A DNA stretch of 64,000 nucleotides from Datisca glomerata. Its lineage: Eukaryota; Streptophyta; Magnoliopsida; Cucurbitales; Datiscaceae. The notes below the pieces were generated by a model, which was given only the letters and a program-made list of their open reading frames with translations, did not search any database and was not told the DNA's origin. Every line of letters starts with the position of its first letter. Positions within the stretch are counted from its first letter, which is position 1. Made by a program: the position numbers and the translations under genes. Of the stretch, positions 1 through 64,000 are shown one piece after another. The stretch is taken from positions 1-64,000 of the forward strand of contig QANY01005796.1 in assembly GCA_003255025.1 (NCBI GenBank). Direction: 5' to 3'.

Positions 1-757
1 ACACTCTAACCACCTTCTGCAGCCCCAACCGCATGGCATCAACAGCACATGAGGATTCAACATTGGATATCTCTGATATGCGACGGTTCAAATCTTTTGG
101 AGAAATCTCAATGTCTTTTTTTATTAAACGAAGAGCAACTGAGGTGTCAACGACACTGGCACCAAGAATGCTTAATGCCCTGTTATTCTCTTTGGAAAAG
201 GAAGAGTGAGTCATGGCACGACGCAGAAGTTCACTGCTCTGGAAAGTGTAGCTGAAGACACCGAAATAAACATAATATAATACCAAAAAAACAACATGAA
301 TAATTTGTTTCAGTTAATTTCTACAGTGGACTTCGGGGAAAATGAAGAGCCAAATAATCTGTGAAATTTCTCAACACTTTTTTCTTCTACATTTTATGAG
401 TAACCAAACAGATGTAAAGCGCACCATAGAACAAAGAGATGGAGAGGAAAGAAGAGGTTCTAACCCGATCTGCTTTTGCAAGGTTTCTAGAGCAGTTTCA
501 AATGGCGAAAATCGTTTAAGGTTCCAGCCGCTTGGTTCATTTCCAGCACGTCCCTTCAAGCACGACAAACCGATTACCACCTTTTGGTTGGCCAGAAAAC
601 GAACGAAAAGAAAACAACAAATATCACAACTATCCAACCTTAATTCCACGTATCAATTTCAATCGGCTTAGCAAGCAAGAAATTAAACATGTACCTGAAT
701 GTTGGGGACGATTGCGAGGGCGACGATGGCGAAGACAAGGAAACGACAGCTTGGCAT
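1..757 (-). CDS. NFD2: NFD2-like RNase III domain protein, 5' part (three exons, runs off the window)
   Basis: Three minus-strand exons join in frame: 757-695 (21 codons, hydrophobic signal-peptide-like start MPSCRFLVFAIVALAIVPNI), 553-465, and 251-1. The first intron has donor CAG|GTACAT; the second runs 464-252, splits a Gly codon and ends in a TTCAG acceptor. The joined reading frame gives an RNase III-like stretch with motifs LQKQIG, YTFQSSELLRRAMTHSSFS, ENNRALSILGAS, SEISNVESSCAVDAMRLG. I recognise this as the plant NUCLEAR FUSION DEFECTIVE 2 family from memory. The bacterial RNase III signature LEFLGD is replaced by LSILGA, so the two acidic residues of that signature are missing and classical dsRNA cleavage is doubtful. 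Exon 2 could instead start at 580, which is also in frame. The 3' end lies outside the window. No stop codons or frameshifts appear, so this is probably a live gene. Confidence 0.75.
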
Positions 758-971
758 TTTCAGGTTGAGGATTTTCCCTTCCAGACGAAGAAACGGAAAG
801 ACTGAGCTATTTGGACTCTGCAGATGTGCATTGGCTGATAATAAAGGAAGGTTTCAAGAAAAAACTAAAAAGAAAAATTAGCAATGGTACGTCCTGACCA
901 ATGGAGCTTCGCGTGGGATTCTACATTCACTGTTCGAGGTCCCAAGGTCCCAGCCACCCTTTCTTTTCACA
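758..971. other. Upstream region of the NFD2-like gene
   Basis: Short gap between the NFD2-like start codon and the MULE that begins at 972. It must hold the 5' UTR and proximal promoter of that gene. I see no convincing TATA box. The transposon sits only about 215 bp upstream of the start codon, so it could influence the promoter. Confidence 0.4.
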
Positions 972-1115
972 GGGGTATTTTTGATTTTAATGTGATTTTT
1001 AAAATAAATTCTGAAAATAATTTAATTTTAAAATTAATTCTAAAACTATGGTAGTAATGATCATATCGGAAGATGTTTTTTGTAAAGAGGATTTCAAGTT
1101 GGTAAAATGCGTCTT
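972..1115. repeat. Left terminal inverted repeat of the MULE
   Basis: AT-rich end of the element. Comparable blocks occur in inverted order at 5541-5682 (AATTC..AAAA.TA.GGTAGT, then GCGTCTTT). Identity is moderate, so the element is old. The outer border is set by the 9-bp duplication at 963-971. Confidence 0.6.
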
Positions 1116-1398
1116 TACAAAAGACACCTTCAGTGCAGCCTGAATGCGTCTTTTGCGAAGGCGCCTTCAGTGTAGATCCTCCATACGTTACAAAAACCAT
1201 CAACACAATCATATAACACAACCCTGCATACAAAAATCATCCATGCTGCAGAATATTTTATAATTTTATCACACATTCTCAATGAAACATCATATATTTT
1301 TAACATTCTCGATGAAACAACATACATTTTTAACAAATTTTATTACTTGACATTTTATATTATTCTACAAAAATTTAAATACAAAAAATATAAATCAA

Positions 1399-3554
1399 TC
1401 ACGTTCCACACGGTGGTCCTCTTCTCATTCTTCTTGGGCGTCTTTCATATGTTTGTAGTTGAGTTACTTGTGATGATGGACCTTCTTCCATAATAGTTGT
1501 TGCTACACTTTTGTTCTCTACAATAAGCAGCGGGTCTTCCTCCACAATATATGGGTCTTCTTCATCCATAAATAGGAGCATCTTCCAGAATAGGCGAGTT
1601 TCGGGCACGTCTTCTACCTCCTCCTCCAGGAGCACTGGCTCGTCCTCCTCTACGCCGTTGAGGTTGATGAAAGGGTTCGGAAGTAGAACCAAGTTGAGTC
1701 ACTGACTCGCCTTCAAATGTATAAAAGGTCGGCGACGTGTATGGCTATTGCTGAGACAAATGGTTCATCTCGAGGCATGTGTGATTCTTGTTGACTTCTT
1801 TGAGATGAGTTGTGCACTCCATGCCTTCGGGACAAAAGAGCTTGATAAGTCGCATTCGCTTGTCTTATTACTTGTGCAGCTGTCTCACACACATTATAGA
1901 TTCGAGGCATTATCCAAGACAGCTCAGTATTATCGAGTGTCAAATTGTTAATATTGTCCAGACTCTCGTCTGCATAGATAAAAAAATATTATATAAGTTA
2001 CTTATTAAATGACCATATAAGCCTCATTAATTACATAAATTAATAAAAAAATTACCATTATATCATATAACGCTCCCTGTTGAGTTATGTATCACCGTGT
2101 GATTCTCTGATACCATAACATGTATGAGTTGTCATATTCATGTTCATCCACGTGCCCAACAGCAATGCGTGTCCTACGCTCATCCCATCTTTCAATGTAT
2201 GCCTAATGTTGGATGCCCCAATTTAGTTCATTTCTCCCCCTTAAGTCTATGTCATGCAACCGTCTTTCGGTATCACATGGCTCGGGCACACGTCGAATCA
2301 TACCGAATTGTCTTAGAACACGATCCGGTTGATGCCATTCCACTATATAAAAGTAAATGAGGGGAGAGACAGACCGTCATATATCTTCATGCATGATGCA
2401 GTATTCAGGAAGTGTATGGATAATATCATTATAAGGTTGTCATATAACCTATAAAAACCATATTATAAATAATATGATAAAACCCGAGTATTACCTATGT
2501 TATAAGTAAAAAACATAGTATTACTTGATCTGGAGTTTGTCTATCTAATGCAAATCGATACACTTCAAGAACTTATGTAGAGCTCTCTGTGAGACTAAAA
2601 ACATCTCTCCATCTTTGAGATAAATTGCACAGTTAAATACATGTAAATGATAACATACATATATAATAATCAAATGAGTTGACTTACCGTATACCCAAAG
2701 GACGAGGAGGCATTGGAAGTCCATCATCCCCGACATTATCATGTGTCGCCCGTTGCAACCTCACTGTGCCAAATGTGAAAATCAGTCTCATGCCCATAAT
2801 TGCAGTAATACTAGTGGGCCAGCAATATCAGAAGCATTTTTATGGCTGGCTTTACACATCTCCTTATACAACCATGTAAGGCATGCACTACCCCAACTAT
2901 AATGTTTGCCTCAGCAAAATCTTCTAGTAAAGGCAAGAACATCAAAGGTACCATAATGTTTGACTTATCACAAAAAATGGTACCTCCAATAAGTTGTAGA
3001 ATATATGCACGTGCATAACGTTGCACATAAAGCTTGTCGTCATCATCATCTGATAATGGGGGAAAATGTGCAGTCAAACACGTCATAAGTAAACGTGATC
3101 CCTGTAAATCACGTGGGCCTGGTCCAAAATCCTAATAAATCTTCACATATCCTTGGCCAATCTCGATGTGTACTACCCGTTACTGCCATCCCTTCAACTG
3201 GAGTCCTAACAGTATTTTCACATCCTGTAGAGTGATAGTACATTCACCATGTGCCATATGAAATGTGTGTGTTTCAGGACGTCATCTCTCCACAAAAGAT
3301 GTGATCAAGTGTCAGTCGAGGACGATAAACCCAATCCTGGCAACTCCATAAAATCCAGCATGTATCAAATATGAAATAATACGTCTATGGAGTGGCATGT
3401 TCCGATGAACAACTGTAATATGTCGGCAACAATGTAAAGCACGAGAATCCTCCTGGTCCCAAACATGTTGGGATCTATGTTGATCCTGTAAATACAACAC
3501 TGAGCTATCTTGTGATCCAGGCTCCATGATATCCTGAAAATGAATGTCGTTCAA
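1399..3554 (-). pseudogene. Plant Mobile Domain (PMD) gene, decayed, inside the MULE
   Basis: Minus-strand blocks match the plant mobile domain proteins (MAIN / serine-threonine phosphatase 7 long-form homologs). At 3554-3312 the block includes SVLYLQDQHRSQHVWDQED, then RRIISYLIHAGFYGVARIGF. At 3086-2811 it has ARAYILQLIGGTIF and MFLPLLEDF. Near 2340-2130 it has EWHQPDRVLRQFGMIRRVPEP-like and ELNWG-like motifs. The basic tail at 1692-1399 ends in CGT, as is usual in this family. Blocks lie in different frames with stops between them, so this is a pseudogene. PMD genes are known passengers of Mutator-like elements in plants; their cellular relatives act in silencing and meristem maintenance. 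Why elements carry them is unsettled. Confidence 0.7.
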
Positions 3555-3712
3555 AATACAATGATTATATTGAATTACATAAAAATGTACTAAGTCAAAT
3601 ATTACATTGAATTACATAAAAATGTACCAAGTCAAATATTACATTGAATTACATAAAAATATACTGAGTCAAATATTACATTGAATTACTTAAAAATATA
3701 CTAAGTCAAATA

Positions 3713-4989
3713 TTATGAGTCATTTGAAGATTGTCCTCCATTACGAGAAGGACAATTTCGACTGTTATGTCCCTCTTGTCGACAAAGTCCACATTTACTA
3801 TGAGTACTTGACTCTCTCCAATCCATCTCGTTTCGTATACGGGTCGACTTGGGTCTACATTTCTCCCGCGTCCTAGTTGTATTAGCTTTTATACCAGCAT
3901 GCCGATCAGATATTAACACAAGTCCCTCCCACTACGTAACGTAACGCCTCAAGCAATATAAAAACCATGACCAACTATCTATGATTTCCTCATCAACTAT
4001 AATATAAGCAATTGGAAAAATACGTCCATTTGAATCAACCGACGTGGCAATCAACAACTTATGCTTATACTTGCCATATAAAAATGTGCCATCAATTTGA
4101 ATGACTGGTCTACAATATTTGAACCCTTCTATAGCAGCAACAAAAGACCAGAACACATATCCGAATATCACATTACCTGGTTCACCGATGTTATGTGTTT
4201 TCCATTGAACTACAGTCCCAGGGTTCGACTTCACAAGCATAATCAACAATATTGGTAGTTGTTGGTAAGATTGATCCCAATCACCAAACATTTTAACAAT
4301 TTCTTTTCGTTTAGCTTCTCATACCTTTATGTAATCCACATCGTATCCAAATTTATTTTTCACCATCTGATGAAGTGCTGCAAGAGATGTAGTTGGATCC
4401 CATTTCACGACACCCTGCAACTCACGTGCAATCAATGTTGAGTCCAACTGTGAATGATCTTGTGATAATCTTGGATAGACACATGTGTGAGGTCTGGTGT
4501 ATTGAGTTATTTCAAATATATTATGTGATTTTCGACGACACGCATGCACTTTCCACTGACATGAGAATAAATTGTTGCACTATCGTGTACCTCAAATCCA
4601 CCACATATATTGTCACTATAAAAGTTTATGCTAGGACCTCCTACATCTCTAGCATTTTTGGTTAAATATAACCCAATTGTATTTGGTGGAGGAATTTGAA
4701 GCACAATAGTAAACAACACATGCGCATCGTTATCATTATGTATCTAAAATTACACATAGTTGAATGACCCAGTACCAAGAGTAAGTGAGTAACGATAAAC
4801 TATGTTCAAGTTCCAATGTAGACGGTCAATTGACAAGGCTTCACATAAAGTATTATATAGTTCGTTAAAAGTAATCTTCTTATGAATTACAATTCCCCTC
4901 ATTGAAGGTTGATCATAAGAAACTCCATTTGAACAGATTACGACATTACCATTCATGTAACATAAAACTACCATAGGTCTTTCCCCCAT
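3713..4989 (-). pseudogene. MULE (mudrA-like) transposase, broken and internally deleted
   Basis: Minus-strand order: an N-terminal region from 4989 (MGERPMVVLCYMNGN), a block at 4719-4507 with QIPPPNTIGLYL, a frameshift near 4540, then 4549-4319 and 4291-3932 with the MULE core (VIQIDGTFLYGKYKHKLL, then IDSWSWFLYCLR). The reading frame then passes LISDRHAGI and goes straight to a zinc knuckle, CGLCRQEGHNSRNC (CX2CX4HX4C), ending at 3713. The rest of the catalytic core and the SWIM zinc finger, expected between DRHAGI and the knuckle, are missing: an internal deletion of roughly 200 codons. In-frame stops occur at 4750, 4319 and 3932; the one at 4319 lies where relatives have Trp. The element could not move by itself. 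Confidence 0.8.
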
Positions 4990-5540
4990 TTGTCAACCTA
5001 CTAAACAATACACAACAGTTTCAGAACTAGATCTAGAAATTCTACAAATTCAGAGTTAATAACTACATTCTCATAATATATCAACTCATTCATAAATAAA
5101 TCATATAAATTAAGAATTTAAACATCACATAATTGAGAAAGTGCATCTAAAATTGAATAATTTCATGATTTCAAGAGCCCAAAACACATGAAAATCAAGG
5201 GTTTGAGTGAGATTAAAGAGAGATATTACAAAATTGATGACATATATTCATACAACATTCATAAAAAATGAATAATTTCAAGATTTGAAGAACAAATTTA
5301 AGAGATCAAAAGAGTTAGAAATATACCTAGGGTTTGAGAAGTTCTTACTAGTGATTTGAGAGATTTTTTTTTGAATGAGATTGAGATAAGAGTGAAAGGA
5401 TGTAATACCGGCGAAATGGCAGTAAAACTTCAGCCACAATCGACGGGGAAGGGAGGCGTTCGTGGGCTAAGGCAATCTTCTCCGCGGGCTGTGACAAGCA
5501 TCCGCTTTCGATCATGTGGTATTAAAAGGAAAATGTGGAA

Positions 5541-5682
5541 GCAAAGACGCCTTTTACGTGGCCCATATTTGGGCCATGCCTTCGTACTAGGTGTCCTAAA
5601 CTACCTTATTTTTGAATTAGTTTCAAAAGTACCGTATTTTAATTAATTTTTTCCAAAATTACTGTAGAATACTTAAAAATCC
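5541..5682. repeat. Right terminal inverted repeat of the MULE
   Basis: Inverted, diverged counterpart of 972-1115, followed by CTTTTCATA at 5683-5691. The GC-richer stretch at 5400-5540 lies just inside it and would be the 5' leader or promoter side of the minus-strand transposase. Confidence 0.6.
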
Positions 5683-5691
5683 CTTTTCATA

Positions 5692-6429
5692 CTTCTAATA
5701 TTTTCGTTCACCACTTTTCAAAGTATCCCATTGAGAAATTCCCGACCCAAGACCCTTCATAACCAAAAAAATGATATTAATACCCAAAATAGTTTTTTAA
5801 ACGATTTTTTCCTCACCTTGTACAATCCACTCCCTCCTTCAACTTAGCATTCATTCTCTCTCTCACCGTCAACTCTTCTTCGTAGCGGGTCATTCTCTCT
5901 CCCTGTCATCAGTTGTTCTCCCTCTCTGTCTCACTCACTATGACTCACCCTCACAATCTCTAATTGGGGTAAGTTAAGCATCAACCTTCTTGATTTACTA
6001 TGGTTATGAAGTTTTTATTAAGAATTTTTTTTATTTGCGTGTGAGTTGAAGTAGGTTTTAAATGAGTTTTGGAAGAGGAGGAAGCTTCGAGACTCTGTTA
6101 ATGGATAGCATGATTATTGGGCTGATGAAGTGAGAATTCTTACTTTACCTTGAATTTTAGTAGTGTTTCTTTGAGAATAATGTTATTTTGATAAATTGCA
6201 GGCAAATTAATGCTCTATTTTTTACCACCCCTCACTGTCACTATTCTATTTTTGGTGGATTTGGTACTTTGTTTTGTTACTCTCCTTCTTGAAATTGTTT
6301 TTTTCATTTCTTGTGAGAAATTTAGTGTTTTTTTAAGATGGGGGATAGTGTTATGTCGTGTGTAGGGGGGAGGGGGCGGGTTGGGGAGGGTTTGATTTAA
6401 TTATTTTCAATGAAAAGGTTATTTGCTAG
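5692..6429. other. Non-coding stretch, no gene recognised
   Basis: Contains CT-rich sequence (5825-5980) resembling a 5' leader, a possible splice donor GGTAAGTT near 5968 and a possible acceptor TTGCAGG near 6199, but no reading frame I can identify. It may be the outer part of a further element whose inner part is the palindrome array that follows. No matching inverted end was found. Confidence 0.3.
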
Positions 6430-7285
6430 ACGTAAGCCTATCATTAACATATAACCTGCTAGAGTATGGTCTAGCAAATCTGTAGATGCTAGACCTTGGT
6501 CTAGCATGACTTGGTCTAATTTATGTCTTTCATTTTTTTTTCTAGTTAGAGATGTTGAAAATTGAATTGAGTTTTTTGTTGATATTGTGTTTTAATGGTT
6601 GAATGCAATGTTTTATTTCCTCATGTTAAATACTTTTTGTTCGAGTCATTTTGATGAGGGTGTATCCAAGTTGTTCTCTACCCTACACCATGCTTATTTT
6701 GATGAGGGTGTATCACAAATATGGTTTCTTATTATTAATAATATTTTTCATTTCCTTGTAAATGTAGCTGTGATTATGGCATGTTCGTGAGTTTGTGGAG
6801 TTGTTGTGATTGTGCCTAGGTCGGGATTTGAATGAGTGTACTTGTGGTATGATAGTTGAACTTCGAGAGAAGATGATAGTTGAAATATACGAACATAGCC
6901 GTGATATTGGAGTATCCAAATTATAAGATGATTTGTAATTAGTGGAGTTATAAATAGAAATGAAACTTATTTTAGATGGTCTAGCAAGTGTTAATTTTAA
7001 CACAACACTACTAGACTACGGCCTAGCATAATATTCTGCCAGACCGTGGTAAAGTGACCTGGCATGCAAAAAAAATAAGTGTTGAGATGATATTGTATTG
7101 TTAATGCAGGAATAAATCACTATTTCGAGATGTCATAATTGTAGTCCTCATATTATTGTGTCTCTATTCGTTTTGCTAGACCATGGTCTAGCAGAATATG
7201 TCTGCTAGACCATGGTCTAGCAAGTGTTAATTTTACCACAACATTGATAGACCAAGGTCTAGCATAATATTCTTGCTAGACTGAT
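6430..7285. repeat. Palindromic repeat array, family C
   Basis: Interspersed copies of a 20-bp perfect palindrome with arm TGCTAGACCA and its reverse complement. Perfect copies lie at 7174-7193 and 7203-7222; degenerate ones near 6426, 6461, 6489, 6976, 7010, 7038 and 7240-7290. Between copies a second motif recurs (AAGTGTTAATTTTA..ACAACA, near 6985 and 7222). Design and arm length match families A and B of the 41-56 kb region although the sequence differs. It stops within about 10 bp of where trehalose-phosphate synthase similarity begins. Confidence 0.75.
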
Positions 7286-7296
7286 TCATAGTGAGG

Positions 7297-7717
7297 ATAC
7301 TTTGGAATCGAGTATTTTGGCCGTACGATATACATCATATCTTGCCTGTTGGTGTTCAAATTAGCATAAAAAGATCCTTACTCTTACGTTAAGGCCAAAG
7401 AAATCAAGGAACATTTTCATGGGGAAGAAGCTTATTCTTGGTGTTGATGACATGGACATATTTAAAGGAATCAGTCTGAAGTTATTAGGCACGAAGCAGC
7501 TCTTATACCAGTATCCTGACTTGCGGGGTAAAGTACTTCTTGTGCAAATGTGAATCTTGCAAGGAGCACCGGGAAAGACGTTGAGGAAGCAAAAAGAGAG
7601 ACATATTTGATTACCAAAAGGATAAAGGATAAATGAGGTTGTTTAGTTTTCCATGCTATACGCCTGTAATCTTGATTGACCGTTTGATTCCTCTTCACGA
7701 GAAGATCGTCTATTACG
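7297..7717 (+). pseudogene. Class II trehalose-6-phosphate synthase fragment, upstream half
   Basis: Plus-strand similarity to the GT20 glycosyltransferase domain of plant class II TPS proteins. Motifs in order: GYFGIEYFGRT at 7297, ILPVGV near 7345, LILGVDDMDIFKGISLKLL at about 7430-7490, then RSTGKDVEEAKRETY near 7560-7610 and TPVILIDRLIPLHEKIVYY ending at 7717. The blocks fall in different frames with several stops, so it is a pseudogene. The start is abrupt after the palindrome array. The sequence resumes at 11652: an LTR retrotransposon has inserted inside the codons for YYA, duplicating TTACG. Confidence 0.85.
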
Positions 7718-8663
7718 TGTAAAGGATTTTTCTTGTTTTAACCAGGGATCAAGGGGAAGAATATCGATAATGACTAATTTATATAAGTATTAATTAGAAA
7801 TAGAGAGAGTGCAGGGAGCAGAGGGTCTAAGTTAAGTTTTTTATTATATTGAATGTGTGATTTTTATTTAATACATTGGCCTTGTATAGGCTCCACAAAT
7901 ATCATGAGTTGATTAAAATAACAATATAAATAGAGGTATTCATTATGCCTAGAGATTATACTCGTTCGTGGGGATTACCCTGTTAGGTATGGACCCCTTT
8001 TCCTTTCTCGTTTCCCATCCGTTTCGCTCATCCGTAAATCAGTCACTACCACTTGGTGATTTTTTGTGGTTTCGAGCTAATCAATCACAACCATTTGGTT
8101 GCCTGCCAATCCGCCTCATCCGAATCATTCAGCTTACCCAATCAATCACACCCTTTTGACTGTCTATTTCCAATCCCTTTCATATGTTCCTGCTTTTCTT
8201 CTTTTTCTGTTCTTGCACAGTTCGGTAAGTTACTTCCCCGTTCCAGAGGCACAAGACCCCGTCAAACTTTTCTCGTTAACCGGTCTACTTTTCCTATTCT
8301 GATAAGGTTTCTCGCTTTCGTGCTCTTTTCTGTTTCTCAAGTTCCTTCTCGTTTAGAGTTCCTTTCCGTTTAGAGCTCCTTCTTATTTAGAGCTTCTTGC
8401 CGTTTAAAGCTTCTTCTCGTTTAAAGCTCCTTCCTGTTTGGAGCTCCTTCCCGTTTAGAGCTCCTTCCGATTTAAAAATCTTTTATGTTTAGAATTCCTT
8501 CCTGTGTAGAGTTTCTTCCTGTTTAGAGTTCCTTTCTCATTATCTATTTGTGTCACTTCTATTTTCCCGTCTAGTCCCCAATCTTACCATGTTCATGGTC
8601 CACGCGTCACCTTAGGATTCGTTCTTTTTGTACACGTATCTTAGGTGATTTTTTCCTTGTTCA
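7718..8663 (-). repeat. 3' LTR of the gag-only retrotransposon
   Basis: Begins TGTAAAGGATTTTTC and ends TTGTTCA, directly next to TTACG on its outer side. It carries the minisatellite at 8351-8537. The same landmarks occur in order in the copy at 10641-11651. Confidence 0.88.
8351..8537. repeat. 17-bp minisatellite within the left LTR
   Basis: About eleven tandem copies of a 17-bp unit close to GTTTAGAGCTCCTTCCC, with substitutions. The partner array in the other LTR is at 11281-11525. Confidence 0.85.
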
Positions 8664-9522
8664 TTTACCCCTATTACACTCAGTAAAGTTTCACTTATTG
8701 ATGAGTAATGACGAGAAATTTTGATTTGTATGTGCCTTTACGAAGATCACCTTATCTTTTCTTGGGAACCTGCATTTCTTTGGAAATAACAAACAAATAC
8801 ATATAATGTTAATTAAATTAAGAGTGATGCGGGTTCTCCCTGTGATGGTGCTTCGTATTCGTTCCTGCTGACATCTTTCAACGTTTTCCCTATTTTCTAA
8901 GTTGTTTCATGTGTAGAGCGGATGATTTTTCCAGTTTCCGTCTTCTTCTGAGTTTTTATTTTTTTTCCTTTCCTTGCATTGTGTATCATCTTTTGTTTTG
9001 CTTTCCACATTTTAGAGAGAGATTTTTCCCGCTCTCAAGGCTTTATGCTTTTAAACCTTCGACCCGATTTTCATTTTAGAGAGTGATATTTGTCCTCCCT
9101 CGATGACTTAGGCTTTCAGACCATGTTCATTATTCATTTTTCTACATTTTAGAGAGAAGTTTTTTCCCACTCTCGAGGGCTTAGGCTTCCAGGCCACCGA
9201 TCTTTTTTCGGTTTCAATTTTCTTTTTAAAGAATAAGTGCCCCCACTCTCAAGGCCTTAGGATTTTAAACCATCGACCCAATTTTCATTTTATAGAGTGG
9301 TTTTTGTTCCGCCCTCGGTGACTTAGGCTTTCAGGCCATAGTCATTACTCATTTTTTCACATTTTAGAGAGAATAGTTTTCCCGTTCTTAATGACTTAGG
9401 CTCCTAGGCCCCCGACCTCTGTTCCACTTGTTGTCTCCCTTCTCACTTTATTTTTCTATTCTCTGATTCTTCTTTCTGCCTGCACATGAGCTCTGTTCTT
9501 CTTTCTTTGGCTTATTAATTCG
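8664..9522. repeat. Untranslated internal region with a minisatellite of about 72 bp
   Basis: Within the internal region of the retrotransposon, 9010-9420 holds about six imperfect copies of a 60-75-bp unit. Each has TTTTAGAGAG near its start, then a CT-rich block, then CTTAGGCTTTCAGGCC. Alternate copies look more alike, suggesting a two-unit higher-order repeat. Nothing coding is visible in 8664-9522. Confidence 0.7.
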
Positions 9523-10409
9523 TCATCCTGCATGTTTTAACAAGCTTTTCTTTTCTTCTTCCAACGTGATGTATGCTTGCGATCTTTGGAAAGTCTCTAC
9601 TATGGTCAAAGGTTTTACCTTTAATAAATCTTCAAAGAAGGCTGACTCTAGATCAAGTCCTCGTCTAAAAGTCAGTCTTGCCACTTTGTCGTCACAGTTT
9701 TCTACCTTGGCCATCTCCTCCTTCAATGTATGAGTGTATTCTTGAAGTGTATCTTTTTCCTTCTAGGTGGATATCGTCAGAAGGTAGTCTAAGTCATCCA
9801 TTACTACTCGGTAAGTAGAATACTGTACCAAGAAGACAATGCACATGATAGTAATGTTAGTAACAAATTGTGTAGGGAGGGAGTAATACCATTTAAGTGT
9901 AGTCCTGTCTAGATTTGTGGGGAATATCCTGCACATCAAAGCGTCTTCCTGTTGGTATAATGCCATGACTTGCTTGAACCATCTGAGATTATCTACAAGG
10001 TCATATTTTCTTTCATAACATTTAAATTTAGGTGTCATGAACTTCCTCAAAATTGGAACGACCAAGATTTCTTGACTTAATGGAGTCCTGGTGAGTGATT
10101 CTAGGTCAATTTTTCTCGTGTTTCCTAGGCTTCTTATTTCCACCATCTTTCTTTCCATCATATCCTCCATGGCAGCTCCCGTCATGACTTTTGGTTAACG
10201 AATATCTCCCGCCTCCTCTTTTTCATCTTCCTTGGACTAAACTTCCCCGTCCTCATTCTGCACGTTCTTACCATTTTTAGTGTCTCCTTCCCGTCTGACT
10301 TCATGTCCATTTCCTTCTTGGTAGTTATCCCTTCCCTCACGATTAGTGTGCTGGCTGACTTATGCCCGTGTCTGTGCAAGGTCTCGTTAAAATGCTGAGA
10401 TATGTTCAT
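9523..10409 (-). pseudogene. Ty3/gypsy-type gag, degraded
   Basis: Minus-strand blocks at 10409-10182, 10185-9763 and 9726-9523. The middle one carries the retrotransposon gag signature, with DLVDNLRWFKQVMALYQQED, MCRIFPTNLDRTTLKWYYSL and a C-terminal block. The last block continues with VARLTFRRGLDLESAFFEDL. A stop near 9763 and a frame change near 10182 interrupt it. No CCHC knuckle is seen before the LTR. The closest recollection is gag of plant gypsy and LARD-type elements. It would have formed the particle shell. Confidence 0.75.
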
Positions 10410-10640
10410 GCATCGTCTGCCACGTGTTGTGTAGTGTTTCAGTGTTTTGATGTTCTATTTCTTACATTCGGCTCAGGATAGTCCAAAGCATCTCAGCTGG
10501 AGGAGCAGGGTGATGGGCCTGTTCATCCCAATTCCCGTTTCCTTCATTGAGGGTAGTGTTCGATCTGGTTCGGGGCATGGTTTGGTTTTCTAGAGGGTAT
10601 CTTTTAGGCTATTTTTCATCTCTCCATGAAAGCACCAAAA

Positions 10641-11651
10641 TATAAAGGATTTTTTCTTGTTTTAACCAGGGATCAAGGGAAAGTATATCGATAATGACTA
10701 ATTTACATAAGTATTAATTAAAAAGAGTGTGTATGTGTGTGTGTGCAGGGAGCAAAGGGTATGAGTTGAGTTTTTTTATATTGAATGTGTGTTTTTTATT
10801 TAATACATTAGTTTATATAGGCTCCTCAAATATCATGAGTTGATTAACATACCAATATAAATGAAATTACTCATTATTTCTAGGGATTACACCTGTTCTT
10901 GGGGATTACCCTGCTAGGTATGGACCCCTTACCCTTTCTCGTTTCTCATCTGTCTCGTTCAGCCACCAATCAGTCAAAAACACTTAGTGATTTCTTATGG
11001 TTTCAAGCCAATAAATCACAGCCACTTGGTGGCCTACCAATCTGTCTCATCCGAGTCATTTATCTTACCCAATCAATTACAGCCTTTTGATTATTTATTT
11101 TCGATCCCTTTTATCCGTTCCTGCTTTTCTTCTTTTCCGTTCTTGCACAGTTTGGCGAGTGCCTTCCCTGTTTTAGAGGCACGGGTCCCCGTCAGCTTTT
11201 TCTCGATAACCAGTCTACTTTTCCCATTTTGATGAGGTTTCCCACTTTCGTGCTCTTTACTATTTCTTAAGTTTCTTCCTGTTTAGAGTTCCTTGCTTCT
11301 TCTTCTTTAGAGTTCCTTCCCGTTTAGAGCTCCTTCTCATTTGACGTTTCTTCTTGTTTAGAGCTCCTTACCATTTAGAGCTCCTTCAAGTTTAGAATTC
11401 CTTCCTGTTTACAGCTCATTCCCGTTTACAGCTCATTCCCATTTATAGCTCATTCCCGTTTAGAACTCCTTCATGTTTAGAATTCCTTTCCGTTTAGAGC
11501 TCCTTCATGTTTAGAGTTACTTTCTCATGATCTGTTTGTGTTACTTTTGTTTTCTTGTCTAGCTCCCAATCTTACTATGTTCATGGTCCACACGTCCCCT
11601 TAGGATTCATTCTTTCTATACACATGTATTGAGTGATTTTTTCCCTGTTCA
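10641..11651 (-). repeat. 5' LTR of the gag-only retrotransposon
   Basis: Direct copy of 7718-8663, starting TATAAAGG (the expected TG is TA here) and ending CTGTTCA before TTACG. Its minisatellite (11281-11525) is about 58 bp longer than in the other LTR. Confidence 0.88.
11281..11525. repeat. 17-bp minisatellite within the right LTR
   Basis: About fourteen imperfect copies of the unit GTTTAGAGCTCCTTCCC, compared with eleven in the other LTR. The two arrays started identical at insertion, so the difference arose afterwards. Confidence 0.8.
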
Positions 11652-12147
11652 TTACGCTATGGTAGAATTTTGCATAGTCAATGCCGTGAGGGACATTATG
11701 AACTTGATACCATACGAGTATGTTGTTTGTAGGCAAGGTACAATGAAAATGGATGAAGCATTAGACGTAATCCCAAGCTCCCCTCGCACAAGTACACTAA
11801 TAGTGTCAGAGTTTGTAAGCTGCTTACCATATCTAAGTGGAGCAATTAGGATAAACCCACGAGACATTGATGTTGTAGCCGATGCTCTAAAGGTGGTTAT
11901 CACAATGCCTGTTTTAGATAAGCAACTACGACACGAGAACTATTACCGTTATGTCAGCTCTTACGATGTGCTTACTGGGCCTGCAATTTCTCTCAAGGTT
12001 TGGAACGAGCATGCAATGAGCACTACAATAAATGTTGTCGGGGCATTGGTTTCGGCCTGAGTTTCAGAATTTTGTCACTTTCTTCGAGTGTTCAGAAACT
12101 TTCCATTGAAAATATTGTTTCTGCATATAAAAGGACGGTTAGAGGTT
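11652..12147 (+). pseudogene. Class II trehalose-6-phosphate synthase fragment, downstream half
   Basis: Continues the codons broken at 7717. A plus-strand frame runs through VRDIMNLIPYEYVVCRQG (the conserved GT20 DGMNL..YEY motif, with IMNL here), LIVSEF, LSGAIRINPRDIDVVADAL and KQLRHENYYRYVSSYDV. One base is missing near 11976; the shifted frame then continues with YWACNFSQGLERAC, GIGFGLSFR and LSIENIVSAYKRT until about 12147. Similarity ends there, before the phosphatase-like domain (LDYDGT) that class II TPS proteins carry. Asp of DGMNL is Ile here. It is a fragment, either a decayed local gene or a piece captured by a transposon. Confidence 0.85.
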
Positions 12148-12275
12148 GACAAGACACAAGGAAGAGTTGACCCTTCTTGGCTAGCAGAAACTAAAAATGA
12201 ATTTTTACAAGGGTCAACCCTTCATGGATGACGTCATCTATATTTTATGCCCAAAATGAGTTTAGGTTGATTCTT
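12148..12275. other. Spacer, nothing recognised
   Basis: Holds a short inverted pair around GGGTCAACCCTTC / GAGTTGACCCTTC. A related GGGTCAACCCTTC occurs near 19713. No gene. Confidence 0.3.
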
Positions 12276-14408
12276 GCTCGAATTTTTTCCATAAAAGCAT
12301 AAATGAGTCGGCATTTCAGTTCGATTCGATGATGAAATGGGGCAGAAAAAGTTTCCTTTGATTTAAACAACTAGGTTTGGTACATGGTCAGTTTTTTCTG
12401 GTTTTGAACTCCTTGGTTCGATTTGATTCCATGCGACTTAGGTGTGATTCATTTCTAGTTGGTCCGTCATATTTAGTGCTTTATTCACTCGATACACATG
12501 TTTAATTCTTCTATATTTATTTGCAATAAACACTTATAATAAAGTGTTTTAGTCATTACTTTCCACATCTTTAAACTTTCACACTTAAATTATTTGTTGT
12601 CATCAAATTTGTGACTATATATGCTGAAAATTTACTGTCGGATACTGCCATGCATTATTCGAAGATTGTATGATGAAAAAAGAAAGAGAAAATAAGAACA
12701 TGAAGATATTAGCTTAACACTGATGTGGTGCCTAATCTAAAATAAGAACATGAAAATAAGCTGTCGCAATTAAAAAAAACATTTTTACAGGAAAAATAAA
12801 TTTAGAGTCGCCACCAATCATTTTAGGATGTGATTGGTCACCTAATTTTAAGATGAAAATTTTGGTCTACGAAAACTCAAAGTTGGTTCGGGAGCCGTTT
12901 GTGTGTGGGGAAGGTATTAGCACCCCACAACATCCATATAAAAATGGTTACCAAATTTAAACAAATGCTATCCAATTTTTTATTTTAAGAAAAAGGTTAA
13001 AGAAATTCATTTTTGAATGTCCCATTTGGTGCATTTTGCATCATAAAATTTAACAAAATAAATTACCTTTAATGAGTGGTTCAAAGACCATTGAAAAATT
13101 ATTTTTTTTGTATTCTTAAATCTTTTTAAATCAAAGCATTATTAGAGTTATTCTCGGTATCCCAAAAATAACTCCTCATCTCAGTAGTTCGAGAAGTTTG
13201 GTATCCCAAAAATCTCAAAGTCCATCGTCGACTTTGTTTAGTGAAAATTAAATAATGGAAGTAACAAAATCTAAATTTAATTGTTAAAATTATAATCCAC
13301 ACATACATGAATATTAACTATAATAATAAGGGAATAATGCAAGAATCGCATTATAAGCATGACGATGTAAGAATGCTAAATAAATAAACATGTAAAGGAA
13401 ATAAATGTTAATAATTACAACAAAAATGAAGTAAAAGAATAGAGATAAAGTTATAGGGTGTCAAATTATAGAAAACATAAAATATTAAGATTATATAAAA
13501 CATGCATAAAAAGCAATACATGCAAACATAAAGTAAAAAAAATACTATGAAATAAATNGGATGATAATTAGTTTAAACAAATGTCACAAAATGATGAACA
13601 TAATATTTTAAAAAAGAAAAGACTTGTAGAAAAATTGAAAATTTTAAAACTTAGATATTTGCATAATCTTGTATAGATGTTTTACTCTCTATTTTATGTA
13701 TTGTTATGTGTGAGAAATTATCCTAAGAGATCTTTGCGTCAAATGTACACTTTCAACCCATTAAAGGGTTGATTCACATTGGGTTAATTTTTCTACCCCT
13801 CAAAAGTTTTATCATCATCATCATTAATTGAGTTGATGACAAAGACATCTCATTATCTAACTTATAAAGAAATCATCAATGCATGAAAATAAAGGGTTAA
13901 GATTTAAAGGAGGAGAAATGATAAAGAATAAACAATCAACTTATTTATGAAAAAAATACAAAAGATATCAACTACATGAATATGAAGAAGAGAGATGAAC
14001 AAAATATATTATGAGCAAATGTACAAAATATTTAAGCTACCTTGAGAAAAAGAATGAAAGAAGATGAAAATAATAGAAATGTAGAACCTCTTCCTCTCTC
14101 TAAAATCACCTCTCTTTCTCACTCCAACCCCTCTCTTTCTCACTCTAAAAAATGGCTTCTTTTTATCCACTCCAAAGAGACCCCCCTCTTAAGTGAAGAC
14201 CGCATCCCTATTTATAGGCGAAATTAGGGTTTGCCTTTTTTACTTTTAGTTTTTTTTTTCACTTTTTACATTTTAGTCCTTGGACCACTTTTTCTTATTT
14301 TAGTATTGGACTAGTTTTCAAATTATACATATAGTCTTGGATTATTATATGAGCCAAAATACAAAGTATGTATATTTAATGTATTAGACCGGATAAAATA
14401 TATTACTA
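12276..14408. repeat. Tandem 2.1-kb unit, copy 1
   Basis: Starts at TTGCTCGAATTTTTTCCATAAAAGC and repeats almost unchanged from 14409. Inside is a stretch widespread near plant LTR retrotransposons from memory (AGAGTCGCCACCAAT near 12803, then GGGGAAGGTATTAGCACCCC near 12907), so the unit is probably a non-coding retrotransposon derivative. The short frames inside are identical in both copies and have no recognisable product. A single N sits at 13558. Confidence 0.8.
13558..13558. other. Ambiguous base (collapsed gap)
   Basis: One N, exactly where copy 2 has an A-rich and (AT)n stretch plus ten Ns. Copy 1 therefore probably lost this stretch in assembly. Confidence 0.9.
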
Positions 14409-15716
14409 CATTGCTCAAATTATTTCCATAAAAGCATAAATGAGTCGGCATTTCAGTTCGATTCGATGATGAAATGGGGCAGAAAAAGTTTCCTTTGATT
14501 TAAACAACTAGGTTTGGTACATGGTCAGTTTTTTCTGGTTTTGAACTCCTTGGTTCGATTTGATTCCATGCGACTTAGGTGTGATTCATTTCTAGTTGGT
14601 CCGTCATATTTAGTGCTTTATTCACTCGATACACATGTTTAATTCTTCTATATTTATTTGCAATAAACACTTATAATAAAGTGTTTTAGTCATTACTTTC
14701 CACATCTTTAAACTTTCACACTTAAATTATTTGTTGTCATCAAATTTGTGACTATATATGCTGAAAATTTACTGTCGGATACTGCCATGCATTATTCGAA
14801 GATTGTATGATGAAAAAAGAAAGAGAAAATAAGAACATGAAGATATTAGCTTAACACTGATGTGGTGCCTAATCTAAAATAAGAACATGAAAATAAGCTG
14901 TCGCAATTAAAAAAAACATTTTTACAGGAAAAATAAATTTAGAGTCGCCACCAATCATTTTAGGATGTGATTGGTCACCTAATTTTAAGATGAAAATTTT
15001 GGTCTACGAAAACTCAAAGTTGGTTCGGGAGCCGTTTGTGTGTGGGGAAGGTATTAGCACCCCACAACATCCATATAAAAATGGTTACCAAATTTAAACA
15101 AATGCTATCCAATTTTTTATTTTAAGAAAAAGGTTAAAGAAATTCATTTTTGAATGTCCCATTTGGTGCATTTTGCATCATAAAATTTAACAAAATAAAT
15201 TACCTTTAATGAGTGGTTCAAAGACCATTGAAAAATTATTTTTTTTGTATTCTTAAATCTTTTTAAATCAAAGCATTATTAGAGTTATTCTCGGTATCCC
15301 AAAAATAACTCCTCATCTCAGTAGTTCGAGAAGTTTGGTATCCCAAAAATCTCAAAGTCCATCGTCGACTTTGTTTAGTGAAAATTAAATAATGGAAGTA
15401 ACAAAATCTAAATTTAATTGTTAAAATTATAATCCACACATACATGAATATTAACTATAATAATAAGGGAATAATGCAAGAATCGCATTATAAGCATGAC
15501 GATGTAAGAATGCTAAATAAATAAACATGTAAAGGAAATAAATGTTAATAATTACAACAAAAATGAAGTAAAAGAATAGAGATAAAGTTATAGGGTGTCA
15601 AATTATAGAAAACATAAAATATTAAGATTATATAAAACATGCATAAAAAGCAATACATGCAAACATAAAGTAAAAAAAATACTATGAAATAAATGAAAAA
15701 AAAATAAAAAAAGAGA

Positions 15717-15759
<43 letters not shown>

Positions 15760-16621
15760 NNNNNNNNNNTCATGGATGATAATTAGTTTAAACAAATGTC
15801 ACAAAATGATGAACATAATATTTTAAAAAAGAAAAGACTTGTAGAAAAATTGAAAATTTTAAAACTTAGATATTTGCATAATCTTGTATAGATGTTTTAC
15901 TCTCTATTTTATGTATTGTTATGTGTGAGAAATTATCCTAAGAGATCTTTGCGTCAAATGTACACTTTCAACCCATTAAAGGGTTGATTCACATTGGGTT
16001 AATTTTTCTACCCCTCAAAAGTTTTATCATCATCATCATTAATTGAGTTGATGACAAAGACATCTCATTATCTAACTTATAAAGAAATCATCAATGCATG
16101 AAAATAAAGGGTTAAGATTTAAAGGAGGAGAAATGATAAAGAATAAACAATCAACTTATTTATGAAAAAAATACAAAAGATATCAACTACATGAATATGA
16201 AGAAGAGAGATGAACAAAATATATTATGAGCAAATGTACAAAATATTTAAGCTACCTTGAGAAAAAGAATGAAAGAAGATGAAAATAATAGAAATGTAGA
16301 ACCTCTTCCTCTCTCTAAAATCACCTCTCTTTCTCACTCCAACCCCTCTCTTTCTCACTCTAAAAAATGGCTTCTTTTTATCCACTCCAAAGAGACCCCC
16401 CTCTTAAGTGAAGACCGCATCCCTATTTATAGGCGAAATTAGGGTTTGCCTTTTTTACTTTTAGTTTTTTTTTTCACTTTTTACATTTTAGTCCTTGGAC
16501 CACTTTTTCTTATTTTAGTATTGGACTAGTTTTCAAATTATACATATAGTCTTGGATTATTATATGAGCCAAAATACAAAGTATGTATATTTAATGTATT
16601 AGACCGGATAAAATATATTAC
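14409..16621. repeat. Tandem 2.2-kb unit, copy 2
   Basis: Near-identical repeat of 12276-14408. It is longer because of about 80 bp of A-rich and AT dinucleotide sequence plus the ten-N gap. In the stretches I compared by eye I saw no substitutions beyond the start, which indicates a very recent duplication or an assembly artefact. Confidence 0.85.
15721..15769. repeat. AT dinucleotide run and assembly gap
   Basis: About 39 bp of alternating A and T (15721-15759) followed by ten Ns (15760-15769). True length unknown. Confidence 0.95.
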
Positions 16622-17107
16622 TACATTGCTCAAATTATTTCCATAAAAGCATAAATGAGTCGGCATTTCAGTTCGATTCGATGATGAAATGGGGCAGAAA
16701 AAGTTTCCTTCGATTTAAACAACTAGGTTTGGTACATGACCAGTTTTTCTGGTTTTGAACTCCTTGGTTCGATTTGATTCCATGCGACTTAGGTGTGATT
16801 CATTTCTAGTTGGTCTGTCATATTTAGTGCTCTCCATAATACATCATGTGATTCACTCGATACACATGTTTAGTTCTTCTATATTTATTTGCAATAAACA
16901 CTTATAATAAAGTGTTTTACTCCTTACTTTCCACATCTTTAAACCTTCACACTTAAATTATTTGTTATCATCAAATTTGTGACTATATATGCTGAAAATT
17001 TACTGTCGGATACTGCCATGCATCATTCGAAGATTGTATGATGAAAAAAGAAAGAGAAAATAAGAACGTGAAGATATTAGCATAACACTGATGTGGTGCC
17101 TAATCTA
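16622..17107. repeat. Tandem unit, partial copy 3
   Basis: Repeats the first 480 bp or so of the unit, but with several substitutions and a 20-bp insertion (CTCCATAATACATCATGTGA, near 16832). Similarity stops at GCCTAATCTAA. It is older than copies 1 and 2, so the structure is A-B-A-B-A with the last A ancestral. Confidence 0.8.
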
Positions 17108-17440
17108 ATATACTCCGACGCTCAAGTTAGTGAAGTTAATGAGGCATAATGCTAGTAAGTGAGAGTGTGGAATGCGATGCATGTCCACAAGTTTGGTCTC
17201 TATCAATTGAGTTTTCTTTCTTGGAATATTAAATAGCTTCATATTAATTGTTGAACATGAAATATCGGTGTCGTGCATAACCTAATATACTGTGACGCTC
17301 AAGTCAATAAAATGAATGTGATAGAATTCTAATAAAATGAGAGTGTAAAATGTGATACATGTCCGTAAGTTTGACCTCTATTTATAGAGTTTTCTTGGTT
17401 GGAATATCATATAGCTCCATATTAATTTCAAAATAAAAAA
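17104..17440. repeat. Degenerate direct repeat, period about 181 bp
   Basis: Two diverged copies begin TAATATACTCCGACGCTCAAGTTAG and TAATATACTGTGACGCTCAAGTCAA. They share GAGAGTGT, CATGTCC.CAAGTTTG, CTCTAT and GAGTTTTCTT in the same order. Probably part of an old LTR or other non-coding repeat. Confidence 0.6.
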
Positions 17441-19639
17441 TGTCTTCATATTCATGGAATATAAAAGGTCTTAATATTTATTAAGCAATATGTGAAAACT
17501 TCATATTTATTAAAGAACATGAAAATAATTCATATTTATTTCTCTTCCTCTAAAATTCAAAACACACATCCATGATTACATTCTCAAAGAGAGAAGCTTT
17601 CAAGGATAAACTCTATTAGAATAAGTTATCATTGTACACGTCTATATGGGACAGGATACGGCCGTATGGAACACTAGTATTGGACACGTCCATATGGGAC
17701 ACGCCAATATGAGACAACCATAGATCAATATGTTCATTCTTATGGGATGCATATAAGGCCATGATGTCGATTTGAAGGGACGCGACATACGATCATTATA
17801 CCTATTATGAGGGACGCGACCACTAAAAGTTATAATGTCGTTCATAAGGAACACTTCATAAAGTACTTATGACTATCATGAGCTCATAACAGACCCACCA
17901 GCTGGCCAATCAAGGAAAGAATCTTTCCTTGATTGGAAGTCGTCGACCAGTGAGCTATTAACTGATCCACCGGTTGGACAAACTGGTCCATTGGTTTATA
18001 CACCCTTCTCTCCGTACCTATAAATACCCTTCTCGGCTTCTCATTTCATTACACCTCTTTGATGAAGATTTGTAGGGTTTTCCTATTTTGGAGAGGCTTC
18101 TATTTTGAGCTCTGAACTGCGAGAGATTCTAGAGAAAAGCTAGAAAGATATAGTGAGCATAAAATTGAGATATTTACTCTTTGAGAGCGTAAGAATTTTT
18201 GTAAGAGATCAACATCTCGACCGTGTTTCAATGTTAATGTTTGATTGGCACCATAAGTTAGTAGGATTTGTAAAGATTTAGTATTCACACCTAATAAGCT
18301 CACGAGGAAAAAAATCTTGAAGTGAAGTTTCTTAAAGCGTGGACATACGGATATATTTGATCAAACCATATTAAAACATGACCTCTCAATCTTTCACTTC
18401 CCTACTTTCTTTAATTTTGTGTAAATTAATTTTCTCTATTTATTATTTTTGCACGTTATTATCGCACTTCAACACACATCATTAGTATTTTACTTATTTA
18501 TGTTTCCGAGCTTCCACGTTATTTATTTGTTCAACTTGTGGCTAACTAATATTCATTTACTTAAGTACGGGTAAAATATAAAATGTTTAATTGCTTGAGT
18601 GATTTATTTATTTCATTCATCTTTTTTTATTGAGAAACTTGAAATAAATATAATTTAAAACAAAGTTAAGTCTTATAACTTGTAAATTTAAACTAGCTCA
18701 TGATCATCCTATTTATTTAATTTTAATCATGCAATATTTCGTGTGTGTATAACCGTGCAATAGCATCGTATTTTTTAACAACCATGCAATACCCACCCCT
18801 ATTGGATGGAGTTGTTAGAAAAATAATTTAGAAGAGGAGGAAACATAAGTGAATAGAGGTTGAGGCGTGATGAATCACTGTCCTAAAAGTCGATTTCACG
18901 TCCTCAAAGAAATTATCTCGGTGCAAAAGGTATACACACGTCGGTGCGATCTCAAGATTCAACAAACTCTCACTTTGTTAGGTGTGCACTCTCACTAAAC
19001 AAAGTCTCATAAACCAGAAGAAATTTTCCAGCAATGAAACAAAATGGTGTGCAAAGGTTTTTCTTTCTAGTTTTTTTGAAAAAGTCGGACTGTGTGTTAT
19101 ACACTTGGAAGGAAACTATATTGTTATAATACCCAAAATATGCAATAGCAAAGCATTATAAGTAATGACTGCAATTAAGAATTTTATTAGTATGAAAGAA
19201 AAATAATAAAAGCATTCTTAACCTCCCAAAATTATTAAGTTACAAACGTAATATCCAAAGAGTTGAAAACCTTTGAAATGGAAAGTTTGACCATTAAATT
19301 AATTATAATGAATGTTAATGGACAAAACTTTGAATCAATATTAAGCTTAAAAGGAAAAAGGTTTTAATGTTTGCATTTAAAAACAATTGCCTAAATTGAT
19401 ATTTTTTCTATAGCAAAAAGATTGCTTTGAATAACTTCAACGGAGTGAGCATTAAACACATATTAACGGAAAGAAAATTAAACAGCTAATTTTTATGACT
19501 CAATTATTTATACTCAAACAAATTTAATGTTAAAATCAATAATATCTATCTATAATGATTTTAATTTGTATCACATAAAACATTTATTATTACAACAAGA
19601 GTACGAAGTTTTATAATGGAGTTTGATAGGGTACAAGTA
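17441..19639. other. AT-rich DNA with LTR-like promoter features, no gene
   Basis: Contains repeated phrases around CATATGGGACACG (17640-17720) and a TATA-like TATAAATA near 18018, followed by a transcript-leader-like region and a T-rich end near 18420-18480. This resembles U3-R-U5 of an LTR, but I could not find a partner copy or clear ends. From 18500 to 19639 nothing is recognised. Confidence 0.3.
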
Positions 19640-20030
19640 TATACAAAAATATGGATGAGGATAATTTTTATGACTCAGTTCATTCTAGCTTGGCTTTTTC
19701 CAATAGAGCATAGACGGGTCAACCCTTCTCCAAAGTTGTCTCGACCGACTAGAATTGATGGGTGAACTGGAATAAATTGATTTGGTCTGATTCAGACCGG
19801 CTCGGGGTTCAGGGCTGGTTTGGCTCCGTTTTGAACTCCTTTGGTTCGGGGCACTTCAAGTTAGCTTGGCATGGTCCATGCTCTCAACAATGCGTTGTAT
19901 GATTCCCTCGGGTATGGTTCTTCTATATTCTTTGCATTTAACACTAATACTAAAATGTTTGGCTCCTTACTTTGTACATCTTTAAACTTACACACTTAAT
20001 TAAATAATTAGCATAGACATTAAGTTCATA
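19640..20030. repeat. Diverged dispersed copy of the tandem unit's first segment
   Basis: Shares ordered blocks with 12290-12600: CCAATAGAGCATA, GGTTTTGAACTCCTTGGTTCG-like sequence, TTCTTCTATATT, then TTTGCA.TAACACT, TACTTTG.ACATCTTTAAACTT.CACACTTAA. It shows this segment is an interspersed family and not only a local tandem. Confidence 0.55.
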
Positions 20031-20340
20031 GCTTTAGAATTTAGACACAATTCTTTATGTCATTTTTACTCAAATCAATATTTGAATTTAAAACAAATGG
20101 ACAATTTTCAATCATTTCTCAAATTTTAAATTGCAAATAAATTTTTATTGTAACCTTTCCAAAATTTATAGCCAATACCATCAAAAAATGAAGACCTAGA
20201 AATTGATTGCTCTTGTTTAAAAACAAGCCAAAAAGAATGTCATCACTTGAAACCGTTAAGTCTTTATTATAATTGAGCACCATGCAAATATGATAGTTTA
20301 TTTAGATATAATAAATTCAATTATTAGGACTACACGTCTG

Positions 20341-20681
20341 CTTATCATATATTGTAATTAGAATCACATAATATACATATAAATACTTGAATAGAGATTG
20401 ACCACTAAAGAGATTTTCGGGATCCTTCCTTGGATCAAATTTACAAGACTTGAACTCTACAAATCAAAATTGACAACTAGCAAAGATCATAGGGATACAA
20501 AATATATATTTGATAATTTATTTACACTAAGCTTAATGTGAAAAAATCGCTAGTCCTTAGGTCTTTCAACCTGTAAAAATATCAATGCACGTCCAAAACT
20601 AATTACTTACTTGCTAAGAGAAGAGAGGCAATGAAGATAACTGCTTCACCTCAAGCAGTTAGTCAAGTAAACAGTCAGTTA
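20341..20681. repeat. Direct repeat X, left copy, ending in a fragment of another copia LTR
   Basis: Matches 26013-26353 in the same orientation (landmarks TTGTAATTAGAATCA, GGATCAAATTTACAAGACTTGAA, TAATGCACGTCCAAAACTAATTA in similar order). The last 60 bp equal the start of the short LTR at 26283 and are cut off by the copia element that starts at 20682. Confidence 0.75.
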
Positions 20682-21096
20682 TCAGAGTTTGAGAAATAGT
20701 AAGAGTAGTAGAAAGGAAGATGAGGGAGATGAAGGATATATAAGGTTTTTCTATATTAAAAATTCTGTAAGAATTGTACAAAAGAATATATAAACAAGTA
20801 TTGCAACAAAAAATCTAACAAATTCTCTAATATGTTTACACATGGCAGAGAGAAAAAAACTGAAAGCTTAACAAAATGAGTTGAGGTGAGCAAAATGGCT
20901 TAAGTGGAACGATGTCGTATTGGAAGAAGAGTCTTCAAGCAAAACTATGTCGTTTTCAACCTTCTCCTCTTCTTCCTTTAAAGCTTTATGGATTTGAATT
21001 GTTAAAGCTTTGTAGATTTGAATTATTTTTTACCGTTATAATGTTGTCTTAGTGATTTCGACAATGTTGGAGTCTCTAAATTAGTATAACTCAATA
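20682..21096 (-). repeat. 3' LTR of copia element 1
   Basis: Direct repeat of 25607-26009. Both contain TCAGAGTTTGAGAAATAGTA at one end and GACAATG.TGGAGTCTCTA at the other. The two differ at many positions, so the insertion is not recent. Confidence 0.88.
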
Positions 21097-24000
21097 CCCC
21101 CCGCAATATGAAGCGTAGATATTGTCTAGGTTCATCTTGGAAATACGTGAGAGAAAAGGTAAGGTCTTTGTGAAAATGTCTGCAATTTGATTTGTAGTGG
21201 TAATATGAGTTGTTCTAATACTCCCTTCCTGAATCTTTTCACGAATCAAATGACAATCAAGTTCAATGTGTTTCATGCGTTCTTGAAAAACAGGGTTGGA
21301 AGCAATATGGATAGTAGCTTGATTATCATAATGGAGATGTGCTGCTTGTGTATGAAATATACAGAAATCACTGAATAAGTACCGTAACCGGATTAATTCA
21401 CAACATGTGGTTGCCATGGATCGATACTCTACTTCAGCGAAAGAACGAGAGACAATCTATTATTTCTTGGATTTCTAGAAAATAAGAGAGTTGCCTAAAA
21501 ATATGCAAAAATCAGAGACAGATCTACGGGTGTCCAGACAAGCAGCCCAATCAGAATCACAAAAAGCAAATAGTTGAATCTGGGTTAAAGATGGATAGAA
21601 CAAGCCCTGAACTAAAGAACCTTTAAGGTATCTTAGAACCTTTTGAATTCTTTGCATATGTTTATCTTTTGGATTAGCCATAAACTGACTGAGGGTCTGT
21701 ACTGAGTAGGAGATATCAAGTCGTGTAATAGTCAGATAAATGAGTTTCCTTAGGAGCCTTCGATATGTTGAGGGATCCTGTAATAATGTTCCATCTGTAG
21801 CACTAAATTATAATTCTATTCAATTGGAATTTTTACTGGTTTAGCATCAATGAACTATGCAACATTGAGGAGGTCCAGAGTATATTTTCTTTGACAAATT
21901 TGAATGCCTTTTCTAGAGCGAGCTACCTCGATTCCTAAGAAGTATCTTAGTAAACCCAAGTCTTTGATCTTGAATTTGGTTTGAAGAAATAGTTTGAGTT
22001 TTGTAATGTTGTGTATGTCTGAGCTAGCTACTATTAAATCATCAGTCAGTGAAGCTAGAGGCAGTAGTATGTGTGAAAAGACTATAGTCAGTTTTAGATT
22101 GTGTGTATCCAAAATGAATGAGGGACTGTGAGAATTTTGCATAGCACTACCTAAAAGACTATTTGATTCCATAAATGCTTTTAAGTAGCTTGTAAACAAA
22201 AGGCTTAGAAGTTTTAGTGTAGCCAGGAGGGAGTTTCATGTAAACTTCTTCTTCTAAGTCACTATGCAGAAAGGCATTTTGTACATCAAATTATTGCAAA
22301 TGCCACCCCTTAATAGCTGCCAAGGCTAATAGACATCTTACTTTTATTATTTTAGCAATTGGTAAGAATGTTTCATGATAATCCGGCCCTTATTGCTATG
22401 TGTATCCTTTTGCCACTAAATAGGCCTTATACCTTTCTAAACTCCCATCTGAGTGATATTTATGCTTGTATACCCACTTGCATCACATTGCTGTTTTTCT
22501 AGGTGGTAAATCAGAGATTTCCCATGTTTTATTTTCTTTTAATGCTTGCAATTCATTCTGCATAGCCTCTACCCATTTAGGATTTGTAACAGCCTCTTTG
22601 TAATTCTCAGGTTTGTGTAGGTGATTGATTGAAGTTGCAAAAGTCCTGAAAGGTTCTGAAACTTTATCATAAGAGATGTGCTTAGTAATATGATATAAGG
22701 GTGTGCTTTTGGAGTTAGATAAATGAGAAGGGAGTGAAGTGTATCCTATATTAGCATTACTAATTGAATTGCAAATGAAGTCAATGAGATGTCTTGGGTG
22801 GTTTTCTTTGTATTTGAGATTGTCTAAGAGGGGGAGCAATGATAGGTGAAGTTAATTATTCTGTTGGTTGTTCAGAATCAATGGGGAAGGGGTGGAATGA
22901 GCAAGGTCAGTCTTTATTTCAATTGAGTTTTCTGGTTCAACGGCTGGTGTTATGGCATCATCAAGATATTGGGAAGGTCTTTCTTCTTCTGATTCAGAGT
23001 CTGGACAAGATAGATATGTATTTTGAGAATTAGAAGAAATATTTTGAGCGATAGAGTGAGTAGTGCGTGGAAATTTTTTTCAAAGAATGTTACATCCCAA
23101 GAAATAAAGATGTTGTTTGAACTCATATCTAGCAACGTATATCCCTTAACACCTTGTGGATATCCTATGAAAATGCAGCGTTTGGCTCTTGAGTCAAATT
23201 TGTTTCTCTTTGAGTTTAAAGTAGCTGCATAATATAGGCACCCAAAGGTTTATACGGATTGATAATCATGTTTTCTTTTAGTTAAAAGCTCATAAGGTGA
23301 TTTATTGTTCAAAAGACGTGTGGGGGTTTTATTGAAGAGAAAAATGGCAGTCTGCACAAATTCTTTCCAATAATGAAGTGGTAAGCCAGATTGAAATCTT
23401 AGAGCCCTAACAACATTTAATATGTGTTGATGTTTCCTTTCAACCACACTGTTTTACTAGGGTGTGGCAACACAGGTGCATTGGTACAAAATTCCTTTTT
23501 TAGAGTAAAAATCATTTAAAAGAAATTCTTTCCCATTATCACTCCTTAAAGACACCATATTGAGTCTGGACATAGCTATGAAAATCTTGAATATGTTGCT
23601 TAACTTCATATTTGTTTTTAAGAATATATATCCAAGTGTTTCTTGTGCAATCTTCAACAATTGTTAAAAAATACCTATATCATTCATGGCTTTCAGTACT
23701 ATTAGGCCCCAAATGTCATAATGTATGAGTTTAAAAAAAACTTTAGATCTAATGGGATTATTGGGAAAATGGATTTTTCTGAGACTTAGCATATGCACAT
23801 ATGTCACAGAAAAGAGATTTAGTGGAAAAAATGAAATTTTCATTAGTTGAAGTCTGGAAACAGAAGCATGATCAAGCCTTAAATTCCATTAGTCAACAGA
23901 TTAAGCTTTAGACATGTTAGCTAAATGTTTTTGTGGAAAAGAAACTTGAAAATCAAATATTAATGCTAAAGGATTGTCTTCTATCATGAGCTGATAGAGA

Positions 24001-25606
24001 CCATTATGCACTTCACCCATCCCAATCGTCCTCCAATCCGTAAGGTCCTGAATAAAATAATAGAAGGATGTGAAGATGAGGAAGCAATTCAATGATTCTG
24101 TAAGCTTTCAGACAGAGAGAAAATTGAAAGAAAACGAAGGCACACACAGACCATCATATAGTATAAGCTTCTTAGTATGGTTCCTATATGTGTGACAGTG
24201 GCCATCTATCCATTAGGAAGTTGCACAAAAAAGTTATAAATAGTCACAATATCAATGAAATAAGATGTATGACTAACAATGTGGTCAATAGCTCTCGTAC
24301 CTAATATCCATGGTATCTTATTTATAATGACATAATTAACAAATTGAGTTTTCATGATAGAATAACTTGAATTGTGTTCTAAATTTTTCTGAATCATGTT
24401 AACTTGTGGAGAATTTGGATTCCCTTTGAGAAGAGCCAGGATTTGTTGATATTCTTCTTTTAAAAAAGTGAATCGTTCCTTTTGTTTTTCATCTTTGTTG
24501 GCTAGAGATACTTGGTTAGAGAAACCAGTCTTAGGTGTAGACCCGTGCAACTTGTGTTTTTCTGGATATCCGTGCAGTTTATATTATTTTGCTTTAATAA
24601 GTCCAGTTACTTTGCAACATTCACATATGGGTGCCTCAGAATTCCTAGCTTTAAAGTAATTTTTCAAAGTGTGTCCTGTAATTTTGCAGTGAGAGTAGAA
24701 TTTGTTTCTTAACATATTCTCCTAATTTTTTAAGGTAAAGAGAATTATTTGGCATTGTGTTTTGAAATTTTCTAATAGCCATGACTGTAGGTTCATGTGT
24801 GTTTGTTTCTGCGGAGGCAAGGACATGAGTCTTTTCTTGTTTTAAAATTTATCCATATGCTTGATTAACTTTGGGTATAGGGATTTGTAGCAGTATTTGA
24901 TCCTTAGTTTCTGAGTAAGAGTCTTATAGTCACATTAAGAATTTAATAACACGGTCTGTATGATATCTTTCAACAAGAATTTATAATTGTCCACATGTGC
25001 ATTCAGGTATGGTCCAAAATCTGCTAGTTGGTCCCATAAGCCTTTAAGTTTACTATAATAAATCATAACTGAGTCAGTACCTTGTTTGAGTTCTGAGATT
25101 TCATTCTTGATGGCATAGACTCGTTGGCCTCTTCGTTCCTCAAATGTTTCCTGCAATTCATCTCATAATACCTCTACACTCTCAATCTAGGATACGTTGT
25201 TTCTAATTTCCAAAGAGATTGAGATTAGAATCCATGAAATAACCAAGCCATCACAATGTTCCCATACTTCAAAGAAGGAATCTTCCTGCCTAAAGATGGT
25301 AGGATCCATGGATGAATGTTCTGGTTTTGGTAGTTTACCAGTAATGAAAACAAGTACGTTTTTAGCTCTTAGAGCTCTCTTCATGGTCCTCGACCATATT
25401 TTAAAGTTGTTCTTAGTTAACAGGTTTGGGACGAGGGCCATTTGTGGACTGTCTTCATGTTCAATTCTATAAGGATTAGTGGGTTTAGATAGATTTGTCA
25501 AGAAATCTGATTCACCAGAATTGTTTTTTCGGGTATCAGATTCTTTGGTAAACTATTTTCCAAATGTTTGCTCTATCACCCTTTTCAGTAAGGCTTTGAT
25601 ACCATT
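21097..25606 (-). pseudogene. gag-pol remnant of copia element 1
   Basis: Minus-strand pieces in order: gag N-terminus (25501-25187, LVPNLLTKNNFKIWSRTMKR), gag middle (25156-24935), protease region (24550-24206) where the usual WILDTGATDH is WILGTRAIDH, so the catalytic Asp-Thr-Gly is lost. Integrase pieces follow at 23660-23457 and 23447-23250 ([18 protein letters not shown]), joined by a double stop (TAGTAA) where relatives have Gln-Gln. Reverse transcriptase pieces are at 22839-22483 (NPKWVEAMQNELQALKENKT) and 22199-21855; RNase H at 21681-21475 and 21417-21091 (HLHYDNQATIHIASNP). Several frameshifts; no active product. Confidence 0.85.
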
Positions 25607-26009
25607 TCAGAGTTTGAGAAATAGTAAAAGTGGTAGAAAGGAAGAGTAAATAAGGTTTTTCTATATTAAAAATTCTGTAAGAATTGTATAAAAGAATATA
25701 TAGACAAGTATTGCAACAAAAAAATATAACTAATCCTCTAATATGATTACACATGACAGGGAGAAAGAAACTGAAAGCTCAACATAATGAGTTGAGGTAA
25801 GCAAACGGGCTTAAATGGAACAGTGTCGTATTCGAAGAAAAGTCTTCAACCAAAACTCTGTCATTTTTCAACTCTCTCCTCTTCTTCCTTAAAGCTTCGT
25901 GGATTTGAATTATTAGAGCTTCATGGATTTGAATAATTTTCTACCGTTGTAATGCTTTGTCATAGTGGCTTCGACAATGGTGGAGTCTCTAGATTGGTGT
26001 ATCTGAATA
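25607..26009 (-). repeat. 5' LTR of copia element 1
   Basis: Partner of 20682-21096; the primer-binding site lies just left of it at 25592-25604. Confidence 0.88.
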
Positions 26010-26012
26010 TGT

Positions 26013-26353
26013 CTATCATATGTTGTAATTAGAATCATATAATATACATATAAATACTTGAATTGTGATTGACCATTGAAGAGAATTTCGAGATCCGTCC
26101 TTGGATCAAATTTACAAGACTTGAACTCTACAGATCAAAATTGACAACTAGCAAAGATCATATGGATAAAAAAATATTTGATATTTTCTTAACAATAAGC
26201 TTAATGTGAAAAACTCGCTAGTTCTTAGGTCTTTGAACCTGTAAAAATATTAATGCACGTCCAAAACTAATTAATTAGTACCTACTAAGAGAAGAGAGGC
26301 AATGAAGTTAACTACTTCATCTGAGTAGTTAGTCAAGTAAACAATTAGTTATC
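26013..26353. repeat. Direct repeat X, right copy
   Basis: Second copy of 20341-20681. From 26283 it runs into the intact 5' LTR of copia element 2. Confidence 0.75.
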
Positions 26354-26471
26354 AAGTAATCACTCACTATATTAGTCAAGCCACTTCCTATATAAAGGCT
26401 TAGTTTCCTTTTGTAAACTTACTGATACAATAATATTCAATGCATGACACATTTTCTTAAAGTTCTTTTCT
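26283..26471 (+). repeat. 5' LTR of copia element 2
   Basis: Contains the TATA-like TATATAAAGG near 26390. Begins TACTAAGAG where the 3' copy has TGATAAGAG. Confidence 0.82.
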
Positions 26472-26746
26472 TGGTATCAGATCTCAAAGAAGGACAAATG
26501 TCCATGGTTAGTGAATCAAACTCTGCAAATAGAAATAATGCTACAAATATCAGAGCAAGCTTCTTCACAACACTTTAAACAGTGTTGTATAAGTAAGGTC
26601 AGATAGGAATAATTACATTTTATGAAGATAACAGGTTGTCCCTACAATCTTAGGGCATGGATTGGAAGAAATTTATCTTCAATCTAGAAGAGAAACCACC
26701 AAAGTTAATTGATAGCTGAAAAATTAACCTAGAACACAAAATTTAG

Positions 26747-27283
26747 GTGAGGAAAGATCAACTCTTTTTGAGTTGGATGAGAAGTTCAATGACAGATGGA
26801 GTCTTGAGATCTGTCACTCAACATAATAGCTCAGCAGAATTTTGGTGTTCTTTGGAGAGAAGTTTAGCAAACCAGACTAAAGCTAGGATAATTCAGTTGA
26901 GAGGCTCATTACATAGCACCACAAAAGGTAATATGTCAACTTCTGAATTTTGTCATAAAATGAGAATGCTTGGAGGTAAATTAATAGCAGATGGCCAATC
27001 TTTATCTGAGGGAGAATTGGTCATGTATATACTAAATACTATAGGATCTGAATGTGATCTGGTCGTAGTCAATATCACATCAAGAATTGAGAATCTTGGT
27101 GTTAAGGAAGTACAATCCTTGCTTATGTGTCATGAAAGAAGGATTGAAAAGAAAGCAACAGAAAATGAGAATAAAGTAACGATGTATGAAAATATGGTGA
27201 AAAGTACAGGGAATAAGAGGTTCTTTAATGGCCAAAACAATAATAACAAAAACTACTTAAGAAATGCACAATTTCAATCATAA
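26747..27283 (+). pseudogene. gag of copia element 2 (longest open part)
   Basis: A 178-codon open frame of the UBN2-type gag (QLFLSWMRSSMTDGVL, EFWCSLERSLANQTKARIIQ, SEFCHKMRMLGGKLIADGQ). After a stop, an intact CCHC knuckle CQVCKKPGHSAVVC (C-X2-C-X4-H-X4-C) follows near 27365-27410. The true start would lie upstream, where stops occur. In a working element this would be the particle protein. Confidence 0.8.
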
Positions 27284-30200
27284 AATAACAGAGGCAGTTT
27301 CAATGGTAAAAGACGAGGAAGATAAGGTAGATTTGACAATTTCAATGGAAATAGGATTGTGTGTCAAGTATGTAAGAAGCCTGGACACTCAGCAGTAGTG
27401 TGTTACTAGAGATATGAGAGGAATCAACAGGCAAACACCTCACACTCAAGTAGTTTTACAAATGGAAACTCATTTGCATCCTACATGGTGTCTCCTACAG
27501 CTTATGTTCCTTCACCTGACTCACTTACTGACATGGTTTGGTATGATGACAGTGCAATCACAAATCATGTCACAACTGATCTTAACAATCAGAGTATAAC
27601 ACAAGATTATAATGAGATGGAAAGGTTAACAATCGGAAATCATAAGACTCTCTTAGTAACTCATGTTGTTCAGTTTTGTTACCTCCCAAACATCATCCCT
27701 TAAAGCTAAATTCTTTACTTTGTATACCATACATTAAGAGAAACCTTATAAGTATTTCTACATGAACTCAAGCTAATGTTATTCATGTAGAATTTCACTC
27801 TAATGTCTGTTTTGTCAAGGATACTGCTTTGGGGACCCTACTACTTCAAGGAATACTTAAGGATGTATCTATTGACATTTCCTGCTTCTCATGGTTCTTC
27901 AGCCTTTATTTGTTGTGTAAAATCTGCATTTCCATTCTCAATTAGTTTTGCTTACAACTCCTGTGATTGTGATATTTCTCATTTTGATAGTTCTAAAGAT
28001 AAGAAAAAATCTAAACAATTTTCTATTTCGGCTTATAACAGTCTCACTTGTAAAGATACTTCAAATAACAATAAAATGTTGAATTTCAAGTATGAATCTC
28101 CTTTGATAAACTCATTCTTTATTGACAATTTCCTATCTGATAAGGATAGTCCTACATTTTCTGATGGAAACATATGAAAATCTATTGCTATGTATACTTT
28201 ATTAACAGTGATATGAATACATGGCACAAATGGTTAGGTCATTCAAATGAAAAAATCCTAAGACAAGTAATAAAAACAAATGACATACCCATTACAAGAA
28301 AATACATAATTTCTATGTTGCATGCCAGAAAGGAAAAATTCACACCCTCCCATTTCCCACATCTCAAACTTGATCACAAAAGCCTTTAGAGCTAGTATAT
28401 ACAGATCTTTGGGGCCCAATACCTAAAACATCAAAAGAGGGATTTAAGTACTAATTAGATAATTATAACAAGTTTTCCTGATTGTTTACTTTGAAACTCA
28501 AATCAAAAGCATCACAGGCATTCGAAAAATTGAAAAATCTTGTAGAAAAATAGTTTGATACTCAAATCGAGACCCTTCAATTAGATTGGGGATGGGAGTT
28601 TAGACGTTTTCTTTCTTTTCTGCAAGAACATGCATAGTTTTTAGACATCCATGTCCGTATGTTCATCAACAAAATGGATCCATTGAAAGAAAACATAGAA
28701 ACATTATTGAACTAGGCTTTACCTTACTTGCTCAAGCTTTTATGTCTTCGGAATTTTGGTGGGAAGCCTTTTTCAAACTATTGTTTATCTGACAAATAGA
28801 CTGCCAACTCATGTTTTATCCCTTCTCTCCCCTTACTGAAATCTGTTTAATCAAACACCTGATTACAAAAATCCTCAAACCTTTTGGGTGTGCATCTTAT
28901 TCACATCTTAGACCTTACAATGCACATAAAGTAGATTTTCACATTTAATAGTGTCTATTCTTGGGATATTCAATCAATCACAAAGGTTACAAGTGTTTAC
29001 ATTCATCTGGTAGAATATATATTTCTAAAAATGTAGTGTTCTATACATCTTATTTGCCTTATGATAAAATGTTTGTTAACTCTAGTCCTGTAAATTCTAT
29101 TTTTCGTACATCATTTCCAACCTGGTCAACTACCTCTCCTAGTTTTTTGCATAATGAATCTAATGTATCATAGGTACATGTCAATAGCATGTCATCTGAA
29201 AGTAATTCTTTGTCAAACTATCCTACTATTCTTATTCTTCACAATATATTACAGGTGAAAACATGGTTAGCATAACCGCTACTCAACCTCCTGCCTCAAT
29301 CATACATTTTTATCCTCCCCAAATTGCACCATATCTAGCAATTGACCTCTCACCTATCCCTATGGAACCAATAACACAAAATCCATTACATTTATCCAAA
29401 CAACATGTCACTTCAAAACACTCAATGATAACTAGATCCAAACTAAGAATCAACAAACGTAAAGCCCTTACTTCTCCCAAAAATCCCTTATCCCTTGCAC
29501 TTTATCCTACTAAACCAAAATCTGTAAAGGAGGCTCTTGCTAACTCTGATTGAAAACCGGCCATGCTAGATAAGTATACTACCTTAGTGAAGAACCACAC
29601 TTGGTAATTTGTACCCTACAATACCTCTATGACTTTAGTTGGAAACAAGCGATTTTTCAAGATCACGGTTAATCAGGATGGAATTATCCAAAGATATAAA
29701 CCCAGGTTGGTGGAAAAAGGCTTCAATCAGACACAATGCATTAACTTTTCAGAGATATACAACCCTTTATGAAACCTACTATTTTACTTCACTTAGCTAT
29801 CTCTTTTGGTTTCAACATTAAGCAATTGGATTTAAATAATGAATTTATTAATCAACCAGTGCATATGTCATAACCTGAGGGTTTCCTAGATAAATCAAGG
29901 GCACAGCATGTTTACAGGTTGAAGAAAGTCCTATATGGACTCAAACAAGCTCCAAGAGCCCTAGTATGAGAGACTTAAGACAACACTATTACATTAGGGA
30001 TTTCAAGCTTCTGTTTCTGATACATCTCTATTCATCTATCACACTTCTCAAGTAGTGCACAAGAAGACATATTACTTATAGGGAAGAACTCTATTCTTAT
30101 ACACAAAGTTGTTTCAGACCTAAATGTTACTTTTTTCCTAAAAGATCTGGGCCAGATACATTATTTCCTTGGTATTGAGGTATGCAGAAATTAATCTGGT

Positions 30201-31010
30201 TTTTTCTTTCCCAATCAAAGTACATAACTAATGTTTTACAGAAAACTAAGATAGATGGGGGCTAACCCATCTTCCTCTCCTGCAGGTTCTACCTTAAGAT
30301 TGACTGTATCGGAAGGAGAACCATTTTCAGATGTTACTCTCTTCAAAAACACCATTAGTGCACTACAATACTTGTAAATGACAAGATCTGTTATAGACTT
30401 CATAGTCAATAAACTAAGCCAATACCTGCACAAACCAACAGTTATTCACTAGCATGCCTGCAGAAGGGTTCTAAGATACCTAAAAGGAACTATTTCAATA
30501 GGATAACATCTTCAACCATTCAAATCCTTAGTCATTCAGGCATATTCGGATGCTAACTGGGTGGGAACCTAGATGACAGATGATCTACAAGGGCATACAT
30601 GGTGTTTCTAGGTGGAAGTTTTATCTCTTGGTCTTCTAAAAAGAAAAATGTAGTATCTAGATCTAATATAGAAAGTTAATATAGGGCAATGACAAATGTT
30701 GCATCAGATTTTTTTTATTCAAAGTCTACTCTAAGAACCGCATTACTCACTTTCCCAACTCTTTATTCTCTGGTGTGACAATGTGAGCGCGCTAGAATTT
30801 GCATCTAATCCTATTCTACATGCAAGAACTAAGATATAGAACTTGACATCCATTTTTCAGAGACAAAGTACTTCACAAACAGCTTGAAGTTCGTTTTGTT
30901 CCATATGTTGATCAACTAGCAGACTTGGTAACAAAATCCATCTCTACTCCAAGGTTTGAGTATCTAAAATCCAAGTTCAAGGTGGTGAACTCCCCCTTTT
31001 ACATGAGGGG
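27284..31010 (+). pseudogene. pol remnant of copia element 2
   Basis: Plus-strand order: protease near 27535 (DDSAITNHVT; the catalytic Asp-Ser-Gly is changed to DSA), integrase zinc region near 28210 (TWHKWLGHSNEKI), integrase core remains to about 28960, then GYSINHKGYKCL near 28965. The reverse transcriptase region from 29640 has KRFFKITVNQDG and YRLKKVLYGLKQAPRAL near 29920. The RNase H region has VLRYLKGT near 30465, AYSDANWVG near 30540 and WCDNVSALEFASNP near 30770. Many stops and frameshifts. Confidence 0.82.
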
Positions 31011-31013
31011 GGA

Positions 31014-31209
31014 TGATAAGAGAAGAGAGGCAGTGAAGTCAACTACTTCACCTTAAGCAGTTAGTCAAGTAAACATTTAGCTAGTTAGTTAGCAAGTAAT
31101 CACTCATTGTATTAGTCAAGTCACTGGCTATATAAAGGCTTAGTTTCCTCTTGTAAACTTATTGATACAATAATATTCAATGCATAATAAATCTTTTTGA
31201 AGTTCTTTT
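31014..31209 (+). repeat. 3' LTR of copia element 2
   Basis: Starts TGATAAGAG right after the polypurine tract. Similarity to the 5' LTR ends near AGTTCTTTT at 31209. Confidence 0.82.
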
Positions 31210-31819
31210 GAATACCAAGACATCAAAATAAGTTGTCAATTTCAAATTGAAATTTGAGAGACTATTAGTTATATATTGGCGGACTGAAAAGTTAAATAAC
31301 ATTTCAAGTTAATTTTCGGACATATAATAAATTCATTGGAAGATAAAAATAATTTTAATAGATGAAACCATGTGAAAAAGTATTTTAATATACATGTCTA
31401 AATTAACAAAAAAATTATGGATTACAACTTATTTTCATTTGTGTGCAACACATGGACGAAAAAGTCTATTCTTTGAGTGAGTTAGTAGATTACAGTGACT
31501 TCAACTTGCAAATTTACGCAAATTAGCATCTGAAAATATTATTCTTAATTTTGTTTTCCTTTTTTTATTAATCTTTCATTTGAAGCATTTACATCTCCAA
31601 ATTACTTTAATAGGATCCACAGTCTCCATCTTCTACATGCCTTTATCCTTTTCTTTTACTACATTTATTCCATTTTATTTTCTTTCAATGGCTTTTTGTT
31701 ATTTTCGAAAAGAAGATTCTTTTTTTTATTTCTCATCTTATTACGGAAGTTTTATCCTTGTCCACAGCAGAAGCATGCATGAAAAACAAGGCACCTAACT
31801 TTAAGAGCATCTGACTGTC
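31210..31819. other. AT-rich spacer, no gene recognised
   Basis: A 72-codon frame at 31580-31798 encodes a hydrophobic Phe/Tyr-rich peptide without a recognisable family. I do not consider it a gene. Confidence 0.4.
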
Positions 31820-31828
31820 TTAAATTTT

Positions 31829-32439
31829 AGGGTTAAATCTAGATTTTCCTCTAAAATTTGAGTGGTTAAGAATCTGAGCGTTAATAGTTTGATGAAAATG
31901 TTTCAAGTGTCTCCCTATCAGACAATTCTATGGATAAACTCTTTTGGTTTAACTTTCAAGTTTGGCTCTTATTCAAAATAGTTGGATAATATTCTTCAAT
32001 CAGAGGAGTTTAATTGGAAACAATGGTCCAAGGAAAATTGGTTGCAAGCTGGTGATAAGAACAAAACAATTGGTTCCATGCCTCACACAGAAGCCAGAAA
32101 AACAAAATAACTACTGTCGTGAGAGATGTCGTTTTGTGTAAAATGGAGAAGTTGTTGACAAGTGACTTCCCCTTATTTTGAAAATTGGGAAAAGTGATTT
32201 TTTAAAGATTATATTATTATAATTTTAGGTTAAATAGTGAATAGAAAATCTAATCGATTTATAATTTAAATAACTACCGTCAATTTCTGGTTTAGGTTTG
32301 AAACTTAATGGATTTCTCTATATAAGGGTTAAATTGGCTAATTCTTAATTATTGAAGGTATATATGATGTCAAATAAATAGTTTCAGGGTATATATTGCT
32401 GAACCTAAAAACTTTAGGAGGTCTTATTTAGATTTAACC
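31829..32439. mobile_element. MULE-type MITE (611 bp) with a LINE fragment inside
   Basis: The perfect 9-bp duplication TTAAATTTT lies at 31820-31828 and 32440-32448. Just inside are inverted ends: the left reads AGGGTTAAATCTAGATTTTC, and the reverse complement of the right reads GGTTAAATCTAAATAAGACC. They stay similar for about 30 bp (CCTCTAAAATTT against CCTCCTAAAGTTT). A 9-bp duplication fits a Mutator-like mobiliser. The duplication is AT-rich, so chance is possible. No transposase is present. Confidence 0.6.
31985..32130 (+). pseudogene. Fragment of a plant LINE reverse transcriptase ORF
   Basis: The plus strand reads EEFNWKQWSKENWLQAGDKN (frame from about 32004) and, after one missing base, WFHASHRSQKNKI. 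This is the conserved block just upstream of the reverse transcriptase domain in plant LINEs (W.Q.SR.NWL..GD.NT.FFH). It is only about 45 codons and lies wholly within the MITE borders, which suggests capture or nested loss. Confidence 0.6.
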
Positions 32440-32448
32440 TTAAATTTT

Positions 32449-33600
32449 AATACAATCACAAAGATGTGTAGCCAAGTGTACTCTTGTGGGGTCACTTGAC
32501 CCACGTGGAATTTTTTTTTAATTATTTTTGTCAAAATTACATTACAAATTCTAACCGAAATAATATGATTCGAATTCACAACTTCTATAGTATGGATGTG
32601 TAGACTTAATGTCTGATAATTTTAAAATATATTACTTTGATCAAACATTAAGTTTGCTGTAATTCTTTAATGTCTGATAGTTTCATATAAATTTTAGTAA
32701 AGTTTTAGTTAAACGTAACAACTTCATCAAGTCAATTAGAAATGTGTATAAATTAATTTAAACATGTATATTGCATTGTATTATATTGTAATGGTCAATT
32801 ATTTTTTACTTTTATTGAATTTCTAAGAAATATTTGTTTATCATTCACCACGTGTGATTAATATAAATTATATTGTTATAATAAATTATAATTACTGTCA
32901 CTAATGTTGGTGTTATTAAAATATAAGAAATGTCTACTAACTAATTCATTAAATAAATTAACTATTACGATGACATTTAATATTAAATTAAATGGTAAAT
33001 TAAAAATTTTCATAAAAAGATGAGAATAGAGTTGTCAAAAATATTTTTCTAAACATCCGCACTTTTATATATACTAAGATATTTTAGGTTCCATTCCCTT
33101 CCCATGTCGCCTCTTCCCGAGCTTTATAACTATAAGAAAGTAATTGTTATTTTAAATAAGTATTAGAGAGTAGCTATATTTAAATATGTGAGTAGTTTAG
33201 AATGTCTAAGTTTTTTTACTAAATTTATTTAACCAAGTAAATTTCATTTAAGCCATAGGTGAGATATAACGTTACTAAAATATATTTTTGATTCTAATTA
33301 TTTAGGGTTTTAAAATCAACTACTCAATTAAACCACTTAAAAATAGGATATGGATCCTCTGCTGTTCTCAAAACTGGAGAGGGATCTGTTCCCTCTGGTC
33401 TGTTGTGATTTGAGAACGGACCAATCAAATTTGATAAAGAAGAGAAAAAAGAAAAAGGAAAAGAAAATGCAAAAAAGAAAAAAGTGTCAAAACAACTAAA
33501 AGACAACAGGAGACAATCTGAACCGTCCGTTGTAAAAATAAACAGTCTAAATTGAGAGACATCATCTCCTGTTTCGATCACCATACATGGGTGATCCAAA
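32449..33600. other. AT-rich upstream region of the NHL gene
   Basis: Very AT-rich with no coding blocks. Part of the distal promoter of the gene at 33750 may lie here. A purine-rich plus-strand tract at 33440-33485 creates a long antisense frame that I treat as spurious. Confidence 0.4.
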
Positions 33601-33623
33601 TCCTTAAAAAAAGTCTCTCTCTC

Positions 33624-33633
33624 TATATATATA
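33624..33633 (+). promoter_or_regulatory. TATA box of the NHL gene
   Basis: TATATATATA preceded by a CT repeat, about 117 bp before the start codon. A transcript start near 33655-33665 would give a 5' UTR of about 90 nt. Confidence 0.55.
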
Positions 33634-33749
33634 CGTGTACACGCATGCCAACCCAACTCTCTACACTCAAGCATTCAAACAGCCAATCTATAAAATTTTG
33701 AGAGAGAGATCTGATAGTTTTCTTCTTCAAACTAACTAATCCTCAGAAA

Positions 33750-34325
33750 ATGGAATGGAGCTGGGGATCAGCTCTAATAGGAACAACAATGGGGATAATC
33801 ATGGCAGCAATAATCATAGCCATTACAGCTTTCATCATACTGAAGCCCAAAATACCAGGTTTTGAGGTTCAATCTCTTCAATTCTCAAATATAACACTTC
33901 AAGAACTCTCTATAATAGCCAAACTTCACATCATCAATCCAACTTGCACGGCAATCAAATTTGGCAAACTCAAATTCTCTGTCTCCCATAAGAACCTACC
34001 CCTTTGTTCATCTAAAGTTGAAGGCATTGTTTTGAGGGAGAGCGCAACTTGTAGCCTTGTCAAGCTCGATTTCACCGTCAATTGGTCTCATTTGCTCGAT
34101 AATTTCAACACGACTATTGTGGATACAATTGAGGAGAAGAAATTCGAGATTGATATTAATGCGGAAGCTAACTTTAAAGTTAAGTTGATGCGTATTGAGA
34201 AAGAGTATAGATTTAATTTGGGTACTGAAAAAGGGACAGTTAATCGTCTTCCTATGGATATGCTTGATCATAAGAAATGGCATTCGATCAAGCATACGGT
34301 TAGTGAAAATCATGTCAATCATTGA
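33750..34325 (+). CDS. NDR1/HIN1-like (LEA-2 domain) membrane protein
   Basis: A single-exon frame of 191 codons. It starts MEWSWGSALIGTTMG with a strongly hydrophobic segment at residues 12-32, typical of a signal anchor, followed by KPKIPGFEVQSLQFSNITLQ. It then has a LEA-2/water-stress-type beta domain with NPTCTAIKFGKLKFSV and VNWSHLLDNFNTTIVD. Family members are plasma-membrane or secretory-pathway proteins linked to defence and stress; the exact role here cannot be read from sequence. The ATG lies downstream of a TATA box, a poly(A) signal follows, and there is no disabling change. It is the only complete ordinary gene I see in the window. NHL relatives often have a longer N-terminal tail, so this is a short member. 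Confidence 0.85.
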   Translation: MEWSWGSALIGTTMGIIMAAIIIAITAFIILKPKIPGFEVQSLQFSNITLQELSIIAKLHIINPTCTAIKFGKLKFSVSHKNLPLCSSKVEGIVLRESATCSLVKLDFTVNWSHLLDNFNTTIVDTIEEKKFEIDINAEANFKVKLMRIEKEYRFNLGTEKGTVNRLPMDMLDHKKWHSIKHTVSENHVNH

Positions 34326-34553
34326 TATATGAGAATTTAATTTGAAGTCGTGTGTGTTCTTTTCTTTTTCGTTTCCTTTATTAATTGTAATATTGTGTGT
34401 GATGGAGGTCAGTCAGCTCCACCTAATGACTTGGTTGGCAGCCATTGATAATTTTTGTATCTAAGATTGTGATGTTTGAATTAATGATGCATGCGAATAT
34501 GTAATTGAGATTTGTTTTTCTGCAGACGTGTTTGTATAGTCCATCGGACTTTG

Positions 34554-34559
34554 AATAAA
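34554..34559 (+). terminator. Likely poly(A) signal of the NHL gene
   Basis: AATAAA about 230 bp after the stop codon, in GAATAAAAAAATGAATAAATG. Confidence 0.45.
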
Positions 34560-34565
34560 AAAATG

Positions 34566-37500
34566 AATAAATGAAAGTGTTTAGATTTATTTTTTAGTTG
34601 GGATTATGTGAAGGTTGGCTATACAAATGTATGGATATATCTGTATTCATATATAAATTATGTTGTTCAAATTCCTTACTGATTAAGTTTAGGCTATGTT
34701 TGGATTTTGAAAATAGGAAAGAAAGAAAAATAGAAGAAATTAAGTGGATTTAGAGGAAATGAGTAGAAAATTATTAATGTAGTACAAAATCGTTCACATA
34801 ACTATCTTCTATATATTCTATAGACTCTAAACAACGGAAATGCAATCCTTCACATTTTTCTTTCATTTCACTAGGGATTTTCAAGATTCAAATATAACTT
34901 TAGTGACATTGGAGTTTCCCAATTCATGACTTTGAGTCATATGTCAAAATCTTTCTTAATTCTCAGATTAATATATTTTAAGTTTCCTAGGTGATTTGTA
35001 ATCATCCAATGAGTCTATAGGGGTTTAATTATAAGCAAAAATAACCTAAGCTTTAATTATTATAGTGCTAAATGTTGCTTTGGAATAGTTTATATTTGGA
35101 AATTAGTTCTTAATTTATGTCTTCAAAAATAGATGAAATGTTATCATTTCGGAAAGCATTTATGCTTGGAGGGTTGTTCTAAGCCTACTACGATATATAC
35201 CCACTGGTATTAAGCCTTTGAGGAATCAAGTGAACTTTGAATATAATAAATATTTTGGAGTTGTTTTTCATTCTCTTATCAAACTTTGTAACTCTGGTCG
35301 AATTCCTCATAGTGGTGAGTTCTTAAGCCATGTATTCCTTATTTTACTCGTTTGGGTGGTGATATATGTATACATTAGGTGTTTTACTTGGGTGGTGAGG
35401 TTGTTACTCTTTCCATTTGATCCATTTTTATTTTCCATATTTCTAACCTTGTATCACTTAGAGAGATATTTTAGGAAAAAAAATCTTATTGTGATACTAT
35501 TGACTGAGAATTTTATTTTGAATATGACTGTTAGGTTTTGAGTTGTCTATAAACTTTAGATAATAAAAAATGCTTTGGTAGCTGCTCTTCAAGAGAGGGT
35601 GAGATAAAAGTGGTTCCCTCATGGTGAGTAGGCTATGCACTAAAAGATAAAAAAAGTATCCTCGAGATTAGAATAGGGGTTCTATCGAGGACAGGTTACC
35701 CCATCTTATTGAGAGACTTAGTTAGAGGATTTCACTCGTGCTGAAGACAAATTCTAAGATAGTAAGTTTATTTTTGTCCAATCGAAGACTAATTTCTTTT
35801 GTCTAAACTAGTCCTAGTTGTCGAAAGTTTAAGATGGCATTGACCATGCATGAGAGATCAATGTCATTGACACATTCTTATGATTTTGTGCGTTTAGTTT
35901 ATTTTTGGGTTTAATGGGATTCAACTAGGTGATTAAATTGTTATTGAAACAGCGTAATGGATATGATAATGAGAATAGCAATGGAGGTTGGAAAATTGGT
36001 CCTACTACGTTAAAATGAATAGGATTATATTCTACAAGCATGAGAATTATGTGTTTATCTTCACATTATTTTTGGAATTATCATAAATTAATATTCTTAT
36101 ATTACATGTACAACATTCTTGTAAAGGTCCACAAGCATATAGTACTTGATTTATGAGTTCTATGGAGTTTAACTCATAGCGAGAAAGATCACAAAGTTTT
36201 GATATTCATGCGGTTTGAGAATACACGGTTCGAGGAGTTCAGGCTAGGCGACATTCAAATAGAAAGTCGACGTGCAGAATGAGGACGACATTGGCGCGTA
36301 GTTTGAGGTTTGAAGTTTGATGTAGATTAAAATTTTTGAGGTTCATGCATTTGAGATATAATTTTTATTCATTTCAACGAGTATAGATTAGGTCGTCTCA
36401 CGTATTATTCTAAGATCTGGACTATTTTTACTACACCAAACCCAATAACTAGAGTGAGAGCAGAATCTATAAAGAGAAGATAGAGAGCATTTTTCTTAAT
36501 GATTTCCTTCACCAATCTTCATATCAAATGCTCTCTCTCTAAAACAGAAATGTATTAGATTACTGTTGTTACTCTCTTGAGACTTTATTTGTGATTGCTT
36601 TTGAATACTTAGTATGGATGATGTTGATTGCTCTAAAAGAATTTGAAGTCTGATGTGTGATTGTAGTATGAGGATTTATAACTGAAAATTCTGTTTGGAT
36701 TTGTAGATTCTACTCGAAATATTGTACTTCTAATATTGTTAAAGTTTGTTTGGGCAACGAACTTTAAAAGCTAAAATGGTTTTTGAGCATGGTGTGTAGG
36801 ATTTGAAACTAGTGGGGTGTCCGTGTAACTAAGATGAACTAAAGTTAGATATAATTTATTCTTTTGTGTTAGAATTTAAATAGGAAAGAACAAATTACAT
36901 ACATGTAGAGGAAGCTCTTCAAACAAAGAATTGCTCAATTGAATGAGTGAAGGAAAAGACACCTGAGATCGATGGAGAAATCTTTACTAAATTGGTGATC
37001 TTTACGCTGAACTTTCATAGACTCGATCTTCTATGTTATTGCAGGTATACGAGCTTGTTGGCTGTTTGTGTTGGTATTTAGTACCTATGTTGGTTGTTTG
37101 ATGCTTAATTACTTTGATGTTCCTACAAAATAACTTGATGGCCTTTCTTCTATGATCAGTCAAGGAAAACTTGAGATCTCATTCCCTATTTCCTCAACTG
37201 CAATTTATTACAGTGTAGAAGAATCCTTTTTCAGTTTAGATCCACATATATATGTTGTACAACCAAGCATATTTGCTTATTATTCCTCATCTAATATTAT
37301 TTTCTTGACTTTATCTCCTTAATTTTTCTTTTGAGTGTTTGAATGTGACATAAAAGAAGGAATACTTTTAGAGATTGATAAAATGTCTCTGTTACACTTT
37401 CACATAAATAAACAACTTACACAGACATTTGGAATGTAACTTTGTTATTTGTCATATGAGAAACAAATAGTGCATATTGGAAACAGTACTTTAGCTGTTC

Positions 37501-37639
37501 ATTGGTCATAGGAGCTTATGAGAATTACCTTCCTACTTCTAGTATCTGATTTTTGTGATATACAAGATAGTTACAACATGATATTAAATGTAACTCTCAA
37601 ATTATTAGAGATGCTGCAGTTTTATTCCAACCAATATAG
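34566..37639. other. AT-rich intergenic region, no gene recognised
   Basis: About 3 kb without a recognisable coding block, LTR pair or array. The 107-codon frame at 35218-35541 is hydrophobic and low in complexity and has no family resemblance I can name. Confidence 0.4.
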
Positions 37640-39810
37640 TGATGGTCGTCGCAGCACGTGCGCGGCGGAAGCGTGGAAACGCGTGGCATTTTAAAAAATT
37701 AAGTTTTTAATAAAAATTGAATATTTTAATAAAATAAAATTATACAACGCCACGATAACCAAATAAAAACTTTTATTAAAAATTCTTTTTCAATCAGTCA
37801 TGATCCATTATATATTTATAAGTTAAATATACAACATACAAAGTTCTGAATCATATACCTCTTGTAGTCTATATCAAGTGTCCTAAAAAAATTCTATTGA
37901 TCCTCCGTTCTCACGAAATCGTTCCATGGATCAGTAGACTCCAAGATCCACACCAAGATCTTCTAAATCAATCATCAATGTACTAGGACATGTGTGGGCA
38001 CATAGAATATTACAAGACACTTTTTATGTTTTTAGATGTTCTCAACACATGAGATCTAGAGATTGACTAAGAATGATTTTAATGAGACGATTCTCTAAAA
38101 GAACGTGATAATTATTTTTTTAGAGATTTAATTAATGTTTAGTCACAGAAGAAAATCTCTCTGACAACAATCGTGTTCTCAATTCAACTCATGATTGACG
38201 AACTGATGATCCGATCAACTGATTCTTTTCTCTTCTTTCCACCGCCAAGGCCATTAGAATAATATTTGTATATATTCTAAATAATGGCGTATCATATTTT
38301 TAGGGAAAAACTAAAATAAAACATTTAGTTGTAAAATTATCAATTGCAGTAGGACCCACTATAATTGTGCCCAACTGTAATGCTACATGGCACCATAGTA
38401 GTACATGTCAATTTCTGATACCTCATCAATGATTGACACGTCACAATTACTGTGAATAAAATATTTATTTTAATCAGATAATTATCTAGACATAAGTTAA
38501 ATCAAAATTAATAAATTTGATTATCTCTATCAACTAACGTATTTTTTATTTCACAAATAAAAGATTTAGTTGATTTAAATTATTATCTAATAATAATTTA
38601 ATTATCTAATTTCATAAATTAGATTTTTTGTCTCACTTATCGATAATTATTTATATATATAATTTCTGAAAAATATATTTAAATATATAAACAATTCAAT
38701 TAGTTAATTATTAATTAATTAATCACACATTATTATATACTTGCCCCAGGATAAAAATTTCTTTTACAAGTCAGTTCTTTTCTCATGTCCTAAAATATTC
38801 ACACCTAGACTGCGTAGTATAGAGGTGACTTGAGAATCATAGACCTATAATCCTAAGCTCCAATAAATCAGATTATTAATCAAACTCTTTATTTAAATAA
38901 TCTTATTTATTAATTCTATTATTACCCCTCTATAAATATGATATTGCACTCTTAAAGATTATAGAATGTATTTACAGAGTATTTTCATGCAGTCCACTTA
39001 TATAATCATTTCATGTAGTTCTGTCCTCTAATTATTAGTTCGTAAATTAGAACTAGTCAAAATTATCATTTTACCCTTCTAATTATCTTTTGATTCTTAA
39101 GTACCATTAATCCACTAGTAAATGACTTATTTTTAATCTTATTATGAGTTTGAGCTCAATAATCATTCAGTTTCAGAATTAATATTTAAGGGAACCAATA
39201 TACGATCTGTCAGGAAAGCTTATATTCTAAATCTGGTAAAATCATGTGTACAGCCATCCACGTCACTAAATCTCCAAAATAAAATTCAATAGCCCAATTA
39301 ACAAGCATAGCTTAAGCTTGAATCAAAAGATCCAGTAGACATACATAGGAGTTCATGACTACTCAAAATTCAAACTGATCTATAGATGATCATCGAATTG
39401 ATGTGTATTAAATCTTTATAATAAACGATATGTTAATAAAGATATTAATTCACGCCAGTCCTATCATATATAAACTTATTATATAAAGTACATTCACTAT
39501 AATGTTTATCCACATCAATGATCGGGATCTAGATCACACGCATTCATAATGCTTAGTGAACCGTACTAGCAACCATTCATTAAAGATTTCATACTTTAAT
39601 ATGTTACTGACAATTCTATTCATTATCTATGATTTTAATCTTCTCGTACTAATACAAGATCATAGTCTCATGAATGAATATAAAATTTTTAGATATTTAT
39701 ATAAATTATTAAACATTAATTTAAAAGAAGAATTATAAAAAAAAATGTAATACTCTTTAAATTTCATATCAAAATGTCAATACACATGCTTTGAGGGCAT
39801 ACCCCCAACA
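37640..39810 (-). repeat. 2.17-kb copia LTR (3' LTR of element 3)
   Basis: On the minus strand it starts TGTTGGGGGTATGCCCTCAA at 39810 and ends CGACGACCATCA at 37640. The inverted copy 62733-64000 shares long blocks from its start, such as AAAGCATGTGTATTGA, GGTTGCTAGTAC and GTGCAAT. Confidence 0.85.
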
Positions 39811-41275
39811 ATCTTCCACTTTCCCTAAAGTAAATGTGACATCTCTCGTAATCCCATGTTACGCACGTGACCCTCAAATGACTTTGCATGAAGTGTCTTT
39901 GTAAAAAGGCCAGCCAGGTTTTGTTCTGATGATATGTTCATAACAGTCACATCCCATCGATGCACGATCTCTCTTACAAGATGATATTTCCTCTTTATGT
40001 GCTTGCCCTCTTGTGACTCCTCGGTTCCTTGTAATTTTCTACCGCCCCACTATTATCACAGTACAGGATCAGTGGGTTGTCCATATCTGGAACTACTTCC
40101 ACATCAAAATAGAACTTTCTGAACCATTCCGCCTCTTTCGCAGCTTCACAAGCCGCTATATATTCAGCTTTTATACTTGAATCTGCAATGTTGAATTGCT
40201 TAATACTTCTCCAGACTACAGCTCATCCACCTAGGGTGAATACTGATCTAGATGTTGACTTCAACTTTCTCTGTCTAATTGAAAATTAGAATCAGTATAT
40301 CTAGTGAGGTTCAAGTATCCACCTAAATAAACAAGCATATGGTTTCTCTTTCTCTAAGATACTTGGGAATGTGTTTTTTTTACTACAATCCAGTGTTCCA
40401 AACTTGGATTCGATTGATAATGACTGACAATTCCCAATACGTAACATATATCCCTCCTTTTGTGTATAACCCTTGGCTATAGGGGAGAATGTCTCTTCGT
40501 AATCAACTCCCTCCTTTTGTGTATAGCCCTTTGCTATAGGGGAAAATGTCTCTTCGTAATCAACTCCCTCCTTTTGTGTATAGCCCTTGGCTACTAACAG
40601 TGCCATGAAAGTCTCTACTTTCTCATCTGCACCTCTTTTCTTCTTGAAGTTCCTTTTAGGCCTGAAATCTTCTGGTGAATCTATAGGTTCCCAGACATAA
40701 TTAAAATACATAGATTTTATTTCCTGATTCATGGCATCTTACCATTTCTCCTTTTCAGGATCATCCATTAATTTTTCATAAGATAATGGATCATCCTTAT
40801 TAGTGTCTGACACTAGGACATGTGCCTTCAAGTTCGTAGCGAACTGGTTGTCTCATAACCCTCCCATCGTGACGGTCCATCAAGGTTTCCTTTGCATGAA
40901 CTGTGATTTCTCTGGTTTATTGTTTATCAATAGAAATTGAAGAATCTCATCAGTCGCTAATTCCTCGAGAACTACTTTGCTATGAGGTTTGTAGTTTTTC
41001 ATATAGTCATGCTCAAGAAAGGTTACATTTATCGACACAAACACCTTTTGATCATTGTGATTACAAAAGTACCCACCTCTAGTCTCTAGAGAATAACCAA
41101 CGAATATGCATATCTCAGATGTTGAGTCCAACTTTCTGGTCTTAGGTCTAAGAACGTTAGGTGGAAACTCCCAATATACGGAAATGATGCAAACTAGGTT
41201 TGGAGCCATTTCATAACTCTAAAGGCGTCTTGCTTACAAACTTAGAAGGCACTACATTAAAAATATAAGTTTTCG
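39811..41275 (-). pseudogene. Integrase tail, partial reverse transcriptase and RNase H of copia element 3
   Basis: Minus strand: integrase tail at 41275-40880 (LDSTSEICIFVGYSLETRGG). The reverse transcriptase start is at 40732-40301, where a 57-bp segment coding KGYTQKEGVDYEETFSPIA is present in about three in-frame tandem copies (plus-strand copies begin at 40452, 40509 and 40566). Right after it the frame jumps to sequence from near the end of reverse transcriptase, so the catalytic centre is deleted. RNase H remains follow to 39811 (YTDSNFQ, LILYCDNSGAV) with stops. Confidence 0.8.
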
Positions 41276-41301
41276 TGTGTCATGAATATCTCCAAAATGT
41301 A

Positions 41302-41492
41302 AGTGACTACACGAGGGTCGTGTAAGCCTCATGTAGGCTACATGAGGAATATACTAGAATCGTCTATCTCTCGTATAGTCTACATGATTACTACACGAGC
41401 ATCGTGTACACCTCGTGTAGTCTACACGATGGTTGCACGAGTATAATGTACACCTCGTGTAGTCTACAAGATGACTACACGAGTATCGTGTA
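41302..41492. repeat. Palindrome family A array, left subterminal
   Basis: Degenerate copies with arms like CTCGTGTAGTCTACACGA. It opens the element and precedes the first Ulp1 exon. Confidence 0.75.
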
Positions 41493-42708
41493 TATTTCCT
41501 GATCTTATGTTTTCCTTGAATATTCTACAAGTTATGACTTTATCAAAGATGCAACTAAGATACGTCCATGACATTAACACAATTCCAAAAGCAAGGATCA
41601 ATGCAAAGTGCAATACCCACTTCATAGACGTTATCAAGACTAAGCTGATAGCTCATCAACTCTCTCTATTTAGGGAGACATGCTTTGGCCATCTTCTTTA
41701 TCTCCCAGCCTTGAAGTTTTTAGCAATTGTCTGCCACTAGTTTCTGGCTAGGGAGGTCGAATATGTCAACGACATTCAATCTGAGGAGGAAATCTAGTTT
41801 TTTTACAACGAGAAACCACTTTGCTTCTCCAATAAGGAGTTCTCGTTGATGACCGGAATAAAGTTCAGTGAATCCCCAAATGAGAAGAAGACTTATGGCC
41901 TCAATAGACTCTATGATCTGTACTTTTCTTAAATCTCAATCAATAACCATGGCTGAGTTAGAGGAGAAATTTAAAAACTCTGATTATAAGCCAGATTCTG
42001 AGGGGTCAAGATGGCTCTGATTTATTTGCAAAAGCATTTTGTGTTGGGGAAGGAGAATCGTACCCTAATTTAGAAGAGATGGTTGGTTTTGGTTGACGAC
42101 CTTGAAGCATTCAACCAATGTCTGTGGGGAGAACTCTTGTTGTCCAAAACCATAAAATCATTATTAGCTGCGAAAAATACAAAGGCTGTTTTTTGTGATC
42201 TTAAAGATCGAGGAAAAAAACACAGAAATCCCCCGCTGCTGCTCATGGGTATTCACTCATTGAATGTCCATTTGCCTTTCAGGTACAATTTATTTAATTA
42301 TATGTAGTGATGTACTAAATTATTTATGTGTTGAATACTGAATTACTACTCTTTTGTTTAAATAGGCATGGGTATTTGAAACTATCCCCTTAGTGGGTAG
42401 TTTGTATGGTAACGAGGTTTCGACCAAGGTGCCAAAGATTCTTAAATGGTGTCCGACCATAATAGTACTGATTGAGAATATTCAAAAAGAATTTTTTTTA
42501 AGGAGAATGTATGTTGGTGAATTATTTTTACAAGTTAATTTATATTACTTTCACATATACTGATTTATATTTCTTACATTTTTAGTTGACAATTCTTTCC
42601 TTAGTCCCCCTACTGAGGAGGAAGAAGTAAAAAGCTTCTGGAGATTAGTTGTTGGACAGAAGGTATGTTCAAAATTATTTTCTAGCCTTCTTCTTTTTGA
42701 ACACGGAC

Positions 42709-42872
42709 CTCGTGTAGTCCACATGATGATTACACGGACCTCATGTAGTCATCGTACGATGGTTACACTGATCTGGTAACATCGAGGCTAGACGACTGCA
42801 CGAAGTCTGTGTAACCATCGTGTAGTCTTCAGGATGACTACGCGAGCTCCGTGTAACCATCGTGTAGTCACA
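42709..42872. repeat. Palindrome family A array in the 42663-42912 intron
   Basis: Copies such as CTCGTGTAGTCCACATGATG and CATCGTGTAGTCTTCAGGATG, wholly inside the intron bounded by GTATGT and TTTTTTTAG. Confidence 0.8.
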
Positions 42873-43884
42873 TTTTTTTGTTTTGTCTTCTTAATATTAC
42901 ATGTTTTTTTAGTCGACGCCTCCTCCATCACCCTTTCCAGTAGAAGATGAGGCTAATGAAGAGGAGAAGGCGATTGAAAAGAAAGAGGAGAAGAAGAGGA
43001 AGAGGTAAGAAGATGCCATTGAAAAAATAGAGGAGAAGAAGGTTGTGTCCAAAAAGTTCAGTGGACATGAATATTGGGTGAGGAAATGTCTGATTAGAAT
43101 GGACCAAAAGATCACATCAATGGATAAAAATATTTTGTCCATTCAATCATAAATTTCTTTTGCAATTTCACAAATTAAAAATTTGCTGGATCATCTGATA
43201 ACATCGAGGCCAAATGATTACTCATTTTGTCCTCGATCTACCATGATTATGTCTAGCGATGGGGATGATATGGAGATTGAGAAGGAAGTGAAAAAAATGA
43301 AGAAGGAGAGAAGGATGAAAAAGAAGAAGATATGGTAGAGAAGGAAGAAAAAGATGAGATGGTTGAGAAGAACAACATGTTGCACCGATAATATCTGCAT
43401 AGAAGAAAAGGAAGGTAATAAGGAGAAGGAATGTGAAAAGAAGGAAGATGAAGAAAAACCAGACGGGAAAAAAGAAATAAAAAAAGAAATAGAAGAGAAA
43501 AAAGAAGAAGAAGAAAAAACAAAAGAAGAAGAAGAAAAAAAAGAAGAACAACATGTTGCACCGATAATATTTGCATTGATGTATTTGGTTCTGCCAACAG
43601 AGCAGTCCAACGATGGAGAAGAATAAGAGCTCGTCTTCCTTGGCGAACTTGGTAAGAGGACGATAAAAAGAGTCACCTAATTTGGAAAACGAAAAGGTTT
43701 GAAAAGAAAAACAACGAAGGAAAAAAGATGATGAGAATATCATTGCCAAAACTGACTTCAAACCTTTTCGAGCATATGGTGATGTATCTTCTGAGGATGA
43801 AACCCGTTTTAAAGCCTGGTTGACCTCCTCAAGGGAAAAGTAAGTTCTGTAATTTTCTTGTACACTTATTATTCGTATGTCAAG

Positions 43885-44095
43885 ATGGTTACAGTGACAT
43901 CGTGTAGACTACACGATGGTTACAGTGACATGGTTACACGGACCTCGTGTAGCCATCGTGTAGACTATACCATGGTTACACGAAATCAGTATAAGTATCG
44001 TGTAGACTATATGATGGTTACACGAGATCAGTACAACCATCGTGTAGACTATACGTGGTCCATGTAACCATCGTGTAGTAAATCAATCGTGTACC
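43885..44095. repeat. Palindrome family A array in the intron after exon 4
   Basis: About six copies around CATCGTGTAGACTA.ACGATGG. It begins about 45 bp after the donor GTAAGT at 43840 and ends shortly before the next exon. Confidence 0.8.
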
Positions 44096-44439
44096 TATCT
44101 TTGATCTATACTTACGCTGCACATGAATGAGAAAATAGACGTTGGATTTTACACCGTTGACCTTACCCGATTCAAAAAAGTAATCTCTTCACCTTATCAA
44201 TGACTTGAGTCAGATGTAAGAAGTTATTTATAATCTTTTTTAATGTGGTATTTAAAATAATTATAAATATCTTAACTAATCTTTATTACATTGCACCATA
44301 TCAATGCATACCTGGAGCTCATGAGGAGAGATTTGCAACAATACAACCCTCAAATCAGAATCAGTGTTAATGATTTATTTCTACAAGTAAGCATGATTTG
44401 TTTTTGAACTTAATGAACTGCACACCGTATTCTATGGGC

Positions 44440-44610
44440 CTTATGTAAACTTTGTGTAGACTACACGAGTACATCACGCTCATTCATGTAGACTTTATGT
44501 AGACTACACGAGGCCTTCACGCTCCTTCGTGTAGACTACACGAGGCCTTCACGGGTCTTGTGTAGGCTTCACGTACCTCGCGTAGACTTCGTGTAGTCTT
44601 CGTGACCTTT
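44440..44610. repeat. Palindrome family A variant array in the 44387-44654 intron
   Basis: Variant copies (TCGTGTAGACTACACGAGGC and similar), again confined between the donor at 44387 and the acceptor at 44654. Confidence 0.8.
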
Positions 44611-45150
44611 TCTATTGACATTCAGGATTTTAATATTTTCTCGTAACATTACAGGAGAACCTTTCTGGCCGAATGGCAGAGTTTGAGCAAGATCCTACGG
44701 GCTGGGATATTGACGTTGTTGATCAGCACCAGTACCTGGTCCTCAACTTGCTAACGAACTTTGGAAGGAGCTGAGAACAGTCAGATAATGTTATCTTTCC
44801 AATGAATGTGAACCATAGTCATTGGATTGCGGTTAAGCTTGATTTGATTGGCCAATGTATTCATATTTATAACTCAAGGAACACGCCATATCAACGCTCC
44901 TTGTACATTGAAATAATGAAACCTTTCATGAAGATTGTCCCTTGGCTTGCTCAAATGATGAATATTTATGAGAGAAGATAGGAGGTTCAACCCAAATATA
45001 AGTGAAAATATGAGATCATGAAGTGTCCTCAATAAGAGAATGTGTAAGTGAAATATACATTTTTTGAAAGTCCGCTTAAATTTTCATATGTATTATGTAA
45101 TTGCGTTTTTGCATTTCATGTGTTTTTTTAGGTTTGATTGTGGGGTATTT

Positions 45151-46134
45151 ACCCTTAAGTTTATCGAAGCCCTCGTATATGGAAAGAACCTCCAAGAAAT
45201 AAATCAACAATAAATGCCAAAATATCGAAGACGATTTGCACTTGAGTTATTTGCACGTGGCAATGTTGTACCGAAATAATATGGATATATTTTATGGATT
45301 TTTATTTTATTAAATTGTGAGTTATGGATTATAGAAATATACTTGTGTTTGTTATTTAATAATGTCATAAATTTTAATTAGCATACCTAAATCCTAAACG
45401 ATGCCCGTGAAGTTCTCATGTAGTCTACACGATGCCCGTGAAGTTCTAGTGTAGTCTACACGATGACTACATGATTCTTGTGAAGTCATCTAGTATAGTC
45501 TACACGATGCCCGTGTAATCATCGTGTAGTCTACATGATGACTACACGATGCTAGTGAAGTTCAGTGTAGTCTACACGGTGCCCATGAGGTTTTAGTGTA
45601 GTCTACATGATGACTACACGATGCTCGTGAAGTTCTCATGTATGCTACACGATGCCCGTGAATTTAATTTAAGTCTACAAATGTCATTATTTATGTTTAA
45701 GTGGCTTGGTCATTCTAATGTCATTGAAGTTCTAGTGTAGTCTACACAATGCCCGTGAAGTCATCATGTAGTCTACCAATCCTACATGAATCCCGTGAAG
45801 TTCTCATGTAGGATTCAGGCAGGTTAAACTTTATGACACTATTGAATAACAAACACAAGTATATTTCTATATTAATATTTAATTTAAGTCTACAAAGGTC
45901 ATTGTTTATGTTTTAGTAGCTTGGTCATCCCGTTGAGATAAAATAATTAGATTTCTGCATGTTTGTCGGTTGTGACCAATTCGCTCACAACGTTTGCACT
46001 TCCTTTTCACTGCTTCCTCACCTATAGATGAAATTCTTTGTGTCCTAGCTCTTCCAATTTTCCGCCTCGTTATATGTGGCAATACCACTTTTTCATAAAC
46101 CTCCTGGTTGATGACCCAATCTGCTTGATCCCTG
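45151..46134. repeat. Tandem duplication of 984 bp, copy 1
   Basis: Spans the end of the last Ulp1 exon, a family A array (about 45400-45820) and the last codons of the transposase zinc knuckle. The next 1015 bp repeat it nearly exactly. Confidence 0.92.
45400..45820. repeat. Palindrome family A array between the two convergent genes
   Basis: Units of about 31 bp of the type GATGCCCGTGAAGTTCT.GTGTAGTCTACAC. The duplicated array is at about 46380-46835. Confidence 0.85.
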
Positions 46135-48180
46135 ACCCTTAAGTTTATCGAAGCCCTCGTATATGGAAAGAACCTCCAAGAAATAAATCAACAACAAATG
46201 CCAAAATATCGAAGACGATTTGCACTTGAGTTATTTGCACGTGGCAATGTTGTACCGAAATAATATGGATATATTTTATGGATTTTTATTTTATTAAATT
46301 GTGAGTTATGGATTATAGAAATATATTTGTGTTTGTTATTTAATAATGTCATAAATTTTAATTAGCATACCTAAATCCTAAACGATGCCCGTGAAGTTCT
46401 CATGTAGTCTACACGATGCCCGTGAAGTTCTCATGTAGTCTACACGATGCCCGTGAAGTTCTAGTGTAGTCTACACGATGACTACATGATTCTTGTGAAG
46501 TCATCTAGTATAGTCTACACGATACCCGTGTAATCATCGTGTAGTCTACATGATGACTACACGATGCTAGTGAAGTTCAGTGTAGTCTACACGGTGCCCA
46601 TGAGGTTTTAGTGTAGTCTACATGATGACTACACGATGCTCGTGAAGTTCTCATGTATGCTACACGATGCCCGTGAATTTAATTTAAGTCTACAAATGTC
46701 ATTATTTATGTTTAAGTGGCTTGGTCATTCTAATGTCATTGAAGTTCTAGTGTAGTCTACACAATGCCCGTGAAGTCATCATGTAGTCTACCAATCCTAC
46801 ATGAATCCCGTGAAGTTCTCGTGTAGGATTCAGGCAGGTTAAACTTTATGACATTATTGAATAACAAACACAAGTATATTTCTATATTAATATTTAATTT
46901 AAGTCTACAAAGGTCATTGTTTATGTTTTAGTAGCTTGGTCATCCCGTTGAGATAAAATAATTAGATTTCTGCATGTTTGTCGGTTGTGACCAATTTGCT
47001 CACAACGTTTGCACTTCCTTTTCACTACTTCCTCACCTATAGATGAAATTCTTTGTGTCCTAGCTCTTCCAATTTTCCGCCTCGTTATATGTGGCAATAC
47101 CACTTTTTCATAAACCTCCTGGTTGATGACCCAATCTGCTTGATCCCTGAGAGGATGTATTATTTCCACAAACGCAGCAATTAGAGCCTCATTTTTGTAG
47201 AACCTCGAACACATATTGTATGCGAAAATATTGGCCTACATGCAGCCAACACATGCTTGCATGGAATTTGATCAAGATTAATATATCTGCATGTACAAGT
47301 CTTAAGATGCAAGTTTACCACTACTTCCTTACCCCCACCCATAACACAAAACTCGTGGATGTTAGAAGGAAATAATGATAGTGTACGTGATGTAAGATGC
47401 TTCTTATTAAGCTCAGTCTCAACCCAATCTGTCATCTACGAGGTGATTTGACAGGCAGCCATCCGTCATTCATAGAACCATAGTTGTAACATGTTGCGAA
47501 TATGTTCTATAAGGCATATAATGGGACGCTTTGTAGCATCCTTCAAAACCTCATTCAAACATTCTGTGATGTTTATAGTCATTATATTGTATCGCCTTAC
47601 ATGAAAACGGGAACTTGCTCAACTCCCCCCCACCGACACATATTGTGAAATATCTGGAAATGCATCTGTAAAATAAATCGTCAACCGATCAAATTCTGAT
47701 TGATGGTATACCTTTGCTTCTTTAAAAAACAATGCGATCGCATCTTCATTTTTATACATTGATTTGATATTTTGACCCATATGGAAGATGAAAGCTCCAT
47801 GAAGCGCATTGGGAAAGACAACATGTATAGTATTTAGTATACTTGTATGCCTGTAAGATATTAATACCAAGTCTTCTGAATCACCGATTACATTGTGAAG
47901 TTTACGGAAGAACCATTCCCATGAATCATAATTTTTCCGAATATGCAATTCCAAATGCAATGAGATATACTTTGTTGTTCCCATTCTTTGCTTTTGCAAC
48001 AAATAATATCCCTTTATATTTGGCTTTTAAGCCGGTTGCGCCAACACCAATGACAGACCGTATACAGCTGAAAAATCCACGAACAGAGGGTCCAAGAGCC
48101 ATGAAAAATATTCAAAATGATCCTGCTCATCGGTCTCTAGTTGTGTTGTTGTCCCTGAAAAATATTTAATATTACTGTTT
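45906..48180 (-). pseudogene. mudrA-like MULE transposase with SWIM finger and zinc knuckle, inactive
   Basis: Minus-strand order: a block at about 48150-48050 with LKAKYKG, where the usual VDGTHL is VGATGL, so the first catalytic Asp is gone. The core at 48002-47619 has YDSWEWFFRKLHNVIG and LVLISYRHTSIL, where the usual ISDRH is ISYRH: the second Asp is also lost. The SWIM finger at 47435-47181 is CTCRYINLDQIPCKH (CxC...CxH). After a frameshift, 47214-46921 ends in the knuckle CKRCEQIGHNRQTC. A duplicated C-terminal tail (46088-45906, CKRCERIGHNRQTC) follows from the 984-bp duplication. Confidence 0.82.
46135..47149. repeat. Tandem duplication, copy 2 (1015 bp)
   Basis: Same as 45151-46134 plus exactly one extra 31-bp repeat unit in the array (near 46400-46440). 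At the codon after INQQ this copy keeps CAA (46197 region), whereas copy 1 has the stop TAA, so that stop arose after the duplication. Confidence 0.92.
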
Positions 48181-48424
48181 ATACTTTGAGGGGTCTATTT
48201 GGAGTTTTTAATGCAATATACCCAATAACTCATGGTAAGTACAATTAGTAGATATCTCCAATAATTTGGTCTCTCCACTAAAAGACCATATTATACCATT
48301 TTTCACCCAATCTCCATCATGTATTACAAAATTTGAACTTCAGATATATCTGTATATACATCAATGAAGAAAGTCAGTAGAAGGAGACTACATAATGAAA
48401 TAGAATATTACAGGATGCGTGTGA

Positions 48425-48870
48425 TCATCATGTAGTGTAAACACAGCTTTCACGGGCATTGTGTAGTGTACCCGAGGCCTTCACGAGTATAGTGTAGACC
48501 TCGTGTACTGTAATAAGCCCTACACGATGCTTGTGTAGTTCCATCGTGTAGACTACATGATGATCATGTAATCCCATCGTGTAGACTACATGATGATCAT
48601 GTAATCCCATCGTGTAGTGTACACGAGGAGCACACGATCATCATGTGGTCATTTTGTACTCTACACGATAAAATTACACGTTGATCTTGTAGTCCTCATG
48701 TAGTGTAATAGATGCTACACGATACTCGTGAATTGCTGAAGAAGTTCTTGATGCACTATATGATGATCGAGTAGTGTACACGAGGTCTACACAGAGCTCG
48801 TGTACCTTTTGCATGTAGTCTACACGATGACTACATGAGGCTCGTGTAGTACTCGTGTAGACCTCCTTTT
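48425..48870. repeat. Palindrome family A array, right subterminal
   Basis: Includes three successive copies of CCATCGTGTAGACTACATGATGATCATGTAAT-type units (48540-48610) and degenerate units to 48870. It lies between the transposase start and the terminal repeat. Confidence 0.82.
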
Positions 48871-48889
48871 AGAATACACCATCATCTTA

Positions 48890-49396
48890 TAGTTATTCTA
48901 TACAATAAATGAACTTTAAACAACGTTTCAGAAAGAAGAAAACAAATAAATATTCTCAAAAAACTCATGAAAGTGAAAAACCAATGAAAGAAGGAAGAAG
49001 ACAAGTAAATATTTTTAGTAAGAAGAAAACAAAACATATAACTGTTCCAGAGAGAAGAACTAGAAATCCTTTGTTGTTGCTAGAAGAAGGAAGAAGACGA
49101 AGAAGAAAATGAAGAAGAAGACGAAGAGGAAAATGAAGAAGAAAACGAAGAAGAAAATGAAGAAGAAGTAGAAAAAATGAAAAATGAAGAAGGAAAAATG
49201 AGATAGGGTGGGTATGGAGGTATTGAGTGTTAAGTGAGTAGAACATGAAATTTGATTGGACAGCTTGTAAGAAGGGTAATGGGAGAAAAAGTAAAAGAGT
49301 GAAGGAAAAGTGAGCCCGAGATCTGGGTAACCGAAAATTAGTGTCAGGGTCCATTTCTGCAAAATGGTTAGTATATGGGTCCACTTTAGCAAAAAA
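48890..49396 (-). repeat. Terminal repeat, right end of the Kaonashi-type MULE
   Basis: Reads inward on the minus strand: TTTTTTGCTAAAGTGGACCC, then CAGAAATGGACCC, then CT-rich CTTCTTC runs, ending around AACGTTGTTTAAAGTTCATT. The same order appears on the plus strand from 50282. The CT-rich part produces long Phe/Leu-rich frames with no meaning as proteins. Confidence 0.78.
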
Positions 49397-50281
49397 CCCT
49401 AAAGATTACTGCTTTTAGAAAAGGAAATAACGAAACCCTAGCTTAAAGTTAAAGAAAGCAAGAAAAGAGGGGAAGAAAAGAAAAGGGTGGTCGCCTCTCC
49501 ACATGCTTGCGACCTGGGTAGTCATGTCCACTTTTGTGAGTCTATATGTTCACGTGAAAACCATCAAGACTGATCAAGGTGTTCAGTTCAACTATATACT
49601 GAACTGAAATGAACCGTGAATGTTATATGAATCAAACTAAATGTTATATGATCAGGATGGTCAGTTCTTCGGCTCAAAGGCAATTGGTTGAACAGAGACA
49701 ACAAGACAAAAAAAGGACAGAGATGGCAAAACAAATCATAGTTCTAATTCCAATTCTCTTTTTGATTCTTAAATCAGCATAGTTCAAATCTAAATCAGTA
49801 TATATAAAAAAAACCCTAAATCAATCAAACCCTAAATAACCCCTAAATCAATTGATGAATAACTCTAAAATTAAAATATTACCCTAACTAAATCACTATA
49901 TATAAAACTTAAGCTTTCATTGATATCATCTAAGAGGTGGAGGTGGAGTTGAAATGGATGCGTGGAGGGAGTAGAAATAGTGGGAGCTGAACAATGGGCC
50001 AAATGTTTGCATGAAATAAGAGAAGTCTTAGATGGATAAGGAACTAAAGGACCTTTCCATTTGACTTCACTAACCGACGTTCTATTTTCTTTAGAAAATT
50101 CTTGGAGCTTCTATTGCTTCAACTCGACGTGTAAACTCTTCACGATCTCCACCTTTCTCTTTCTCTCTTCAAATGCCTCAAGTAGGGGAACCTCTTCCTT
50201 AGCTTTAGTGCTCTCAAGAAGATCTCACCAAAAAATTTTAGGAGCGTCTCTCGTGAAGAAGGGAACCAATTGCGCCACATG
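49397..50281. other. Spacer between two facing element ends, with a possible coding remnant
   Basis: Between the two terminal repeats. The minus strand at about 50215-49930 translates without bias toward repeats (LESTKAKEEVPLLEAF, RKVEIVKSLHVELK, one stop, EFSKENRTSVSEVKWKG). This looks like a gene piece I cannot name. The rest is AT-rich. It may be the original host DNA between two insertions. Confidence 0.35.
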
Positions 50282-50620
50282 TTTTTAGCTAAACTAGATC
50301 CTAAACTAATTATTTTGTAGAAATAGACTCATACTTTAATTTTTGTTTACCCTAGCCCCTAGCCCACCTTTCACTAGAAATAATTTTCTGAAATTACATG
50401 TTTACCCTTCACCTCATTTCTCCTTCTTCATTTTTCATTTTTTCCACTTCTTCCTTTTCTTCTTTGTCTTCTTCTTCGTCTTCTTCCTTCTTCATGCAAT
50501 AGCAAAATATTTACTTATTTTCTTCTTCTTGCTCAAAAAATTTATGGAAATTATTTTCTTTATTTTTAGGAACGTTGTTTGAAGTTCATTTAGTTATTTT
50601 TTCTCGAAAGCGTGAATTTT
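50282..50620 (+). repeat. Terminal repeat, left end of the second element
   Basis: Inverted relative to 48890-49396 and diverged from it. The two termini face each other across 885 bp. Confidence 0.75.
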
Positions 50621-50727
50621 AGAGGAAATTTGATGAGTTTTGTAAATTTTAGTTTTTACCCAGATTTGAGAGAGAGAACCGGTAGAGAGAGAGAGAGAGA
50701 GAGAAAATGGGTTTTGTTAATTTTTGG

Positions 50728-51000
50728 ATTACACGATGCCGTGCACTGGAGTCGTGTAGCCATCATGTAGTCTACACGATCGCTACACGACGTTGGTGTA
50801 CCCCCATCGTGGTATCTACCCGATGAGTACACTCGCATCGTGTAGACTACATGATGGCTGCACTGGATTCGTGTGACCATCATGTAGACTACATGATAGG
50901 TACACTAGCATCATGTTTGCATCGTGAAATCATCGTGTAAACTATATAATTGAAAAATGGGCATCGTGTAACCATCATATACACTATACAATGGGAAAAC
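50728..51000. repeat. Palindrome family A array
   Basis: Copies with ATCGTGTAGACTACATGATGG; preceded by a GA dinucleotide run (50688-50704). Confidence 0.82.
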
Positions 51001-51184
51001 ATGCATCTTCTATCAAGAATACTTCTAAAATTGAAGAATAAAATATAGTCTCAAGTATTTAAATAATTCAGTAAAATTTTCTAATGTTTCTGGTCTGATA
51101 AACTTACGGATGGTGTAACTTTTGATTCGGGTTGAACCATGTGGCCCATAAGATATCAAATTGAAGCTTATTCAGAGATCTATA

Positions 51185-51790
51185 CATTCGACTAAGTTTA
51201 CTCATCAAAGTCCAGCTTCAAGCCAAAAAACACTATTTCAAGCACTTTTAGAGATTTGAAGTTATTTCGATCATAAAATTGGGAACACAGGATAGAAGAT
51301 GGGTACACGGGAAGTGTGTGGCCATTATGTAGTCTACACGATACCAATGTACCCATCGTGTAGTCTACACGATGGCTACATGATGCTAGTATACCCATCT
51401 CGTAGACTACACGATGCAAGTGTACCCATCGCGTAGACTACACGATGGCTACACGATGCCAGTATACCCATCTCGTAGACTACACGATACCAGTGTACCC
51501 ATCACGTAGACTACACGATGGCTACACGATGTCAGTGTACCCATCGTGTAGTCTACCCGATACTAATGTACCCATCGTGTAGTCTACGCGATGGCTACAC
51601 AATGCCACTGTACCCATCATGTAATATACATGATGGATACACGATGTCAGTGCTACACGATGTCAGTGCTACACGATGCTAGTGTACCTACAGTATAGTT
51701 TACAGGATGACTACACGATTCCAATGTACCCATCGTGTAGTCTACACGATGCCTACTCGATGTCAGTGTACCCATCGCGTAGTCAACAGG
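51185..51790. repeat. Block P1: family A array with 31- and 42-bp units
   Basis: Starts with a unique lead (CCAAAAAACACTATTT.AAG) shared with 53210, then dense palindromes. The 42-bp unit adds GGCTACACGATGCCAGT to the palindrome. Frames translating as SCSHRVDYTMGTL are repeat artefacts. Confidence 0.88.
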
Positions 51791-51829
51791 AGAGGAGAAG
51801 AAAAGTATAACAATAAAATATTTACTTAT

Positions 51830-52890
51830 TGTAGTCTATAAGGGAAGAAAATCAGCATCCGGTTACCTCCCTGTAGTATTTTTATACTACTTGAACCCTT
51901 CAAGTAGTTTTTTTCTCTTGAATTCTATTGTCTAGTAAGGAAAAACTACTTGAAGAGTTCAAGTAGTAAAAAATTACTACTTGAACCTTTCGAGTAGTAA
52001 AAAAATACTATTTGAGCTATTCAAGTAGTGATGAGTTTACTGGACAATAAATTTCAGGAGGAAAAAAACTACTTGAATAGTTCAGGTAGCATAAAATTGC
52101 TACTTCATGTAGCAGAAGTCTCAACAAAATCTTAACAATATCAAAAGTTGTTGAATCGTTCACGATTCCCAATAAATCGATCTTCTAAAGCCTGTTGAAC
52201 CCTATGCAGAAGCTTAAAATTAGGACCGAAATAACTTCTGGGCCTCTGAAAGTATTTAAAACAATGTTTTTTGGACCTGAAATTGGGCTGCGACAAGTTA
52301 ACCTAGTCAAACATGTATATCTCTAAATAAACATTGATTTATATCTTACAAGCCACGTAGATCCACCGAATCAAAAGTTATGCCTTTTGAAAGTTGACAT
52401 ACGCGTGCCACGATCCATTGTTCAAGAAATTTTAAAGCTGCATTGTCCGCATTACTACTTGAACTCTTTAAGTAGTGAAGATCTTACCGGACAATAGCCT
52501 TAAAAAAACTACTTGAAGCGTTCAAGTAGTTAAAAATTACTACTTGAAACTTTCAAGTAGTCACATGCTCACTGAAAAATTGATTGCAAGAATCAAACTG
52601 ACTACTTAACGGGTTCAAGTAGTTGAATCTGACTACATGAACCCTTTAAGTAATATTTTTTGGTACTTTCAGAATCAAGATCACTAGTTGAAGGGTTCAA
52701 GTAGTCAAATACAACTACCTAAACCCTTCAAGTAATATTTGTTTTATTTTACTTTCAAAATCAAAATCGCTACTTGAAGGGTTCAAGTAGTCAGATACAA
52801 CTACTTGAACCCTTCAAGTAATATTTTTTTTACTTACAGAATCAAAATCACTACTTGAAGAGTGCAAGTAGTCAGAATCAAAATCATTAC
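51830..52890. repeat. Block Q1 with family B palindromes
   Basis: Palindromes with arm ACTACTTGAA, three spacer bases (CCC or GGG) and arm TTCAAGTAGT; a perfect one is at 51886-51908. Arrays at 51870-52110 and 52450-52890 flank about 340 bp of unique-looking sequence that recurs at 54300-54570 and 55450-55745. Confidence 0.88.
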
Positions 52891-53209
52891 TGGCATCGTG
52901 TAGACTACACGATGGGTACACTAGCATCACATTTACGTCGTGTAGCTATCGTGTAGACTAGACGATGAAAAAATATGCATCGTGTAGACTAAACGATGGA
53001 AAAATGGGCATCATGTAGCCATCGTGTAGACTATACGATGGGAAAACAGATATCTTCTATCAAGAATACTTCTGAAATTGAAGAATAAAATATAGTCTCA
53101 AGTATTTAAAAAATTCATTAAAATTTTCTAGTGTTTCTGGTCTCATAAACTTCCGGATGATGTAACCACGTGCCCGTAAGACATCAACACATGCGACTGA
53201 GTTTACCCA
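52890..53209. repeat. Family A array and shared lead sequence (block R2)
   Basis: Family A copies to about 53045, then a lead (TATCAAGAATACTTCT.AAATTGAAGAATAAAATATAG in split form) that also occurs at about 51000-51180. Confidence 0.8.
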
Positions 53210-53950
53210 TCAATCCCCAGTTTCAGGCCCAAAAAACACTATTTTAAGTAATTTTAGAGATTTGAAGTTATTTTGATAATAAATTTGGGTATATGGGCTA
53301 CAAGATGGGTACATGGGAGGCTTGTAGCCATCGTGTAGTCTACACGATGCCAGTGTATCCATCGTGTAGTCTACACGATGACTACCCGATGCCAGTGTAC
53401 TCATCCCTTAGACTACACGATGGCTACACGATTCCAGTGTACCCATCGCTTAGACTACACGATGGTTACACGATGCTAGTATACCCATCGTGTAGTCTAC
53501 AAATAGTTACACAATGCTAATGTACCCATCGTGTAGTCTACACGATACTAGTGTACCCATCGTGTAGTCAACACGATGCTAGTGTATCCATCATGTAGTC
53601 TACACGATGCTAGTGTACCCATCGTTCAGTCTACACGATGCTAGTGTACCCATCGTGTAGTCTACACGATGTAGTCTACATGATGGCTACACAATTCATT
53701 GTACCCATCGTCTAGTCTGCATGATGGCTACACGATGCCATTGTACCCATCGTGTAGTCTGCATGATGGATACACGATGTCAGTGCTACACGATGCTAGT
53801 GTACCTATCGTATAGTCTACACGATGGCTACACGATTCTAGTGTGCCCATCGTGTAGATTACTCGATGGCTACAAGGAACTAGTGTACCCATCGTGTAGT
53901 CTACACGATGGCTACACGATGTCAGTGTACCCATCGCGTAGTCTACAGGA
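53210..53950. repeat. Block P2: densest family A array
   Basis: Same lead as block P1 followed by more than fifteen palindromes. A perfect one, arm CATCGTGTAG, one T, arm CTACACGATG, is at 53360-53380. Runs of a 31-bp unit lie at 53520-53680. Confidence 0.9.
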
Positions 53951-53959
53951 GAGGAGAAG

Positions 53960-54570
53960 AGAAATATAACAATGCAATATGTACTTCTTGTAGTCTATAA
54001 GGGAAGAAAATCAGCATCTGGTTACCACTCTGTAGTATTTTTTATAATACTTGAACCCTTCAAGTAGTTTTTTTCTCTTGAAGTCTATTGTCTAGTAAAC
54101 AAAGACTACTTGAAGCGTTCAAGTAGTAAAAAATTACTACTTGAACCCTTCAAGTAGTAAAAAAATATTATTTGAACTATTCAAGTAGTGATGAGTTTAC
54201 TGGACAATAAACTTCAGGAGGAAAAAAATTATTTGAATGGTTCAAGTAGTATATAATTGCTACTTCATGTAGGAGAAGTCTCAACAAAATCTTAATAATA
54301 TCAAAAGCTGTTGAATCGTGCACGATTTCCAATAAATTGATCTTCTAAAGCCTGTTGAATCCTATGAAGAAGCTTAAAATTACGACCGAAATAACTTTTG
54401 GGCCTCTGAAAGTATTTAAAACAATTTTTTCTGGACCCGAAATTGGGCTGTGACAAGTTAACCTGGTCAAACATGTATACCTCTAAATAAACTTTGATTT
54501 ATATCTTACAAGCCACGTAGATCCACCGAATCAAAAGTTATGCCTTTTGGAAGTTGACATGCGCGTGCCA
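53960..54570. repeat. Block Q2 with family B palindromes
   Basis: Second copy of the first part of Q1. It is cut at CCATTG near 54578, where family A resumes, so the second family B array of Q1 is missing here. Confidence 0.88.
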
Positions 54571-55110
54571 CAATCCATTGTGTAGATTACACGATACCAA
54601 TGTAGCCATCGTGTAGTCTACACGATGCCAGTTTACCCATCATGCAGTCTATACAATGGTTACACGATGCCAGTGTACTTATCCCTTAGACTACACAGTG
54701 GCTACAAGATGCCAGTGTACCCATCGCATAGACTACATGATGGTTACACGATGCCAGTGTACCCATCGTGTAGTCTACAAATAGTTACACAATGCTAGTG
54801 TACCCATCATGTAGTCTACATGATGCTAGTGTACCCATCGTGTAATGTACACGATGTTAGTGTACCCATGATGTAGTCTACATGATGGCTACACGATGTC
54901 ATTGTACCCATCGTGTAGTCTACATGATAGATACACGATGCGAGTGCTACACGATGCTAGTGTACCTATCGTATAGTCTACACGATGGCTACACGATTCC
55001 AGTGTACCCATTGTGTAGACTACTCGATGGCTACAAGATTCTAGTGTACCCATCGTGTAGTCTACACGATGGATACACGATGTCAGTGTACCCATCGCGT
55101 AGTCTACAGG
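54570..55110. repeat. Family A array (block P3)
   Basis: Units of 31 and 42 bp, again ending in CATCGCGTAGTCTACAGGAG as in blocks P1 and P2, then the next Q block. Confidence 0.88.
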
Positions 55111-56100
55111 AGAGGAGAAGAGAAGTATAACAATGCAATATTTACTTCTTGTAGTCTATAAGGAAAGAAAATCAACATCTGGTTACCTGCCTGTAGTATT
55201 TTTTTATACTACTTGAACCCTTCAAGTAGTTTTTTGTCTCTTGAAGTCTATTGTCTAGTAAGCAAAGACTAGTTGAAGAGTTCAAGTAGTAAAAAATAAC
55301 TACTTGAACCCTTCAAGTAGTAAAAGAATATTATTTGAATCATTCAAATGGTGACGAGTTTATTGGACAATAAACTTCGGGAGGAAAAAAATTACTTGAA
55401 GGGTTCAAGTAGCATAAAATTACTTCTTGATGTAGTAGAAGTCTCAACAAAATCTTAACAATATCAAAAGTTGTTAAATCATGCACGATTTCTAATAAAT
55501 CGATCTGTCAACACCTGTTGAATCCTATGAAAATGCTCAAAGTTACAACCAAAATAACTTATGGGTCTCTGAAAGTACTTAAAACAATGTTTTTATGACC
55601 CGAAACTAGGTTGCGACAAGTTAACTTGTTCAAGCATGTAGATCTTTGAATAAACTTTGATTCATATCTTACGGACCAAGTGGATCTACCCGAGTCAAAA
55701 GTTATGTCTTTTGGAAGTTGGCATGCGCGTGCCACGATCCATTTGTTCTATAAATTCTAAACCTGCATCGTCCGCATTACTACTTGAACCCTTTAAGTAG
55801 TGACAAGCTTACTAGACAATAGACTTAAAAAAATTACTTGAAGGGTTCAAGTAGTAAAAAATGACTACTTGAACATTTCAAGTAGTCATATGCTCACTGA
55901 AAAATTGACTGCAGGAATCAAGCTGATTACTTGAAGGGTTCAAGTAGTTGAATCTGAATACTTGAACCCTTCAAGTAATATTTATTTATACTTTCAGAAT
56001 TAAAATCACTATTTGAAGGGTTCAAGTAGTCGGATACAACTACTTGAACCTTTCAAGTAGTCGGATACAACTTGTTGAACCCTTCAAATAATACTTCTAA
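55110..56100. repeat. Block Q3 with family B palindromes
   Basis: Third, more diverged copy of block Q, with both family B arrays (55195-55430 and 55775-56100). Like Q1 it has the GTCCGCATTACTACTTGAA junction. Confidence 0.88.
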
Positions 56101-56110
56101 AGAATAAGAT

Positions 56111-56735
56111 TTGCTTTCCTTTTGAGAAAAAACGCTCTACTAGAGAGGAAAAAATGCTCCCCTAGAGAGAGAGTTAATTACATTTTAAATAACATTTTCT
56201 ACCGTTAAAAATTAATGCCAAATTGCCAATATTGAGATTATTTTTTACAATTTATAAATAATGGCAAATCATTTTTTTGGAAAATTTTACGGTACTTTCA
56301 GATTATCGTACTCCCTCATGTAAAAAATAGATATTTGATAAAATTAATTAAAAAACTGATTTTTCATCGCGTGTCAATTTTTCATTTAGGGAAATATGAT
56401 ACTCGACGACCATCATAATTTTTTTCCGAATTTTTGAGTAGATTGAATCTGCGCCGGGTGTTTTTCAGCTCTCTCTCCTCTCAAACCTCTACTAACATTT
56501 TGTGGTCTTTTGCAGGGATACCTACAAAAACCCAAAAATAAGCAAAAAGCCAATCCCACTTCATTTATGTACGTAGATATTTGCTCCGAATCATACCCAT
56601 TACATAGATGTTTGACATAAATTTATTTTCTTTTTTTCTTATTTCTAATTTCTAATTTCGTTTTACTTTTACCGCATATTTCCCAGATAATATAAAAGAA
56701 GACTAGAAAGAGATACATATAAAAAAGAAGCAAGA
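56111..56735 (+). other. Upstream region of the CNL pseudogene
   Basis: AT-rich, ending in a leader with CT-rich sequence (56470-56490) and a possible intron end TTTTGCAGG near 56510, before the ATG at 56736. No other gene is seen. Confidence 0.4.
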
Positions 56736-56994
56736 ATGGAAATTTTTCTTGCAGTTGCAGGTAAAGTTGTCGAATACACAGTTGCACCAAATGGAAGACA
56801 ATTGGGCTATCTGTTATTCTACAAATGAAACATCAACGAACTCAGAGAAAAAGTTAAGATGTTGGGGATAGCTAAAACAGGGGTGGGCCATAGGGTTGAA
56901 GAGGCTATAGCAACAAAAGCTGAAGAGATTGAAGTTAATGTTCAAAAATGGCTGAACCATGTTAACGAGATCACTGACAGAGCAGAGAAGTTTT
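56736..56994 (+). pseudogene. CNL disease-resistance gene, coiled-coil end (5' piece)
   Basis: Starts MEIFLAVAGKVVEYTVAPNG, RQLGYLLFYK, a TGA stop, then NINELREKV and EEIEVNVQKWLNHVNEITDR. This is the N-terminal coiled-coil of the RPS2/RPS5-related CNL group (At4g27190-like) from memory. It ends at AEKF where a copia element begins; the gene resumes at about 59889. Such proteins sense pathogen effectors in the cytoplasm or at membranes. Confidence 0.82.
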
Positions 56995-58550
56995 GAGAAT
57001 CACAATTATGTAGAGTATTAACAAAGTAGCAGAAGAGGACTTACCAATACGTAAAGAGTCAATAGTTTTATTTAGTTTGAGAACAGAATGAAGAGTGCCA
57101 GCACTATGTTGAGTACTAGAAGTTGGCATAAAAGATTGCAGAAAAAATAACACAGAAAAACAATTCTCATCAATAGATGGAGAACTAGTAGAAGAATGTA
57201 GATCAGTTGATAAAGTAGGAGAAGAGGCAAAAGGAAACACGCTCTCATCAAATACAACATGTTTAGAGGTATAAATTTTATTGGTAGTTTTATCATAGCA
57301 TATGTAACCTTTTTGATTCATAGGATAAGTAATCTTTTTGATTCATAGCATAGCCAAGAAAAATACATTGAATAGCGCGAGAAGAAAACTCATTCTTCAT
57401 ATAAGATCTAAGACTTGGGTAACAAGCACATCCAAAAACTTTTAATTGTTTATAATCTGGAAGTTTACAGAAAAGTTTGTCAAAGGAAGAAATATGATTA
57501 AGGACAACACTAGGCATCTGTTAATTAAGTAGACAGATGTAGCAAAGGCGTAATTCCAAAAATGAAGAGGAACAGATGCATGATTCATAATGGTGAGGCC
57601 AGTCTCAACAATGTGTGTGTGTTTCCTCTCAGCAACTCCATTTTGTCGAAGGGTGTACGGACAAGTCTTTTGATGTAAAATGCCGATGATCATTAAGATA
57701 TGTTTCAAAATAATTACTAGTAAATTCTCCTCCTCCATTAGTACGAAGGTTGTTAATTCTAGTAGAAATCATGTTCTCAACTAAGGGTTTAAACCATTTG
57801 AAAACATGAAGCACATCATATTTGTTGGAAATGGGAAAGAACCAAGTGAATTTTGACATATCATCTATGATCAAGAAAGGTTGTTGTGGGAGAGGGACCC
57901 CACACATCACTGTCAATCAGAGAAAGAGGAGATAGAGAAACATATTCAGAAGTGGGAAAAAGAAAGTCTAGGCATCTTATTAGTAATACAACTAGTACAA
58001 ATGCATTTATCCAGATTCACAGAAGTACAAGGTATATTAGATCTACTTAAAATCTGTCTAATAGTTTGAGAAGAAGGATGACCAAACCGAGAATGCCAAA
58101 TGAGATATGAAGTTCTTGAACCATGATAGGCAACAATAGCTTTCAGTATAGAGGAAGGAATGAGATTAATTCCATCGACACTGGCCCCTTTATGCAATAT
58201 GTCCCTTGTTGCCTTGTCCTAGATCCAGAAAAAGGGAGCATCAAAGATAAAGGCAATTATTATCAAAACAAAATTGGTAGACGGAGAGAAGATTAGTAGA
58301 TAATTGAGGGAAACAAAACACTTGAGATAAAGGAAAAGAAGTATATGAAGTTTTAAGAATACTGGAATCTCTATGGGAAATTGGCAATGACTGACCATTG
58401 CCAATAGAGACAGTTTCATCCCCGTTATATAATGAAGAGTTGACAAGGTTGTTCATGTCATGTGTGAGGTGGGTGTTACAACCAGTGTCAGTAAGCCATA
58501 CCTGTGCTTCACTGAGATTAGGAGATTGGTTCATGGTTGTCATCACAGAA
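56995..58550 (-). pseudogene. Protease and integrase of copia element 4
   Basis: Protease at 58546-58241 keeps its catalytic triplet in VWLTDTGCNTHLTHD. The integrase zinc region is at 58197-57946 (SYLIWHSRFGHPSSQTI, CICTSCITNK), the core at 57916-57442 in two frames (NGVAERKHTHIVETGLTIM), and the tail at 57517-56990 (FGCACYPSLRSYMKNEF, GYICYDKTTNKIYTSKHVVF). Frameshifts near 57680 and 57300. Confidence 0.8.
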
Positions 58551-58682
58551 AAGTTGGAAGAGGGGCCTTTCCCTTGATAAGAAAAATTGAGTCTATGATA
58601 GCACTCATAGCTGAATGCTCAAATTTTTTGGCAAATCTAACATTGCACCTTATGTTTCTGAAGGCCATTGTTGAGTTCGGGA

Positions 58683-59672
58683 CTAAAATTGATTGTTTTT
58701 CATAAATTGAGGTGCACCAAGAAGGGATGGCATGGTAGTGTTCCAATTTGGTGATCTTCCACTCCTGCCTTGACCAAATCGACCATTATTGTTTTTGCCA
58801 CCACGAAAATTTCTCCCACCCCTCCCTCTATTCGATCCTCTAGCATTGAAATTGACAAGAAAAGCAATATTTTGAACCAAATTGTCTTGCTGCTTGTGTT
58901 GTTGTTCAAGAAAGTGTCATTTTGACTTTAGAAGAACATGCAGATTTTCTAAAGACATGGGTTCTGCCCTAGTTCTAATAGAGGTACTAAGGGTAATGTA
59001 CTCATGGGGAAGGCCATTGATAGTGTAAATTAGAGTATCCTCATCCTCAATCTTGACAGAAATAGCAGAAAGTTTGTCAATTGCCTCTTTGATGCGTTGA
59101 ATATAGGCATCAATGTTCTCAATAGCCTGTTTGGAGATGGATTGGAGATCGGACTTAAGTTGCAGAACGTTGGATCGTGAGATAGAAGAAAAGCATCGCA
59201 TGAGAGATTCCCAGATCTCCTTCGAAATCTCGCAACCTACCATATGCGCGAGAGCCGTTGGTGACAAAGTTTCATTGATGAGAGTCATTAACGCTTGGTC
59301 TTGAGTCACCCACTGACCATATAGTGGGTTTCTGATATCTGTTTCTTCACTGTTTGGATCTTTGAAGAATCTGAATGGACAGTTTATAGATCCGTCTATG
59401 TAGCCAAAAAATTGATGAGTTTCAATAATGGAGGTAATTTGTATTTCCACAGGATGAAGTTGGAAGAATCAAGCCTTGTTGAGATCAGGTTGCAAAAGTT
59501 GGATAGTAGGAAAATAGGTGAATGGGTGGAAAGAGGAGATGAGTTACTTGCTTGGAGATGGGCATGCAAAGGTTTTGAGTGGTGGTCTGAGAACAGGTTG
59601 GGGAAGCAATTTGGTCTTGTGGATTGTCTTGAACTTCGAAGGCTGAGGTTTCAACAGGCTCTGATACCATAA
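58683..59672 (-). pseudogene. gag of copia element 4
   Basis: An open stretch of 177 codons (59450-58917) of the UBN2-type gag (FRFFKDPNSEETDIRNPLYG, INETLSPTALAHMVG, LQLKSDLQSI). It is followed in another frame by an Arg/Gly-rich tail (RGSNRGRGGRNFRGGKNNNG) at 58880-58683. The CCHC knuckle that should follow is not intact. Confidence 0.8.
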
Positions 59673-59888
59673 AGAATTTCAGAACAAGAAGAAGAAAGAG
59701 AAGAAAGAGAAGAGAAGCAAGAAGAGTGCAAGAGAAGAAGAAGAACAAAACAAATTCTCATTAACACCAAAACAAAAGGAACTAAATGTTTATACAAAGA
59801 AAGCACTATCAACAGAAAAATTGAAAAGACAAATATACCCTCTAATAACTAAACCAGAAAACTAAACTAAATACTCACTTAATAGCTA
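59670..59888 (-). repeat. Putative 5' LTR of copia element 4
   Basis: Defined only by position: between the primer-binding site and the resumption of CNL coding sequence at ADENQTENKCANGSC. No second copy is present, so the borders are approximate. Confidence 0.5.
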
Positions 59889-61029
59889 GCAGACGAAAAC
59901 CAAACAGAGAACAAGTGTGCAAATGGTTCGTGTTTGAACTTGCTGAAGAGGCACAAGCTTAGCAGAAAAGCCCGGAAAGTGGCGGTAGAGATCTTTAAAA
60001 TCAAGGAAAAAGGGAAATTCGATAGAGTATCTTACCGTAAATCTCTCCAACAAGTTGCTGTTACAAATAGGAGAGGCTACGAAGCAATTGAATCAAGAAA
60101 GTTTGTTGCTAAGAAAATTATGGAACATTGGTTGATCGTGACAGCGACATGATTGGGTGTGTGGTATGGGAGGGATTGGCAAAACCACGCTGGTTAAAGA
60201 AATTACTAGGCAAGCCAAAAATGATATGTTATTTGATGAAGTGGCTATAGCAATAGTAAGCCAAACTCCAGATTTGAGAAGTGTTCAAACACAAATTGGT
60301 GAAACATTAGGATTGAAATTAATTAAATATGAAAGTGTGGAGGCAAGGGCTGCTTTGCTACAGAAATGGTTGAGCACAGGGAAAAGGATTCTGCTTTTGA
60401 TAGACGACATATTGAGAGGGCATTGATTTGGAAAATAATTGGAATTTCTTTTCGAGGGAATAACAAATTACGATGTAAGATGATGATCACATCCAGAATC
60501 CTGCATGTGTTATCTAAGGAAATGGATATACACTTAATTTCAAGTTAAAAGTTTTGACAAATGAAAAGTCATGGGATTTTTTAAGCACATAGCAGGTGAA
60601 TTCGTCGAAGCTCCTGATTTTAAGTCGATAGCTCAAGCGGTAAATGAATGTGGAGGTTTGCCTATATCTCCTACAACTGTGGCAAGGGCATCAAAGGATA
60701 AAAGTTTGTCAATTTGGAGCGATGCCTTGGCATAATTGGAAAATCGACAGTAAATGTTAAGGAGTTGAGAGACGTATTCTTCTCTTAAAATGAATTACAA
60801 TTATTTAGAAAGTGCGGAGGCTAAATCATTGTTTTTGCTTTGTAGCGTGTTTCCAGAAGATTATGATATTTTTGTGGAAGACTTGTTCATTTATGATATC
60901 GGAATGGATATACTATGTGGTATCAATACTTTGACAATGATAAAAAATAGAGTAGATAAATTAGTGGATGATCTAAAAGACTCTTGCTTGTTGCTTCAAG
61001 GCAGGTGGGACACTTTACTGAGAGTGCAT
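59889..61029 (+). pseudogene. CNL disease-resistance gene, NB-ARC piece
   Basis: Resumes with CANGSCLNLLKRHKLSRKAR and continues through the P-loop GMGGIGKTTLVKEITRQAKN (from 60161) and kinase-2 RILLLIDDI (the usual LDDIW is altered). A frameshift follows, then an RNBS-B-like MMITSRILHVLSKEMD, the GLPI motif near 60657, and RNBS-D CSVFPEDYDIFVEDLF near 60842. Stops occur after the coiled-coil and around 60730. It breaks off at LLRVH, just before the expected MHD motif, where an LTR is inserted. No leucine-rich repeats follow. Confidence 0.85.
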
Positions 61030-61505
61030 TGTTAGATCATTAATCTAATGTTGAATAATATGTAAATAATTATACATTATTTACTGTTAAAGAAGTATAA
61101 GCTGAGGTAAATGTGATCAACTAAGAATTTAGATAATTGTAGGCGTTTTAATGTGTAGAGATTTTAGGATAATTTCTATTTCTATGGTGGGCTAAAATAG
61201 AAATACTAAAACATAAATTAACTATAAGTGGTTATGGTACCCAGGTCATACGAATAAGAAAAATCATTATATTCTCCATGATATCCCATCGTTAGAGATA
61301 AAAAAAAGAGTCTTAAACAAATATGACTCCCTGGTAGGAAATCGTGTGGATCTGGAAGGTCAACCGCTTAGTTCTAAACATCGATCTATCGTCATTGATT
61401 CAAGTACGCTTTCGCATTACAATATTTGATTTTTGATATGTTTAACATGAGTTCTTGGGATTTATTGACATACGGTTTATACCGAAAGAGATTTTAAATC
61501 TAACA
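61030..61505 (+). repeat. Copia-type LTR inserted in the CNL pseudogene
   Basis: Begins TGTTAGAT and ends ATCTAACA, a perfect 8-bp inverted end pair with TG...CA borders. It is followed after two bases by a primer-binding site TGGTATCAGAAC (61508-61519). No second copy is in the window. Confidence 0.78.
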
Positions 61506-61569
61506 AGTGGTATCAGAACTATTTATGTTGAATAATTCAGGTTTCCTTTTATAAAAGTATATTAAGAGG

Positions 61570-62217
61570 CCTTCAATTCCTAGTTCTAACATGACCAGAT
61601 ATTACATTCACTGTCAACAAGCTGAGTCAATTTATTTGAAAACCCACAATCACCCACCGGCAAGCCTGTAAATGATTACTTAGATACCTCAAAGGGTCAA
61701 TTTATGATGGACTCTTACTCAAATCAGCTCCTAATCTCACATTAGAAGCCTACTCAGATGCAGATTGGGTCTCAAACATTGATGATCGCAGACCAATAAG
61801 AGGATAAGCTATGTTTCTTTGAAAATCTCTTATCTCCTGGTCTGTAACTAGTGGTAGGACGTTCAAATACAGAGAGTGAATATCAGGCATTCGCTAACAC
61901 AATTGCTGAAATCACCTAGATTCAATCCCTTCTTATAAATTTACATGTTACCCTCTTTACTAATCCAGTTATTTGGTGTGACAACATGAATGCATCCTCT
62001 TTGGCTGCTAATCCAGTATTACATTTATGAACTAAGCATCTAGAAATAGATGACACTTCACTCGAGACATGGTCATTAATAAAGCTCTAGAAGTCTGTTT
62101 TGTTCCATCTCATGATCAAACTATTGATATCCTAACTAAGCCTGCCTTTGTCACTCAATTTCAATACCTTAAATCCAAGATTCAAGTGGAAACATCCCCC
62201 TTTCGCTTGAGGGGGAT
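61570..62217 (+). pseudogene. Ty1-copia reverse transcriptase end and RNase H fragment
   Basis: The plus strand reads [28 protein letters not shown] near 61680, [20 protein letters not shown] near 61745, then VCFVPSHDQTIDILTKPAF near 62095. It ends in a polypurine tract (TTGAGGGGGA, about 62206-62215) and a probable LTR start TGATATAG at 62216. It belongs to a different element from the LTR just upstream. Confidence 0.78.
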
Positions 62218-62732
62218 GATATAGTATATACGCAACAAGCTAAATTGAGCTAGAAGATTGATTGCATGCACGTGTTATTTCCATGTAGTCGCCATGCAAA
62301 GTTGGCTATCTAACCAAACATTATAGCAATGTGATCGTTGTGTTGCTCTTTTTGACCATCACTGTGGGTGGATTGCATTTAGTACCTCACGCGCTGTTAC
62401 TTTTTTTCTATTGTATAATTAAATAATTGTATAGGGGAGAACAATACCCGGTACTTTATGGCATTTGTTCTATGGTGAGTGCTATATTATATAGCAACAA
62501 TTTAGTTGCATTTGGCAATACTTCTCACATATTTATTGTTTCGTGTGTTCTACTATTCTTGCATTATGATTTTTCCTCTTCTTTATTGATCTTCATCTTG
62601 GGGTTTTGTAGAAGTTGGGGTTTTAGAGAAGAGCCCTCAAATCCAGTTGACAAGATGCAATAACATATTGAAACTCCATTTTCACCAAAGGTCAAGGAAA
62701 TGAAATATTGTTATTAACTACAATATTAATTC
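62218..62732. other. Spacer, possibly the start of a 3' LTR
   Basis: May contain the LTR of the preceding copia fragment, but no partner is available. A 78-codon frame at 62427-62663 has no recognisable family. Confidence 0.35.
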
Positions 62733-64000
62733 TGTTTGGGGGTTATGCTCTCAAAGCATGTGTATTGATATTTTGATATGAAATTTAATGAAAATTTTAT
62801 TTTTCTTATAATTGTTCTTTTAAATTATTGTTGAATAATTTATATAAATATCTGAAAATTTCATATTCATTAATGAGACTATGATTTTGTATTAGTACGT
62901 GAGGATTAAGATTATAGATAATGAATAAAATTATCAGTAATATATTAAAGTATGAATCTTTAATAAATGGTTGCTAGTACATTTCACTAAGTATTATGAA
63001 TGCGGATAATTGATGTGGATATATATCTTAGTGAATGAACTTTATATAATGATATTATATATAACTTGACCAATGTGAATTAATATCTTTATCAGTGTGT
63101 CGTTTATTATCAAGATTTAATACACATCAAATCGATGATCATGTAGATCAGTCTGAATCCTGAGTAGTTATAAAATCTTATACATGTCTACTGAATCTTT
63201 TGATTCACTCGTTAAGGTTTATTTGTAAAACATGCCAGTGACTTTTGTTTTGGAGATTTAGTGACATGGATGGTTGGAAACATGATCTTAAAGATTTGGA
63301 ATCCAAGTTTTCCTAACGTATCTTCTATTGGTTCCCTTACGTGTTAATTTTGGAATTGAATGGTTATTGAGCTCAAATTTATAATAAGATTATAAATTAG
63401 TCATTTAATAGTGGATTAATAGTACTTAAGGATAAATAGGTAATTAGTAGGGTAAAATGATAATTTTGATCAGTTCTAATTTATGAACCAATAATTGGAA
63501 GACAGAACTACATGAATTGACTATATCAGTGGACTACACGAGAATACTCAGTAAATACAATCTATAATCTCTAAGAGTGCAATTCCATATTTATAGTAGA
63601 GTAATAATGAAATTAATAAATAAAATTATTTAATTAAAAAGTTCAATTAATAATCTAGTTTATTGGAGGTTAGGATTATAGGTACATGATCTCCAAGTCA
63701 CATCTATACTACGTACTCTAGGGTGTGAATATTTCAGGACATGAGAAAATGACTAACTTGCAAAAGAATTTTTATTTTAAGGCAAGTACATAATTATGAG
63801 ATAATAACATGTGATTAATTAATTAATTGAATTATATATATATAAATGTAATTTTTTGAATTAGTATATATATAAATAATTATCGATTATTTTTAATTAT
63901 CGATAAGTGAGACAAAATGAAATTAGATAGTTAACTTATTATTAGATAATATTTTGAATCAACTGAATCTGTTAATTGTGAAATAATAGATAATTTAGTT
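62733..64000 (+). repeat. Copia LTR of the 2.17-kb family, plus orientation, runs off the window
   Basis: Starts TGTTTGGGGGTTATGCTCTC, then AAAGCATGTGTATTGATATT. It follows the reverse complement of 39810-38560 for its whole length. Whether it is a solo LTR or the 5' end of an element cannot be told here. Confidence 0.82.

Follow-up and report, generated by a model that had tools for sequence, protein, structure and literature searches.

The window, that is, the whole 64-kb stretch of Datisca glomerata DNA analysed here, contains a broken coding element at ~41.3-49.4 kb, with DUF1985, Ulp1 and convergent transposase remains and one TIR, and a second element from 50.28 kb, in which one short palindrome, family A, is interleaved with another, family B (Table 1). 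The original prediction was a single MULE coding for a transposase and a DUF1985-Ulp1 protein; the predicted domains are present, but all are broken by stops or frameshifts, and there are two elements, each with its own TIR. Within the transposase remains, domain matches extend over about 48111-45954 on the minus strand: the MULE domain (47939-47769, minus strand; 26.7 bits, E 7.6e-6) scores just under the Pfam cut-off of 27.6, the SWIM domain (47321-47238, minus strand) reaches 30.7 bits with a cut-off of 19.6, and the zinc knuckle is weak, zf-CCHC_2 giving 11.5-18.3 bits where the cut-off is 27. The window also holds repeated 1-2 kb modules and one ~1-kb tandem duplication, by which the 45.4-kb array recurs at 46.4 kb. 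Family A arrays lie 5' of both genes, in presumed introns and between the 3' ends. The left end of the coding element was not found; homology with relatives begins at about 41305, a position that adjoins a copia-like fragment (labelled copia from the reading of its ORFs). No right partner was found for the 9-bp flank of the second element, and with the ends in the window lost, the evidence for a 9-bp target-site duplication (TSD) is that of relatives only.

Table 1. Features of the two elements, in window positions
Feature	Position	Strand	Remarks
Family A cluster starts	41307, 42708, 43898, 44450, 45394, 46378, 48315, 50729, 51323, 52894, 53298, 54576		
A array 1	41302..41493	.	5' of DUF1985-Ulp1 gene; 42-bp units; includes variant CCTCATGTAG-G-CTACATGAGG
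DUF1985 domain remains	41777..42157	+	PF09331, E 7e-10; stops in frame
A array 2	42708..42867	.	between DUF1985 and Ulp1 exons
A array 3	43898..44094	.	between DUF1985 and Ulp1 exons; 42-bp units
A array 4	44450..44596	.	between DUF1985 and Ulp1 exons
Ulp1/Peptidase_C48 remains	44775..45255	+	two frames; FDCGVF motif at 45133
A array 5	45394..45771	.	between converging 3' ends; 31-bp units
MULE transposase remains	45909..48111	-	broken, interrupted by the ~1-kb duplication
A array 5b	46378..46826	.	~1-kb tandem duplicate of array 5
A array 6	48315..48892	.	5' of transposase, subterminal
TIR closing coding element	49307..49399	-	~93 bp; 86% to TIR majority sequence
Flank TTGCGCCAC, 9 bp	50270..50278	+	left half of possible target-site duplication
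TIR opening second element	50281..50375	+	82% to TIR majority sequence
Second-element A arrays	50729..51782	.	50729-50993 and 51323-51782
Family B, first two blocks	51886..52872	.	
A arrays of repeated module	52894..53993	.	52894-53040 and 53298-53993
Family B block	54046..54250	.	
A array, last module copy	54576..55154	.	
Family B, last two blocks	55208..56092	.	

Family A is a 21-bp palindrome built from two 10-bp half-sites, CATCGTGTAG-N-CTACACGATG. With up to three mismatches it has 59 matches in the window, against none in 100 shuffles, and with up to six mismatches 92 non-overlapping sites were found at 40-57 kb. Half-sites (up to two mismatches) occur 253 times in the window, 22 of them outside 41.0-56.2 kb, while ten Markov simulations of 64 kb each gave 19-35; they are present in both orientations, paired as palindromes. 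Every one of the 12 places at which arrays had been predicted coincides with a family A cluster, and the predicted 31- and 42-bp units are real, most palindromes being set at this pitch; the linkers differ in sequence and in unit length (31, 33, 42 and 43 bp). A phasing of ~10.5 bp is seen in 49 of 81 distinct spacings. In the D. glomerata genome (678 Mb), family A was counted at 6,133 places when one mismatch was allowed, and its reversed control at none, and no exact A palindrome was found in viral contigs. The lengths of the arrays appear to be variable, as extra array alignments stand beside many matches of a search with array plus exon.

Family B, ACTACTTGAA-NNN-TTCAAGTAGT, alternates with family A at 51.9-56.1 kb and has 28 matches in the window, with none expected, and 22,097 places in the genome. 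The original prediction spoke of palindromes with one shared design, but outside the window the listed places of A and B differ, and the membership of B in A's system is unproven. No B palindrome is among the palindromes listed for ten A loci (arms of 10, up to one mismatch), and none of 32 B loci outside the window lies within 8 kb of a listed DUF1985 or C48 place. This count left out the window's own places (two of 37 for B, one of 100 for C48), and the DUF1985 self match of the exon-only search was also left out of the proximity counts; with the window's places it becomes one of 33, because the B site at 52508 is 7.4 kb from the C48 motif at 45133. Two observations favour a link: on C7, a B cluster and a C48 motif are 4.3-5.8 kb apart, and two B loci have a C48 motif at a distance of at most 15 kb. 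The phasing of B is weaker than that of A (16 of 28 and 14 of 28).

The proposed tie between the arrays and DUF1985-Ulp1 MULEs was borne out as an association, although for 59 of the 80 A loci the gene lists, which are not complete, show nothing within 8 kb. Ten A loci were sampled, namely the first places listed genome-wide, with C12 and C23:3952 passed over near contig starts. MULE genes or DUF1985 are carried by five of them, TIRs and a TSD by two others, and one or a partial TIR match by the remaining three. The proximity association and these MULE features rule against a free satellite and support the view that the arrays are part of the DUF1985-Ulp1 MULE lineage. Array 1, in whole or in part, aligned together with the DUF1985 exon in 39 of 39 other scored copies, a list that favours array carriers and in which only 16 of the 39 non-self matches of the exon-only search recur. 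For three DUF1985 places with the lineage pattern (C5, C37 and C49), no A palindrome is listed within 70 kb, the list holding exact ones only. The relatives have GGGTTTTTTGCTAAA-type ends and a TIR of ~95 bp; a 9-bp TSD is exact in two compact relatives, for which random position pairs reach 9/9 in two and one of 300, and none was found for L026+L027. Ulp1 runs in reverse to the transposase in the window and in each of the four sampled loci that carry the two (L024+25, L026+27, L028+29 and L030+31), the copy at L030+31 being rearranged because its DUF1985 piece is on the strand opposite to Ulp1.

Homology links the DUF1985 family to the part of VANC21 that is bound to DNA in the solved complex. 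The same holds for the DUF1985 region in the window, which taken alone matches VANC21 weakly (E 0.79). A structure search gave no credible match besides VANC21, the structural model comes from a distant paralogue (22% identical), and alignment A1 used 27 of 33 proteins. The placement of the arrays resembles that of the VANC21 motif in Arabidopsis (PMC5735166, in the part available). Because the gene beside the arrays is a relative of one in Arabidopsis whose protein attaches to transposon DNA and relieves its silencing, the arrays are probably the landing sites of the encoded protein. We favour, with some confidence, the interpretation that the A arrays serve as platforms with many binding sites for the VANC-like DUF1985(-Ulp1) protein that their own MULE lineage encodes, and for this protein we infer binding, pairing and anti-silencing. 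The genes in the window are dead, and a functional copy at another locus would supply the protein; candidates for such a copy exist in this lineage, at places where the DUF1985 match contains no stops. Its DUF1985 region would bind the ~10-bp half-sites, probably in symmetric pairs, with neighbouring sites sharing one face of the helix; the bound protein would strip silencing from the entire element, and non-autonomous relatives carrying the same arrays would respond in trans. Of the two roles proposed originally, anti-silencing fits better than transposition, because arrays are also found between exons and between genes.

Alternatively, the arrays might be subterminal sites at which the MULE transposase loads near the ends and builds the transposition complex. 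Arrays do lie close inside TIRs on the transposase side (array 6 in the window, 3890-4334 in L026), and they are retained in compact non-coding elements with 9-bp TSDs. Nevertheless, we consider this explanation unlikely, as arrays are just as dense in the intergenic space and between the DUF1985-Ulp1 exons, at a distance from the ends, and the product of the element's other gene is related to a protein known to bind arrays. Unlikely as well is an origin as neutral minisatellites, expanded by slippage and hitch-hiking with an abundant MULE family, with palindromy and spacing as by-products of a founder unit. This explanation would agree with the apparent variation in array length, with the duplication and modules in the window, and with the tests for selection: arm covariation was not exceptional, its observed value being attained by 802 of 2000 within-locus permutations, and although palindromes seemed more conserved than linkers in five of five loci with a window-only mask, the difference between copies was not significant with an unbiased union mask (p 1, 0.24, 0.22, 0.25 and 0.069), so that the claim of selection on single A sites was dropped. 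However, one and the same palindrome is embedded in linkers that differ in sequence and in unit length, it is found again in matching positions from copy to copy, and the ~10.5-bp phasing is kept over distinct spacings, none of which is predicted by founder units alone. Very improbable is the binding of a host factor, with the MULE making use of an enhancer or insulator, for although dense, phased and near-identical sites may look like host transcription-factor arrays, the tests made tie the arrays to one MULE lineage and the element itself encodes a relative of the DNA-binding VANC21.

If the arrays are platforms for a VANC-like protein, a more general and tentative suggestion is that a code with mirror symmetry and helical phasing can serve VANC-type anti-silencing, and that a single genome can contain at least two separate palindrome systems of such a design. 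In such a code, a half-site would come every ~10.5 bp, two of them forming a 21-bp palindrome, and the palindromes would follow one another at a pitch of three and four turns; a VANC-Ulp1 protein would load on them cooperatively along a single face of the helix, in contrast to VANC21 with its motif in one orientation, and the palindrome systems of this one plant genome would comprise about 6,000 and 22,000 sites. Phased palindromes would suggest a route by which a short, weak motif attains specificity, namely array geometry and cooperative binding, and, if so, ready-made sequence-specific platforms for epigenome editing.

Several known systems invite comparison. CACTA elements carry repeated, inverted short TNPA sites near their ends, together with a 3-bp TSD and CACTA ends. 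The arrays resemble these in having short repeated inverted sites near ends, but identity with CACTA/TNPA was rejected, as the TSDs of the relatives are 9 bp long, as in MULEs, their TIR is another one, with GGGTTTTTTGCTAAA-type ends, and arrays also lie between exons. As in VANDAL elements with VANC, the transposase is of the MULE type with a SWIM finger, the TSD (in relatives) is 9 bp, and a short lineage-specific motif is arrayed in tandem in non-coding regions. As in VANDAL21 and VANDAL6, a DUF1985 protein is encoded beside the transposase (PMC5735166). The portion of that source available gives VANC motifs of 8-9 bp (YAGTATTAY, AGTTGTMC; VANDAL21/VANC21, VANDAL6/VANC6, Arabidopsis), with different motifs in related families, variable array copy number and an unrelated element, AT9TSD1, that can share a VANDAL motif. 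The VANC21 motif lacks palindromic symmetry, and its copies in an array all point the same way (PMC5735166), in contrast to the 21-bp palindromes of the window, with half-sites in both orientations and mostly a 31/42-bp pitch. Further traits of VANDAL elements are a CCHC zinc knuckle in the transposase, for which the window gives the zf-CCHC_2 match below the cut-off, and an absent or degenerate TIR. Unlike in VANDAL21 and VANDAL6, the gene in the window also codes for an Ulp1 domain, and the TIRs of the element are ~95 bp long; TIRs of 46-174 bp are, however, tabulated for the VANDAL group (PMC6446971, table).

With KAONASHI elements (KI-MULEs) and Ulp1-carrying MULEs, in which Ulp1 is reverse to mudrA and the VANC gene carries Ulp1 (available parts of PMC2528002 and PMC13317346), the window shares an Ulp1 domain reverse to the transposase; KI-MULEs are described there as non-TIR, whereas the element in the window has TIRs. 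KAONASHI-type VANC is said to recognise motifs in its own kind (PMC2528002, PMC13317346; Sasaki 2022 via PMC13317346), and the function of the Ulp1 domain in such relatives is given as unknown (PMC13317346). The same parts of PMC2528002 and PMC13317346 make no mention of palindromic phased arrays for these MULEs. Compared with published VANC motifs, with Sasaki 2022 as the likeliest overlap represented by what PMC13317346 relates of it, the palindrome and the ~10.5-bp phasing are new. The arrays offer a concrete candidate binding site for Ulp1-carrying VANC relatives, and would carry what is known of VANC and VANDAL in Arabidopsis over to a further plant genome, one in which the motif is built very differently.

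The near-palindrome CATCGTGTAG-N-CTACACGATG (family A) is densely packed in a 14.8-kb stretch of the window, with 59 matches at no more than 3 mismatches in the whole window versus none in 100 shuffles, and 92 non-overlapping sites at no more than 6 mismatches between 40 and 57 kb. All 12 array places named in the original prediction, which took them for dimer-type binding sites of an element-encoded protein, were confirmed as family A sites. The window holds 253 10-bp half-sites, only 22 of which lie outside 41.0-56.2 kb, close to what ten Markov simulations give as background (19-35 per 64 kb).

The stretch comprises two elements, whose TIR of ~95 bp was revealed by comparison of the window with ten other family A loci. 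In the coding element, the DUF1985-Ulp1 gene lies on the plus strand and the transposase on the minus strand, so that the two converge. Its left end is lost, the homology of relatives beginning at ~41305, and a TIR search of the window did not find the right end of the second element; 50.3-56.1 kb consists of 1-2 kb repeated modules with families A and B alternating. A 9-bp target-site duplication is a mark of MULEs, and two compact relatives carry TIRs together with exact 9-bp duplications (L032+33, and L022+23, one of whose TIRs is weak at 70%); a 9.65-kb element at locus L026+L027 has both TIRs and no clear duplication at its ends. A ~1-kb tandem duplication (45151-47150, 96% identical) covers an A array together with the 3' portion of the transposase, and minus-strand fragments labelled copia-like from their ORFs flank the MULE block (39828-41218 and 56974-58618).

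Coding remains and TIRs of the two elements in the window
Feature	Position	Strand	Evidence and state
DUF1985	41777-42157	+	Pfam; broken
Peptidase_C48/Ulp1	44775-45255	+	Pfam, two frames; broken
MULE transposase and SWIM remains, weak zinc knuckle	~48111 to 45954	-	Pfam; broken
TIR closing the coding element	49399-49307		
TIR opening the second element	50281-50375		

Genome-wide, family A occurs at 6,133 places (at most 1 mismatch, 678 Mb; reversed control, 0), and a DUF1985 search gave 2,290 first-look candidates, the best 150 of which were scored, all above the cut-off. Ten 20-kb A loci were taken from the first listed places, passing over two near contig starts: five contain DUF1985, four of these also C48 and transposase pieces, and the other five gave no coding match. 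When the 5' array plus DUF1985 exon served as query, 40 of 3,178 candidate places were scored, and all 39 non-self places gave a single alignment spanning exon and array wholly or partly (37 beginning at query 51-69, two at 101), in a list biased to array-bearing copies, in which 16 of the 39 non-self exon-only matches recur. A broader test compared variants of A and B with the listed DUF1985 and C48 places, excluding the window's own. For A, its less common G-centre variant was used, with 159 places, of which 100 were listed, giving 80 loci; 21 of these loci, two of which had served to design a pattern, lie within 8 kb of such genes, versus a mean of 0.74 and a maximum of 5 in random shifts; this is a floor, because the gene lists are incomplete. 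The other 59 loci have no neighbour within 8 kb in these lists. Three listed exact A palindromes lie within 1 kb of an exon copy (C32:652187), and none among those listed lies within 70 kb of three DUF1985 places that match the lineage pattern (on C5, C37 and C49).

The second palindrome family, B (ACTACTTGAA-NNN-TTCAAGTAGT, window 51886-56092), has 22,097 places in the genome (control, 1). Its rare variant has 0 of 32 loci within 8 kb of listed DUF1985 or C48 places, or 1 of 33 with the window included, since 7.4 kb separates the window's B at 52508 from its C48 at 45133. The listed places of A and B lie apart, and none of the ten sampled A loci contains B (arms of 10, at most 1 mismatch), so the mixture in the window looks local. 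One B cluster elsewhere (C7:11233-12743) sits 4.3-5.8 kb from an Ulp1 motif.

The window and L026+L027 share their array placement: upstream of DUF1985, in the gaps, presumably introns, that separate DUF1985 from Ulp1 exons, in the space where the 3' ends converge, and upstream of the transposase. Palindrome centres are mostly 31 or 42 bp apart (11 loci); 177 of 214 neighbour spacings, or 49 of 81 distinct locus-spacings, fall no more than 1 bp off a multiple of 10.5 bp, as do 24% of integers, and the binomial chance of 2e-9, which presupposes independent spacings, is weakened by tandem copying. CpG observed/expected is 0.83-1.34 in eight A arrays, in part because the motif itself contains CpG, compared with 0.40-0.67 for four further stretches, and is 0.2 and 0.37 in two B blocks.

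Other repeats occur in the window. A third palindrome, TGCTAGACC-WT-GGTCTAGCA (6487-7222), is found at 6487, 7174 and 7203, with degenerate copies nearby, and 17-bp arrays lie at 8343-8534 and 11306-11516. In translation, minus-strand ORFs at 3315-4318 look like a further MULE transposase together with a plant mobile domain. A direct repeat spaced ~2.1-2.2 kb, with runs of N at its joints, occupies 12274-17112 (12274-13557 versus 14411-15694, 99.8% identical; 13559-14881 versus 15774-17112, 97.6%).

The best reading is that the DUF1985-Ulp1 protein and the lineage-associated arrays of a TIR-bearing MULE constitute a VANC-like system, whose non-coding relatives retain the arrays; structure, placement, association and homology are its basis. 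The protein would bind the A arrays, might pair on the palindromes and could act in anti-silencing. There is room for neutral array growth, because no arm covariation was found within loci, palindromes showed no significant conservation excess over linkers once the mask was unbiased, and the published VANC21 motif is non-palindromic and arrayed in one orientation, whereas family A is palindromic.

The proposed VANC-like system belongs to a general kind that is already known, VANC/VANDAL. The palindromic, phased array design was not found in the literature searched, a coverage outside which most subscription papers fall. As described in PMC5735166, Arabidopsis VANC21 motifs form rapidly changing tandem repeats in VANC21 and VANB21 introns and upstream of VANA21, and VANC proteins have tandem peptide motifs within variable regions. 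For comparison, an open DUF1985 ORF at locus L036 is followed by four tandem repeats of 194 bp (L036:2282-3085). A review (PMC13317346, citing Sasaki 2022) describes VANC genes that carry Ulp1.
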